From Opitutia bacterium (lineage in GTDB: Bacteria > Verrucomicrobiota > Verrucomicrobiia > Opitutales > T3Sed10-336): 46,840 nucleotides of DNA. Both the position numbers and the translations under genes were made by a program. Positions 1 to 46,840 of this stretch are shown piece after piece. How positions within the stretch are numbered: the first letter of the stretch is position 1; each line of letters starts with the position of its first letter. The stretch is from positions 1 to 46,840 of the forward strand of contig PWMU01000166.1 in the NCBI GenBank assembly GCA_003558065.1, written 5' to 3'. The notes below the pieces were generated by a model, which saw only the letters and a program-made list of their open reading frames with translations, was not told the origin of the DNA and made no database searches.

Positions 1-2
1 AC

Positions 3-296
3 ACCCAACAGGATATTGCACTAGGGTTCGCCGTACCGGCTCCCATTCGTGTCGGCGATATTGAAGGCGCTCAGGATAATGACGAATTGTTCATTCCCAA
101 CAATCCTGAAACCGGTGTTGATAAAGCTCCTGCGGAAATTCTGACCTCATTTGATGGAAACTGGTTTGACCAGGACTTTCAGCCGGCTGACGACCGTGAA
201 CTGGTTCCTGGTGAAGGGTACATCTTCAGAAAAGCGGCGACCGATTCTCCGCAGTCTGACGTTATCGTTTACACTCCGAGCTACTTGAACGAGTGA
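3..296 (+). CDS. C-terminal fragment of an exported protein, probable TIGR02597 family
   Basis: The reading frame is open from the window edge to a TGA at 294-296, so only about the last 97 residues are visible and the true start lies upstream. The fragment ends in a short domain containing DQDFQPADDRELVPGEGYIF, followed by RKAA and a hydrophobic/aromatic tail. That 'PGEGYIFRK' ending resembles TIGR02597 proteins, a family largely confined to Verrucomicrobiota whose function is unknown. This assignment is from memory of the family pattern and is tentative. The next gene starts 54 bp downstream on the same strand with no visible terminator between, so the two are probably co-transcribed. Base composition here is less GC-rich than in the secretion operons that follow. 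Confidence 0.6.
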   Translation, partial: TQQDIALGFAVPAPIRVGDIEGAQDNDELFIPNNPETGVDKAPAEILTSFDGNWFDQDFQPADDRELVPGEGYIFRKAATDSPQSDVIVYTPSYLNE

Positions 297-350
297 GCTA
301 AGTTCGCAGAATAAATAAATCAAACAAAAACTTATAAAAAGGATAACTAA

Positions 351-1025
351 ATGACACACATGAGAAAAATCAAACTGTTCGGACTTGCATTCGTTGCCGC
401 TCTTTCATCGGCATCATTGCTCGGTCAGTCCGTTTCTTTGCAGATCAACACTCCGAATTTTGCGGATAGCGATGGAAATCCTATTCCGCGTGACACACCT
501 TGGGGTGTCATTTTCGATACGAGTGGCGATATCTTTGCCGGAACGAGTGGAGGCTTCGACTTGCGAATGCTCGATCTCGGGACCTCCCTAGAAGAGAGCA
601 CACTTCCGGATATTTTCATCGGTAGTGAGTTGGGCGATTCCTTGGCCTTGGTCTGGACCCACTTTAGTACGGAGATCGGATTCGGGCCGAACGAAGGTCC
701 TGGTGCCTTGGGTACTGCCAGTGGGGTACGCCACTCCGACGGTGCCGGAATTGTTGATACCGGCGACCAGTTTGGGGTGATCTGGTTTCCAGGCTTGTCC
801 ATCGGTGATTCTCCCGCGCCAGGCGATTCGTACGGTTTCTATACCAACGACAACCTGACGATGCCGGATTCCTCGGTCTCCGCACGCGCGTTCACCGAGC
901 ATATCGACAACGATATGATGAAGACCGCCGACTACACCGTCGTTCCCGAGCCGTCCACTTATGCGGCGATCTTCGGGTTCGGAGTGCTTCTCTTCGTCTT
1001 CCTGAGGCGTCGTTTCAAGAAGTAG
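351..1025 (+). CDS. PEP-CTERM sorting-domain exported protein
   Basis: A 224-residue protein with an N-terminal signal peptide (basic MRKIK, hydrophobic core, cleavage probably after SLLGQ near residue 26). It has a classic PEP-CTERM tail over about the last 28 residues: VPEPSTYAA, a hydrophobic stretch, then FLRRRFKK. In known systems this tail is recognised and cleaved by an exosortase, directing proteins to the surface or matrix; no exosortase gene is visible here. The central region (about 30-195) is Gly/Asp/Ser-rich and I do not recognise a domain in it. The start at 351 follows AAAAGGAT at a suitable distance; a second ATG lies three codons in. The gene is closed by a strong hairpin terminator. 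Confidence 0.9.
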   Translation: MTHMRKIKLFGLAFVAALSSASLLGQSVSLQINTPNFADSDGNPIPRDTPWGVIFDTSGDIFAGTSGGFDLRMLDLGTSLEESTLPDIFIGSELGDSLALVWTHFSTEIGFGPNEGPGALGTASGVRHSDGAGIVDTGDQFGVIWFPGLSIGDSPAPGDSYGFYTNDNLTMPDSSVSARAFTEHIDNDMMKTADYTVVPEPSTYAAIFGFGVLLFVFLRRRFKK

Positions 1026-1054
1026 GCATCCAAGCTAGCTAAAACTTCATAGAG

Positions 1055-1086
1055 AAGGGCCCTTCCGGAAACGGAAGGGCCTTTTT
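1055..1086 (+). terminator. Rho-independent terminator after the PEP-CTERM gene
   Basis: A 13-bp stem (1055-1067 with 1072-1084, one G-U pair) around a GAAA tetraloop, running into a T tract at 1082-1086. It lies 29 bp after the stop codon of the PEP-CTERM gene and separates that unit from the secretion operon. Confidence 0.92.
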
Positions 1087-1177
1087 CTATCCCTCCCGGC
1101 CCGGGCCGGAAATAAAAATTTCCGTTGAACTGGCTTGCTAAGGTCTTCAAATTTGCCGATAGATAAGAACCTTTTCT

Positions 1178-2839
1178 ATGCAACCGCGCCAATCACCCAC
1201 GGTTAAGGAAGCTTCCGCCGTTCGCTATTTCAAGAAGATGTTTGTCCGTTTCGGTCTGGCCAAGAAGGTCAAGCACCATGACGGAGCCATCTTCTTCCGG
1301 TTCATTTGGAAGCGAGTAGCGGCTCTGGTGTTGGTTCTGGCGGTTCTCGGGTACGGCACCCTGGTGGCCGGGGCCTATTTCTTCATCAAGTACGAACGCG
1401 AGTTTGCCGAGATTCGCTACTTTGACTTGTTTTTTCCTCACCGCTGGGACGACTACCGTGAGGCCAGGGGGGACTACTACATCGAGCAGGCCCTGGAGAT
1501 TCTGGACAACCGGGAAGCGGCGGAGGGCCACCCCTTTCTCTTGTTGCGGACGGGGGTCGGCTTGTCGCCGGAGAATGATGAGGGACGGCTGCAGCTCGCC
1601 CGTTATTACGAACAAATGGGACGGTTGTCCTCGGCGATCGTTGTCCTGGAATCGCGCCTGGAGGAGAATATCGACAATACCGAATACCTCCAGACTTACC
1701 TGATGATGCTCTTTAACGACTTCCGGGACGAGGAGGTTATAAGGAGAGGTGAAGAGATTCTGGCGACGGAGGAGGATGGAGAAATTTCGGCGCGCAGGGA
1801 GCATATGGTCGCCACCGCGGTCGCGACCGCTCATTTTTACCGGGGAAATTATGAGGAGGCGGAAGCTTACATCGCTGACTACGGGCTGATTACATCAAAG
1901 GATGGGTTTCTCTTGCAGGCGCGGATCGATTGGAACCGCGGTGACGAGGATCTGGCGATCCGGCGTCTGGAGGAAGCGGTGGACGGGGGACGATTCGACC
2001 ATGAGGTTTTCCTCGTTCTTGTCGATTTCCTCTTGCAGGCCGGGAGGGAGGAGCGGGCGGGCAGGGTGGCTCTTCTGAATCACCTGAGCGATCCACTGAG
2101 CCCCGAGCCACTGATTGGCTTGATGCAGGTTCAGCATCGCCAGGGGGATACTGATGCCCTTGCGGCCGAGGTGGAGGTGTATTTCGAGGAGTTCGGGCGC
2201 AACGAGAATGCAATGAGCCAGTTGAGCTACATGGCCGGTCAATGGGGGAATCCGGAGCTGGCCGAACGGATTTACAGGCACTGCGAAGAGGCCGGAATGA
2301 ACACGGAAGCCCCGGGCTACCACTGGGTGGAAGCGCATGTTGTCGCCGGCAATTATCGAAGTGCTCTACGCGTGGCGGAAGATTGGGATGAGGTCACCGG
2401 CGAGTGGGAACGGGGCTACTCGGTTCCGTTGCAGGCCCAATTGGCCGCGGCGCAGTATGGAGCGGGAAACCGGGGAGAGGGCGAGGTTTTGCTCACAAAT
2501 CTGTTCGGGCAGGGGTTTCTCCGTCCGCAGCATTATGCGGTCTTGGCGGACCGCCTGATGACCCTGGGGGAAACCGGCCAGGCCCGCCGGGTGCTGGCGC
2601 ATGTTCGCAACAATTACCCCCATTTCCAGGTCGGCCTGTCGAAATTGATTGAACTCGACCTGCAGACGCACAACCGCGGCGAGCTGCTGGCCAATGTGCG
2701 GCAGTACCTGTCCATGCGGCAGCCGTCGACGGAGTTGCTCGAGAGGGCCTACTCGTTTATCGGGAGTGATCTTTTCCTGTTTCAGAGTGAACGCGAGGAA
2801 GTGCTGCATTCATTGAAAGATTTTCTGGGGGAAACGTGA
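1178..2839 (+). CDS. Membrane-anchored TPR protein heading the type II secretion-like operon
   Basis: A 553-residue protein with a basic cytoplasmic N-terminus, one transmembrane helix at about residues 46-70 (VAALVLVLAVLGYGTLVAG core) and a long helical remainder. The remainder holds repeated TPR-like helix pairs: alternating small and aromatic residues with motifs such as LARYYEQMGRLSSAIVVLE and AHFYRGNYEEAEAYIADYG. The topology predicts the repeats on the periplasmic side. TPR proteins are usually assembly scaffolds, so a role in assembling the adjacent secretion apparatus is inferred from position only. It precedes the pseudopilin genes by about 180 bp, a gap that contains a long palindrome, so co-transcription is likely but not certain. 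No named family was recognised. Confidence 0.8.
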   Translation: MQPRQSPTVKEASAVRYFKKMFVRFGLAKKVKHHDGAIFFRFIWKRVAALVLVLAVLGYGTLVAGAYFFIKYEREFAEIRYFDLFFPHRWDDYREARGDYYIEQALEILDNREAAEGHPFLLLRTGVGLSPENDEGRLQLARYYEQMGRLSSAIVVLESRLEENIDNTEYLQTYLMMLFNDFRDEEVIRRGEEILATEEDGEISARREHMVATAVATAHFYRGNYEEAEAYIADYGLITSKDGFLLQARIDWNRGDEDLAIRRLEEAVDGGRFDHEVFLVLVDFLLQAGREERAGRVALLNHLSDPLSPEPLIGLMQVQHRQGDTDALAAEVEVYFEEFGRNENAMSQLSYMAGQWGNPELAERIYRHCEEAGMNTEAPGYHWVEAHVVAGNYRSALRVAEDWDEVTGEWERGYSVPLQAQLAAAQYGAGNRGEGEVLLTNLFGQGFLRPQHYAVLADRLMTLGETGQARRVLAHVRNNYPHFQVGLSKLIELDLQTHNRGELLANVRQYLSMRQPSTELLERAYSFIGSDLFLFQSEREEVLHSLKDFLGET

Positions 2840-2877
2840 CAGGCGGGCTTTCGGGTCGAACTGCGTCGCTGATTTAT

Positions 2878-2942
2878 CGCGGGATAAACCCGCTCATCCC
2901 TGCCGGGAACGAAGCGGCCGGGATGAGCGGGCTTGACCCGCG
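2878..2942. repeat. Nested intergenic palindrome
   Basis: Two nested inverted repeats: an outer 6-bp pair (CGCGGG 2878-2883 with CCCGCG 2937-2942) and an inner perfect 12-bp pair (CCCGCTCATCCC 2889-2900 with GGGATGAGCGGG 2920-2931) around a GC-rich loop. No T tract follows, so it is not a standard terminator. It could be an intergenic palindromic repeat or an attenuating or stabilising mRNA hairpin between the TPR gene and the pseudopilins. Confidence 0.7.
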
Positions 2943-3020
2943 ATGAACCGAAATGCCCGACACGCAACACCCGAAACCCGGAAACTTTATCACCGTTGAC
3001 ACGGTCTCTTCAGGGCATAG

Positions 3021-3524
3021 ATGAACACCGACCGACATCGCGCTTTCGTTGCACGCACCGTCCCTGCCTTCACCCTGGTGGAGGTGCTGGTGGCGCTGGC
3101 GATTTTCGGCATGGCCATGGTGGTGCTGGGATCCGCCTATGTGAACGTCCTCCAGAGCTACGAATCGATTCGCAGGGATCAGGTACGGGAAGAGGAAACC
3201 GAGTTTGTGTTTTCGCGGATACTCTCGAAGCAGACCCGTGAGGATTTTGAGGCGGGCGGGACGATCGAGACGCTGCACGCGGGAAATTTCACTTGGACCG
3301 GCCACCTGGAGCCAACCGGTGTGGCGGACCTTTTCCGGGCCGAAGTCCGGGTGACCCCGCCGGGGCGAACGCAAGACGGTCGTTTGCGGGAAGTGACGCG
3401 TACCTTTACTTTGTTCCGTCCCGGGTGGCAGGATCCGATTGAGAGGGAGCAGTTGCGCGATGAAACGCGGGAACGGCTTGAGGAGAGGCGGGCCTTTGAG
3501 GCCGGCCGCGGCAGGCCGAGGTGA
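3021..3524 (+). CDS. GspI-like minor pseudopilin
   Basis: A 167-residue protein with a type IV prepilin signal: a 16-residue basic leader ending in Ala, then FTLVEVLVALAIFGMAMVVL with the conserved Glu at mature position 5 (residue 21). The FTLVEVLVALAIF core is closest to GspI/PulI-type pseudopilins. Prepilin peptidase would cleave between Ala16 and Phe17; Ala instead of Gly at -1 is unusual but occurs. The C-terminal part (about 45-135) has the mixed beta character of a pseudopilin head, followed by an Arg/Glu-rich tail. Pseudopilins I, J and K form the tip of the type II secretion pseudopilus, and the I-J-K order here supports the assignment. No strong Shine-Dalgarno sequence was seen for this ATG. 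Confidence 0.82.
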   Translation: MNTDRHRAFVARTVPAFTLVEVLVALAIFGMAMVVLGSAYVNVLQSYESIRRDQVREEETEFVFSRILSKQTREDFEAGGTIETLHAGNFTWTGHLEPTGVADLFRAEVRVTPPGRTQDGRLREVTRTFTLFRPGWQDPIEREQLRDETRERLEERRAFEAGRGRPR

Positions 3525-3614
3525 CAGGGGTCGCGGGTTTCGGGTGCCGCTTTGTTCGGGTTTTGTCCTTCAGGGTGATTTTTACGGATGTGAACGGATT
3601 GAGGTAATTAGCGA

Positions 3615-4364
3615 ATGGCGACAGCGATGTCCATAGGAACAAGTTGGAAGCGGTTCGTTCGGGACGCCCGCTCCGCGGAGGTGCGTCCGGAGTGTCGCCG
3701 CCGTTCCGGCGGGTTCACCCTGATCGAAACCCTTCTGGCCCTCTTCCTCGCCTCGATCGTTCTGGTGTCGGTCAATGTGTTTGTGTTTTCCATGGGCGAA
3801 CTGTGGGGCCGGGGGGGCGACGACCGGCTCTTTGACCGGCATGTCAACGGCGTGACGCGTTTTCTCCAGAACTGCGTCGATCAAGCCACCGCTGAGATGC
3901 GGCCGGAGCAGGAGGAAAACGGCGGCCGGCTCGCGTCCACGTACCTGTCCTCGCCCCCCTCGGAACGCGGATTCGGCGATCCGCATATCACGTTTGAATT
4001 GCTCGAAAGCCCCGGGATTTTCATCTGGCCCGAACGCCCGCTCCCCTTTGTGGTGTGTTATCTGGAATTCTCCTCCGGGGACGGGCTTTCGCTGCTTTGG
4101 CATTCGAGGCTGGAGGAGGGATTTGAAGACGACCCCCCACGGAAAACCCAGCTTTCGCCCTTTGTCGAGGACCTGGTTTACGAGTACTACGACCCGGAGT
4201 CGGAAAGCTGGTCCGAGCGGCGGGACTTTGAGCGGGACACGCAGGGCGATGAGATCCTGCCTGACCGGCTGCGGATTTCGTTCGCCTCGGAAAAGAGGGA
4301 AACGGAAAGGATCATCACGTTGTCCGCCAATAGACGGGGCGCCCTGGACGCAGCAAGGCAATGA
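3615..4364 (+). CDS. GspJ-like minor pseudopilin
   Basis: A 249-residue protein with an unusually long basic leader of 33 residues ending in Gly-Gly, then FTLIETLLALFLASIVLVSV, a class III (prepilin) signal with Glu at mature position 5. The rest is a soluble domain with alternating beta stretches and many acidic and aromatic residues. Its size and position between the GspI-like gene and gspK fit GspJ. The leader may be shorter if translation starts at Met5. The stop codon overlaps the start of gspK in an ATGA arrangement, indicating translational coupling. In the family GspJ sits with I and K at the pseudopilus tip. Confidence 0.82.
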   Translation: MATAMSIGTSWKRFVRDARSAEVRPECRRRSGGFTLIETLLALFLASIVLVSVNVFVFSMGELWGRGGDDRLFDRHVNGVTRFLQNCVDQATAEMRPEQEENGGRLASTYLSSPPSERGFGDPHITFELLESPGIFIWPERPLPFVVCYLEFSSGDGLSLLWHSRLEEGFEDDPPRKTQLSPFVEDLVYEYYDPESESWSERRDFERDTQGDEILPDRLRISFASEKRETERIITLSANRRGALDAARQ

Positions 4365-5488
4365 AAACGATTGAACAGGACACCGGCAACGGCCGCAACC
4401 GAAGGACTTCCGCGGTTGCCGCCGTATTACCGCGGCGCGGCGCCGTCCTCGTCTTTACCCTGGTCATGATTTTCATGACCTCTGTGGCCATTTTCCTGTT
4501 TATCGAGAAGGCCACTTACGAGATACGTTCCGAAGCGGTGCACCTGGAGCGCGACCGTCTGCGCCCCCACGCCTATTCGGTGCTGGAGGCGGTTATGGCC
4601 GTACTGCATGACATCAAGGAGATCGACGGAACCCTTTACGATTCCCCCCAGGGATGGGAAAACCCTCTGGAGTACGCCGACGTCCGCCTGCCCGGTGAGG
4701 TGAGGGCAACGGTTTCCTTTCTCGACGAAACCGGAAAGCTGCCTCTGCCTCAGATGGACCGGGAACGCCTGATCCTTCTGTTCGAGGAACTTGAGTATGA
4801 TCAGTCCAATATCGACGACCTGGCCGACGCCCTCCTGTCCTGGGTGGACGAAACCCACGATCAGAGTCATGTGGGAGGTGGTTTTTTCGGTTACGACCAG
4901 GGGGACCTTCCGTATCGGGCGAGCCATCAGCCGTTGAAAAGCCTTTACGAGCTCGCCGCGGTGGAAGGGTTCAGGGAACTCTTTTTTGACGCTGCCGGCA
5001 CACCGACGGGTGAATTTTACCGGTTCGCCGAATTGGTCTCGCTGCGGGAGTTTCAAACGGTGAATGTGAATACCGCCTCCTCGAGAGTCCTCCGGGTCTG
5101 GGGGGAGTACGGCGAAACCGAGCAACTGGTTTCCATGGACGAGTTTCGTCAAAATTCATTCCGGAACGAACATAATTATTTTGAGGACCTGGGTGACGCG
5201 AACATTCAATTGGGAACCGACCTTCCAGGCAACCGATTCGGAACGAGCATCCGCTATCTGCGGGTGATCATACGTGTTTCGGAAGGCAATTCGGAACACC
5301 GGCTGAATGCGCTCCTTGATATCAACCGGCCCGCGGAGGTCGACCGGACCAATCAGCAGCCCCAGCGCCGGGGCCGTCCCGATCCCGAAACCGCCGCGGA
5401 AGAGGGCGGGGCCGCCGGAGATCACGTCCTCCAAAATTATCCGTTTACAATCTTGGAACTTCGCGAAAATGCGTCTATTCTGAACTAG
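4361..5488 (+). CDS. gspK: GspK-like minor pseudopilin (type II secretion)
   Basis: A 375-residue protein with a basic N-terminus and a hydrophobic helix at about residues 27-48 (RRGAVLVFTLVMIFMTSVAI), resembling the GspK N-terminal segment. It is followed by a large domain with helical SAM-like features (LLFEELEYDQSNIDDLADAL, LLSWVDE) and the motif NVNTASSRVL that recurs in GspK/helix-hairpin domains. GspK caps the pseudopilus tip and is the one minor pseudopilin that often lacks Glu5; here the position after the Gly is not the usual FTxxE, consistent with that. The C-terminus is Pro/Arg/Glu-rich. The gene is coupled to gspJ by a 4-nt overlap and followed 5 bp later by the GspL-like gene. 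Confidence 0.82.
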   Translation: MKTIEQDTGNGRNRRTSAVAAVLPRRGAVLVFTLVMIFMTSVAIFLFIEKATYEIRSEAVHLERDRLRPHAYSVLEAVMAVLHDIKEIDGTLYDSPQGWENPLEYADVRLPGEVRATVSFLDETGKLPLPQMDRERLILLFEELEYDQSNIDDLADALLSWVDETHDQSHVGGGFFGYDQGDLPYRASHQPLKSLYELAAVEGFRELFFDAAGTPTGEFYRFAELVSLREFQTVNVNTASSRVLRVWGEYGETEQLVSMDEFRQNSFRNEHNYFEDLGDANIQLGTDLPGNRFGTSIRYLRVIIRVSEGNSEHRLNALLDINRPAEVDRTNQQPQRRGRPDPETAAEEGGAAGDHVLQNYPFTILELRENASILN

Positions 5489-5493
5489 TTAAT

Positions 5494-6765
5494 ATGGTTT
5501 CATGGGCAAAGGTGTTATCCGCGGACACGCTGGACAGGAATCCCACGGTGATATTTTTGCCGGGGCACCTCTTCTTTGCGAAGTCCCTTGAGCTCCCGAA
5601 GGGAATGGGTCGCGACGAACTGGATTCCTATATCGAGATTTCCCTCGAGGAGCACGCCCCGTTCCCGGTCAATCAGCTCTATTCCGGCGCGTATCATGTG
5701 GAAGGCTCCGGGCGCGTCCTCATCTATGCCGCCTACCGGAAACGATTCACTTCAGGCGAGAAGGAACTCTGGGAGGAGGCGGACCTGGTGCTGCCGGATT
5801 TCATCAGTCTCTTCGGCATGGCGCCCAAAGAACCGTCGCTGCATCTTCTTGTGCAGGAGGGCACGGTTACCGGGATTTATTTTGACGGAAAGGACTCCGT
5901 TCCGGCGGAAGTCTACTCCCGGCACCTCGACCCGGAGGTTTCCGTAGACGAGAGAAAGGAAGCTGTTTCCCGGTTGGTCGCACGGTTTGTGTCCGCGTAC
6001 GGGGAGTTGCCCGTGAACTATTATCGCCGAAAGGGGGAAGTTTCCAAGCACAAGGGCAGGGTGTATTTCGCGGTGACTGAGACCGGGGAGGACGGAGAGC
6101 CGCCGGCCGCAGCCGGGAACCGGAAGCCGGCGCTGGACCTCGCGGACGTTCCCCGGCTCGACTTGAGGGACCGGGAGGTTCTCGCGGAAAAGCGAAAAGC
6201 GGCGGTCTTGAATGTCTGGCTCTGGAGATCAACGGTGTCTCTGGCAGGGCTTCTCGTTCTCCTTCTCATCGGCGAAGCGGTGCTTTATGGGGTCGAAAGG
6301 ACCTTGGCCAACCGCGAGGAAATGATCGAAAGCCGTGCCGAACAGGTTGGCATGATTCAGGAGCAGTTGGAGTTGGTCGAGCGAATGGAGGAGCTCGGCG
6401 AGAGCCAGCTCCTGCCGTTTGAAATGCTCGCCATTCTGAACGACTACCGAATGCCGTCCCTGACTTTCCGCCGTACGGTCACCAACGAATGGAACGGTCT
6501 TATGGTTGAGGCTGTCACCGGAAACAGCCGCGATGTGAATGAATACGAGAATGCTTTGAGACAATCCGGGAAATTCGATCACGTCGAGGTGCGCGATCAG
6601 CAGGTTCGTGGGGACGAGAGAGGGGGCGAGACCACCTTCACCCTCCATGCCATATTCAAGGAGGAAGCCTTGAGGCAGCGCGCCGAGGTGGCGGGATTCA
6701 GGGACCGCCGGAATGCCGGCCTGGAGGTCGCCGCCGAAGACACCAACGGGGAGGATCGTCAATGA
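5494..6765 (+). CDS. GspL/PilM-N-like inner-membrane assembly protein
   Basis: A 423-residue bitopic protein. Residues 1 to about 245 are cytoplasmic and resemble the actin-like GspL/PilM fold in degenerate form (PGHLFFAKSLELPKGMG, then SYIEISLEEHAPFPVNQLYS). A single transmembrane helix lies at about 248-268 (SLAGLLVLLLIGEAVLYGV). It is followed by a coiled coil (about 270-310) and a small alpha/beta periplasmic domain, the expected GspL ferredoxin-like module. GspL recruits the ATPase GspE to the inner membrane. The next gene starts within its stop codon (ATGA), and that gene has GspM features, so an L-M pair is well supported by order. Sequence similarity to the canonical GspL signature is weak by eye. 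Confidence 0.75.
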   Translation: MVSWAKVLSADTLDRNPTVIFLPGHLFFAKSLELPKGMGRDELDSYIEISLEEHAPFPVNQLYSGAYHVEGSGRVLIYAAYRKRFTSGEKELWEEADLVLPDFISLFGMAPKEPSLHLLVQEGTVTGIYFDGKDSVPAEVYSRHLDPEVSVDERKEAVSRLVARFVSAYGELPVNYYRRKGEVSKHKGRVYFAVTETGEDGEPPAAAGNRKPALDLADVPRLDLRDREVLAEKRKAAVLNVWLWRSTVSLAGLLVLLLIGEAVLYGVERTLANREEMIESRAEQVGMIQEQLELVERMEELGESQLLPFEMLAILNDYRMPSLTFRRTVTNEWNGLMVEAVTGNSRDVNEYENALRQSGKFDHVEVRDQQVRGDERGGETTFTLHAIFKEEALRQRAEVAGFRDRRNAGLEVAAEDTNGEDRQ

Positions 6766-7283
6766 GGGCGCTGTTTCTGGCCAGGTCTTTCCGGGAGAAG
6801 GTGATGCTGTTGGCGTTCCTGCTCACCATGGTTCTCTTGTGGGGATTCAGCCTTATCGAACGCTCGGGAGATACCTCGCGCCAGGTTCAATCGACCGCCG
6901 CCCTGCTGCAGGAGCAACAGGTGGTGCTCAATGACGCGGAGGCGATCGAGGCGAGGATGCGGGCGGGAATTGAGAATCTCGACCCGGACCGGATTTTGAG
7001 CGGGAGTCTGTTGATGAGTGAACTCGATTCCATGGCGGGGCAATACGGGGTGGATCGTTCGATCGACTCCCCGCGCAGCCAGGAAGGGGAGGGTTTCTTC
7101 TTCCACACGGTCAATATAAATATCCAGAATGCCGATCTGGGGGCGCTGGTGGCTTTTGCCGAGGGTATCCATGAACGTTCCCCTTACATGGGACTGGAAG
7201 AGGTCCGCCTGACTGCGGACCGCAACCGGCCGGACCGGCTCGATGCGCGGTTCCGCATATCCTCGGTGGAGTTGGCCCAGTAA
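6762..7283 (+). CDS. GspM/PilO-like inner-membrane protein
   Basis: A 173-residue protein with a short cytoplasmic N-terminus, one transmembrane helix at about residues 11-28 (VMLLAFLLTMVLLWGFSL), a coiled coil to about 80 and a small alpha/beta periplasmic domain ending in FRISSVELAQ. This layout is typical of GspM and PilO, which pair with GspL/PilN through the periplasmic domain. It overlaps the GspL-like gene by 4 nt. Assignment rests on topology, size and order rather than on a diagnostic motif. Confidence 0.72.
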   Translation: MRALFLARSFREKVMLLAFLLTMVLLWGFSLIERSGDTSRQVQSTAALLQEQQVVLNDAEAIEARMRAGIENLDPDRILSGSLLMSELDSMAGQYGVDRSIDSPRSQEGEGFFFHTVNINIQNADLGALVAFAEGIHERSPYMGLEEVRLTADRNRPDRLDARFRISSVELAQ

Positions 7284-7371
7284 TGCTTTCGCCGTCACCT
7301 CCGCCGACGGAGGGCCCGCCCGAAAATGAATTGATCACGCAAACCGGTTTCTGATTTTATCCGCAAGGTAC

Positions 7372-9513
7372 ATGATGTTTTTCCGCTTCCTTTTTCCCGC
7401 ACTTTTTTCTTTCGGACTTTTCACTTCCGCCGCATTCGCTCAGGATGAGGCGACTCCGGATGTGCCGCCGATGCCCGGCCGGGACGCCGGCGAGATTGAG
7501 CTTGCCGAGGCTGAAGCCGAACCCGAAGAGGAGGAACCGGTAATCGAGCGTATTGTTTTCCGCGACGATTCCCTCGACCAGGTGCTGGCCTTTCTCGAGC
7601 GCCTCACCGGCCGTTCGATTATTCGCCCTCAACAGCTGCCCTCGGCGTCGATTACCTTCAATAGTCAACGAGCCCTCACCCGCAGCGAAGCCATCCTCGC
7701 CCTGGAGAGTCTGCTCAGCATCAACGGCATTACGGTCGTCCCGCTCGGAGAGTACTTCCTTAAGGTGGTTCCGGGAGCACAGACCCAGCAGCACGCTCCC
7801 GAACTCATGCTGGAGTCGGCCCTGAATCTCTCGCCCAGCGGCCGGGTCGCCAGCCGCCTGTACCAGCTGGAGTTTCTGCAGCTCGACGAATTTATCCAGC
7901 GGATCCAGCCGCTGCTGACCTCGCAGATCGGGACCGTGATTCCGTTCGAGAAAGCCAATTCGATGCTCGTTACCGAGACGGTGAGCAACCTGCAGCGGAT
8001 CGAGACGTTGATGGAGGCGGTGGACCGGCCGGTCAGCAGCCGGCTGGAAACCAAGTTCTACGATATTCAGTACGCCCAGGCACCCGAACTGGTGAGCCGC
8101 CTCAACAACATCCGGCAGACCGCCCTCCAGCGCGAAATCAGTTCCAAGACGGTTCTTGAAGCCGACGAGCGGACCAACCAGATCATTCTCGTCACCGACC
8201 CCAGAAATGTGGAGTTTTTCGACCGGTTTGTGGAGAAAATGGATATTCAGACCGATCCCCGGACCCAGAATGAGGTGATTCAGCTCAAGCACGCGGATGC
8301 GGAGGAGGTCGCCTCCCTCCTCAGCCAGCTGGTCTCCCAGCAGCTCGGCCAGACCGAGCGCGGCCGCGAACGGGAGCGACGGCCTCCCGGGCAGAATGGG
8401 CGGCCCGAAGAGCCCGGGGTCCCGGAACAGGTCGACACGCCTCCGGACGATGCCGCCACCCCGGAACCGGAAGCCCCGGCTTTGCCTCCGGAGATGGAGG
8501 ATGTCGTGGAAGAAATGGTGGAGGAGATGGGGTCCGAGTTCAGCAGCCTGCTGACGATTCTCGCCGACGAACGCACGAATTCGCTTCTGGTCTCCGGAAC
8601 GACCAACGATATCAAGTTGATCGAGGCCCTGGTCGATAAAATCGATGTCCTGCTGGCGCAGGTGCGCATCGAGGTCGTAATCGCCGAGGTCACCGTTTCC
8701 GACGACGTCCCGCGCGGAATCGACCGGTTCGGATTTTCGTACACAAGCGACGGCTCAGGATCCGCGAATGTCCAGGGGTACGGTCCCGCCCCGGGCCTGG
8801 AACTCGGTTTCGAGGGGACTTTGACCGATTACACCATCGAAGGAGTGCTCCGTGTCGCTGAATCGCGGAGCGAAATCGACATTCTTTCCGCTCCGAATAT
8901 CGTTACCACCCATAACCGGGAGGCTAATATCATTGTCGGCGAGGCCCGGCCGATCGTGTCCTCGAGCGTCCGGGATACCGGTGTCACCGGCTTCCGGTCG
9001 CAGGTGACGTTCAGGGACATCGGTATCGACCTCATGGTCAAGCCGCTTATCGGTAACGATGGAGTCATTCAGCTTGAGATTGATCAAAGTGTGGATAACG
9101 TACTGGAGACAGTGACGATTGGCGGCGACGATCAACCGGTGATCGGCCGGAAACAGGCCACCTCCTTCGTCAGTGTTGCCGACGGGGAAATGGTCGTTCT
9201 CGGCGGCCTTCAAAGTGAAGAAGTTCGGCAGGAACATCGGCGTGTGGCGATTCTCGGTTATATTCCGTTGCTCGGGCGCCTGTTCTCGCCGGAAAGATTG
9301 CAGACCGATAAGCGCGAATTGCTGCTGTTCATTCGTCCCACCGTCATGATGACTCCCGACGAGGCCTACAGGGATGCGCAACGCAGAATTGGGGAAATGT
9401 CCGATACGGAGCGAATCGAGGAATTCATCGAAGCGAGAGCCGCCGGGACGCCGGTCGAAAGGCCGAATGAAAGACTCGCTCCAGCCCAGCGCTCGCCCCG
9501 GACCTACGACTGA
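7372..9513 (+). CDS. gspD: Type II secretion outer-membrane secretin GspD
   Basis: A 713-residue protein. Signal peptide residues 1-24 (FRFLFPALFSFGLFTSAAFAQ). N-domains run from about 60 to 420: the first begins VFRDDSLDQVLAFLERLTGRS, later modules include LFQ-type and QLKHADAEEVASLLSQLV repeats. The last N-domain carries a Pro/Glu/Arg-rich insert at about 326-375. The secretin core (about 430-665) shows VRIEVVIAEV, ILSAPNIVTTHNREANIIVG, the RDIGIDLMVKP beta strand and the C-terminal signature DGEMVVLGGLQSEEV, VAILGYIPLLGRLF and LLLFIRPTVM. It forms the outer-membrane channel. The family commonly has 600-750 residues. A start three bases later (ATGATG) is equally possible. Confidence 0.95.
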   Translation: MMFFRFLFPALFSFGLFTSAAFAQDEATPDVPPMPGRDAGEIELAEAEAEPEEEEPVIERIVFRDDSLDQVLAFLERLTGRSIIRPQQLPSASITFNSQRALTRSEAILALESLLSINGITVVPLGEYFLKVVPGAQTQQHAPELMLESALNLSPSGRVASRLYQLEFLQLDEFIQRIQPLLTSQIGTVIPFEKANSMLVTETVSNLQRIETLMEAVDRPVSSRLETKFYDIQYAQAPELVSRLNNIRQTALQREISSKTVLEADERTNQIILVTDPRNVEFFDRFVEKMDIQTDPRTQNEVIQLKHADAEEVASLLSQLVSQQLGQTERGRERERRPPGQNGRPEEPGVPEQVDTPPDDAATPEPEAPALPPEMEDVVEEMVEEMGSEFSSLLTILADERTNSLLVSGTTNDIKLIEALVDKIDVLLAQVRIEVVIAEVTVSDDVPRGIDRFGFSYTSDGSGSANVQGYGPAPGLELGFEGTLTDYTIEGVLRVAESRSEIDILSAPNIVTTHNREANIIVGEARPIVSSSVRDTGVTGFRSQVTFRDIGIDLMVKPLIGNDGVIQLEIDQSVDNVLETVTIGGDDQPVIGRKQATSFVSVADGEMVVLGGLQSEEVRQEHRRVAILGYIPLLGRLFSPERLQTDKRELLLFIRPTVMMTPDEAYRDAQRRIGEMSDTERIEEFIEARAAGTPVERPNERLAPAQRSPRTYD

Positions 9514-9515
9514 CT

Positions 9516-10073
9516 ATGATCAAGACCTTCCATCGAAATTCACTGCTTGCCGGAGCGCTGATCGTGTCGTTCGTCTTTGCCGCGGAAACGGAGCTCCGGT
9601 CGGATACCCGGACCCTGGTCGAGAACTCGCCCTTCGTGCCCGAGGGCTTTGTGCCGCCCGAGCAGCGTCAACGGCCGGAGCCGGAGGAAGAGCCTCCTCC
9701 TCCTCCGGAGGATGACCCGTTGGACCGGCTCGAGTTAAGGGGAATCACGGTTTTGGGCGATCAGTCCTACTTCAGCTTTTACCATCCCGACGACCAGCAG
9801 AGCTTCTGGCTCGGCGTTGACGAGACCGAGGACGGCTACACGCTGCTCGACTACGACCCGTCGGCCGATGCCGTACTGGTTTTGCGGGGCGAGCGGGAGC
9901 GGCAGGTCACCTTGAAGGAGTCGCGGGTGCAGGAACTGTCCAGGGAGGAACAACGCCGTCAAACCGAGCAACGCACCCGGGAAACCTCCAGGGAAACGGC
10001 CGCCGAATCGGAAGAGCGATTGCGGCAGGCCGCCGAAGAACTCCGGCGCCGGCGGGCCCTCCGCTCGAATTGA
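9516..10073 (+). CDS. Periplasmic GspC/PilP-like linker protein
   Basis: A 185-residue protein starting 2 bp after gspD. It has an N-terminal signal anchor (LLAGALIVSFVFAAETE), a Pro/Glu-rich linker at about 50-72 (EEEPPPPPEDD), a compact beta domain at about 75-130 beginning LDRLELRGITVLGDQSYFSF with a short repeat of G-strand-like segments, and a highly charged Arg/Glu/Gln coiled tail. The arrangement of signal, proline-rich linker and small beta domain matches the GspC HR domain or PilP, which contact the secretin N0 domain. The charged C-terminal tail is not typical. The second secretin operon has an analogous small protein at 34287-34883. Family membership is inferred from layout. Confidence 0.6.
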   Translation: MIKTFHRNSLLAGALIVSFVFAAETELRSDTRTLVENSPFVPEGFVPPEQRQRPEPEEEPPPPPEDDPLDRLELRGITVLGDQSYFSFYHPDDQQSFWLGVDETEDGYTLLDYDPSADAVLVLRGERERQVTLKESRVQELSREEQRRQTEQRTRETSRETAAESEERLRQAAEELRRRRALRSN

Positions 10074-10086
10074 GAGACTGGCACGC

Positions 10087-11754
10087 ATGATTTCAGGCGA
10101 AACCAACGGTTGTTTGGATCAACTTACCGACGATCAGCGGGAGCACTTGCAGTCGCTGCCCCGCCAGAAACGGCTCGCCGCCCTCGCCGGGTTTCTCGGC
10201 GACTCCGAGGAGAACGTATTGGAGCGGCTTTCGGCCGAGTTGCGGATGCCCATTGAGCTTCCGGACGAGTCGGGACTGGGGGCGATCGGAGAACTGCCCG
10301 CCCGCCTGCTGCACGAATACCAGTGCGTGCCGGTGAAGGCGGGAGAGAATGGGAAGCTTTGCCTGACCACCTTGTGGCCGCCCGAACCGGGAATGGAGGA
10401 TTGGGTCTATGCGGTCTCCGGGCGCGAAGTGGATTGGAGCCTGGCGCCTCCCGAAAAGATCAGCGATTTCCTGACCCAGCATCTCGGCGTCGGGTTCGAC
10501 ACACTCGATGACGCCACGCTTGACGAGATCGACGAGAAGCAGGGTGAAGTCGAGGAGGAAGAAGACGAAACGGCGACCATCGTGCGGTTTGTCAACGATG
10601 TCGTCAGCCAGGCCGTTCAGGACGCCGCCACGGATATCCATGTCGAGCCGCAGGAGGAGGAACTTCGGATCCGGTATCGTATTGACGGCATGCTGGTTTC
10701 GGTGCCGGTCCCCGAGAATCTCCGTCGCTTTCAGGACGCCATCATCGCGCGCGTCAAGATTATGGCGCGGCTGAATATTTCCGAGCGCCGCCTGCCCCAG
10801 GACGGGCGCATCAATTTTCGCGTGGGAGAGAACCTTCTCGATATTCGGGTTTCCACCGTGCCCACCATGTACGGCGAGAGCGTCAGTCTCCGGTTGCTGA
10901 ACAAGAAGTCACGGCCGTTTACCATGGAGGAGATCGGACTCCTGCCGCAGGACCAGAAGATCATAGACCGGGTACTCTTTATGCCCCATGGCATCGTCCT
11001 CGTCACCGGTCCGACGGGTTCGGGGAAGTCGACTTCGCTTAACGCCTTTATCCGGCAGATCAATTCTCCGGACAAACGGATTATCACGATCGAGGACCCG
11101 ATCGAGTACGAGGTGCCCGGGGTCAATCAGATGCAGGTCAGGCCGGAGATCGGGCTGGAATTTGCCGACGCCTTGAGACACATCCTGCGGCAGGATCCGG
11201 ATGTCATTATGGTCGGCGAGATCCGCGACCGCGACACGGCCGATATCGCCATTCGCGCTTCGCTCACCGGTCACCTGGTGTTCAGTACCCTGCACACCAA
11301 TGACGCTCCGGGAGCCCTCACCCGTTTGATCGACATGGGGATTGAACCCTTCCTGGTCGCTTCGGCGGTCGAAATGGTCATCGCCCAACGGCTGATCAGA
11401 CGCCTGTGTAAATCCTGCCTGCGTATGGAGAAAGTGGATCCTACGGAGCTCAAGGGACAGCTTTCACTGCTGGAGGTCGACCTGAAGGAAGCCGACGGTG
11501 TCGAGGAGCTCGCCGCCTCACCCGGATGCCAGCGCTGTCGCGGCTCCGGGTTTAAGGGCCGGCTCGGGATTTTCGAGGTGTTGCGGGTGAACGAATCTCT
11601 TCACGAATTGATCGTGACGGGGCAATCGGCACGTGTCATCCGCCGCCGCGCCATGGAGAACGGAATGCGGGATCTGGCCTTTTGCGGCTGGGAACAGGTC
11701 AAAATGCGGAACACGACCATGGAGGAAGTTCTGCGGGTGACTTCCTCGGAGTAA
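10087..11754 (+). CDS. gspE: Type II secretion ATPase GspE
   Basis: A 555-residue secretion ATPase. The N-terminal domain (about 1-130) is of the GspE N1/N2 type. An acidic linker at about 145-165 leads to the ATPase core: IVRFVNDVVSQAVQDAATDI and HVEPQEEELRIRYRIDG, Walker A GPTGSGKST at 308-316, Asp box ITIEDPIEYE, Walker B VIMVGEIRDRDTA and His box GHLVFSTLHTNDAP. A CxxC pair near residue 441 and a second near 490 form the zinc-binding tetracysteine motif of GspE. It powers pseudopilus assembly from the cytoplasm. Its stop codon overlaps the gspF start (TAATG), so the two are translationally coupled. Confidence 0.96.
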   Translation: MISGETNGCLDQLTDDQREHLQSLPRQKRLAALAGFLGDSEENVLERLSAELRMPIELPDESGLGAIGELPARLLHEYQCVPVKAGENGKLCLTTLWPPEPGMEDWVYAVSGREVDWSLAPPEKISDFLTQHLGVGFDTLDDATLDEIDEKQGEVEEEEDETATIVRFVNDVVSQAVQDAATDIHVEPQEEELRIRYRIDGMLVSVPVPENLRRFQDAIIARVKIMARLNISERRLPQDGRINFRVGENLLDIRVSTVPTMYGESVSLRLLNKKSRPFTMEEIGLLPQDQKIIDRVLFMPHGIVLVTGPTGSGKSTSLNAFIRQINSPDKRIITIEDPIEYEVPGVNQMQVRPEIGLEFADALRHILRQDPDVIMVGEIRDRDTADIAIRASLTGHLVFSTLHTNDAPGALTRLIDMGIEPFLVASAVEMVIAQRLIRRLCKSCLRMEKVDPTELKGQLSLLEVDLKEADGVEELAASPGCQRCRGSGFKGRLGIFEVLRVNESLHELIVTGQSARVIRRRAMENGMRDLAFCGWEQVKMRNTTMEEVLRVTSSE

Positions 11755-13061
11755 TGGCTCGCTTTCAATACACAGCGCGCGATTCGGCCGGGGCTCTGGT
11801 AAAGGGGGCTCTGGATGCCGCGAGCCGGAAGGAAGCGATTCGCCTGATCGGCTTGCGGGATCTCTACCCGGTTTCCCTTACCGACGGGGGCGGGGGAGCC
11901 GCGACCAAGAAAAAACCGCCTGCCAAAAATAAGGATTCCACCTCCCGGGAGAAACGCTCGGAAGCCCGCACGACCTCCACTGCGGAGAAGAAGCGGAGCC
12001 CCCCCGCCGCGGGGGCGGGCGATTTCTCGAAGCTGGGCCCCCGGCATGCCCTCTCCTTTTTGCGCTCGCTCTCCGAATTGATATCCAGCGGCATGCCGGT
12101 CGGTGACGCCGTCCGGCTGCTGAGTGTGCGGTTGAAGGACCCCAAACTCCGCCAACTGGCCGGGTTTCTCTGGGAACAGGTCAGCTCGGGACAATCGATC
12201 TCCGAGGCCATGGCGGAGCTGCCCGATACCTTCGAGGAATCCTCCGTTCACCTCATTCGCGCGGGGGAGGCCACCGGAAATCTCGAGGAGATTCTGCGCA
12301 GGCTGGTGGGGTATTACGAAAACCGGAACGCGCTGCGAAGCAAGGTGACGAACGCCCTGGCCTACCCGGTGTTCGTCATTCTGGTTGCGATCGGGGTGAT
12401 CGTGTTCTTCATTTACTTCCTCTTTCCGCGGATGGAGACCCTGTTCGATTCGCTGGGCGGGAACATCCCGGCCGCCACCCAGCTCTTGATCGACAGTTCC
12501 GAGTTTTTGATGACCTACGGGATTTTTATCCTGGCGGGCGGGATCGTGCTCGGATTGAGCTTTTGGCAATGGCGACGGACGCCCAAAGGTCGCCTGAAAA
12601 CCGATCAATGGCTTCTTAAAATCCCGGCGCTCCGCGATTTTATCATAGTCAGCGATGTGCTCCAGATCAGCCAGACTTTGTCGGCTTTGCTCGAAAACGG
12701 GGTCACTACCGTGGAGGCCTTGAAGATGACCGAGAACGTGATCCGCAACCAGGCGATCCGCGAGTCTTTTTCCGAGGCGCGGGGCATGGTGGTGGAAGGG
12801 ACGTCGATTTCCGGTGCGCTCCAGGCGACAGGTCATTTCCCGGACCTCGTGCTGGACATGCTGGATGTCGGCGAAAATACAGGAAATATTGTGCCGAGCC
12901 TGAAGGAAATCACCCGCCTTTACCAGGATCGCCTGACGCGCCATCTGCAACTGTTTACGGCATTCCTGTCGATCGGGGTCCTTATTACCGCCGTCGTCTT
13001 TGTCGCGTTCATCGCATTTGCCATCTTTACCGCTGTTTTTCAGCTGAGCGGAAGTTTCTGA
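11754..13061 (+). CDS. gspF: Type II secretion inner-membrane platform protein GspF
   Basis: A 435-residue platform protein. The frame stays open upstream into gspE, but the ATG at 11754 overlapping the gspE stop gives MARFQYTARDSAGALVKGAL, the standard GspF/PilC beginning. A Lys/Ser/Pro-rich low-complexity linker at about 42-90 joins this N-terminal arm to the two T2SSF repeats. The repeats show SFLRSLSELISSGMPVGDAV and LFAGEATGNLEEIL-type helices, transmembrane segments near 205-225 (VFVILVAIGVIVFFIYFLF), 255-275 and the C-terminal LSIGVLITAVVFVAFIAFAI. GspF couples GspE to the pseudopilus. The long linker is longer than in typical members. Confidence 0.95.
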   Translation: MARFQYTARDSAGALVKGALDAASRKEAIRLIGLRDLYPVSLTDGGGGAATKKKPPAKNKDSTSREKRSEARTTSTAEKKRSPPAAGAGDFSKLGPRHALSFLRSLSELISSGMPVGDAVRLLSVRLKDPKLRQLAGFLWEQVSSGQSISEAMAELPDTFEESSVHLIRAGEATGNLEEILRRLVGYYENRNALRSKVTNALAYPVFVILVAIGVIVFFIYFLFPRMETLFDSLGGNIPAATQLLIDSSEFLMTYGIFILAGGIVLGLSFWQWRRTPKGRLKTDQWLLKIPALRDFIIVSDVLQISQTLSALLENGVTTVEALKMTENVIRNQAIRESFSEARGMVVEGTSISGALQATGHFPDLVLDMLDVGENTGNIVPSLKEITRLYQDRLTRHLQLFTAFLSIGVLITAVVFVAFIAFAIFTAVFQLSGSF

Positions 13062-13590
13062 GGGAGAGGTTCGGAAGGCGGTTTTGCCGGTGTCGGAGTA
13101 TCAGGCTTCGGGGGTTACGGATTTTTTACGATTATTGGGTTGACCGGAAATCCGCCGAGACGTTACAAGCGACCAACCTCGAATTGAGAACGGCTCTATA
13201 ACGAGCCCCGGATTGTGGACTGTCGATCGTACAAACAGAATCTCCCGAAGGCCGCCGGTCCGGCCATGGCACTTTCCTACCCCTGCCCAAGCCCGGTTGT
13301 TATCCGGTGACGTTGTTACCGGAGAATGAACGGCTGACTACAGGGGCGGATCCCGGGACGGATCCGCCCCTCCGATTTTCCACGGAGACGCTTTTAGTCT
13401 TGGAAAATGAGGCGAACGGTTATTGATAGGTAATCGTTGCGCCTTTTTTGCGCTCCGGCCCGGGGGCGACGTAAAGCCGCTTCTGCTGGGCAGGTGGAGC
13501 CGTTTTAACCAGCTGAAGTCAAACTCCTCCGGGAAACCTGCGGGCGGAAACCATCGGGAATATTTATGGAATTCGGCGACTTTTGATTGA
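13062..13590. other. 529-bp intergenic region after the type II operon
   Basis: No convincing ORF, tRNA or other RNA gene was seen. It contains a strong 12-bp hairpin at 13342-13371 and a small inverted repeat (TCCGGT and ACCGGA near 13302-13323). It presumably holds the end of the gsp transcript and the promoter of the protease gene, but no clear promoter could be assigned. Confidence 0.6.
13342..13371. repeat. Perfect 12-bp palindrome, possible terminator
   Basis: AGGGGCGGATCC (13342-13353) pairs perfectly with GGATCCGCCCCT (13360-13371) around a 6-nt loop, and CCGATTTTCC follows. It may terminate the gsp operon, though it lies about 280 bp past gspF and the T run is short and offset, or it may be a dispersed intergenic palindrome. 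Confidence 0.65.
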
Positions 13591-14529
13591 ATGAGCACGG
13601 CTACCGATAAAGGGACGGTATTCGTCGGCATTGCGGCAACCGCAACGGTGGCGGCATTCTTCCTATTTCTTTCCGTGCCGGCGGCCGAAGGGATCGTTAT
13701 TCGGCACGATGTGGCGGATCAGGAGTACGTTGATCTGGGAGCCGAGTTTTCCACTGTCGGTAGGCTCACGTCGAGTACCAGCCTGGGAAGCGGAGTCCTC
13801 ATTCATCCCTTCTGGGTACTGACTGCCGCGCACTTGACGACACCGAACCAGTTTGCCCTCGGCGACCAAGTGTACACGGTCGGAGAGTTTCATCGGCACC
13901 CCGACTGGGACGGGCAGGTCACGAACGGTGATGATCTCGCTTTGGAGAAGCTGTCGGAACCCGTGTCGGGGATTGCTCCTTCAAACTGGTACACCGGACA
14001 CGGCGAGCTCGGTGAGATCGGAATTTCGGTGGGATTCGGAAACACCGGTACCGGCCTGACCGGGCAACAGTCGCGCACCACCGGTACCCGGCGGGCGGCG
14101 GAAAACACTTTGGAACGACTGGGAAGCGGTGCGCCGCACACCCCCCCGCGTCCACCGGACGATACCCTGGAGTACCTGTTTAACGAACCCGGCGACGGCA
14201 ATGTTCGCGCCCTCGAGGGAATGGCCGCCCAGGGGGACAGCGGCGGGCCGATCTTTGTCGATTTTGGCGAGGGGTATGAAATCGCCGGCATCCATTCCTT
14301 CATTTGGAACATGGATGGAGGGTCGCTGGCCACGTACGGAGACGTCGTTGTTTCCGCACGGGTGGCGGTTTACGACGAATGGATCACCGCCACCGTTCCC
14401 GAGCCGCGGATGTGGAGTTTGCTGGCGGGACTGATCGTACTCGGAATTGCCGGGTTTCGGTGCCGCGGCGGCGCAACGCTCACCACACGCCGTGTTCGCC
14501 TTTCTTCAGCGATTGGGCGAAGACGGTGA
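13591..14529 (+). CDS. Exported trypsin-like (S1) serine protease with PEP-CTERM tail
   Basis: A 312-residue exported protease. Hydrophobic signal segment at residues 10-30 with cleavage probably near AAEG. The chymotrypsin-fold triad is visible: His81 in VLTAAH, Asp115 in GDDLAL, Ser217 in QGDSGGP. A Pro-rich insert (APHTPPRPPDD) precedes the catalytic Ser loop. The C-terminus has VPEP at 269-272, a transmembrane stretch at 275-289 and Arg290, the PEP-CTERM pattern, but another 22 residues (CRGG...GRRR) follow. PEP-CTERM proteins normally end just after the basic cluster, so the ORF may have lost its original stop. The last 50 nt are antisense to the end of the M42 peptidase gene. Exosortase-dependent sorting is inferred; the physiological substrate is unknown. 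Confidence 0.9.
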   Translation: MSTATDKGTVFVGIAATATVAAFFLFLSVPAAEGIVIRHDVADQEYVDLGAEFSTVGRLTSSTSLGSGVLIHPFWVLTAAHLTTPNQFALGDQVYTVGEFHRHPDWDGQVTNGDDLALEKLSEPVSGIAPSNWYTGHGELGEIGISVGFGNTGTGLTGQQSRTTGTRRAAENTLERLGSGAPHTPPRPPDDTLEYLFNEPGDGNVRALEGMAAQGDSGGPIFVDFGEGYEIAGIHSFIWNMDGGSLATYGDVVVSARVAVYDEWITATVPEPRMWSLLAGLIVLGIAGFRCRGGATLTTRRVRLSSAIGRRR

Positions 14530-15553
14530 GGAGGCGAACGCAGTTCTCAATGTCTTCCAGGTCCACGATTTCGCTCGGGGTGTGCATGTAACGCAACGGG
14601 ACTGAAATCAGCCCGGTGGCGACCCCGCCACGGCCGATTTGAATCGCGCGCGCATCGGTGCCGGTCGGCCGCGGGTCGGCTTCCAGCTGATGGGGAATGT
14701 CGTGCTGTTCGGCACAGGAAAGAAGGCGTTCAAACATAAAAGGGTTGATGTTTGCGCCCCGGCAGATAATCGGTCCGCCTCCCAGTTTCGTCTCTCCGTG
14801 CTTCCGCGGATCGCAATCCGGGTGGTCGGTGGAATGTCCGACATCCACAGCCACCGCCAGGTGCGGTTGCACCGAGTATCCGGAGGCGATGGCGCCCCGT
14901 GTCCCGATCTCCTCCTGCGTGGTGGCCACGGAAACGACGGAGGCCGCCGGTTTCTTGACTTTGCCCAGTCGCCGAAGGGTTTCCCCGACGATATAGGCGC
15001 CCGATTTGTTGTCGAAGGCCCGGGCGACGCCGATGGTACCGTGAATCAGTTCAAAGTCCTGGTCGTAGGTGGCGACATCCCCGATCGACACCCGTTTCAA
15101 GGCGTCCTTCTTGTTTTTGGCTCCGATGTCGATCCACATGTCGTGGATCTGCGGCACCTTTTCGCGTTCACTCGCTTTCATCAGGTGGACGGCGCGTTTG
15201 CCGGTCACCCCTTTCACCACGCCGTTGCGGGTCTGAATATTGACCCGGCGCCCGCTGATCATGACGCGGTCGTGTCCGCCGATCGTGTCGAAGTAAAGAA
15301 AGCCCTTGTCGTTCACGTGTTTGATGATCAGGCCGAGCTCGTCAATGTGCCCGGCGAGCATCAGTATCGGGTCTCCCTTGGGGTTGCGCACGGCGATCCT
15401 GTTTCCCAGCGGGTCGCTCCGGTACTCGTCCGCGCTCTTCTTGACGTACCGGTCGAAAACGGCCTGCGCCTCGGTTTCATAACCCGAAGGCGAGCGGGCG
15501 GTCAGGAGATCAACCAGGAACCCGGGAGGCTGGAAGGGCTTCTTTTTTGCCAT
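14480..15553 (-). CDS. M42 family metallo-aminopeptidase (FrvX/PepA-type)
   Basis: A 357-residue cytosolic peptidase from the ATG at 15553 (MAKKKPF); an upstream in-frame TTG at 15595 would add 14 residues but is a poorer start. Dinuclear metal ligands of the M42/M20-M28 clan are all present: His69 and Asp71 in AGHIDELG, Asp181 in ARAFDNKSG, Glu214/Glu215 (catalytic base and ligand) in TTQEEIGTRGA, Asp237 in AVDVGHS and His324 in YMHTPSE. Members are TET-like dodecameric aminopeptidases that trim peptides; some are annotated as endoglucanases by old error. It is convergent with, and overlaps by 50 nt, the protease gene, and is divergent from the sigma-factor cassette. Confidence 0.93.
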   Translation of the reverse strand: MAKKKPFQPPGFLVDLLTARSPSGYETEAQAVFDRYVKKSADEYRSDPLGNRIAVRNPKGDPILMLAGHIDELGLIIKHVNDKGFLYFDTIGGHDRVMISGRRVNIQTRNGVVKGVTGKRAVHLMKASEREKVPQIHDMWIDIGAKNKKDALKRVSIGDVATYDQDFELIHGTIGVARAFDNKSGAYIVGETLRRLGKVKKPAASVVSVATTQEEIGTRGAIASGYSVQPHLAVAVDVGHSTDHPDCDPRKHGETKLGGGPIICRGANINPFMFERLLSCAEQHDIPHQLEADPRPTGTDARAIQIGRGGVATGLISVPLRYMHTPSEIVDLEDIENCVRLLTVFAQSLKKGEHGVW

Positions 15554-15662
15554 GGGGTCAAAGGTTGCGTCCGGGACAGCCTTGACGCGAGCCAAAAACC
15601 AAAGTGAGGGATTCCGCGTGTTCCGGTGTACTACCTGACGATGGATTGTTGCTCAGAAACGC

Positions 15663-15670
15663 AGGAGGTG
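15663..15670 (+). promoter_or_regulatory. Strong Shine-Dalgarno deciding the anti-sigma start
   Basis: AGGAGGTG lies 5 bp before the ATG at 15676. It favours this start over an in-frame upstream start at 15604, which would add 24 unconserved-looking residues. Confidence 0.8.
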
Positions 15671-15675
15671 ATCCA

Positions 15676-16014
15676 ATGAAGAAACTTTCGGATCGGGATC
15701 TGGATATCATGTTGTCGCACTGGCGCGAGGAGCAGGCGCCGGAGGAGGGCCGTCTGGCTTTCCGTGTCTGGCGGCGAATCGCCCTCCGCGAGGCCGAACT
15801 CCCTGATGGTTCCGCGTGGGGCGAGCGTCTTGCCCGCACACTGGCCAGACCGGCTTTTGCCGTCGCGATCGTGCTGTCTTTCGTGCTGGGGGGCCTCATG
15901 CTGGCGGAAGCACGCGTTCAGAAAGGGGAGGCGGTCTCTTCCGAGGCGTTGGAGGTTCAATACTTTCGTGCCATCGATCCTGTTTCGATGGCAACGCATC
16001 GACATAGGCAATGA
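15676..16014 (+). CDS. Small membrane protein, probable CnrY-like anti-sigma factor
   Basis: A 112-residue protein. Residues 1-55 are charged and helical (LDIMLSHWREEQAPEEG, LAFRVWRRIALREAE), with one transmembrane helix at about 60-78 (AFAVAIVLSFVLGGLMLAE) and a short periplasmic tail ending in His/Arg residues. Size, N-in topology and position in front of a CnrX-like sensor and an ECF sigma factor match the CnrY/NccY anti-sigma factors, whose cytoplasmic N-terminal peptide holds the sigma factor. Primary sequence similarity to CnrY cannot be judged by eye, so the role is inferred from context. It overlaps the sensor gene by 4 nt (ATGA). Confidence 0.62.
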   Translation: MKKLSDRDLDIMLSHWREEQAPEEGRLAFRVWRRIALREAELPDGSAWGERLARTLARPAFAVAIVLSFVLGGLMLAEARVQKGEAVSSEALEVQYFRAIDPVSMATHRHRQ

Positions 16015-16457
16015 AAAAGCTGGCTGCCCTGTTTTTGTGTGCGGCTTTGGCCGGGACCGTAACCTATTGGATTTACCTCGGCTATCGCAGTTCCGAAGTT
16101 CCGGAACACGACGCGGTGTTTGAGGATTTGCAGTGGCTCCGTGCCGATTTCGATCTTGAGCGGGAACAGTTCGAAACGATTGCGAGCCTGTACGAGAAGT
16201 ACCGTCCCGTTTGTGAAAAACTGTGTCTCCGCGTGATGGACGCCCAGGACCGGCTTAGCCGGTTGATGAGGGATTCACACCGGCTCACCCCCGAACTCAG
16301 GGAAGCTCTCGATGCCTATGAGGAGGTCAAGCAGGAATGTCACCGGGCGATGCTGAGTCATGTTTACGAGGTGGCGTCGCACATGGATCCCGGACAGCGT
16401 GAACGTTACCTGGCTCGCGCGAGCGCTCACGTGACCATGCACGATCCGGTCCGGTGA
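16011..16457 (+). CDS. CnrX-like periplasmic metal-sensor protein
   Basis: A 148-residue protein with an N-terminal membrane anchor (residues 4-24) and an all-helical periplasmic domain. The spacing of LRADFDLEREQFETIASLYE, the LTPEL loop and HRAMLSHVYEVASHMDPGQR follows the CnrX/NccX (metal-resistance, Spy-related) four-helix hairpin. His117 in SHVYE sits where CnrX has its metal ligand His119; the CnrX Met123 position is Val121 here. Unlike CnrX it has Cys68, Cys72 (CxxxC) and Cys110 in helices that should pack together, suggesting a different metal or a redox signal. It would sense an envelope signal and release the anti-sigma. Function inferred from homology and order; translationally coupled to the upstream gene. 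Confidence 0.72.
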   Translation: MKKLAALFLCAALAGTVTYWIYLGYRSSEVPEHDAVFEDLQWLRADFDLEREQFETIASLYEKYRPVCEKLCLRVMDAQDRLSRLMRDSHRLTPELREALDAYEEVKQECHRAMLSHVYEVASHMDPGQRERYLARASAHVTMHDPVR

Positions 16458-16566
16458 TCCGGAGCGGAATTTCGTCGCACATGCAGGAATTCTGTCGGAA
16501 GATCGCCGAACCCGAATGGGACCGTTTGTTGGGTGGCGGCATAGCGGACCGGAAAGAACCTGCTTT

Positions 16567-17160
16567 ATGAACGATCCGGATCACCAGGATATGACGGCTT
16601 TGAGCGGGGGAGAGGACACCGCGCTCAATCGCATCATGGATCGCTGGTCCGCTCCTCTGTATGCGTTTGTGTATCGTAATGTCCAGAACCGGGAAGAGGC
16701 CTCCGACATCGTTCAGGAGGCGTTTGTACGTGTCTACAGGAATCGCGACCGCTATCGTCCGGGAGGCCGGTTTTCCACCTGGCTGTTCTCAATAGCGGTC
16801 AATCTTTGCCGCAACCGGGCGCGCTGGCACCGGAGGCACCCCACGGTGTCGCTGGAAGGGGAGGAAGGAGGCGCGCTCCCGGTTCGCCCCAAGGTCTGGG
16901 AAAGCGACAGTGTGACTCCGGATGCGGCCCTGGAGCAGAACGAAACCATTCAGGCCGTTCGCCACGCAGTCGGGCGCCTTCCTCACGACTTGCGGACCGC
17001 GCTGATCCTGTCCCAGTACCAGGAGCTTTCCCATCAGGAGATTGCCGGGATTATGAATTGCACCTCAAAGGCCGTGGAAACCCGCATCTACCGGGCGAGG
17101 AGAAAGCTGAGGAAATGGCTGGCGGATGCCGCCCCGCGGGAAAACGTCCCGCCCGGGTGA
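16567..17160 (+). CDS. ECF-type RNA polymerase sigma factor
   Basis: A 197-residue sigma-70 family protein of the ECF group. Region 2 (about 22-90) shows VYRNVQNREEASDIVQEAFV and RFSTWLFSIAVNLCRNRARW. A linker of about 40 residues follows, then region 4 (about 130-185) with LPHDLRTALILSQYQELSHQ, EIAGIMNCTSKAVETRIYRA and RRKLRKWL, the helix-turn-helix that reads the -35 box. The start at 16567 (MNDPDHQ) is preferred over an upstream in-frame start at 16516. It lies 109 bp after the CnrX-like gene. With the two preceding genes it forms a Y-X-H order cassette. Its targets cannot be read from the window; no efflux genes are adjacent. Confidence 0.93.
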   Translation: MNDPDHQDMTALSGGEDTALNRIMDRWSAPLYAFVYRNVQNREEASDIVQEAFVRVYRNRDRYRPGGRFSTWLFSIAVNLCRNRARWHRRHPTVSLEGEEGGALPVRPKVWESDSVTPDAALEQNETIQAVRHAVGRLPHDLRTALILSQYQELSHQEIAGIMNCTSKAVETRIYRARRKLRKWLADAAPRENVPPG

Positions 17161-17181
17161 GGTGTATCCGTGATTCGTGAT

Positions 17182-17201
17182 CCGTTATTGGTTATCAGGG
17201 A
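17182..17201. repeat. GTTATC-type repeat, left copy flanking xseA
   Basis: CCGTTATTGGTTATCAGGGA matches 18705-18724 at 19 of 20 positions. It lies in a 160-bp gap with further imperfect inverted units (GATTCGT, CGTTATT, and CAGGGAG/CTCCCTG at 17196-17202 and 17213-17219; inverse GATAACGAATAACGAAC near 17249-17265). Confidence 0.7.
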
Positions 17202-17322
17202 GACGAGCTGTGCTCCCTGCGCCTTGTTCCAATCAAGAACCAGGAACCGATAACGAATAACGAACAAGCGGTAACGAATCCCCCTCACTTTCCCTTTGTT
17301 TTCGAGCCGCCTACCGGTTTCA

Positions 17323-18699
17323 ATGGGTGCCATGGTGAAGGACTTTTTTCTTGAGCCGGAAGGGGACGCCGGGCGGGTGGTTTCGATCACGGAATTCACG
17401 CGCCGGATCAAGGCGGTCCTGGAATCGGAAGTGCCGCCTTGCTGGGTTAGGGGGGAGGTCTCCAATTTTCGCCGGCAGAGCAGCGGCCATTGCTATTTCT
17501 CCCTGAAGGACGAGAACAGCCAGTTGCCCTGCGTCCTGTTTCGGGGCAACGCCGCACGGGTCGAGTTGGATCTGAGGGACGGCATGCAGGTGCTCGGCTT
17601 CGGGGAAGTGAGTGTGTACGAGCCGAGAGGCGCCTACCAGATGATCGTCCGCCAGGTGCTCCAGGACGGCCTGGGCAAGCTCCAACAGGAGTTCGAGCGG
17701 CTCAAGAAGAAACTGGCGGCGGAAGGACTGTTTGAGCCGGAACGCAAACGTCCGATTCCGAAAATGCCGGCAACGGTGGGTTTTATTACCTCGCCGACCG
17801 GCGCGGCCGCCCAGGATTTTATTCGCATCCTCAAACGGCGCGGCTGGTGGGGACGGGTGATTCTGCTGCCGGTGCGAGTACAGGGCAGGGAGGCCGCCCC
17901 GGAGATGATTTCCATGCTCGAGTACGCGGCCGGCTTGTCCGGGCTGGACGTCCTGGTGATCGGTCGCGGCGGCGGAAGCCTGGAGGATCTGTGGGCGTTC
18001 AACGAGGAGACGCTCGTGCGCGCGGTCGCGGCATGTCCGCTGCCGGTGATTGCCGCGGTCGGGCACGAGATTGATTTTACCCTTTGCGATTTCGCCGCCG
18101 ACCTGCGTGCGGAAACGCCTTCGGCCGCGGCGGAAGTCATCTCCAGCGGGTTCATTGAATGCCGCGACCGGCTGGCCGCCGCGGGCGAAACCCTGGGTGA
18201 GCTCGTGGAGCGGAGGATGCGGGAGGAAGCACGGGAAATCGAGATTCTGCGCGGCCGACTCGCCACCCTTTCCCCGCATCACCGGATTGAACATTACTTC
18301 CTGCGCCTGGATGATCTGGCCAATCGTCTGAATGCCGGATCCAGAGCTGATTTCCAGGAGAAAAGGAGCCGGATCGCCGGGGTGGCGTCCCGCCTCGCGC
18401 AGGCCTCCCCGGCAATCCGGCTCCAGCTGGCCCGCCAGAAATGGGATTCTCTCCGCGCGCGGTACCAATGCCTCCTGCAGGCGGAACTCCAGGCGCACCG
18501 CGAAAAAGTACGCTACCTCGATAAACGCCTGCACAGCCTGGGCCCGGATTCAGTTCTCAAGCGTGGCTTTGTCGTTGTCAAAGACGCCGAGGGCAACCCC
18601 CTCCCGCGGCGCGAGGGAATCGCTCCCGGAGCGAAACTTATCAACCAGTTCGCCGACGGTGACCTGGCCGTGAGGGCGGAGGGGGATGGAGAGAGGTGA
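17323..18699 (+). CDS. xseA: Exodeoxyribonuclease VII large subunit
   Basis: About 458 residues, the usual length for XseA. N-terminal OB-fold (about 20-115) with VRGEVSNFRRQSSGHCYFSL and a following RVELDLRDGMQVLGFGEVSV. Catalytic domain: FITSPTGAAAQDFIRILKRR, VLVIGRGGGSLEDLWAFNEE and IAAVGHEIDFTLCDFAADLR with ETPSAAAE, all XseA signatures. A long coiled-coil region and the C-terminal LGPDSVLKRGFVVVKD repeat follow. With XseB it degrades single-stranded DNA to oligonucleotides. The start could be ATG 17323 or 17332; an upstream TTG at 17296 is less likely. xseB, often adjacent, is not found next to it here. Confidence 0.95.
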   Translation: MGAMVKDFFLEPEGDAGRVVSITEFTRRIKAVLESEVPPCWVRGEVSNFRRQSSGHCYFSLKDENSQLPCVLFRGNAARVELDLRDGMQVLGFGEVSVYEPRGAYQMIVRQVLQDGLGKLQQEFERLKKKLAAEGLFEPERKRPIPKMPATVGFITSPTGAAAQDFIRILKRRGWWGRVILLPVRVQGREAAPEMISMLEYAAGLSGLDVLVIGRGGGSLEDLWAFNEETLVRAVAACPLPVIAAVGHEIDFTLCDFAADLRAETPSAAAEVISSGFIECRDRLAAAGETLGELVERRMREEAREIEILRGRLATLSPHHRIEHYFLRLDDLANRLNAGSRADFQEKRSRIAGVASRLAQASPAIRLQLARQKWDSLRARYQCLLQAELQAHREKVRYLDKRLHSLGPDSVLKRGFVVVKDAEGNPLPRREGIAPGAKLINQFADGDLAVRAEGDGER

Positions 18700-18704
18700 G
18701 TTAT

Positions 18705-18724
18705 CCGTTATCGGTTATCAGGGA
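18705..18724. repeat. GTTATC-type repeat, right copy flanking xseA
   Basis: Direct copy of 17182-17201 with one mismatch, starting 5 bp after the xseA stop and followed by two more GTTATCAGG-like units up to about 18745. The local sequence is a run of degenerate GTTATC hexamers. Confidence 0.7.
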
Positions 18725-18799
18725 TGTGTTATCAGGTATCAGGTAATTGGTCGGATCAAGCCGCAGGTTGTCAACCGACAACCGACAACCAACACCCCC

Positions 18800-19954
18800 C
18801 TACCTCGGCATCCTCGTCCACTTTGTGGCGGATCGGGAGGACTTGACGGCCGTTTCGATGAAGGCCATGCCCTGAACTCCGTCGTCGACGGTGGGAAAGT
18901 CGTACTTTCCCCGGCGCTTGCCTTCGACCGCATCCGCGATGGCGCGGGCGGCTTCAGTGTAGACATTGGCGAAGGCTTCGATAAACGCTTCCGGGTGTCC
19001 GGGCGGGATCCGCGAGAAGCGTTGCGCCTCGGCGGAGAGGTACGGGTTGCCTCGCTTGAGAATCTGCCTGGGGCGGTCGCTGTACTTGACCACCAGTTCG
19101 TTCGGGGTTTCCTGGTGCCACTCGAGCGAGGCCTTCGTTCCGTAGACCCGGATATTGACGTCGTTTTCTTCCCCGGCGGAAATCTGGGAGGCGTAGAGAA
19201 TGCCCTTGGCACCCCCCTTGTAGCGGACGAGGAGATTGCCGTCGTCTTCGAGCCGGCGTCCTTTGGCAAAGGTCGTGAATTCCGCGCAGAGTGTGTCGAT
19301 TTCCAGTCCCGTTATGTAGCGCCCGAGATTCTCGGCATGCGTACCAATATCCCCGATACAGCACGAGGCGCCGGCCTTGCTGGGATCCGTTCGCCAGGAG
19401 GCCTGCTTCTGGCCGGTTTTCTCGATTCTGTCGATCAGCCACCCCTGGGGGTATTCAGCGACAACCTTGAGGATCGTTCCGAGCTTGCCGGTGCGGACCA
19501 GCTGCCGGGCCTCCTTGACCATGGGATAACCGGTGTAGTTGTGGGTCAGTATGAACTGCCTTCCGGTTTGCCGGACGATTTTCCGCAGTTCCCGTGCTTC
19601 CTTCAGGTTGAAAGTCATCGGCTTGTCACAGACGACGTGAATACCGGCTTTGAGAAAGGTTCGGGCGATCGGAAAGTGAGTGTGGTTCGGCGTAACGATC
19701 GAAACGAAGTCGATCCGTTCGCCTTCCGGCAGGGCGGCCTCCGTTTTGGCCATGGCTTCGTAGCTCGTGTAGACCCGTTTGGGATCGAGGAAGAGTTCCT
19801 TGCCGGAGGCTTTCGATTTCTTCGAAGAAGAGGAAAAAGCGCCGGCGACCAGCTCGATTTTTCCGTCCATCGTCGCGGCTGCCCGGTGAACAGCCCCGAT
19901 AAAGGCGCCCTGTCCGCCGCCGACCATGCCCATGCGCAGTTTTCGTTTCAACAT
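18800..19954 (-). CDS. Gfo/Idh/MocA family oxidoreductase
   Basis: A 384-residue NAD(P)-dependent sugar or polyol dehydrogenase-like protein, starting at ATG 19954 (MLKRKLRMGMVGGG); an upstream GTG at 19996 would only add an unconserved peptide. The Rossmann nucleotide-binding loop is GGGQGAFIG (11-19). The family Lys is in CDKPM (Lys111), and Asp202/His206 in GDIGTHAENL match the catalytic D-x3-H pair. The C-terminal alpha/beta domain includes ISAGEENDVNIRVYGTKASL. These enzymes oxidise or epimerise sugars; the exact substrate is unknown. It lies downstream of the heparinase-like gene on the same strand, suggesting a shared carbohydrate pathway. Confidence 0.9.
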   Translation of the reverse strand: MLKRKLRMGMVGGGQGAFIGAVHRAAATMDGKIELVAGAFSSSSKKSKASGKELFLDPKRVYTSYEAMAKTEAALPEGERIDFVSIVTPNHTHFPIARTFLKAGIHVVCDKPMTFNLKEARELRKIVRQTGRQFILTHNYTGYPMVKEARQLVRTGKLGTILKVVAEYPQGWLIDRIEKTGQKQASWRTDPSKAGASCCIGDIGTHAENLGRYITGLEIDTLCAEFTTFAKGRRLEDDGNLLVRYKGGAKGILYASQISAGEENDVNIRVYGTKASLEWHQETPNELVVKYSDRPRQILKRGNPYLSAEAQRFSRIPPGHPEAFIEAFANVYTEAARAIADAVEGKRRGKYDFPTVDDGVQGMAFIETAVKSSRSATKWTRMPR

Positions 19955-20071
19955 TGTATTTCCGGGTTCGGGTTCATGAGTTTCCGGCCGCAACACGGCG
20001 ACCGCGGAAGCGATTCTTACGATCCTACTGGCCCCCGAGCCGGCGTCCAGTCTTTCCGTTTCAAAGTGAAA

Positions 20072-20097
20072 CCCGGCGGCTATCCGCGCCCGCCGGG
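20072..20097 (-). terminator. Possible hairpin terminator after the heparinase-like gene
   Basis: CCCGGCGG (20072-20079) and CCGCCGGG (20090-20097) form an 8-bp perfect stem with a 10-nt loop just past the end of the heparinase-like gene. On the minus strand it is followed by TTTCAC only, so termination is weakly supported. Confidence 0.35.
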
Positions 20098-20116
20098 CGC
20101 TCCTGTAATGCGAGTG

Positions 20117-22891
20117 TTACCGGCCGTGCGCCGAATCGATCAGGCGGTAGCGTAAGGTCGTCCCTTCGATTGTTCGCTGCGGGAAGGAAGTGAGCTCGAT
20201 CTCGCCCGAACCGATCTCGAAGCCGGCTGCTTCACGGACATGGACCCGAGTGCCGTTGGAGCGGTTTTCGATCTCCGTGACGGTGAAGCCGCGCGAGGAA
20301 CCGTCGGGAAATTCCACAACCAGGGAATCCGGGTTGGCGACCTCCAGGACGCGGTCGAGGTCGAAAGCCGAATCCCCGGGGCGACCTCCTTCGATTCCCC
20401 GCACCTTCCCCGAGAAGGCGCCCGGGCCACGCAGTTCGTGATCGCCGAAGCGCAACCGCGCGCCTTCCGCCAGGTGGGTGCTCCGGATGTTGCCGTCGGC
20501 ATCCAGGCGGACCGCCGCGTACACGCCATCGGTAAAAAATTCCCCGGAGTCGGTTTCCATCGATCCCTCGGCGGAATCCTGGAGCGCGACCGACACGTAG
20601 TCCCGGCCGTCCTCGTGAGTAATTGAAATCCAAATACGGTTGTCTTCCCGCCAGGTATCGATCGCCTCCAGTTTCGGTTCGCCATGGATCACTTCATGAG
20701 CGGCGACAAAAATCGAGTCCAGGTTTTCTCCCCGGCGACGAAGAACGAAACCGGGCATAAAATAGTCATTGATCCGCGCGTCGCTTTCCTCGGCGCGGCG
20801 GATGCTCGGCGAGCGACCGAGAAAGACCTCGGTTTCCGGCATCGCCGCAAGAATGCTGCGGCTGCCGATGGCGGGGTCCGCCTCGAGACGAAGGTCGAGA
20901 GTGAGCGGGTTGCCGCCGCTGCCGCGCTGTAAATCGCGGATAAACGAAAACGAACCTGACGGGCCCATGTCATCGTGCTCCCCGGTGGGCTCTTCAAACT
21001 CCGCGCCCGGGTTCACAAGGCTGCCTTCGAATGACGCGAGCTCGGTGCCGGCAAGCCGGGCGGTCGAGTCTTTGTCGGCATTGCCGTGCAGGAGGTAATC
21101 GTGTTGGTCGCCGCCTTGGATTTCGAAGATGTCGAGCAGGTAGGCATCCCGGGAATCCTCGCCGAGCAGAAACAGCGTTCGGCGGTAGCGATCGGTCTGC
21201 TCCGGGTAGGCGGCGACACTTTCGGCGGCGGCCAAGTGAAAGTCCTTTTCATTCGAGGCGAATGCGACAAGGCGGTTTCCCGAGTGATCGGGGTCGAACT
21301 CGGATTCGCTCCCATCGACCACCACCGTATTGTGCGACATCATCGACGAGGCCCAGGACGTGTTGTAACGGGTATGGGTGTAGCCGATGTCGGAAAGGAC
21401 CTCCTCGCCGTGGGCGTACAAGCCGATCGACAGCGTGTCCCTTTGTTTGTGCGCGGTGCCCGAGGTGTAGTTGAGCCACGAGAAAACCTGGTCGTCGCCG
21501 GCGCCGCCACCAAGAATGGCGACCCCCAGACCGGGCATCAGCAGCGACTCGCTCGTTTCGCGCGGCTCCCGTCTTTCGCGCTCGACACGATCGCGCACCG
21601 CCCACGTATCGTTTAACGGCAGAAGCCGCCCGCTGGGCAGCCGGGTTTCTTCGAGAGCGCGAATGGCGAGCACGTAATGCGGCACGTCGCGCGAGAGATC
21701 CAGGTCATCGAAGCGCCGGCCGGTCTCCGGGTGCACGTAGTCCTCCGGGTCGCTGTATCCCTGGGCGGCGTTCATAATCCGGCGCATGCCGACTATGGTC
21801 ATCGCGTGATAAGAAGGCGATGTTTCAAACCAGTGGCCGTCGTGCATAAACCGCTGGTCGAGCATGCGCTCGAACCGCTGAATCGATTCGTGCACCCATT
21901 CGGGACGGTTGAGGATGCGCCCGGCGTAAGTCGCGTCCTGCCAGACCCGCGGGGACATGTTGGTGAGCGGATCCTCGAAACCGAGCACGAACTCGACGAT
22001 GAAGGTGAAAAGGTCTTTTTCGATTTTCGGCCGGGGGTCCCCCCTGGCGACGCGCTCCCAGCCATCCCAGTCCCGGAGGGCATCGTAGGCTTCGAGCAGC
22101 GGCCGGGGAATATCGTTGTAGGCCCAGCGGGTCCAGAGCGAGGTTCGGTAACGGGCGACCGGGAGGCGGTTGTCGGTGTAGGGAGAAAACAGTTTATCCC
22201 GGTAAGGGAAATCGTAGATGTAGGCGTAGCCCGTGACCACCTCGGCCATGCGATGGAGCAATGTGGCGACGGGCCGCGCGTATTGATCCTCTCCCGTGAC
22301 GGCGTAGAGGCGGCCGAGTTCGCGGATGCGCGCCTCCAGGTAGCGCATGTGCAGGTAGTCGGCATGGGCCCTGAAGAAAATGCGGTAACCGTCTTCGTTT
22401 TCCCAATAGGAAAAGCGGTGGGTGCCGTCGCCGGGCGCATCGACCTCAATGTAATTGTAATCCGGATACTTAGGGTTGTCGGGATAAATTTCCCCGCACC
22501 CTTCGCACTGGATCCGGGTGGGTTCTTCAGGCTGCCAATCGAACCGTCCGCGGTCCTGGGAGCCGAAGTCGCAATTGGGACAGTCGGTGAACCAGATCCC
22601 GCTCGACTCAACCGGCACGCGTTCCCGGAGCTCCTCGTCGGTCAGCGTCAGCAAAAAAGCGACGTTTTCTTTCATACTTTCGACGGCGCGCTCGCTGTGA
22701 TCCTGCGGGAAAACCCGTTGGGCGTCAGCCGGAAGCGCGGAAAACACGGCGAGCGCGAGTCCCGATACGGCCAGGCGAACCGGAAGGAATGAGAGAGAAA
22801 CGCGGCGGTTGAAAACTGCGGAAAGGTGACTGGGGGACGGCAGGTAGACACTCATCGGTGGTATCAGGTCATTCTTGAAGGTGGAAATCAT
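20117..22891 (-). CDS. Exported heparinase II/III-type polysaccharide lyase-like protein
   Basis: A 924-residue secreted protein. A signal sequence ends near ALPADAQ (residue 58 from ATG 22891; ATG 22855 is an alternative). Residues 100-135 contain CPNC (104-107) and CEGCG (129-133), a CX2C-X21-CX2C zinc-ribbon-like insert. An alpha/alpha toroid follows (about 150-420; DYLHMRYLEARIRELGRLYA). The C-terminal beta-sandwich has the Hep_II_III signature, with HKQRDTLSIGLYAHGEEVLS and MSHNTVVVDGS. In the family these lyases cleave uronate-containing polysaccharides; the substrate (heparinoid, alginate, ulvan or other) cannot be read here. Pairing with a Gfo/Idh oxidoreductase supports use of a sugar polymer. 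Confidence 0.88.
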   Translation of the reverse strand: MISTFKNDLIPPMSVYLPSPSHLSAVFNRRVSLSFLPVRLAVSGLALAVFSALPADAQRVFPQDHSERAVESMKENVAFLLTLTDEELRERVPVESSGIWFTDCPNCDFGSQDRGRFDWQPEEPTRIQCEGCGEIYPDNPKYPDYNYIEVDAPGDGTHRFSYWENEDGYRIFFRAHADYLHMRYLEARIRELGRLYAVTGEDQYARPVATLLHRMAEVVTGYAYIYDFPYRDKLFSPYTDNRLPVARYRTSLWTRWAYNDIPRPLLEAYDALRDWDGWERVARGDPRPKIEKDLFTFIVEFVLGFEDPLTNMSPRVWQDATYAGRILNRPEWVHESIQRFERMLDQRFMHDGHWFETSPSYHAMTIVGMRRIMNAAQGYSDPEDYVHPETGRRFDDLDLSRDVPHYVLAIRALEETRLPSGRLLPLNDTWAVRDRVERERREPRETSESLLMPGLGVAILGGGAGDDQVFSWLNYTSGTAHKQRDTLSIGLYAHGEEVLSDIGYTHTRYNTSWASSMMSHNTVVVDGSESEFDPDHSGNRLVAFASNEKDFHLAAAESVAAYPEQTDRYRRTLFLLGEDSRDAYLLDIFEIQGGDQHDYLLHGNADKDSTARLAGTELASFEGSLVNPGAEFEEPTGEHDDMGPSGSFSFIRDLQRGSGGNPLTLDLRLEADPAIGSRSILAAMPETEVFLGRSPSIRRAEESDARINDYFMPGFVLRRRGENLDSIFVAAHEVIHGEPKLEAIDTWREDNRIWISITHEDGRDYVSVALQDSAEGSMETDSGEFFTDGVYAAVRLDADGNIRSTHLAEGARLRFGDHELRGPGAFSGKVRGIEGGRPGDSAFDLDRVLEVANPDSLVVEFPDGSSRGFTVTEIENRSNGTRVHVREAAGFEIGSGEIELTSFPQRTIEGTTLRYRLIDSAHGR

Positions 22892-22939
22892 TGGAATAAA
22901 GGCTGGAGCACATCAACTGAAATCTCCGCCTGACGAAAT

Positions 22940-24025
22940 TCACCCGCTCTCCACCAATGATTGCAGCTTGGCGCCGTAGTCGGCGTTCTGGAGAGCGGCG
23001 ATAACTTCGTCGAGGTTGCCTTCCACGACCTCGCTGAGGTTGTGCAGGGTGAGGCCGATACGGTGGTCGGTGAGGCGGCTCTGGGGGAAATTATAGGTGC
23101 GGATCCGTTCGCTGCGGTCTCCGGTGCCGACCTGGTTCTTGCGGTTGGCCGCATACTTGGCGCGCTCTTCGTCTTCCTTCGCCTGGAGGAGACGCGAGCG
23201 CAGAACCGTCATCGCCTTGGCCCGGTTCTTGTGCTGCGAGCGCTCGTCGGCGCAGTGAACGATCATCCCGGTCGGTTTGTAGAGGATCTGGACGGCGGAG
23301 TCGGTCGTGTTGACGTGCTGCCCGCCGGCGCCGCTGGCGCGGGTCGTCGTGATCTCAAGGTCCTCGGGGTTGATCTCGACATCGACCTCCTCGGCCTCCG
23401 GGAGCACCGCGACCGTGACGGTTGACGTGTGGATGCGACCGCCGGCTTCCGTTACCGGAACCCGTTGAACGCGGTGTACCCCGCTTTCGAATTTCAGGCT
23501 CTTGTAGACCTCCTCGCCCGAAATGTGAAAGATAACTTCCTTGAATCCGCCGCACTCACTCTCGCTCATGCTCAGCGTTTCGACCTTCCAGCCTTTGAGC
23601 TCCGCGTGGCGGCAGTACATGCGGTAAAGATCGCCGGCAAAAAGGCTGGCCTCGTCGCCTCCGGCTCCGGCCCGGATTTCCATGATGGTGTTCCGCGAGT
23701 CGGTTTCCTCCGGAGGGATCATGGCGAAGAGAATCTTCTCCTTGAGGGCTTCGGCCCGGGCTTCGAGCTCGGGCAACTCGAGGCCGGCCATCTCCTTGAG
23801 TTCGTCTTCGGTTGCGGCGTCCTTGACGAGGGCGCGATTCTCCTCGATCTGCCGGCCGCACTGTTCGAAGCGTTCGTACAGTTCAATCAACTCGCCCAGT
23901 TTCTGGTGTTCGCGCGACAGCGTCGCGGCGCGCCGCCGGTCGTTGAAGAAATCCGGCGCCGCCATACGCGCGTCGATCTCCTCGTACTTGCGCCGGTACG
24001 GTTCAATAGGTGGCAATCCTTCCAT
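22940..24025 (-). CDS. prfA: Peptide chain release factor 1
   Basis: A 361-residue RF1. The GGQ motif that triggers peptidyl-tRNA hydrolysis is at 234-236 in [13 protein letters not shown]. The codon-reading tripeptide is PVT at 190-192 in [10 protein letters not shown], the RF1 (UAA/UAG) form rather than the SPF of RF2. The [15 protein letters not shown] block (domain 2) and the C-terminal [19 protein letters not shown] are typical. The ATG at 24025 is preferred over TTG 24034. No prmC methyltransferase gene is adjacent. The region upstream carries the palindromic repeat pair. Confidence 0.97.
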
Positions 24026-24094
24026 GGTGTTCAAAGTGGTTCCGATACGGAATCGACCGGCCGCGGGGGCGGGCGATCACCAATCGGGAAACGG

Positions 24095-24333
24095 CAGGAG
24101 TCTGTCGGGCTTCGCCGACAGACTCCTGAGAGAGGAAATATCATGACAAAAAGCGGCGGAATTTTGAAGAAAAAGCAAGAACCCCGGCAAAAAATGAACG
24201 AGATTCGCGCTTAAAGTGGCCCTAATATACGCGTTCATGAGTTGATTTCACCTCTATTCCACTCCCTTGTCATGATATTTCCTCCATGAGCAGCCTGTCG
24301 GACTTGGTCGGTAGCCCAAGTCCGAGAGGCTGC
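24095..24333. repeat. 239-bp inverted pair of hairpin repeats (REPIN/MITE-like)
   Basis: Two hairpins face outward around a perfect 17-bp inverted repeat. Left: stem CAGGAGTCTGTCGG 24095-24108 with 24115-24128, then AGGAAATATCATGACAA 24133-24149. Right: TTGTCATGATATTTCCT 24267-24283, then an 18-bp stem (24290-24307 with 24316-24333, one mismatch). Read outward from the 17-mer, the two sides match at 30 of 35 positions, ending in CTGTCGG, so they are copies of one element in inverted orientation. The 117-bp centre has no homology I recognise. A 23-codon ORF (24143-24214) begins inside the left 17-mer. Confidence 0.8.
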
Positions 24334-24378
24334 CAGAATGTTTCCGAACAAGGGTAAAGGGGTGACGGGAAAGCCCGT

Positions 24379-25320
24379 TTACGGCTCGTCTCTACCATGC
24401 GGCCGGTTCAGGTCGAGTTCGGGGCCGAGGGGGACGATGCGGGTCGGGTTGATGTCGTCGTGGGTCACGTAGTAGTGACGTTTGATGTGATCGAAGTCGA
24501 CCGTGTCGGCAATACCGGGCTGTTGGTAGAGGTCGCGGAGGTACCCGTCCAGGTTCGGGAAGTCGACGATGCGACGCAGGTTGCACTTGAAGTGGCCGTG
24601 GTACACCGCGTCGAAGCGAACGAGGGTGCAGAAGAGCCGCCAGTCGGCTTCGACGATTCTGGAGCCGAACAGGTAACGGCGTCCGGCTAGACGGGATTCG
24701 AGCCGGTGCAGCGCCTCGAAAAGCGCCCGCGCCGCCTTTTCGTAGGCGTCTTGCCGGGTGGCGAAGCCGGCGCGGTAGACGCCGTTGTTGACGTTTTCGT
24801 AGATGAATCGGTTGAGCTCCCCGTGTTCCTCCTCGATGTCGCCGGGAAAGAGGTCGACCGACGGCTCGCCCAGACGCCCGAACACGCCGTTGAACATCCG
24901 GCAGAGGTCGTCTTCGGAGTTGTTGACAATGATGCGCTTTTCCTTGTCCCAGAGGACCGGGACCGTGACCCGGTCGTCGTAGTCGGGATCGCTCGCACGG
25001 TAGGCTTCGCTGAGAAACCCGAATCCGTTGACGGGATCCCGCGAGTGGCCGGGGCCGTCGCGAAACGCCCACCCGCGTTCGTCGCGCACCGGATCCACGA
25101 CGGTCACGCCGATCGTGTCCTGCAAGCCTTTCCGATTGCGCACGATCAGGGTTCGGTGCGCCCAGGGGCAGGCGAGGGAAACGTAGAGGTGGTAGCGGTC
25201 GGCCGCGAGGGGGTGCTGCGCGATCGGATCGTTCTCGATCCACGAACGAAAGGCGTCCTCCTGCCGTTCAAAATCTCCGGTTTCGGAGTGTTCCCCGGGA
25301 AACTGCGCTTGGGCCGCCAT
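24379..25320 (-). CDS. Glutathionyl-hydroquinone reductase (YqjG/Xi-class GST)
   Basis: A 313-residue Xi-class glutathione transferase. The thioredoxin-like N-domain carries the catalytic Cys51 in LACPWAHRT, the hallmark CPWA motif. The GSH-site loop VPVLWDKEKRIIVNNSEDD and the all-helical C-domain (from about 165) with FIYENVNNGVYRAGF and EADWRLFCTLVRFDAVYHGH follow the family. It would reduce glutathionyl-hydroquinones to free hydroquinones, freeing glutathione. Length matches the family (about 310-330). It is on the same strand as alaS but 335 bp away. Confidence 0.94.
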   Translation of the reverse strand: MAAQAQFPGEHSETGDFERQEDAFRSWIENDPIAQHPLAADRYHLYVSLACPWAHRTLIVRNRKGLQDTIGVTVVDPVRDERGWAFRDGPGHSRDPVNGFGFLSEAYRASDPDYDDRVTVPVLWDKEKRIIVNNSEDDLCRMFNGVFGRLGEPSVDLFPGDIEEEHGELNRFIYENVNNGVYRAGFATRQDAYEKAARALFEALHRLESRLAGRRYLFGSRIVEADWRLFCTLVRFDAVYHGHFKCNLRRIVDFPNLDGYLRDLYQQPGIADTVDFDHIKRHYYVTHDDINPTRIVPLGPELDLNRPHGRDEP

Positions 25321-25655
25321 GGAGCCACTATGCCCGGAATCGTTCCCTGTTCAACGTCGAATGTGGAACGTCGCACGCTCCTCGGCGTTCCCGGGAGGCG
25401 AGCCTTCCGGAAACGCGACCAGGGGGCGGACGAAAGGTGGGCCGTCACGCACCCGCGGCTACGCTCGGCAACGGGACTTTTGGAGGCTCGAGGCGGCGAC
25501 GGACAACGTGGTCCGGGGGGGAACGTGATCACCGATTCTCGCGACGCGGGGATTCACTTGGCGGGGGCGCCGGCTCCGAACCAATAGAGCCGTACGCCCG
25601 AATCCGGCGTGCGGTTTTATGCGGCTCCGGGTTGTCAGTCAGGCGTGAACGATTT
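25321..25655. other. 335-bp intergenic region between alaS and the GST gene
   Basis: No ORF or RNA gene was recognised. It holds a GTTCAACGTCG...GGAACGTCG motif (about 25349-25373), which looks like a degenerate oligomer repeat, and a long hairpin at 25587-25617. Confidence 0.55.
25587..25617. repeat. Long GC-rich hairpin resembling group II intron domain V
   Basis: GAGCCGTACGCC (25587-25598) pairs with GGCGTGCGGTTT (25606-25617), including G-U pairs, around a 7-nt loop, and a second GCGGCTC lies at 25621-25627. The GAGCCGT...CGGTT frame resembles intron domain V, but the two-base bulge and GNRA loop are missing, so at best it is a relic. It could also act as a plus-strand terminator (TTTT follows). 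Confidence 0.45.
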
Positions 25656-28334
25656 TCAGTCCGCCCTTCTTTCCTTCCAGGCCCGGAGAACCGCGTCGAG
25701 TTTTTCGGGGCTTTTGCCGCCGCCCATGGCGAAGTCGGGTTTGCCGCCGCCTTTCCCGCCGAGTTGCGGGGCGAGTTCGCGGATGATGTCGCCGGCGCGG
25801 TGGCCCGCCTTTACGGCGCCCGGGGAGGCGAGCGCCACCAGGGTGGTTTTTTCGCCGAAGGCGCCGCCGAGCACGACCACGCCCTCGCCGAGTTCGCCCA
25901 GGATGCGGGCGCCGAGGGATCGGAGTTCGTCGGGCGAACCGGCTTCCGCCTTGGCCACGACCCGTTGGACTCCGTCGACTGACTCGGCCCGGGCGGCCAG
26001 GTCCCGGGCCAGACCGGCGGCATCCCGCTGCCGGGCCTTTTGCATTTCCTTTTCCAGGTGCTCGCTATCTGCGAGGAGTTGGTTAAGCCGGGACTCCACC
26101 TCCTCGGGGCGGCACGAAAGCTTCCGGGCCAGCGCGTGGAGTTTTTCGTAGCTTTCTCCGAGCAGATGGAGCGAGGCGTCGCCGACGACCGCTTCCACCC
26201 GCCGGGTTCCGGCGGCGATGCCGGTCTCGGCAGTGATCTTAAACGGACCGATTTCGCCGGTGGCGCGAACGTGGGTGCCGCCGCAAAGCTCCCTGGAGAA
26301 TCCGCCGATATCAACCACTCGCACTCGCTCCCCGTATTTTTCGCCGAAGAAAGCGATGACGTCGTCGGGTTTATCCGCGAATGGGACCTCGTATCCCCGG
26401 ACCGGGGCGTTGCCGAGGATGCGCTCGTTGACGAGGTCCTCGATTTTCCGGAGCTGCGCGGAAGTGACCGGTTCGAAGTGGGAAAAGTCGAAGCGCAAAC
26501 GGTCGGGGGCGACGAGGGAACCGGCCTGGTGAACGTGGTCGCCGACGGTGTTTCGCAGGGCGAAATGCAGCAGGTGGGTGGCCGAGTGGTGGCGCTGGAT
26601 GGCGCGCCGGCGTTCGAAATCGAGGGTGAGTTCGGCCTCGGTTCCGGCCAGCTCGCGGGGGACCGCACCTTCCGCCTTGTGGAGGATGCGGCCGGATGAG
26701 TCCTGCTGGGTATCGACGATGCGGATGGTCGAGTCGCCCGCGTCCACGCGGCCCGTGTCGCCGATCTGGCCGCCCATTTCCGCGTAGAAAGGCGTCTGGT
26801 CGAAGACGAGCCAGGTGGTTCCCTCCTGCTCGAGGACGTCGGTGATCGTGACCTTGAACGGACCGGCATCGTCGAGGTCGTAACCGACGAACGGCGTTTC
26901 GGCGGCGGACTCCCCGCCGGAAGCGACCTTGATCTCGGTCGTTTTCCGGGCGGCCCGGGCGCGCCGGCGCTGTTGCTCCATGGCTGTTTCGAAGCCGGCG
27001 GTATCGACCGAGAGCCCCTGTTCGCGTGCGAGGATCTGCGTCAGGTCGAGGGGGAAGCCGTAGGTGTCGTAGAGGGTGAAGGCGTCGTCACCCGAGATTT
27101 CCCGGCCGCTTTTTTCGGCGATGCCCCGGAAGAGCTGCAGGCCGCGATCAAGGGTGCGGCCGAAGGTCTCTTCTTCGGCGCGGATCACTTTGCGGATCAC
27201 CTGTTCCTGCCGCCGGATCTCAGGAAATACGTCGCCGAGCTTTTCGACGACCGGGTCGATCAGTTTTTCGAAGAATCCCGTTTCCATTTCCATGCGGCGT
27301 CCGAAATGGACCGCGCGCCGCAGGATACGGCGGAGGACGTAATTGCGGCCTTCGTTGCCGGGCAGGATGCCGTCGGCGATCGAGCAGGTGAGGGTCCGGA
27401 TGTGGTCGGCGAGCACGCGGAAAGCCACGTCGACCGCTTCCTGGTCCGAGAGCTTGCGTTCGCTGGATTCGGGGAGGGTGCCGCGGTACTGGCGGCCGCA
27501 AAGTTCGCTGATCCGGGCGAAGATCGACGTGAACAGGTCGCTTTCGTAGTTCGAGGGGGGAGCGCTGAAATCGCTGAAGTTACGCGTGGTTGCCAGGATG
27601 CCGGCGATGCGCTCGAATCCCATCCCGGTATCGACGTGTTTGGCGGAAAGAGGCGAAAAGTTCCCCTCGGAATCGGCGTTGAACTGGATGAAGACCAGGT
27701 TCCAGATCTCCATGCACCAGGCGGAATCCCGGTTGACCAGCTCGCCGCCTGTGTCGGCTCCGGGAGTCAGGTCGATGTGGATCTCGCTGCACGGACCGCA
27801 GGGACCGGTGTCTCCCATCATCCAGAAATTGTCGGCCTTGCCGCCGTAGCGGATGTGAACGTCCGGATCGAGTCCCTCCGCGGCAAAGAGGGTTTTCCAG
27901 TGATCGTAGGCCTCCTGGTCGAAGTCGGCGGGATCGCCTTTTTCCGGCTTGTAAACGGTGACGTAAAGGCGGTTTTTCGGGAACGCCCATTCCCGTGTCA
28001 GCAGTTCCCAGGCCCAGGCGATCGCTTCCTGCTTGAAGTAGTCCCCGAAGGACCAGTTGCCGAGCATTTCAAAAAAGGTATGGTGGTAACTGTCGAAGCC
28101 GACATCCTCCAGGTCGTTGTGCTTGCCGCCGGCCCGGATGCACTTCTGGGTGTCCGCCACCCGCGGGTCGGGCGCCGTGCGTTCACCGAGAAAGTACGGG
28201 ACGAACGGGTTCATCCCGGCATTCGTGAACAGCAGGTTCGGAGCTGTCGGCAGCAGGGAGGCCGACGGCACGATCCGGTGGTTCTTCGAAGCGAAGAAAT
28301 CAAGGAAAGACTGGCGAATTTCGGATGAAGTCAT
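25656..28334 (-). CDS. alaS: Alanine--tRNA ligase
   Basis: An 892-residue class II synthetase of usual length. The N-terminal catalytic core begins EIRQSFLDFFASKNHRIVPS and includes LLFTNAGMNPFVPYFLGE and GPCGPCSEIHIDLTPGAD. The editing domain has the zinc-binding HHSATHLLH motif and CGGTHVRATGEIG. The C-terminal DHHA1 domain ends in a Gly/Lys-rich QLGGKGGGKPDFAMGGGKSP segment, typical of AlaRS. It charges tRNA-Ala and deacylates mischarged Ser/Gly. About 140 bp separates it from the end of leuB upstream; that gap contains short GAAATCC/GGATTTC-like inverted units. Confidence 0.98.
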   Translation of the reverse strand: MTSSEIRQSFLDFFASKNHRIVPSASLLPTAPNLLFTNAGMNPFVPYFLGERTAPDPRVADTQKCIRAGGKHNDLEDVGFDSYHHTFFEMLGNWSFGDYFKQEAIAWAWELLTREWAFPKNRLYVTVYKPEKGDPADFDQEAYDHWKTLFAAEGLDPDVHIRYGGKADNFWMMGDTGPCGPCSEIHIDLTPGADTGGELVNRDSAWCMEIWNLVFIQFNADSEGNFSPLSAKHVDTGMGFERIAGILATTRNFSDFSAPPSNYESDLFTSIFARISELCGRQYRGTLPESSERKLSDQEAVDVAFRVLADHIRTLTCSIADGILPGNEGRNYVLRRILRRAVHFGRRMEMETGFFEKLIDPVVEKLGDVFPEIRRQEQVIRKVIRAEEETFGRTLDRGLQLFRGIAEKSGREISGDDAFTLYDTYGFPLDLTQILAREQGLSVDTAGFETAMEQQRRRARAARKTTEIKVASGGESAAETPFVGYDLDDAGPFKVTITDVLEQEGTTWLVFDQTPFYAEMGGQIGDTGRVDAGDSTIRIVDTQQDSSGRILHKAEGAVPRELAGTEAELTLDFERRRAIQRHHSATHLLHFALRNTVGDHVHQAGSLVAPDRLRFDFSHFEPVTSAQLRKIEDLVNERILGNAPVRGYEVPFADKPDDVIAFFGEKYGERVRVVDIGGFSRELCGGTHVRATGEIGPFKITAETGIAAGTRRVEAVVGDASLHLLGESYEKLHALARKLSCRPEEVESRLNQLLADSEHLEKEMQKARQRDAAGLARDLAARAESVDGVQRVVAKAEAGSPDELRSLGARILGELGEGVVVLGGAFGEKTTLVALASPGAVKAGHRAGDIIRELAPQLGGKGGGKPDFAMGGGKSPEKLDAVLRAWKERRAD

Positions 28335-28476
28335 GAGAGGGTTTCAGATTTCGGATTTCAGTCCGGCCTCGCTCAAAGCGGGATTTCCCCGGAAATCTTT
28401 CCCGAGGGGATGACCCGTTCCGCGGCCCGAGGGAGCCCATGGGAAATCGAAATGCCGCAATCGAAAAGTCAAAATG

Positions 28477-29577
<1,101 letters not shown>

Positions 29578-29706
29578 AAGGGATTGATTATATGAGGCGA
29601 GCCCCCCATAGTTTAAAGGATATTTTCGAACCTGACCCCGGAATTTCCGGTCGGAAAAGGAGTTACCGTAAAACATTGCGTGCGGGGAGAAATTTGTCGA
29701 TGGTTC

Positions 29707-29735
29707 TTGAGGAGACGTTTTCCGTTCGCTAGCTT
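29707..29735 (+). promoter_or_regulatory. Candidate promoter of the PilQ-like operon
   Basis: TTGAGG (29707-29712), a 17-bp spacer and TAGCTT (29730-29735) lie 37 bp upstream of the secretin start in the divergent gap with leuB. The -10 is a poor match, so this is a weak call. Confidence 0.35.
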
Positions 29736-29772
29736 GCTCCTTGGATGAAGAACAGCGCCTTGCGATTATTAT

Positions 29773-31692
29773 ATGCTACGAATGAACCGGCCGTTTAGAG
29801 GAGTCATACTGATACTTGTATTCAAGTGCTTCTTTCTGGTTAGTTGTCAGCATACTCCGGATCGGGACAGGGAAGCCGGAAGGCCGCACGAACGAGCCGT
29901 GGACGAAAGTGTGAGCCAGCGCTACGACGATGAGATTAAGGAGATTCTGGCGCTCGCCCGTCGAAATGAATGGGACGAGGCCATGACGCAGGCTTCCGGA
30001 CTGTATGCGTTGGATCCGGATGACGCGGAGGTTGAACGGATTTACACCTGGGTGGAGAAGGAACGGCGCCGCCGCCAGCAGAAAGCTTTGGAAGGAGAGC
30101 TGCACGATATCGAGGCGCAGGATTCCCGTTTTTCCCCGACGTTGCGGAGTGTTCTGTTCGACAGGCGTTCCCGCGGCCTGAGTCTCCCGACGGATCTGCG
30201 AAACACGCTCGACGAGCTCGACCGGCAACCCCTTGTTCCGGACTCGTTTAATCGTGTGATTGAACGTCAGGGGCCCCTGTATGATTTTGACCGGGCGCCG
30301 AGGAGGATGGACCAGATTCTCGAGCGCGAGGTAAGTATTCAGTTGGACGATGCCTCCCTGGAGGAGATCATTTTCACGCTCGGACGAAGCGAAAACATCA
30401 ATTTCGTCGCCGACCGGAATCTGCCGGCTTTTGAGCAGACGATCAGTGTTCAAATGGAGGACGTGATGCTATCGGAGTTCCTGGATTACGTTTCCCGGAA
30501 TTTCGATCTTCATTTTCAGGTGGGGTCGAATCTTGTGTGGATCGTCGACGGCAACACGAATTCGGAACGGTTGCAGGAAACCCGGTTTTACCGGTTGCGG
30601 CGCGGTTTCATCATGCCCGCGGAATTCGGAGCCCAGGAAATTGAACGGCGCACCGAACGCCGGGACGACCGCGAGATCATCACCGAAACCCAGGACATCG
30701 AGAAATTCGTCCGCGACGGCGCACCGACCGAGCCGTCCATTGAGCGCGCCATCAAGCGCTTCTTTAAAGGCTCGGATTACATGATCGACTTCGAGAGGAA
30801 TCTGATCGTGGCCTCGGGAACCCCCACCCAGTTGAGAACCCTGGAGACGATCATCGAGGAATTCGACCAGCCGATCCAGCAGGTGCTTATCGAAGCCCGT
30901 TTCCTGACCGTTACCGAAGCGGCGTTTCTCCAGTTGGGGACCATTTGGGAGACCGCCGGGGATCCGAGGGCGGACCGAAGGGCTCCGGAGGATTTTACCG
31001 GTTTCGGGACCGATGTGGGCCGCGGGTTGGCCAGAACCTTTACCGATGTGCTGTCGGTCAGGAATCTCAACGCCACGCTGACCGCTCTGGAGCAGAGCGG
31101 GGAAAGCCAGACATTGAGTTCCCCGCGCTTGACCGTGGTGAATAACCGGCCCGCCACTATTGCCGACGGCAAGCGTCAGTTTTACTATGAGGAATACGAG
31201 GTGTCGCAACAGGTGTTGGAGCGGCGATCGACCTCCACCCTGGTGCCGAGGGGCACGCCCACGGAGCTCCGGTCGGGAGTCTCACTCGACGTGTTGGCCA
31301 GCATCGGCGGCGACGGAGAGAGCATCATGCTGGCGTTGCATCCGAAGGTTAAACAGGATGTCGAGTTGGTGACCTTCGCTACAGTGAGCGATTTCGATGA
31401 AGACGGAAACGTCATCAAGGACTTTGAGATTCGACTTCCGGAGTCCCGTGACCAGGAGTTGGCGACCCGGGTGGTGGTCAATTCCGGCGAGACGGTGGTG
31501 ATGGGGGGAGTCATGGAAATGGAACAGACCACCTTTACCGAAGCGGTCCCGATTCTCGGGAATCTGCCGATTATCGGAGCGGCCTTCAGAAGACAGACCG
31601 AATTCGAACAACCGCGTTACCTGCTGATCTTTGTCACCGCCACGCTGCTTTCCGAGAGCGGCGAGTTTATCCGGCAGCGTCGGTTTGAGTAG
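29773..31692 (+). CDS. Type IV pilus-like secretin lipoprotein (PilQ/GspD family)
   Basis: A 639-residue secretin. The N-terminal signal ends in the lipobox L-V-S-C with Cys25, so it is probably a lipoprotein. A helical TPR-like segment (about 50-110) follows, then STN/secretin N-domains (about 175-260; [20 protein letters not shown]) and a second N-module ([20 protein letters not shown]). The C-terminal secretin domain (about 370-630) has [56 protein letters not shown] and [17 protein letters not shown]. It heads the PilMN-PilO-PilP-PilB operon and is distinct from the gspD at 7372. A start at ATG 29782 is also possible. Confidence 0.9.
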
Positions 31693-31715
31693 TTTCTGGG
31701 CGGTTCCTGCAGCGG

Positions 31716-33479
31716 ATGATCAGTTTAGATAATATTGAGGCAATCGGCGTTCGATCCGGCCTGTTTCAGCCGAAACGCTGCGTCATCGTCGATCCCGGCG
31801 GCACGTCGATCAAAGTGCTGCTCGCCGAGAGAAGCGGGCAGCGCGTGAGCATTCTGCATGCCCTCACCCTGAACCTGGAGCAGGAGGGGCTGCTCAACGC
31901 GGATGAAATACGACGCCATGTGGGGAAGGTCCTCGACGACCTGGGTGATGGATCCGTGTCCCTGGTGATCCCCCAGTCCATCACGATTTCCCAGCTCATG
32001 GATCTCGGGAAAAAGTGGCCGTACAATGTCAAGCGGGCAATCAGGGAGGAGACGCGGAACCTGAGCGGACTGACCGAGAAGTCCATCCTTTACGATTTTG
32101 TGCCGATGCGGCCCTTCTCGCGTTTTCAGGCGCCGTTCTGGGTCAGTATCGCCCGGGAGAACGAAGTAATGGAGCAACTTGAGCTGCTTCAGGATACCGA
32201 CCGGAAGGTCGCCGGGGTCATGACTCCGGCGAACTCGCTGATCAATGCCTTTGGTTACCTCTGCCCGGACGAGAAACACGGTCTTCTGGTCGATATCGGC
32301 GAAACGAGCACCACGGTTGCGCTCGTGGAGGACGGACAGGGAATTTTTGCGACGAATATCGCCCTCGGGAGCGAACATATCACCGAGGCCATTGCCGAAG
32401 ACGAGGGCTGCGGTTACGAGCGGGCGGGCCTACTCAAACAGGAAACCGACCTTTTCAGCGGAGAACGGCGTTACTCAGGCATGCTTCAGGTGGTGTCGCG
32501 CTGGCGCCGGGAGATCGACGATGTCGTTCTGGAATGGAGCCGCGAGCAGGGGGTGGAGCTCGAACGCTATCGTCATTTGCCGTGTTGGCTCTCCGGCGGC
32601 GGATCCCGTCAACCCGGAATCCGCGGGTACCTGAAACAGGAGTGGAGAAGCGAGATTCGCGACTGGCCCGGGCTTTCTTCAAAGCTGGGCGCAGTCGATG
32701 TGCCGAATTTCGTGATCACTTACGGAGCGGTCCTGAGCGCCTTCGGAAAAGGCGTGTATTCGGTCAACCTGTTGCCGCACTCGTTGCGGCGAGCACGCGT
32801 GTTCGAGCGCCAGGTGCGCAGGCTCTACGGTGTCGCCGGCGTCGTTATGGTGGTCCTTCTCATCCTTATGGGAAGAGGGGCGTTCGGGATTTCTGAGGAC
32901 ATTGCCGGAAAACGTGAAAAACTGGAACAACGCGAGAATGTTCAATTGCTTGCCGGGAATATCGAAGTCATGCGGGAGGAGAGGGTGATAGCTTATCGGG
33001 ATGTCCTGCCCCTGTTCTTTTATATGAAAAGGACGAGAGATTTTCTTGAAACGCTTGCTTTTCTGCGGGAGGTCAGCGACGATGATCGGTTCTGGTTTGT
33101 TCTGCTGGCGGACCAGGACACCTATTTCGGCCGTGATTCCGGTCCCGGCACGTCCCGTACCCAGGAGGGGAGAGTTTCAATGGAGGATATCGCCGGGGAG
33201 CAGACTGGCTTTGTCGTTGAATTGTGCATACTCAATGCGAACGACGGCGAGGCACAGGCCATACTCGGTGAGATGGTTGTGAACATGCGCAATGCGCCAT
33301 TTTTTTGGAGCGTGGACAAACTTCCTTCCGGTCAACGTCACGATCACGTTCCTCAAGCTGCAACCACCGACGGAACCGTTTATTCTCTCACCCTGGAGCT
33401 TGAACCGTTCCGGCACACCCTGGCGGAAACGCCTTCACTTGAATGGAAGCGTACGCCGCGCTTTATCTCCCGTCCGTGA
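31716..33479 (+). CDS. PilM-PilN fusion protein (pilus assembly)
   Basis: A 587-residue protein that fuses two usually separate pilus alignment proteins. Residues 1 to about 350 are the actin/FtsA-like PilM domain: the nucleotide-binding CVIVDPGGTSIKVLLAERSG near the N-terminus and GLLVDIGETSTTVALVEDGQ near 190-210. A transmembrane helix at about 371-388 (GVAGVVMVVLLILMGRG) is followed by a coiled coil and a PilN-like periplasmic domain. In typical type IV pili PilM is cytoplasmic and binds the PilN N-terminal tail; here they form one chain, like GspL. It starts 24 bp after the secretin stop and is followed immediately by the PilO-like gene. Confidence 0.85.
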   Translation: MISLDNIEAIGVRSGLFQPKRCVIVDPGGTSIKVLLAERSGQRVSILHALTLNLEQEGLLNADEIRRHVGKVLDDLGDGSVSLVIPQSITISQLMDLGKKWPYNVKRAIREETRNLSGLTEKSILYDFVPMRPFSRFQAPFWVSIARENEVMEQLELLQDTDRKVAGVMTPANSLINAFGYLCPDEKHGLLVDIGETSTTVALVEDGQGIFATNIALGSEHITEAIAEDEGCGYERAGLLKQETDLFSGERRYSGMLQVVSRWRREIDDVVLEWSREQGVELERYRHLPCWLSGGGSRQPGIRGYLKQEWRSEIRDWPGLSSKLGAVDVPNFVITYGAVLSAFGKGVYSVNLLPHSLRRARVFERQVRRLYGVAGVVMVVLLILMGRGAFGISEDIAGKREKLEQRENVQLLAGNIEVMREERVIAYRDVLPLFFYMKRTRDFLETLAFLREVSDDDRFWFVLLADQDTYFGRDSGPGTSRTQEGRVSMEDIAGEQTGFVVELCILNANDGEAQAILGEMVVNMRNAPFFWSVDKLPSGQRHDHVPQAATTDGTVYSLTLELEPFRHTLAETPSLEWKRTPRFISRP

Positions 33480-33484
33480 CGCTG

Positions 33485-34282
33485 ATGAATTTTATATTCA
33501 AGCGACCAATGTACGAGAAGGTTGTCCTGGCCCTGGGGGTTTTGGTGCTGCTCGTGTACCTGTTGGTTTATTTGCCCTTGTTGCGCGAGAGGCGCGAGCT
33601 GGTGCAGCAACTTGAATCGGCGGTTGAAGAGCTGAATGAGATGGGCTACGGAACGACCGAGGAAGCCGTTATGGAGAACCTCCGGCGCGTGGAGGACGAG
33701 CTCCGTATCCTGCGGGAGATCACGCTGGAGGGCCACCGGACTCTGGACAGCGATCCGATGATCGAGAACCGGATCGATGCGCCGTTTCAGTATTTCGAGT
33801 TCGATCAGGAAAGAAACAGTGTCATTTCCAGGTTGCGACGTACCGCCTCCGGCGAGGGGGTCGAAATCGATGATGCGGTTATCGAAGCGCTGCCGGAATA
33901 TGTCGGGCAGGCAAGGGAGCACCTTTTGTGGGCGCAGTTGGCGCTGGCTAACCAGGTCTTGCTGGGAGCGGTCGAGAACGGCGTCGACCGGGTTGAGAGC
34001 CTTCGTTTCGGACGAATTCAGCGAGTGGTCAGCGACGACCGGGAGGTCTTTGAGGAAGTAAGCCTTGAAATCGGTCTGAGGGGCGGCATGGATTCACTGA
34101 ACGCTTTCCTCCTGTACTTGATTCTGGATGCGGAACAGATTGAAACGGCGGGCCTGCCCGAGGCCTACCCGGGAAAACGCGGCCTGTTTATCGACCGTTT
34201 TCTCCTCAGGAAGGAGGCCGTCGATAATCCCGACGGTGTCGTGACGGAGCTAGTGATTAAATCGTTTTTGAGAGTGGACTGA
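33485..34282 (+). CDS. PilO-like periplasmic alignment protein
   Basis: About 265 residues from ATG 33485 (an upstream in-frame ATG at 33443 overlaps pilMN and is less likely). N-terminal transmembrane helix at about 9-33 (VVLALGVLVLLVYLLVYLPL), a coiled coil (about 35-85; LVQQLESAVEELNEMGY) and an alpha/beta periplasmic domain. Position after PilM-N and before the PilP-like gene matches PilO, which dimerises with PilN. By place in the locus it is also the counterpart of the Akkermansia outer-surface protein Amuc_1100; that relation is inferred from gene order, not from sequence comparison. Confidence 0.75.
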   Translation: MNFIFKRPMYEKVVLALGVLVLLVYLLVYLPLLRERRELVQQLESAVEELNEMGYGTTEEAVMENLRRVEDELRILREITLEGHRTLDSDPMIENRIDAPFQYFEFDQERNSVISRLRRTASGEGVEIDDAVIEALPEYVGQAREHLLWAQLALANQVLLGAVENGVDRVESLRFGRIQRVVSDDREVFEEVSLEIGLRGGMDSLNAFLLYLILDAEQIETAGLPEAYPGKRGLFIDRFLLRKEAVDNPDGVVTELVIKSFLRVD

Positions 34283-34286
34283 ACCT

Positions 34287-34883
34287 TTGAAAGACCAGCT
34301 AAAAAGTCTTGTCCTGCCGATTCTGCTTCTGGGCGGGGCGGTTTTTCTGGCCGGAATTGTGGTCTGGGACGGGATTCTGTCCCGCCCGGTTTTGAGTGTT
34401 GAGGAGAACGACAATGCCGGCGGCGTCGACGAACGTCTCACGCGCCAGGAACGGTCACTGCTGGATTATTTTGTGGCTCTATCGGAGGAGACCGGGCGGT
34501 TGACCCGGGGCCGTAACCCCTTTTATACCGAATTCGTCGAGCCTGAAGAGGAAGAGGAAGAGGAAGAGATCGAAGAGGAACCGGAGCAGGAGGAAGAGGC
34601 GGAAGAAGAGGAAGAGGAAGAACCCGAGCCGCCGCCGCCTCCCCGCAGGATTGAGATTCGCTACACCGGATTTCTGAGGAGCAGCCAGGGAGGCTTGCAG
34701 GCGTACGTGGTGAGGGATGAAACCACTCTTATAGGAGGAGAAGGAATGACCGTGGTCGATGACTGGCGGATCGAAAGCTTTGATTCCGATCGACTGATTC
34801 TCGCCGATGAAACGGGCGAAACCTTCGAAGTGGAATTCAATCAACGCCGCGTCCTGGAGATCCCGGTCGAGTCGGAGGATTGA
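34287..34883 (+). CDS. PilP-like inner-membrane linker protein with acidic spacer
   Basis: A 198-residue protein starting with a TTG codon at 34287, 4 bp after the previous stop; there is no ATG before the membrane segment. A transmembrane helix at about 7-25 (LVLPILLLGGAVFLAGIVVW) is followed by a low-complexity spacer at about 85-115 that is almost all Glu, Pro and Arg. A small beta domain at about 118-190 starts RRIEIRYTGFLRSSQGGLQA. PilP/GspC proteins use a flexible spacer and a beta domain to reach the secretin N0 domain. The long uninterrupted Glu run is striking. Confidence 0.7.
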   Translation: MKDQLKSLVLPILLLGGAVFLAGIVVWDGILSRPVLSVEENDNAGGVDERLTRQERSLLDYFVALSEETGRLTRGRNPFYTEFVEPEEEEEEEEIEEEPEQEEEAEEEEEEEPEPPPPPRRIEIRYTGFLRSSQGGLQAYVVRDETTLIGGEGMTVVDDWRIESFDSDRLILADETGETFEVEFNQRRVLEIPVESED

Positions 34884-34890
34884 TCAGCTT

Positions 34891-36609
34891 ATGGCAAAGA
34901 AATCCGATATAGGCACCATTCTGTTGGATAAGGGTGTGTTGAAGCGCGACCAGCTCGATATGGCGCGACGGCGTGCCGGACGGCAGAAAATCTCGTTGGC
35001 CAGGGCCATTACGGATCTTAATCTGGCTTCCGAAGAGGAGACTTATCGGGCAGTGGCGGAAGTGCATGGCCTTGAGTTTGTTCAGCCTGAAAAGCTGACT
35101 GTTGATAAGTCGGTTCTGGATCTTGTACCGATCAAACTGGTTCTGCATTATAAGTTTGTGCCGATCCGTTTCGAGGGGGGTGTGCTGACGCTGGCTTTTT
35201 GCGAGCCTCCGGCGCTCAGCGAAATGGGAAATCTTCGGCTTCTGATCGGATTTCGTGTCCGTCCGGCCCTCGCCGCTCCGCGGAGCATCCACGCCTTCAT
35301 CAAACGCAATTACGGACTCGGCGCGGAAACGATTCAGCACTTGCGGAAGGAGGAGGAGTTCAGCGATCTCAGCCAGGAGATCACCTTCGATGTCGAAACG
35401 TCGGAGGAGCCCGGCGAGCTCGATTCATCCATTTCCCGTTTCGTCAACCAGATCCTGGTCGAAGCCCTGCGCCTGGAGGCGACCGATATTCATATCGAGC
35501 CGTATGTTGCCAGGATCCGTTTGCGCTACCGCATCGACGGCGTTTTGCAGGATGTGCCCGTGCCCCCCGGTTTGCGCCAGTTGTATCCGGCCATTATTTC
35601 GCGGCTGAAGGTGATGGCGGGGTTGAATATCACCGAAAAGCGGGTGCCCCACGACGGCCGTATTTCGATGAAGACCGGAACCGAGGAATACGATTTGCGT
35701 GTGTCGATTATTCCAACGACTTTCGGAGAAGGGGTGTGTCTGCGGATCCTCGGCAGGGAGAGCATGTTCCTGGATCTCGAACAGCTGGGGATGGAAAAGG
35801 AGCAACAGGAGGTCGTCGAGGAATTGACCCAGCTTCCGCAGGGAATGGTGCTCCTGACGGGGCCGACCGGGAGCGGGAAAACCACCACGCTGTATGCCCT
35901 TCTCGCCCATGCCAACGACGAGGGACGGAAGATTGTGACGATCGAAAACCCGGTCGAGTACAAACTCGAAGGGGTCTCCCAGATCCAGATCCGCCCCGAG
36001 GTCGGGCTGGATTTCTCGAACTGCCTGCGCTCCGTTTTGCGGCACGATCCCGACGTGATCCTGATCGGCGAGATACGGGACCAGGAGACCGCCGAGATTG
36101 CGATCCGCTCGGCCCAGACCGGGCATTTGGTTTTTTCGACTCTTCACACCAACGACAGTGTGAGCGCCGTGACCCGACTCCTCGAGATGAAAGTGGAGCC
36201 GTTTCTCATCGGTTCCTCGCTCGTCTGCAGCATTGCTCAGCGTCTGGCACGGCGAGTGTGCCGCCACTGCATGGTCGAGGACACCGCCATTCCGGATCCG
36301 GTTCGCGAAGAGATGGCGGCTTCCCTTAACCTGAAGGCGGAGGAGGTCCGGGCCTGGAAAGGAAGGGGGTGCGTCGAGTGCAACGACAAGGGGGATCGCG
36401 GCCGGGTGGCGCTGTACGAGTTCTTTATCCTGGACGAGGAAATCATGGATGCGCTTTCGCCGGGTGTGAAGACGGGGGAACTGCGCAATTTGGCGAAGAA
36501 ACAGGGGTGGCGTTCGCTGCGCGAACAAGGTTGGTTCAAGGTCCAGAACGGCATCATTTCCGTCGAGGAGAATCAGCGACTTACACGGAGCCTGAAACTC
36601 AGGAAGTGA
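34891..36609 (+). CDS. Type IV pilus/type II-family assembly ATPase (PilB/GspE)
   Basis: A 572-residue ATPase starting at ATG 34891 (MAKKSDIGTILLDKG). N-terminal MshEN-type domain (about 1-150), then the core: SISRFVNQILVEALRLEATD, Walker A GPTGSGKTT at 324-332, Asp box TIENPVEYKLEG, Walker B ILIGEIRDQETAE and His box GHLVFSTLHTNDS. C-terminal CRHC and CVEC pairs form the zinc motif. It is similar in plan to gspE at 10087, so the window has two complete assembly ATPases. It may drive the PilQ-MN-O-P machine; no PilC/GspF platform or PilT retraction ATPase is encoded next to it. Confidence 0.95.
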   Translation: MAKKSDIGTILLDKGVLKRDQLDMARRRAGRQKISLARAITDLNLASEEETYRAVAEVHGLEFVQPEKLTVDKSVLDLVPIKLVLHYKFVPIRFEGGVLTLAFCEPPALSEMGNLRLLIGFRVRPALAAPRSIHAFIKRNYGLGAETIQHLRKEEEFSDLSQEITFDVETSEEPGELDSSISRFVNQILVEALRLEATDIHIEPYVARIRLRYRIDGVLQDVPVPPGLRQLYPAIISRLKVMAGLNITEKRVPHDGRISMKTGTEEYDLRVSIIPTTFGEGVCLRILGRESMFLDLEQLGMEKEQQEVVEELTQLPQGMVLLTGPTGSGKTTTLYALLAHANDEGRKIVTIENPVEYKLEGVSQIQIRPEVGLDFSNCLRSVLRHDPDVILIGEIRDQETAEIAIRSAQTGHLVFSTLHTNDSVSAVTRLLEMKVEPFLIGSSLVCSIAQRLARRVCRHCMVEDTAIPDPVREEMAASLNLKAEEVRAWKGRGCVECNDKGDRGRVALYEFFILDEEIMDALSPGVKTGELRNLAKKQGWRSLREQGWFKVQNGIISVEENQRLTRSLKLRK

Positions 36610-36658
36610 ACGCGATTGGATTTGAATTTCGGGGGTTTTGTTTCATGCTGGGTGCTTT

Positions 36659-37288
36659 ATGCAAATCGATGTTCTGCCCGCGGGTCCAATAGAAACCAAT
36701 GCCTACCTGTTGACATCCTCGTCAGGGGAATCGCTGCTGGTCGATGCGCCTCCCGATGTGGAGGGGGCGGTCCGGGATTTCCTGAAGCGTCGCGGTTCAA
36801 ATTTGAGCGGGATTCTGGTAACGCACGGACATTGGGACCATATCGGCGACCTTGGAAACTTCCGGGAGGATGATGTTACCATTTACGCCCACCCCGGAGA
36901 CCGCGAATGGATCGAAAATCCGGGAGTCATGGCCGCGTTCATGCCGCCGGGTCTGAACGTGAAGCCCGGCCGGGTTGACCGGTGGGTGGAGGACGGCGAA
37001 GTTATTGAAGCCGCCGGGGTAACGATCGAAATCCGGCATGTTCCGGGTCACGCTCCCGGGAATATTCTGTTTTACTTTCCCGCCCTTGGGGCGGCGTTTG
37101 TCGGCGATGCCCTGTTTCGCGGCGTTGTCGGCCGGTTCGATCTTCCCGGTGGAGACTGGGACGCCCTTGAGAACTCCATTCGTAAACGGATCTACACCCT
37201 TTCCGATGAAACCGCGATATACTCCGGGCACGGTCCCGCCACTACAGTCGGCGTGGAAAAAGCAAGTAATCCGTTCGTGAGGGGCTGA
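36659..37288 (+). CDS. Metallo-beta-lactamase-fold hydrolase (glyoxalase II-like)
   Basis: A 209-residue hydrolase. The metal-binding HxHxDH motif is TH56GH58WD60H61, followed by the third-site His in VPGHAPGN, Asp in FVGDALFRGVVGRFDLPGGD and the C-terminal His in SGHGPATTVGVEKASNPF. This set resembles the YcbL/glyoxalase II-like subgroup, which hydrolyses thioesters of glutathione or related thiols. It begins at ATG 36659, 49 bp after pilB; co-transcription is likely but a functional link to pili is not evident. Confidence 0.92.
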   Translation: MQIDVLPAGPIETNAYLLTSSSGESLLVDAPPDVEGAVRDFLKRRGSNLSGILVTHGHWDHIGDLGNFREDDVTIYAHPGDREWIENPGVMAAFMPPGLNVKPGRVDRWVEDGEVIEAAGVTIEIRHVPGHAPGNILFYFPALGAAFVGDALFRGVVGRFDLPGGDWDALENSIRKRIYTLSDETAIYSGHGPATTVGVEKASNPFVRG

Positions 37289-37468
37289 TGCAAAGGTGGG
37301 TCGCCGCGGGTATCAGGTTTACCGGAACAGACTCGGATACGAACTCGCCCTGAAATCGTACTTTCCCGCGGGGTTCGAGGGTGCTTCCCCTCGACAGCCG
37401 CCCCGGACCCGTCCAGACTCCCCTCTGAAACCGGGATTTTCCACTCACTCGTTTCGACCGAAAACATC

Positions 37469-38641
37469 ATGAAGAAAAAAGCGGATTACGCCGAAAATGA
37501 AAAGTGGATGCGCCGTGCCCTGGAACTGGCCCGAAAAGCATGGGGCGAAACCCACCCCAACCCCATGGTGGGGGCCGTTCTCGTCGACCGCGGCCGGGTT
37601 TTGGCCGAGGGATACCATCGTGCCGCCGGCAAAGATCATGCCGAGGTCGAGGCCCTCCGTCAGGCTCCGGCTTCCCTCCCGGAGACAGCCACGCTCTTCG
37701 TCACGCTCGAGCCGTGTTCCACCGGTGGGCTGACCGGTCCGTGCACGGAGGCGATTGCAAAAGCCGGGGTCCGCCGCCTGGTGGTCGGTACCCTCGATCC
37801 GAATCCCGACCACAATGGAAAAGGGATCGAGCGCCTGCGTGAACAGGGAGTCGAGGTGGAAGTGGGAGTCCTTGAAGAGGAGTGTGCGGATCTGAACCTG
37901 ATTTTCAACCACTGGATACGTTGCGGTCGGCCGCTCGTCGCGGGAAAGATGGCTATGACCCTCGACGGGAAAATCGCCTGCCGGACCGGGCAATCCCAAT
38001 GGATCACCGGAGAAACCGCGCGGGAGGACGTCATGAGCTGGCGACGCCTGTTCCCGGCCATTGCCGTGGGTGCCGGCACGGTGCTTTCGGATCAACCCAG
38101 GCTCACCAGCCGTTTGGACGGAGAGGAGTGGTGTCCCGTACGGATGGTCTTTGACGGCTTGCTGCGGACAGCGAACGAACGGGAATTTCCCAGCCTGTAT
38201 ACCGACGAGTTTAGGGAGAAGACGGTCGTGGTGACCACGGAGCTGGCCGGTACCGGCTACGTGCGGCGCCTGGAAAAGGAGGGTATCCGGGTGTGGGTTC
38301 TGTCGGCGGATAATTCGCAGGTGTCCTACGAGTCCTTCCGCGAACGTTGTCGCCAGGAGAAGATCTACGGCATTTACATCGAGGGAGGTTCCCAGCTCCT
38401 CAGCGGGATGATCCAGCATGCCGCGCTCGACTACCTCTTTGTGTATCAGGCGCCGCTCTTTTTTGGAGATGACAAGGCCAAGCCGGCTCTGCGTGGCCTT
38501 CGGACCGAGAAGATTGATGACGGCGTCCGTCTGCAGAACACCCGGCACGCCGTCGTCGGCGAGGATCGGCTCTTCCGCGGATTTCTCCGTTATCCCGAAA
38601 AGCTCCAGGTCGATGAACTGTTATTTGGCCACTTCAAATAG
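37469..38641 (+). CDS. ribD: Bifunctional riboflavin deaminase/reductase RibD
   Basis: A 390-residue enzyme for two steps of riboflavin synthesis. The N-terminal deaminase (about 1-145) has the zinc ligands His57 and catalytic Glu59 in DHAEVEALR and Cys83/Cys92 in EPCSTGGLTGPCTEA; the loop has Leu where most members have Arg. The C-terminal NADPH reductase (about 150-375) begins RPLVAGKMAMTLDGKIACRT and includes IGIYIEGGSQLLSGM. The other rib genes are not next to it. No FMN riboswitch was recognised in the 180-bp upstream gap. It overlaps rdgB by 29 nt. Confidence 0.95.
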   Translation: MKKKADYAENEKWMRRALELARKAWGETHPNPMVGAVLVDRGRVLAEGYHRAAGKDHAEVEALRQAPASLPETATLFVTLEPCSTGGLTGPCTEAIAKAGVRRLVVGTLDPNPDHNGKGIERLREQGVEVEVGVLEEECADLNLIFNHWIRCGRPLVAGKMAMTLDGKIACRTGQSQWITGETAREDVMSWRRLFPAIAVGAGTVLSDQPRLTSRLDGEEWCPVRMVFDGLLRTANEREFPSLYTDEFREKTVVVTTELAGTGYVRRLEKEGIRVWVLSADNSQVSYESFRERCRQEKIYGIYIEGGSQLLSGMIQHAALDYLFVYQAPLFFGDDKAKPALRGLRTEKIDDGVRLQNTRHAVVGEDRLFRGFLRYPEKLQVDELLFGHFK

Positions 38642-39221
38642 GCACAAGGCGGAAGAACTGGCCCGGCTGCTCTCGGAGCGGGGGCTTTCGCGGATCGTCC
38701 TGCGCACCGCCCGGGACGTGGGCGGGATGCCCGATGTTGAGGAAACCGCCGGTACCTTCGAGGGAAATGCCCGCCTGAAGGCAAGGGCACTCAGGGAGCG
38801 GATCGGAAAGGACGCCTGGGTGCTGGCGGATGACAGCGGGCTGGAGGTCGACGCGCTCGGGGGCGCCCCGGGAGTCCACTCGGCCCGCTACGCCGGGGTG
38901 GGGGCTTCGGATGAGGAAAACTGTTTGAAGCTCTTGCGCGAACTCGATGAGATGGGAGATCCGGAGAGTTCCGCCCGTTTTAGATGTTGCCTGATCCTGA
39001 TTTCACCCGATGGGAAAGAGGAGTTGTTCGAGGGTGTCTGTGAGGGCCGCATCGCGTCCAAACCCTCCGGAAACAGCGGATTCGGGTACGATCCCGTGTT
39101 CGTGCCGGATGGTTGCCGGCAAACGTTCGCCGAACTCGGCGCCCGGGAAAAGGACCGCGTCAGTCACCGCGGACTTGCCTGGAGAAAACTCGCCGACCGG
39201 TTCGCACGGACCGGCGGATAG
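38613..39221 (+). CDS. rdgB: XTP/dITP pyrophosphatase (RdgB/HAM1)
   Basis: A 202-residue non-canonical purine NTP pyrophosphatase. It starts at ATG 38613 inside the end of ribD; MNCYLATSNRHK gives the family T/SNxHK motif at residues 7-12. The active-site block WVLADDSGLEVDALGGAPGV with HSARYAG, the later SGFGYDPVFVPDG and the final SHRG are all present. It removes inosine and xanthosine triphosphates from the nucleotide pool. The in-frame upstream extension into ribD is an artefact of the overlap. Confidence 0.96.
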   Translation: MNCYLATSNRHKAEELARLLSERGLSRIVLRTARDVGGMPDVEETAGTFEGNARLKARALRERIGKDAWVLADDSGLEVDALGGAPGVHSARYAGVGASDEENCLKLLRELDEMGDPESSARFRCCLILISPDGKEELFEGVCEGRIASKPSGNSGFGYDPVFVPDGCRQTFAELGAREKDRVSHRGLAWRKLADRFARTGG

Positions 39222-39532
39222 ATCGTTTCAAACCGGGATGCGGTCGCTGCGACGCTTCAATCGGGAGATGGTCCGCCGGCCTGCTAACAATGAGTCTCGG
39301 AAACCGTTCGGAAGCTAATCGTTTCCTCCCGGCCCCGGAAGGAGCGTTTTATCCCGCGATCCGACGGGAACGAAGACACCGCCCGGGTTGGTGCTGGTTG
39401 GCGACGACGGGTAACTGAAAACAGCCCGGAGTAAATCCGTTTTACATTTAATTTACCGTCAGTCGGTTGCGAATTGATTCTCCGATCTGGTATCCTCTTT
39501 GCTGGGAAGGGATGAGGCCCCGGCCATCAGCA
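39222..39532. other. 311-bp intergenic region upstream of pilin cassette 1
   Basis: No ORF or RNA gene was seen. The last 90 bp contain a promoter that is conserved in front of cassette 2 (see 39449-39496). Confidence 0.6.
39449..39496 (+). promoter_or_regulatory. Conserved promoter of minor-pilin cassette 1
   Basis: TAATTTACC (39449-39457), 9 bp, TTGCGA (39467-39472), an 18-bp spacer ending TCTGG, then TATCCT (39491-39496). The same three blocks with identical spacing precede cassette 2, which makes a sigma-70-like promoter with an upstream element likely. Confidence 0.65.
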
Positions 39533-39997
39533 ATGAGAGTAAACGTTTCGGAGAATTCGGCAAGGCGGCGTTCCCGGTCGGACGCGGGAGCTACGTTGAT
39601 CGAGGTCATTATCGCTATCCTCGTGCTCGGGGCGGTGGTGGCCACCACGATCATGGCAATGCGAACCGGCTTTTCGATGATCCAGCTCGCCCGCGACAAC
39701 ACCATGGCGTCACAGATCCTCCAGAGCGAAATGGAAAACCTTCGGCTCATGAGATGGCAGCATCTCTCCCAGCTGGAGGCGGAGGAGGAATTTCAGGTGG
39801 GAGACGACTTTGACCCAAGCCTCGCGGAACGTTATCGCGCGACTCGCCGGGTTATTGAGATCGAGGGCCGCGATGAGATCCTGGAGGTCGAGCTCGTGAT
39901 CGAATGGACGGCCCTCAGCGGCGCCGAGCACCGCCGCGTTTACCGGACGACATTTACGAGGTATGGACTCAATGACTACTACTATCGCGCCCTTTAA
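39533..39997 (+). CDS. Minor pilin A, cassette copy 1
   Basis: A 154-residue prepilin. Its 19-residue basic leader ends in Gly, followed by ATLIEVIIAILVLGAVVATT with Glu at mature position 5. The long conserved block SMIQLARDNTMASQILQSEM and an acidic segment (QLEAEEEFQVGDD) lead to a C-terminal beta domain ending LNDYYYRAL. The start at ATGAGA matches the paralogue at 42106, which has a leader of exactly the same length. It belongs to the PilV/GspI-like minor pilin class. Its last 26 nt also encode the start of gene B. Probably incorporated at the tip or base of a pilus made by one of the two nearby machines. Confidence 0.85.
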   Translation: MRVNVSENSARRRSRSDAGATLIEVIIAILVLGAVVATTIMAMRTGFSMIQLARDNTMASQILQSEMENLRLMRWQHLSQLEAEEEFQVGDDFDPSLAERYRATRRVIEIEGRDEILEVELVIEWTALSGAEHRRVYRTTFTRYGLNDYYYRAL

Positions 39998-40574
39998 TCG
40001 CGTGCGGCGCTCCCGGAGCGCGTTTACGCTGACCGAGTTGATGCTGGTTATGACGCTCACTGTGATCCTGACAGGGGCGATTTTCGCGGCTTTCGGTTTC
40101 GTGATGCGGGGGAGCTTTGCCATCGCCAATTACTCGGATATGACTTCGGAGGGACGGCGGGGGCTGGAAGTCTTTGCGCGTGACGTGAGACAGGCGGCCG
40201 ACATTATTGAGTTTTCAGAGGAATCGCTGACCTTGTACCTGAATCCGCTCGAGGACGATCCCTATCTCGTAACCTACCGTTACAACGAGTCCGACCGGAC
40301 TTTCGAGCGGGAACAGGACGGTGAGGTTCAGGTGCTGATGCGTGATATACGGCGGGCGTCCGGTTCGCAATTGGAGGCTCCTTTTCGATTCCGCCGTTTC
40401 AAGGTTGTGCGGACCCCGGACGGAGACGATGAGGCCAACCTGGCCATGAATCACCTGGAGACCAAGCAGCTTCAGTTGCAGTTGTCGATGGTCAAACGGG
40501 TGCTGGCACGCGACACTTCGGAAAAAGTGGTGTCGGCCCGCTACGTGATGCGGAACAAAAAGGTAACGGAATGA
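39972..40574 (+). CDS. Minor pilin B (PilW-like), cassette copy 1
   Basis: A 200-residue prepilin. A 17-residue leader ends in Ala, then FTLTELMLVMTLTVILTGAI with Glu at position 5. The block FAIANYSDMTSEGRRGLEVF leads into a mostly beta domain (about 55-170) and a conserved C-terminal MVKRVLARDTSEKVVSARYV. The start ATGACTACTACTA is conserved in the paralogue, so 39972 is preferred over ATG 39963. Gene A and B overlap by 26 nt, and gene B overlaps or abuts the PilX-like gene (ATGA at 40571). PilW/GspJ-like minor pilins help prime assembly. Confidence 0.85.
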   Translation: MTTTIAPFNRVRRSRSAFTLTELMLVMTLTVILTGAIFAAFGFVMRGSFAIANYSDMTSEGRRGLEVFARDVRQAADIIEFSEESLTLYLNPLEDDPYLVTYRYNESDRTFEREQDGEVQVLMRDIRRASGSQLEAPFRFRRFKVVRTPDGDDEANLAMNHLETKQLQLQLSMVKRVLARDTSEKVVSARYVMRNKKVTE

Positions 40575-40588
40575 ATAAGGACCTGGTT

Positions 40589-41893
40589 ATGAAAAGCAAT
40601 CAACGGCGTTTGGACGACAATCGGGGTTCGATCCTGATTATTGCTGTGATCTTTGCGACGATCGCCGCGATCAGCATCGGCAGTTACATTCGGCTGGCCG
40701 GAACCGAAATGCGGATGGCCAACCAGCAGTTTTACGCCAATGCCAGCCTTAACCTGGCCGAAGCCGGGGTCGAGGAGGCGCTGTATGCCCTGAACCGCAG
40801 TGCCTGGAACGCGGAGGGCTGGCATCCTTCGGACAATGCCAACCGGTACCGGCGGACCTACGATAATATCGAGCTCGGCGACGGCGCCGTGGGGACGATC
40901 AACGTCGATGTTCGCGATGCGAGGTTTTCCAATCCGGTGATCTACGCCCAGGGAACCGTTCGTTCCGGTGGCGGCAATACCACGCTCAAACAGATCCAGG
41001 TGGATATGGGCAGGCGGAGTCTGTTCGCCAACGGTCTGACTTCCCGAAACAATGTCACCTTTTCCGGCGGCCGCGCCTATGTGGCCAGTTACCGGTCCTC
41101 GGACCCCGATATGACCACGCTCGACGGCGGTTCCGTGGCCAGCGTCTCGATCGAGGAGGATTCGGTCGATGTCGGCAATGGAACCATCTACGGATCGGTC
41201 TCCACCGGCGGGGAATGGCCCAATATCCGCAACGGGATGGTTTATGGCGCGGATACTCCCGAGGGGGTGGATGTGGATCCCGACCGGGTCTCCACTGATT
41301 TTGAATCCTCGTTTCCGGTCATCGAACATCGCGAAGAAGACGGTCACCAGACGCATGGGGGTGCGGCGGTGCTCGAAAGCGACGGATCGGATACGACCAA
41401 GTATTTTGCCGACTCGATCAACCTGGCCGATGACGACGAATTGATCATCAGGGGCGATGTCAGTTTGCGGGTCGACGGGGACGTCACTATCAGCGACAAT
41501 GCCAGGATCGTTCTCGAGGAGGGGGCCAAACTGACGATGTATGTTCTCGGTGATTTCCATATGGGGGGCAACGGGATGGCGAATCTCTACGGGGATCCCA
41601 ACCCGAAACCCGAGAATATGATCGTCTACGGGACGGCGCCCGAAAGCCAGGAGTTTTCCCTCGCCGGCAACGCGGCGTGGCACGGCGCGATTTACGCACC
41701 CAATGCGTCGGTCGGGTTGCTCGGTGGCGGAGATAGCGGCGTGTTTCGCGGGGCGATTGTCGCGGATCACATCCGCATGACCGGCGGCAGTGAATTTTAC
41801 TACGATGAGGATCTTGGAGGGGTGAATGACACAGGCGATTTCGGGGCGGTGAACTTGCGCGAGCTCTTCGGGGACGACCGGCGGAACCTTTGA
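40589..41893 (+). CDS. PilX-like pilin with C-terminal beta-helix domain, cassette copy 1
   Basis: A 434-residue protein from ATG 40589 (AAGGA 7 bp before; an ATG at 40571 coupled to gene B is also possible). N-terminus RGSILIIAVIFATIAAISIG then QQFYANASLNLAEAGVEEAL, the PilX_N pattern. A long repetitive region from about 170 follows, ending with GDVSLRVDGDVTISDNARIV and LAGNAAWHGAIYAPNASVGL and FRGAIVADHIRMTGGSEFYY, which resembles the DUF7305-type right-handed beta-helix found on such proteins. It would present a large ligand-binding or adhesive domain from the pilus. The substrate is unknown. Confidence 0.82.
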   Translation: MKSNQRRLDDNRGSILIIAVIFATIAAISIGSYIRLAGTEMRMANQQFYANASLNLAEAGVEEALYALNRSAWNAEGWHPSDNANRYRRTYDNIELGDGAVGTINVDVRDARFSNPVIYAQGTVRSGGGNTTLKQIQVDMGRRSLFANGLTSRNNVTFSGGRAYVASYRSSDPDMTTLDGGSVASVSIEEDSVDVGNGTIYGSVSTGGEWPNIRNGMVYGADTPEGVDVDPDRVSTDFESSFPVIEHREEDGHQTHGGAAVLESDGSDTTKYFADSINLADDDELIIRGDVSLRVDGDVTISDNARIVLEEGAKLTMYVLGDFHMGGNGMANLYGDPNPKPENMIVYGTAPESQEFSLAGNAAWHGAIYAPNASVGLLGGGDSGVFRGAIVADHIRMTGGSEFYYDEDLGGVNDTGDFGAVNLRELFGDDRRNL

Positions 41894-41996
41894 CCCGGGA
41901 GCGAACACCGAATGGGAAGAGACTGGATCCTCTCCTCTCTGAAACGGCACGTTTCACGTGTACCCGGGCGTCGCAGCGTGGCGCTCGTTTAACGGA

Positions 41997-42044
41997 TAAT
42001 TTACCTCCGGCAAGTTGCGATTTGTTGTTGCATTCTGGTAGAAT
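41997..42044 (+). promoter_or_regulatory. Conserved promoter of minor-pilin cassette 2
   Basis: TAATTTACC (41997-42005), 9 bp, TTGCGA (42015-42020), an 18-bp spacer ending TCTGG, then TAGAAT (42039-42044), matching the cassette 1 promoter in order and spacing. The -10 is closer to consensus here than in copy 1. Confidence 0.68.
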
Positions 42045-42105
42045 CTCATTTCGCGGGACGCATCGTGTCCCGACTTGCTTCCAACTCCGGCTTCCGGAGC
42101 TCTCA

Positions 42106-42567
42106 ATGAGAACTGTTTCATCAAATAATGCCGGCTTTCGGCGCCGGTGTTCGAAGAACGGAATGACGATGATCGAAATCGTCATTGCGGTGATGGTCCT
42201 CGGGCTTGTGGTGGCGTCGACCTTCATGGCGATGAGGGCGGGCTTTACGATGATTCAACTGGCCCGCGACAATACCATGGCCGGCCAGATTCTTCAGAGT
42301 GAAATGGAGAACCTGCGTCTGAAGAGCTGGGACCAGCTCAATGAGCTCGAAGAGGAGGAGGAATTCCAGGTGGATACTTTGTTGGACGAGAATATCGGCG
42401 ACCGCTTTATCAGGACCAGGAGAATCAGGGGTATTCGTGGCGGCAGAATGAAGGAGGTCGAAATCGAAGTCGAGTGGACCTCGCTAAGGGGGGCACGGCA
42501 TCGCCGGGTTTACCGAACTCTGTTCGGAAAGGAGGGTTTGAATGACTACTACTACCGGGCGTTCTAA
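42106..42567 (+). CDS. Minor pilin A, cassette copy 2
   Basis: A 153-residue paralogue of the gene at 39533. A 19-residue leader ending in Gly, then MTMIEIVIAVMVLGLVVAST with Glu at position 5. The block TMIQLARDNTMAGQILQSEM and the ending GLNDYYYRAF are almost the same as copy 1, while the middle (about 75-105) diverges. The ATG at 42106 is chosen because it aligns with copy 1; the frame runs open far upstream. It overlaps gene B by 26 nt exactly as in copy 1. Confidence 0.87.
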   Translation: MRTVSSNNAGFRRRCSKNGMTMIEIVIAVMVLGLVVASTFMAMRAGFTMIQLARDNTMAGQILQSEMENLRLKSWDQLNELEEEEEFQVDTLLDENIGDRFIRTRRIRGIRGGRMKEVEIEVEWTSLRGARHRRVYRTLFGKEGLNDYYYRAF

Positions 42568-43087
42568 AAGCCGTCATTGCGGCGCATTCACTCTGACGGA
42601 GTTGATGATTGTGATGACGCTCGCCGTTATCCTGTCGGGCGCCATGTTTGCCTCCTTTGCCTTTGCCATGCGGGGAAGCTTTGCGATCGCCAACTATGCC
42701 GATATGACTTCCGAGGGGCGGCGGGGGCTCGAGATTTTCGCGCGCGACGTTCGGACGGCGGACGATGTGATCGACTTTTCCGAAACCGCATTGACGCTCC
42801 ACCTGAAGCCCCCTGACGGCATCCCTTACGAGATTACCTATCGCTATGATGCCAATGATGAAACGTTCGAGCGTGTGTTGGGCGGGGAGTCGCAGATTCT
42901 GATGAGCGATGTGCGGCAGTTCTTCTTTCGGCGATTCAACCTTCAGGGGGAACCTACGAATAAGAATCTGGAGACGGTCCAGATTCAATTGGAATTGTCG
43001 ATGGTCAAACGCGTGCTCGTCCGCGAGACGTCCGAAAAAATCGTGTCCGCGCGGTTCGTCATGAGGAACAAGCAGGTCACGCAGTGA
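42542..43087 (+). CDS. Minor pilin B (PilW-like), cassette copy 2
   Basis: A 181-residue paralogue of the gene at 39972. Leader of 15 residues ending in Ala, then FTLTELMIVMTLAVILSGAM. The block FAIANYADMTSEGRRGLEIF and the C-terminal MVKRVLVRETSEKIVSARFV are nearly identical to copy 1, while it lacks about 17 residues in the loop around 115-140. Pseudopilin heads often vary in this region, so the copies may bind different partners. Confidence 0.87.
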   Translation: MTTTTGRSKSRHCGAFTLTELMIVMTLAVILSGAMFASFAFAMRGSFAIANYADMTSEGRRGLEIFARDVRTADDVIDFSETALTLHLKPPDGIPYEITYRYDANDETFERVLGGESQILMSDVRQFFFRRFNLQGEPTNKNLETVQIQLELSMVKRVLVRETSEKIVSARFVMRNKQVTQ

Positions 43088-43126
43088 GGATAGAGCACGG
43101 GTCGAATGAAACAGGAGACAGCAACC

Positions 43127-44425
43127 ATGAAAACGACAGATAAAGATCTGAGGGACAGTCGTGGCTCGATTTTGATCGTGGCCATCATTTTTGCAACGAT
43201 TTCCGCCATCAGCCTCGGAAGCTACATTCGAATGGCGGCGACCGAGATGCGGCTGGCAAATTCACAGTTCTACTCCAACGCCAGCCTCAACCTGGCCGAG
43301 GCGGGGATTGAGGAAGCGCTGTTCGCCATCAACCAGGATGCCTGGGGCGAGCAGAACTGGGGTCCCGGTCCGTCTTCGAGCGATCGTCAGAAACGCTTTG
43401 AGGACGTTGAGCTGGGTTCCGGGGCGAGGGGGAATTTTACGGTACGTGTTCTGGATCACGAGAGTCATACGCCTACCGTAATAACCGAGGCGAGGGTGTC
43501 CGCCGGCGGCAGCACCGCCACCAAACAGATCGAAGCGAAGTTGACCCGCCGTTCCTACTTCGGCAACGGGATCACTTCCCGCAGCGCCATTGTTATCCGG
43601 GGAAACCGCGTTTATATCGCCAGTTACCGCTCCTCGATCCCCGCTACGCTGAGCAATGACCTGGACAATGGCAGCATCGCGAGCGTGATGGTTATCGACG
43701 AATCCATCGATATCGGGAATGCCATTATCCGAGGCTGGGTTGCGACCGGCGGCGGGGACCCGATCTGGCGGCCGAATGCGACGGTGGGAAGTCACGATAC
43801 GCCGGAGGGGGTCGTCGACGAAGAGCACATTTCTAATGACTTTTCCTCTTCCTTTCCGGAAGTCGAGCCGCCGGATACCACCTTGGCCTTGCCCTACCTG
43901 GATGAGGACGAGATCGGCACGCTGGGGGAGTATGTCATTTATACCGCGGACAGTGTCAACCGGAGCGGTGCCGGAAGTGAGTTGAGGATCACCGGCCACG
44001 TTACCATGGTCGTGGATAACGATTTCAATATCGGGGGCAACGGTCAGGTGATCATCGAAGAGGGGGCGTCCCTGACCCTTTTTGTCGGGGGCGAACTGAG
44101 TGTCAAGGGCAACGGAATGGCGAACGAATCCGGGATTCCGGGGAATCTCCAGATCTACGGGTTTGGAGACGGGGGCTACGATTGGGACCTTGGCGGTACG
44201 GCCGACCTGTTTGCCGCGGTTTATGCGCCCATCATGAATATCAATATGCTTGGAACCAGTGAATTCAGGGGCGCGGTTGTCGGGGATGACGTTTTCCTGA
44301 ACGGCGATGTGGACTTCTGGTACGACGAAGACCTGCGGGAGCTCTTTACCGATAATCGGTACGCGATGACCCGCTGGCAGGAGCTCTACGGTGACAACCG
44401 CTACGATCTGGGCAGCGGAGGGTAG
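43127..44425 (+). CDS. PilX-like pilin with C-terminal beta-helix domain, cassette copy 2
   Basis: A 432-residue paralogue of the gene at 40589. Start ATG 43127, preceded by AGGAG (43113-43117) 9 bp upstream, in line with the copy 1 start; ATG 43106 is possible. N-terminus RGSILIVAIIFATISAISLG and SQFYSNASLNLAEAGIEEAL are well conserved. The repetitive C-terminal part (GHVTMVVDNDFNIGGNGQVI, GTADLFAAVYAPIMNINMLG) keeps the fold pattern but differs far more than the N-terminus. Divergence concentrated in the exposed domain fits specialisation of ligand binding. Confidence 0.83.
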   Translation: MKTTDKDLRDSRGSILIVAIIFATISAISLGSYIRMAATEMRLANSQFYSNASLNLAEAGIEEALFAINQDAWGEQNWGPGPSSSDRQKRFEDVELGSGARGNFTVRVLDHESHTPTVITEARVSAGGSTATKQIEAKLTRRSYFGNGITSRSAIVIRGNRVYIASYRSSIPATLSNDLDNGSIASVMVIDESIDIGNAIIRGWVATGGGDPIWRPNATVGSHDTPEGVVDEEHISNDFSSSFPEVEPPDTTLALPYLDEDEIGTLGEYVIYTADSVNRSGAGSELRITGHVTMVVDNDFNIGGNGQVIIEEGASLTLFVGGELSVKGNGMANESGIPGNLQIYGFGDGGYDWDLGGTADLFAAVYAPIMNINMLGTSEFRGAVVGDDVFLNGDVDFWYDEDLRELFTDNRYAMTRWQELYGDNRYDLGSGG

Positions 44426-44432
44426 ATCTGAA

Positions 44433-44464
44433 CCGCATCGCCGGGAAGTTTTCCCGGTGAGCGG
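44433..44464 (+). terminator. Probable terminator after pilin cassette 2
   Basis: CCGGGAA (44441-44447) and TTCCCGG (44451-44457) form a 7-bp stem with a 3-nt loop, extended by an outer CCGC/GCGG pair (44433-44436, 44461-44464) and followed by ATTTGCTTTT. It lies just after the last pilin gene. Confidence 0.55.
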
Positions 44465-44546
44465 ATTTGCTTTTACACGGGGCCGGGACCTCTTCCAAAA
44501 TGGCGTCGCCTCGGGGCTGTGTCGGCCCGGAGGCCACGCCATCGGT

Positions 44547-46091
44547 ATGAAGAAGTTTTACATCACAACGGCCATCGATTACGCCAACGGGAAGCCCCAC
44601 CTGGGGCATGCCTACGAAAAAGTCCTCACGGATGTCATCGCGCGCTCCCGCCGCATGATGGGCGAAGACGTGCACTTCCTGACCGGTCTCGACGAGCACG
44701 GGCAGAAGGTCCAGCAGACGGCCCAGCAGCGCGGGATCGAGCCGATCGAGCTGTGCGATGAGGCTTCCGGGGATTTTCGCGGCCTGTGCCGGGATCTGGA
44801 GATTTCCAACGACGACTTTATCCGCACGACCGAAGACCGGCACAAGAAGGTGGTTCGGCGCCTGTTGCAGAAGCTTTATGACGAGGGCCGGATCTACAAG
44901 GCGGAGTACACCGGTTACTACAGCGCACGTATCGAACAGTTCCTGCGCGAGCGGGACCAGGTCGACGGCGAATGGCCGGCCGAATACGGAGAGGTCGTCG
45001 AAATCACCGAGTCGAATTATTTCTTCAAACTCGGTCAGTACCAGGATTGGCTGGTCGAGTTCCTCAACGGGAACCCCGATTTTATCTTTCCGCGTTTCCG
45101 CGGCAAACAGGTGCTGGAGTTTCTCAAGGAACCCCTCAACGACCTCTGCATTTCCCGTCCGGCCGAACGCCTTTCCTGGGGGATCCCGCTGCCGTTCGAT
45201 GAGGATTACGTCACTTATGTCTGGTTCGATGCGCTCGTGAACTATGTCTCCGCCGTGGGCTGGGGCGAGGAGCGTTTTGAAAGCTACTGGCCGGCGGATT
45301 TCCACGTGATCGGGAAGGACATCCTCGTTCCTCCGCACGCCGTATACTGGCCGATCATGCTGAAAGCCGCGGGGATCCCCCTACCGAAGTCGCTCCTGGT
45401 GCACGGGTGGTGGCTGAAATCCGGCCGGAAAATGGCCAAGAGTACCGGCAACGTCGTCGACCCGCTCGACCTCATCGGACATTTCGGGCCGGATGCGTTC
45501 CGGTACTTCGTTACCCGGGAGATGAACGTGGGTCAGGACAGCGACTTTTCGCTCGAGCTCTTCATGTCCCGTTACAAAAGCGACCTGGCCAACGACCTCG
45601 GCAACCTGGTCAGCCGGGCGTTGAACATGATCGGACGCTACTGCGAAGGCACGGTTCCAGCCGCTTCGCTGGAGGAGGAACCCGAGAAGGAGTTGCGCGC
45701 GCTCTGGGAAGAGACCAGGAAGAGCTCGGCCGAGCTGTACGCGGACATGCAGTTTCACGTCGCCCTTGAAAAAACCTTCGCCTTTATCCGGGCCATTAAC
45801 CGGTACGCGGAAATCCGGGCGCCGTGGAAGTTGGCGAAATCCGATGACGACGCCGACCGGAAACGCCTGGAGACGGCGCTCGCTACCCTGGCCGAGGGCG
45901 TTCGCCTGAGCGTCGTCCTCCTCAAACCCGTCATGCCCGGAACCGCCGAACGTGTTTACCGTCTCCTCGGACTCACCGAGGTCCGGGAATGGGAACGCGA
46001 TCTTGAATGGGCTTCGATCCTCGAGGGCAAAAAGGTCTCCGCCCCGGAGATTCTCTTTCCCCGTCCGAAAACGGAAGGGGCGCCCGAGTAG
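44547..46091 (+). CDS. metG: Methionine--tRNA ligase, short form
   Basis: A 514-residue class I synthetase from ATG 44547 (MKKFYITTAIDYANGKPHLG). The HIGH-type motif is HLGH at 18-21. The KMSKS loop reads KMAKS at 295-299 in SGRKMAKSTGN, a Ser-to-Ala change. It is the short form without the C-terminal tRNA-binding OB domain, and the zinc-knuckle cysteines are absent (YYSARIEQFLRERDQV), as in some Bacillus-type enzymes. It charges tRNA-Met. Upstream in-frame sequence to 44391 overlaps the pilin end and is not coding. Confidence 0.95.
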   Translation: MKKFYITTAIDYANGKPHLGHAYEKVLTDVIARSRRMMGEDVHFLTGLDEHGQKVQQTAQQRGIEPIELCDEASGDFRGLCRDLEISNDDFIRTTEDRHKKVVRRLLQKLYDEGRIYKAEYTGYYSARIEQFLRERDQVDGEWPAEYGEVVEITESNYFFKLGQYQDWLVEFLNGNPDFIFPRFRGKQVLEFLKEPLNDLCISRPAERLSWGIPLPFDEDYVTYVWFDALVNYVSAVGWGEERFESYWPADFHVIGKDILVPPHAVYWPIMLKAAGIPLPKSLLVHGWWLKSGRKMAKSTGNVVDPLDLIGHFGPDAFRYFVTREMNVGQDSDFSLELFMSRYKSDLANDLGNLVSRALNMIGRYCEGTVPAASLEEEPEKELRALWEETRKSSAELYADMQFHVALEKTFAFIRAINRYAEIRAPWKLAKSDDDADRKRLETALATLAEGVRLSVVLLKPVMPGTAERVYRLLGLTEVREWERDLEWASILEGKKVSAPEILFPRPKTEGAPE

Positions 46092-46104
46092 GCCGGGGGC
46101 ATCC

Positions 46105-46840
46105 ATGCGGGTTTTGTCTCTTGAAAGCTACGCGGATCGCGGACGGTCGTCGTTGGAGAAGTTCCTCGTCGACTGCCGAGACCTTGCCCGGAAGAAGGGC
46201 CGATTTCAGGTTGCCAGCATTTCGCTTCGCGTTCGACAGATTGATCCCCTGGCGGTTCTGGAGTCGATTTTCGAACTCGGGGAATGGCATTTTTACATGG
46301 AGAAAAGCGCGGATGACTGGGCTTTGGCCGGCGCCGATGAGGTGGTCTCCTGCCGGATTGACGGGAAGGACCGGTTTGAGCGATCGAAGGCGTTCATTCA
46401 GGAAATACTGGACAACACGCTCGCCATCGGGGACATGGAGGTTCCGTTCGCCGGTCCTCATTTCTTCTGCGGCTTCACCTTCTTCGATTCCCCCGGGGAG
46501 GGATCCCCGTTTCCGGGCGCCGCTCTCTTCCTGCCGAGATGGCAGGTTGCGCGGGCTGCGGGCGGATGCTGCGCGGTCGCCAACGTAAAGGTCGAGGCCG
46601 GCAGCGAGGTCGAACCGTTGGCGGAGAGCGTGTGGCGGGCCCATGAAAAATTTTCCGCCTTCACCTATCACCAGCCGGAGCGGCCGGCGTCCGGCCACGC
46701 CCCGCGTGCGGAGCCGGCCCTGACAGAGGAGGTGTCCGCCGGCCGGGGAGATTTCAGGTTTTCGGTCGAACGCGCCTTGAGTGATATTCGATCGGGCAGG
46801 TACCGGAAGATTGTTTTGGCCCGCGCGCTGGACCTGCGGC
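46105..46840 (+). CDS. menF: Isochorismate synthase (MenF/EntC family), 5' part
   Basis: The frame is open from ATG 46105 to the window edge, giving the first 245 residues. The central segment CGFTFFDSPGEGSPFPGAAL followed by FLPRWQVARAAGG, and the later KIVLARALDL near the edge, match isochorismate synthases at the start of the chorismate-binding domain. The catalytic C-terminal half lies outside the window. MenF feeds menaquinone synthesis and EntC feeds siderophores; which applies cannot be told from here. It starts 13 bp after metG, so the two are probably co-transcribed. Confidence 0.85.
   Translation, partial: MRVLSLESYADRGRSSLEKFLVDCRDLARKKGRFQVASISLRVRQIDPLAVLESIFELGEWHFYMEKSADDWALAGADEVVSCRIDGKDRFERSKAFIQEILDNTLAIGDMEVPFAGPHFFCGFTFFDSPGEGSPFPGAALFLPRWQVARAAGGCCAVANVKVEAGSEVEPLAESVWRAHEKFSAFTYHQPERPASGHAPRAEPALTEEVSAGRGDFRFSVERALSDIRSGRYRKIVLARALDLR

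Follow-up and report, generated by a model that had tools for sequence, protein, structure and literature searches.

The window, a 46,840-nucleotide stretch of a contig from an Opitutia bacterium, was examined around a pair of adjacent three-gene cassettes near its 3' end, the genes of which are here called A, B, and X.

Two tandem cassettes of minor-pilin genes

The two cassettes lie one behind the other in the same gene order on the + strand, cassette 1 at positions 39533–41893 and cassette 2 at 42106–44425. This tandem repeat of two A-B-X sets, proposed in a preliminary description based on the DNA alone, is real, with identities of 60.1% between A1 and A2 (92/153), 65.2% between B1 and B2 (118/181), and 45.5% between X1 and X2 (194/426). 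The count of two applies to this locus and not to the genome as a whole, which harbors at least five cassettes: the two described here, one on contig C14, one on contig C116, and one truncated at the end of C116.

The first gene encodes a GspI/PilV-like minor pilin of 154 residues in cassette 1 (A1; 39533–39997, +), with cleavage after G19 and a Glu at +5, and of 153 residues in cassette 2 (A2; 42106–42567, +). The GspI assignment is a weak one, read solely from HMM scores under the family cut-off and not amounting to formal family membership: the NCBIfam gspI model matches A1 at 2.8e-6 and A2 at 2e-5 (27.8 and 25.0 bits against a cut-off of 44.35), and a PilV model matches A weakly (9.9e-5), also under its cut-off. 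The second gene encodes a GspJ-like minor pilin of 200 residues (B1; 39972–40574, with an alternative start at 39963, +) or 181 residues (B2; 42542–43087, +). With B1 starting at 39972 rather than 39963, the overlap of B with A is 26 nt and identical in both copies, and the common NDYYY end of A thus overlaps the MTTT start of B. An AF2 model of B1 of low confidence (pLDDT 62) retrieves seven GspJ-type entries (GspJ/XcpW/EpsJ) with Z scores of 9.0–10.4, the next unrelated entry reaching 4.7, and B is therefore predicted to fold like GspJ. Both A and B carry the prepilin cleavage/methylation signal; the Pfam N_methyl model scores above its cut-off for B1, A2, and B2 and just under it for A1 (0.0012, 18.7 bits versus 21.2). 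A Glu at +5 is the rule for I- and J-type minor pilins and is missing in those of the K/X type, and our alignments place it in A and B and not in X. Prepilin signals, family scans, and the fold match of B together bear out the minor-pilin identity first suggested for these proteins.

The third gene encodes a putative tip pilin in the GspK/PilX position, in which a helix and a pilin sheet are combined with an inserted β-solenoid (X1, 40571–41893, +; X2, with a DUF7305 solenoid head, 43106–44425, +). The first conserved ATG lies inside the listed reading frames, at 40589 in X1 and 43127 in X2, and these may be the true starts. Both proteins match DUF7305 (PF23981) well above the cut-off of 27 bits (X1, 7.3e-26, 91.6 bits; X2, 2.5e-22, 80.1 bits), a domain of unknown function of which we found no mention in the literature searched and which gave zero matches in 14 control genomes, including Thermus composti. 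In the AF2 model of X1 (pLDDT 76.5), helix 8–76 is followed by a sheet at 92–148, a solenoid at approximately 149–417, and a last strand at 424–432. The solenoid superimposes on the ice-binding protein 4nu2 (Z 18.5, 2.6 Å over 198 residues), which is also the nearest solenoid for ComZ (6qvi), a DNA-binding protein that acts with PilA2 among the competence pilins of Thermus thermophilus (PMC6561018). The whole of X1 matches ComZ with Z 14.2 and an rmsd of 11.6 Å over 325 residues, the high rmsd probably reflecting a different orientation of the two domains. X is thus predicted from the model to be a pilin with a large, ice-binding-protein-like β-solenoid placed before the last strand of its pilin sheet, the architecture of ComZ; ComZ and PilA2 further resemble the cassette products in their proposed tip position and in the GspI-like partner encoded nearby. 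X differs from ComZ in being shorter (440 residues against about 550 for ComZ, as read from PDB chain numbering) and acidic, and no sequence link was detected: a profile search of PDB sequences with X did not return ComZ and listed 3a1m alone (E 0.12). The two X heads belong to one family and are similarly acidic (X1, pI 4.17, 15 basic and 44 acidic residues; X2, pI 4.05, 12 basic and 42 acidic residues). The tapirins of Caldicellulosiruptor (6n2b) are likewise β-helix surface proteins and match X over residues 259–416 (Z 8.6), although this partial match is near background and a weak N-terminal HMM match falls far under the family cut-off.

Age and divergence of the two copies

Orthologs of each copy are found at the same locus in related genomes. 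In a congener (G001), one contig reads pilB-ribD-rdgB-A1B1X1 and runs out in the start of another A, while another contig begins at its end with A2B2X2 followed by metG; in a genome of a different genus (G006), copy 2 also adjoins metG. X1 shares 71–72% identity with the rdgB-side X of the congener versus about 45% with X2, and X2 shares 75–76% with the metG-side X. In a tree of concatenated sequences, cassette 1 groups with the rdgB-side cassette of G001 (support 100/99), cassette 2 groups with the cassette on the metG side in G001 (97/98) and in G006 (100/100), and a third group is made up of the dispersed cassettes (100/99). A clade uniting the two cassettes of the window is rejected (p-AU 2e-51). 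Given these orthologs and the rejected clade, the duplication is older than the species split: it is ancient on this sequence evidence, predating the divergence of related species, with copy 2 common to two genera. The preliminary description had proposed a local duplication that took the promoter along, and had named as the test against it a closer relationship of each copy to the single cassettes of other genomes than to its neighbor. Each copy is indeed closer to cassettes elsewhere, and a simple local duplication within this genome is not supported; the congener, however, has both copies at the same locus and not single cassettes, so this result bears on the age of the duplication and is no argument against it, and the tandem repeat with its promoter stands.

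The deeper branching is less firmly placed. The two locus groups are sisters with support of 78/83 in one tree, the alternatives reach p-AU values of 0.17 and 0.19, and when the tree is built from A and B only, group 1 falls with the dispersed cassettes (81/93). Cassette gain and loss seem to be continuing. At this locus, a further genome (G002) carries two X genes that differ from each other, being approximately 69% identical in their overlap, with the metG-side one of the group 1 type; G037, from another family of the same order, has a separate tandem pair; and the A start at the end of the rdgB-side contig of G001 is 91.6% identical to the metG-side copy of that genome, possibly marking a third copy there, although a strain variant would look identical. 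The cassette-bearing relatives are Opitutia/Opitutales and other Verrucomicrobiota assembled from metagenomes, several of them from isolates labelled T3Sed and CSSed.

Comparison of A1/A2, B1/B2, and X1/X2 shows divergence concentrated in the middle of A, a loop of B, and the head of X, as had been noticed initially, with the addition that the pilin sheet of X has diverged as much as its solenoid. The 19-residue leader of A, described as conserved, has kept its length, but its sequence is only 42% identical. Paralogs of X share 76% identity in the N-terminal helix and close orthologs 79–87%; for the pilin sheet, middle region, and solenoid, the values are 33–50% for paralogs and 67–85% for close orthologs. 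Fixed differences between the X groups, counted with only three sequences per group, occupy 0 of the 62 sites of the helix and 36 of the 364 sites outside it. At synonymous positions, the helix and the solenoid head have diverged to an equally high degree (pS 0.64 and 0.65), which argues that constraint and not recent gene conversion preserves the helix. We found no sign of positive selection by dN/dS, with ortholog values of about 0.1–0.24; these low values, together with dS near saturation, make dN/dS uninformative for the paralogs. The pattern fits a common assembly stem with diverged heads.

A conserved promoter pair and the upstream pilus machine

Each cassette is preceded by a promoter on the + strand. 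That of cassette 1 (39439–39496) consists of TTTAC-N6-TTTAC direct repeats, TAATTTACC (39449–39457), a −35 element TTGCGA (39467–39472), and a −10 element TATCCT (39491–39496), and that of cassette 2 (41987–42044) of direct repeats, TAATTTACC (41997–42005), TTGCGA (42015–42020), and TAGAAT (42039–42044). The equal spacing of these blocks noted at the outset is confirmed, with an 18-bp spacer from TTGCGA to TATCCT in copy 1 and to TAGAAT in copy 2, giving the common layout TAATTTACC-N9-TTGCGA-N18-TAnnnT; the stretch from the −10 element to the ATG is not alike, measuring 36 bases in copy 1 and 61 in copy 2. The window contains two occurrences of TAATTTACC (39449 and 41997), where 0.02 would be expected, and none of 100 shuffles had two. 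Across the whole genome, the exact 24-base TAATTTACC-N9-TTGCGA is found at just these two sites, and a third site with two mismatches looks unrelated. Three other species (G001, G002, and G006) have kept the promoter at this locus, such that seven promoters from four species have TTT-N-AM, TTTAC, GTTGCGA, and the TA of the −10 element in common, with constant spacing up to the −10 element. The dispersed cassettes examined do not have this promoter. The 11-bp direct repeat TTTAM-N6-TTTAC resembles the sites of OmpR/PhoB-type regulators, and a regulator of this type possibly acts at the promoter pair.

A genome-wide search for a regulon with a shorter motif and one mismatch gave counts at or below, or close to, those of a reversed-pattern control in seven of eight genomes, the genome studied here having 15 versus 7 for the control; additional sites on C156 and C173 were rejected as unlike the cassette promoters. 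A rough promoter and terminator scan found no more than in shuffles, with the σ70 total at chance level; the cassette 2 promoter is also among the σ70 matches of that scan.

A type IV pilus machine is encoded 3 kb upstream of the cassettes (29773–36609, +), comprising a PilQ-like secretin (29773–31692), a PilM-like protein with a weak Amuc_1101 family match (31716–33479), a GspM/PilO-like protein (33443–34282), a gene of unknown function (34287–34883), and a PilB-like ATPase with an MshEN domain (34807–36609), all on the + strand; the PilQ, PilM, and PilB model matches are below curated cut-offs. Between this machine and the cassettes lie other genes including ribD and rdgB, and metG lies 3' of the cassettes, these three being identified by sequence and by conserved order in relatives. 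No major pilin was identified at the rdgB-metG locus, and the C116 cassette of the same genome is followed by two PilA-like genes. The genome encodes several other PilB/GspE-type ATPases, and PilY1 (PF05567) gave no match in this genome and none in the control set either. Finally, a T2SS-type cluster occupies about 3–13 kb of the window and includes its own GspK-like gene (4361–5488; NF037980, 2.5e-21; T2SSK_1st, 3.3e-9), so the cassettes are not required as its tip.

Probable alternative tips for one pilus machine

The tip is believed to be the main determinant of what a type IV pilus does. We consider it probable that the cassettes encode ancient, conserved alternative tip-priming complexes for one type IV pilus machine. 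Each cassette would specify a pilus tip in which A, B, and X, as a GspI-GspJ-GspK-type trio, start assembly of the fiber. X would be the cap, its pilin stem bearing the outward-facing β-solenoid head; A and B would attach beneath it, and the major pilin would then polymerize below them, powered by the nearby PilB, with the fiber leaving by way of the PilQ-like secretin. Cassettes 1 and 2 would represent ancient paralogs side by side that have kept a common assembly helix as well as a conserved promoter; with exposed parts that have diverged yet are conserved within each lineage on a stem that is kept, they would serve as alternative tips. The tip position, the use of the upstream machine, and different binding targets are inferred here. 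A further step, which we put forward tentatively and think doubtful as a whole, is that the five or more cassettes are interchangeable tips with differing solenoid heads on a conserved stem, and that a regulator acting at the direct repeats induces the two rdgB-metG cassettes together, allowing one machine to change its binding specificity through an exchange of the three-gene tip module alone.

The arrangement resembles GspI-GspJ-GspK (XcpVWX) in its three genes in I-J-K order with prepilin signals, in the absence of Glu at +5 from the K-position protein, and in the match of B to GspJ structures; it differs in the solenoid head of X, in the lack of a match of X to any GspK family model, and in the scores of A and B, which fall under family cut-offs. 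In Myxococcus xanthus, three minor-pilin tip clusters serve one machine (PMC7541494), with several minor-pilin/PilY1 clusters per genome as a parallel to the cassettes; the Myxococcus clusters contain FimU and PilY1, whereas each cassette described here consists of three genes and has its head fused to X, and the two in the window are arranged in tandem with one promoter type. Minor-pilin paralogs of Xylella have mostly opposite roles (PMC9956873). Multiple minor-pilin clusters per machine are therefore already known; new here are the three-gene tip module, the fused solenoid head, the tandem and dispersed copies, and their conserved lineages. Verrucomicrobiota also contain Verru_Chthon cassettes (TIGR02598 and partners), which are multicopy cassettes of pilin-like genes. 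The cassettes studied here do not belong to them: only A1 matches protein B (E 0.073, 13.3 versus 51.4 bits), and none of the remaining cassette proteins gave a hit to these models with E of 1 or below. Our literature search found nothing on Verru_Chthon cassettes, on tapirins with type IV pili, or on prepilins of Verrucomicrobia.

It is unlikely that the two copies are redundant in function, as spare tip modules maintained for dosage while their surface residues drift. The common promoter, the same fold family, and the lack of a dN/dS signal for selection would suit such redundancy, as would the finding that cluster 1 or cluster 3 of Myxococcus alone suffices for piliation (PMC7541494); against it, each copy retains its own conserved head across species, and the fixed differences all fall outside the X helix, albeit in few sequences. 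We think it quite improbable that X serves as a DNA receptor in natural transformation, with the cassettes as competence pilus tips, an analogy drawn from the ComZ-like overall architecture of X (PMC6561018) and from the presence in the genome of ComEC and four PilT-family genes above cut-off. The X heads are very acidic, although ComZ also lacks a positive patch, and one DNA receptor does not obviously explain five cassettes. That the cassettes form the tip of a type II secretion pseudopilus, with heads selecting or pushing cargo, is very unlikely: A and B do resemble GspI and GspJ and the window also contains a T2SS-type cluster, but that cluster comes with a GspK-like gene of its own, the machine closer to the cassettes is PilQ/PilM/PilB-like, and another cassette adjoins PilA-like genes. 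A recent local tandem duplication in this lineage, as adjacency and a common promoter might suggest, is ruled out for practical purposes by the tree test and by the presence of both orthologs at the same congener locus.

Taken as alternative tips, the cassettes would represent a complete tip module, two stem pilins and a solenoid-headed pilin, that has been copied several times and the copies of which are conserved as separate lineages. Members of DUF7305 thereby gain a predicted fold and a candidate role, and the set of cassettes would offer a natural test of whether heads determine binding while stems keep assembling.

B prepilin cleavage site and cassette copies in related genomes

The B prepilin cleavage sites lie at window positions 39972–40040 and 42542–42600, and both window copies harbor Ala as residue −1 (A↓FTLTE), whereas Gly occupies this position in the copies of the congener (G001) and in the dispersed cassettes. 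In G001, two promoter/A starts are found at contig ends (L050, 11689–12056, and L051, 11054–11436); these share 91.6% identity with each other and may represent either an additional, third cassette of the tandem array or variation between strains. The X gene of L054/L087 (G002:C45), from a relative with the same locus, is placed in the tree as sister to group 2, the orthology group of the window's second cassette, with moderate support (93/92), and no adjoining A or B is detectable up to the contig end. X homologs from a different genus of the same family are found at G005:C195 7809–9074 and G007:C91 7241–8515, each reported as a match with one internal stop codon.

A PilA-like tandem pair elsewhere in the genome

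On own-genome contig C116 (L048), two PilA-like genes are arranged in tandem (5127–5546 and 5919–6341, both with GFTLVEIMIVVVIIGLLAAMAIPAFQRVRENS), and another A-B-X cassette is located upstream. This layout resembles that of Thermus, where the gene order is pilA2-pilA3-comZ-pilA4.

Pilin gene load

The window harbors a T2SS-type cluster (3021–13061; GspI/J-like, GspK-like, GspD, GspE, and GspF) and the T4P machine as distinct sets. Across the whole genome (G000), the N_methyl (prepilin) model matches 70 times, four genes score above the cut-off for the PilT family, and several further PilB/GspE-type ATPases are present; this is a high number of pilin-like genes for a single genome.
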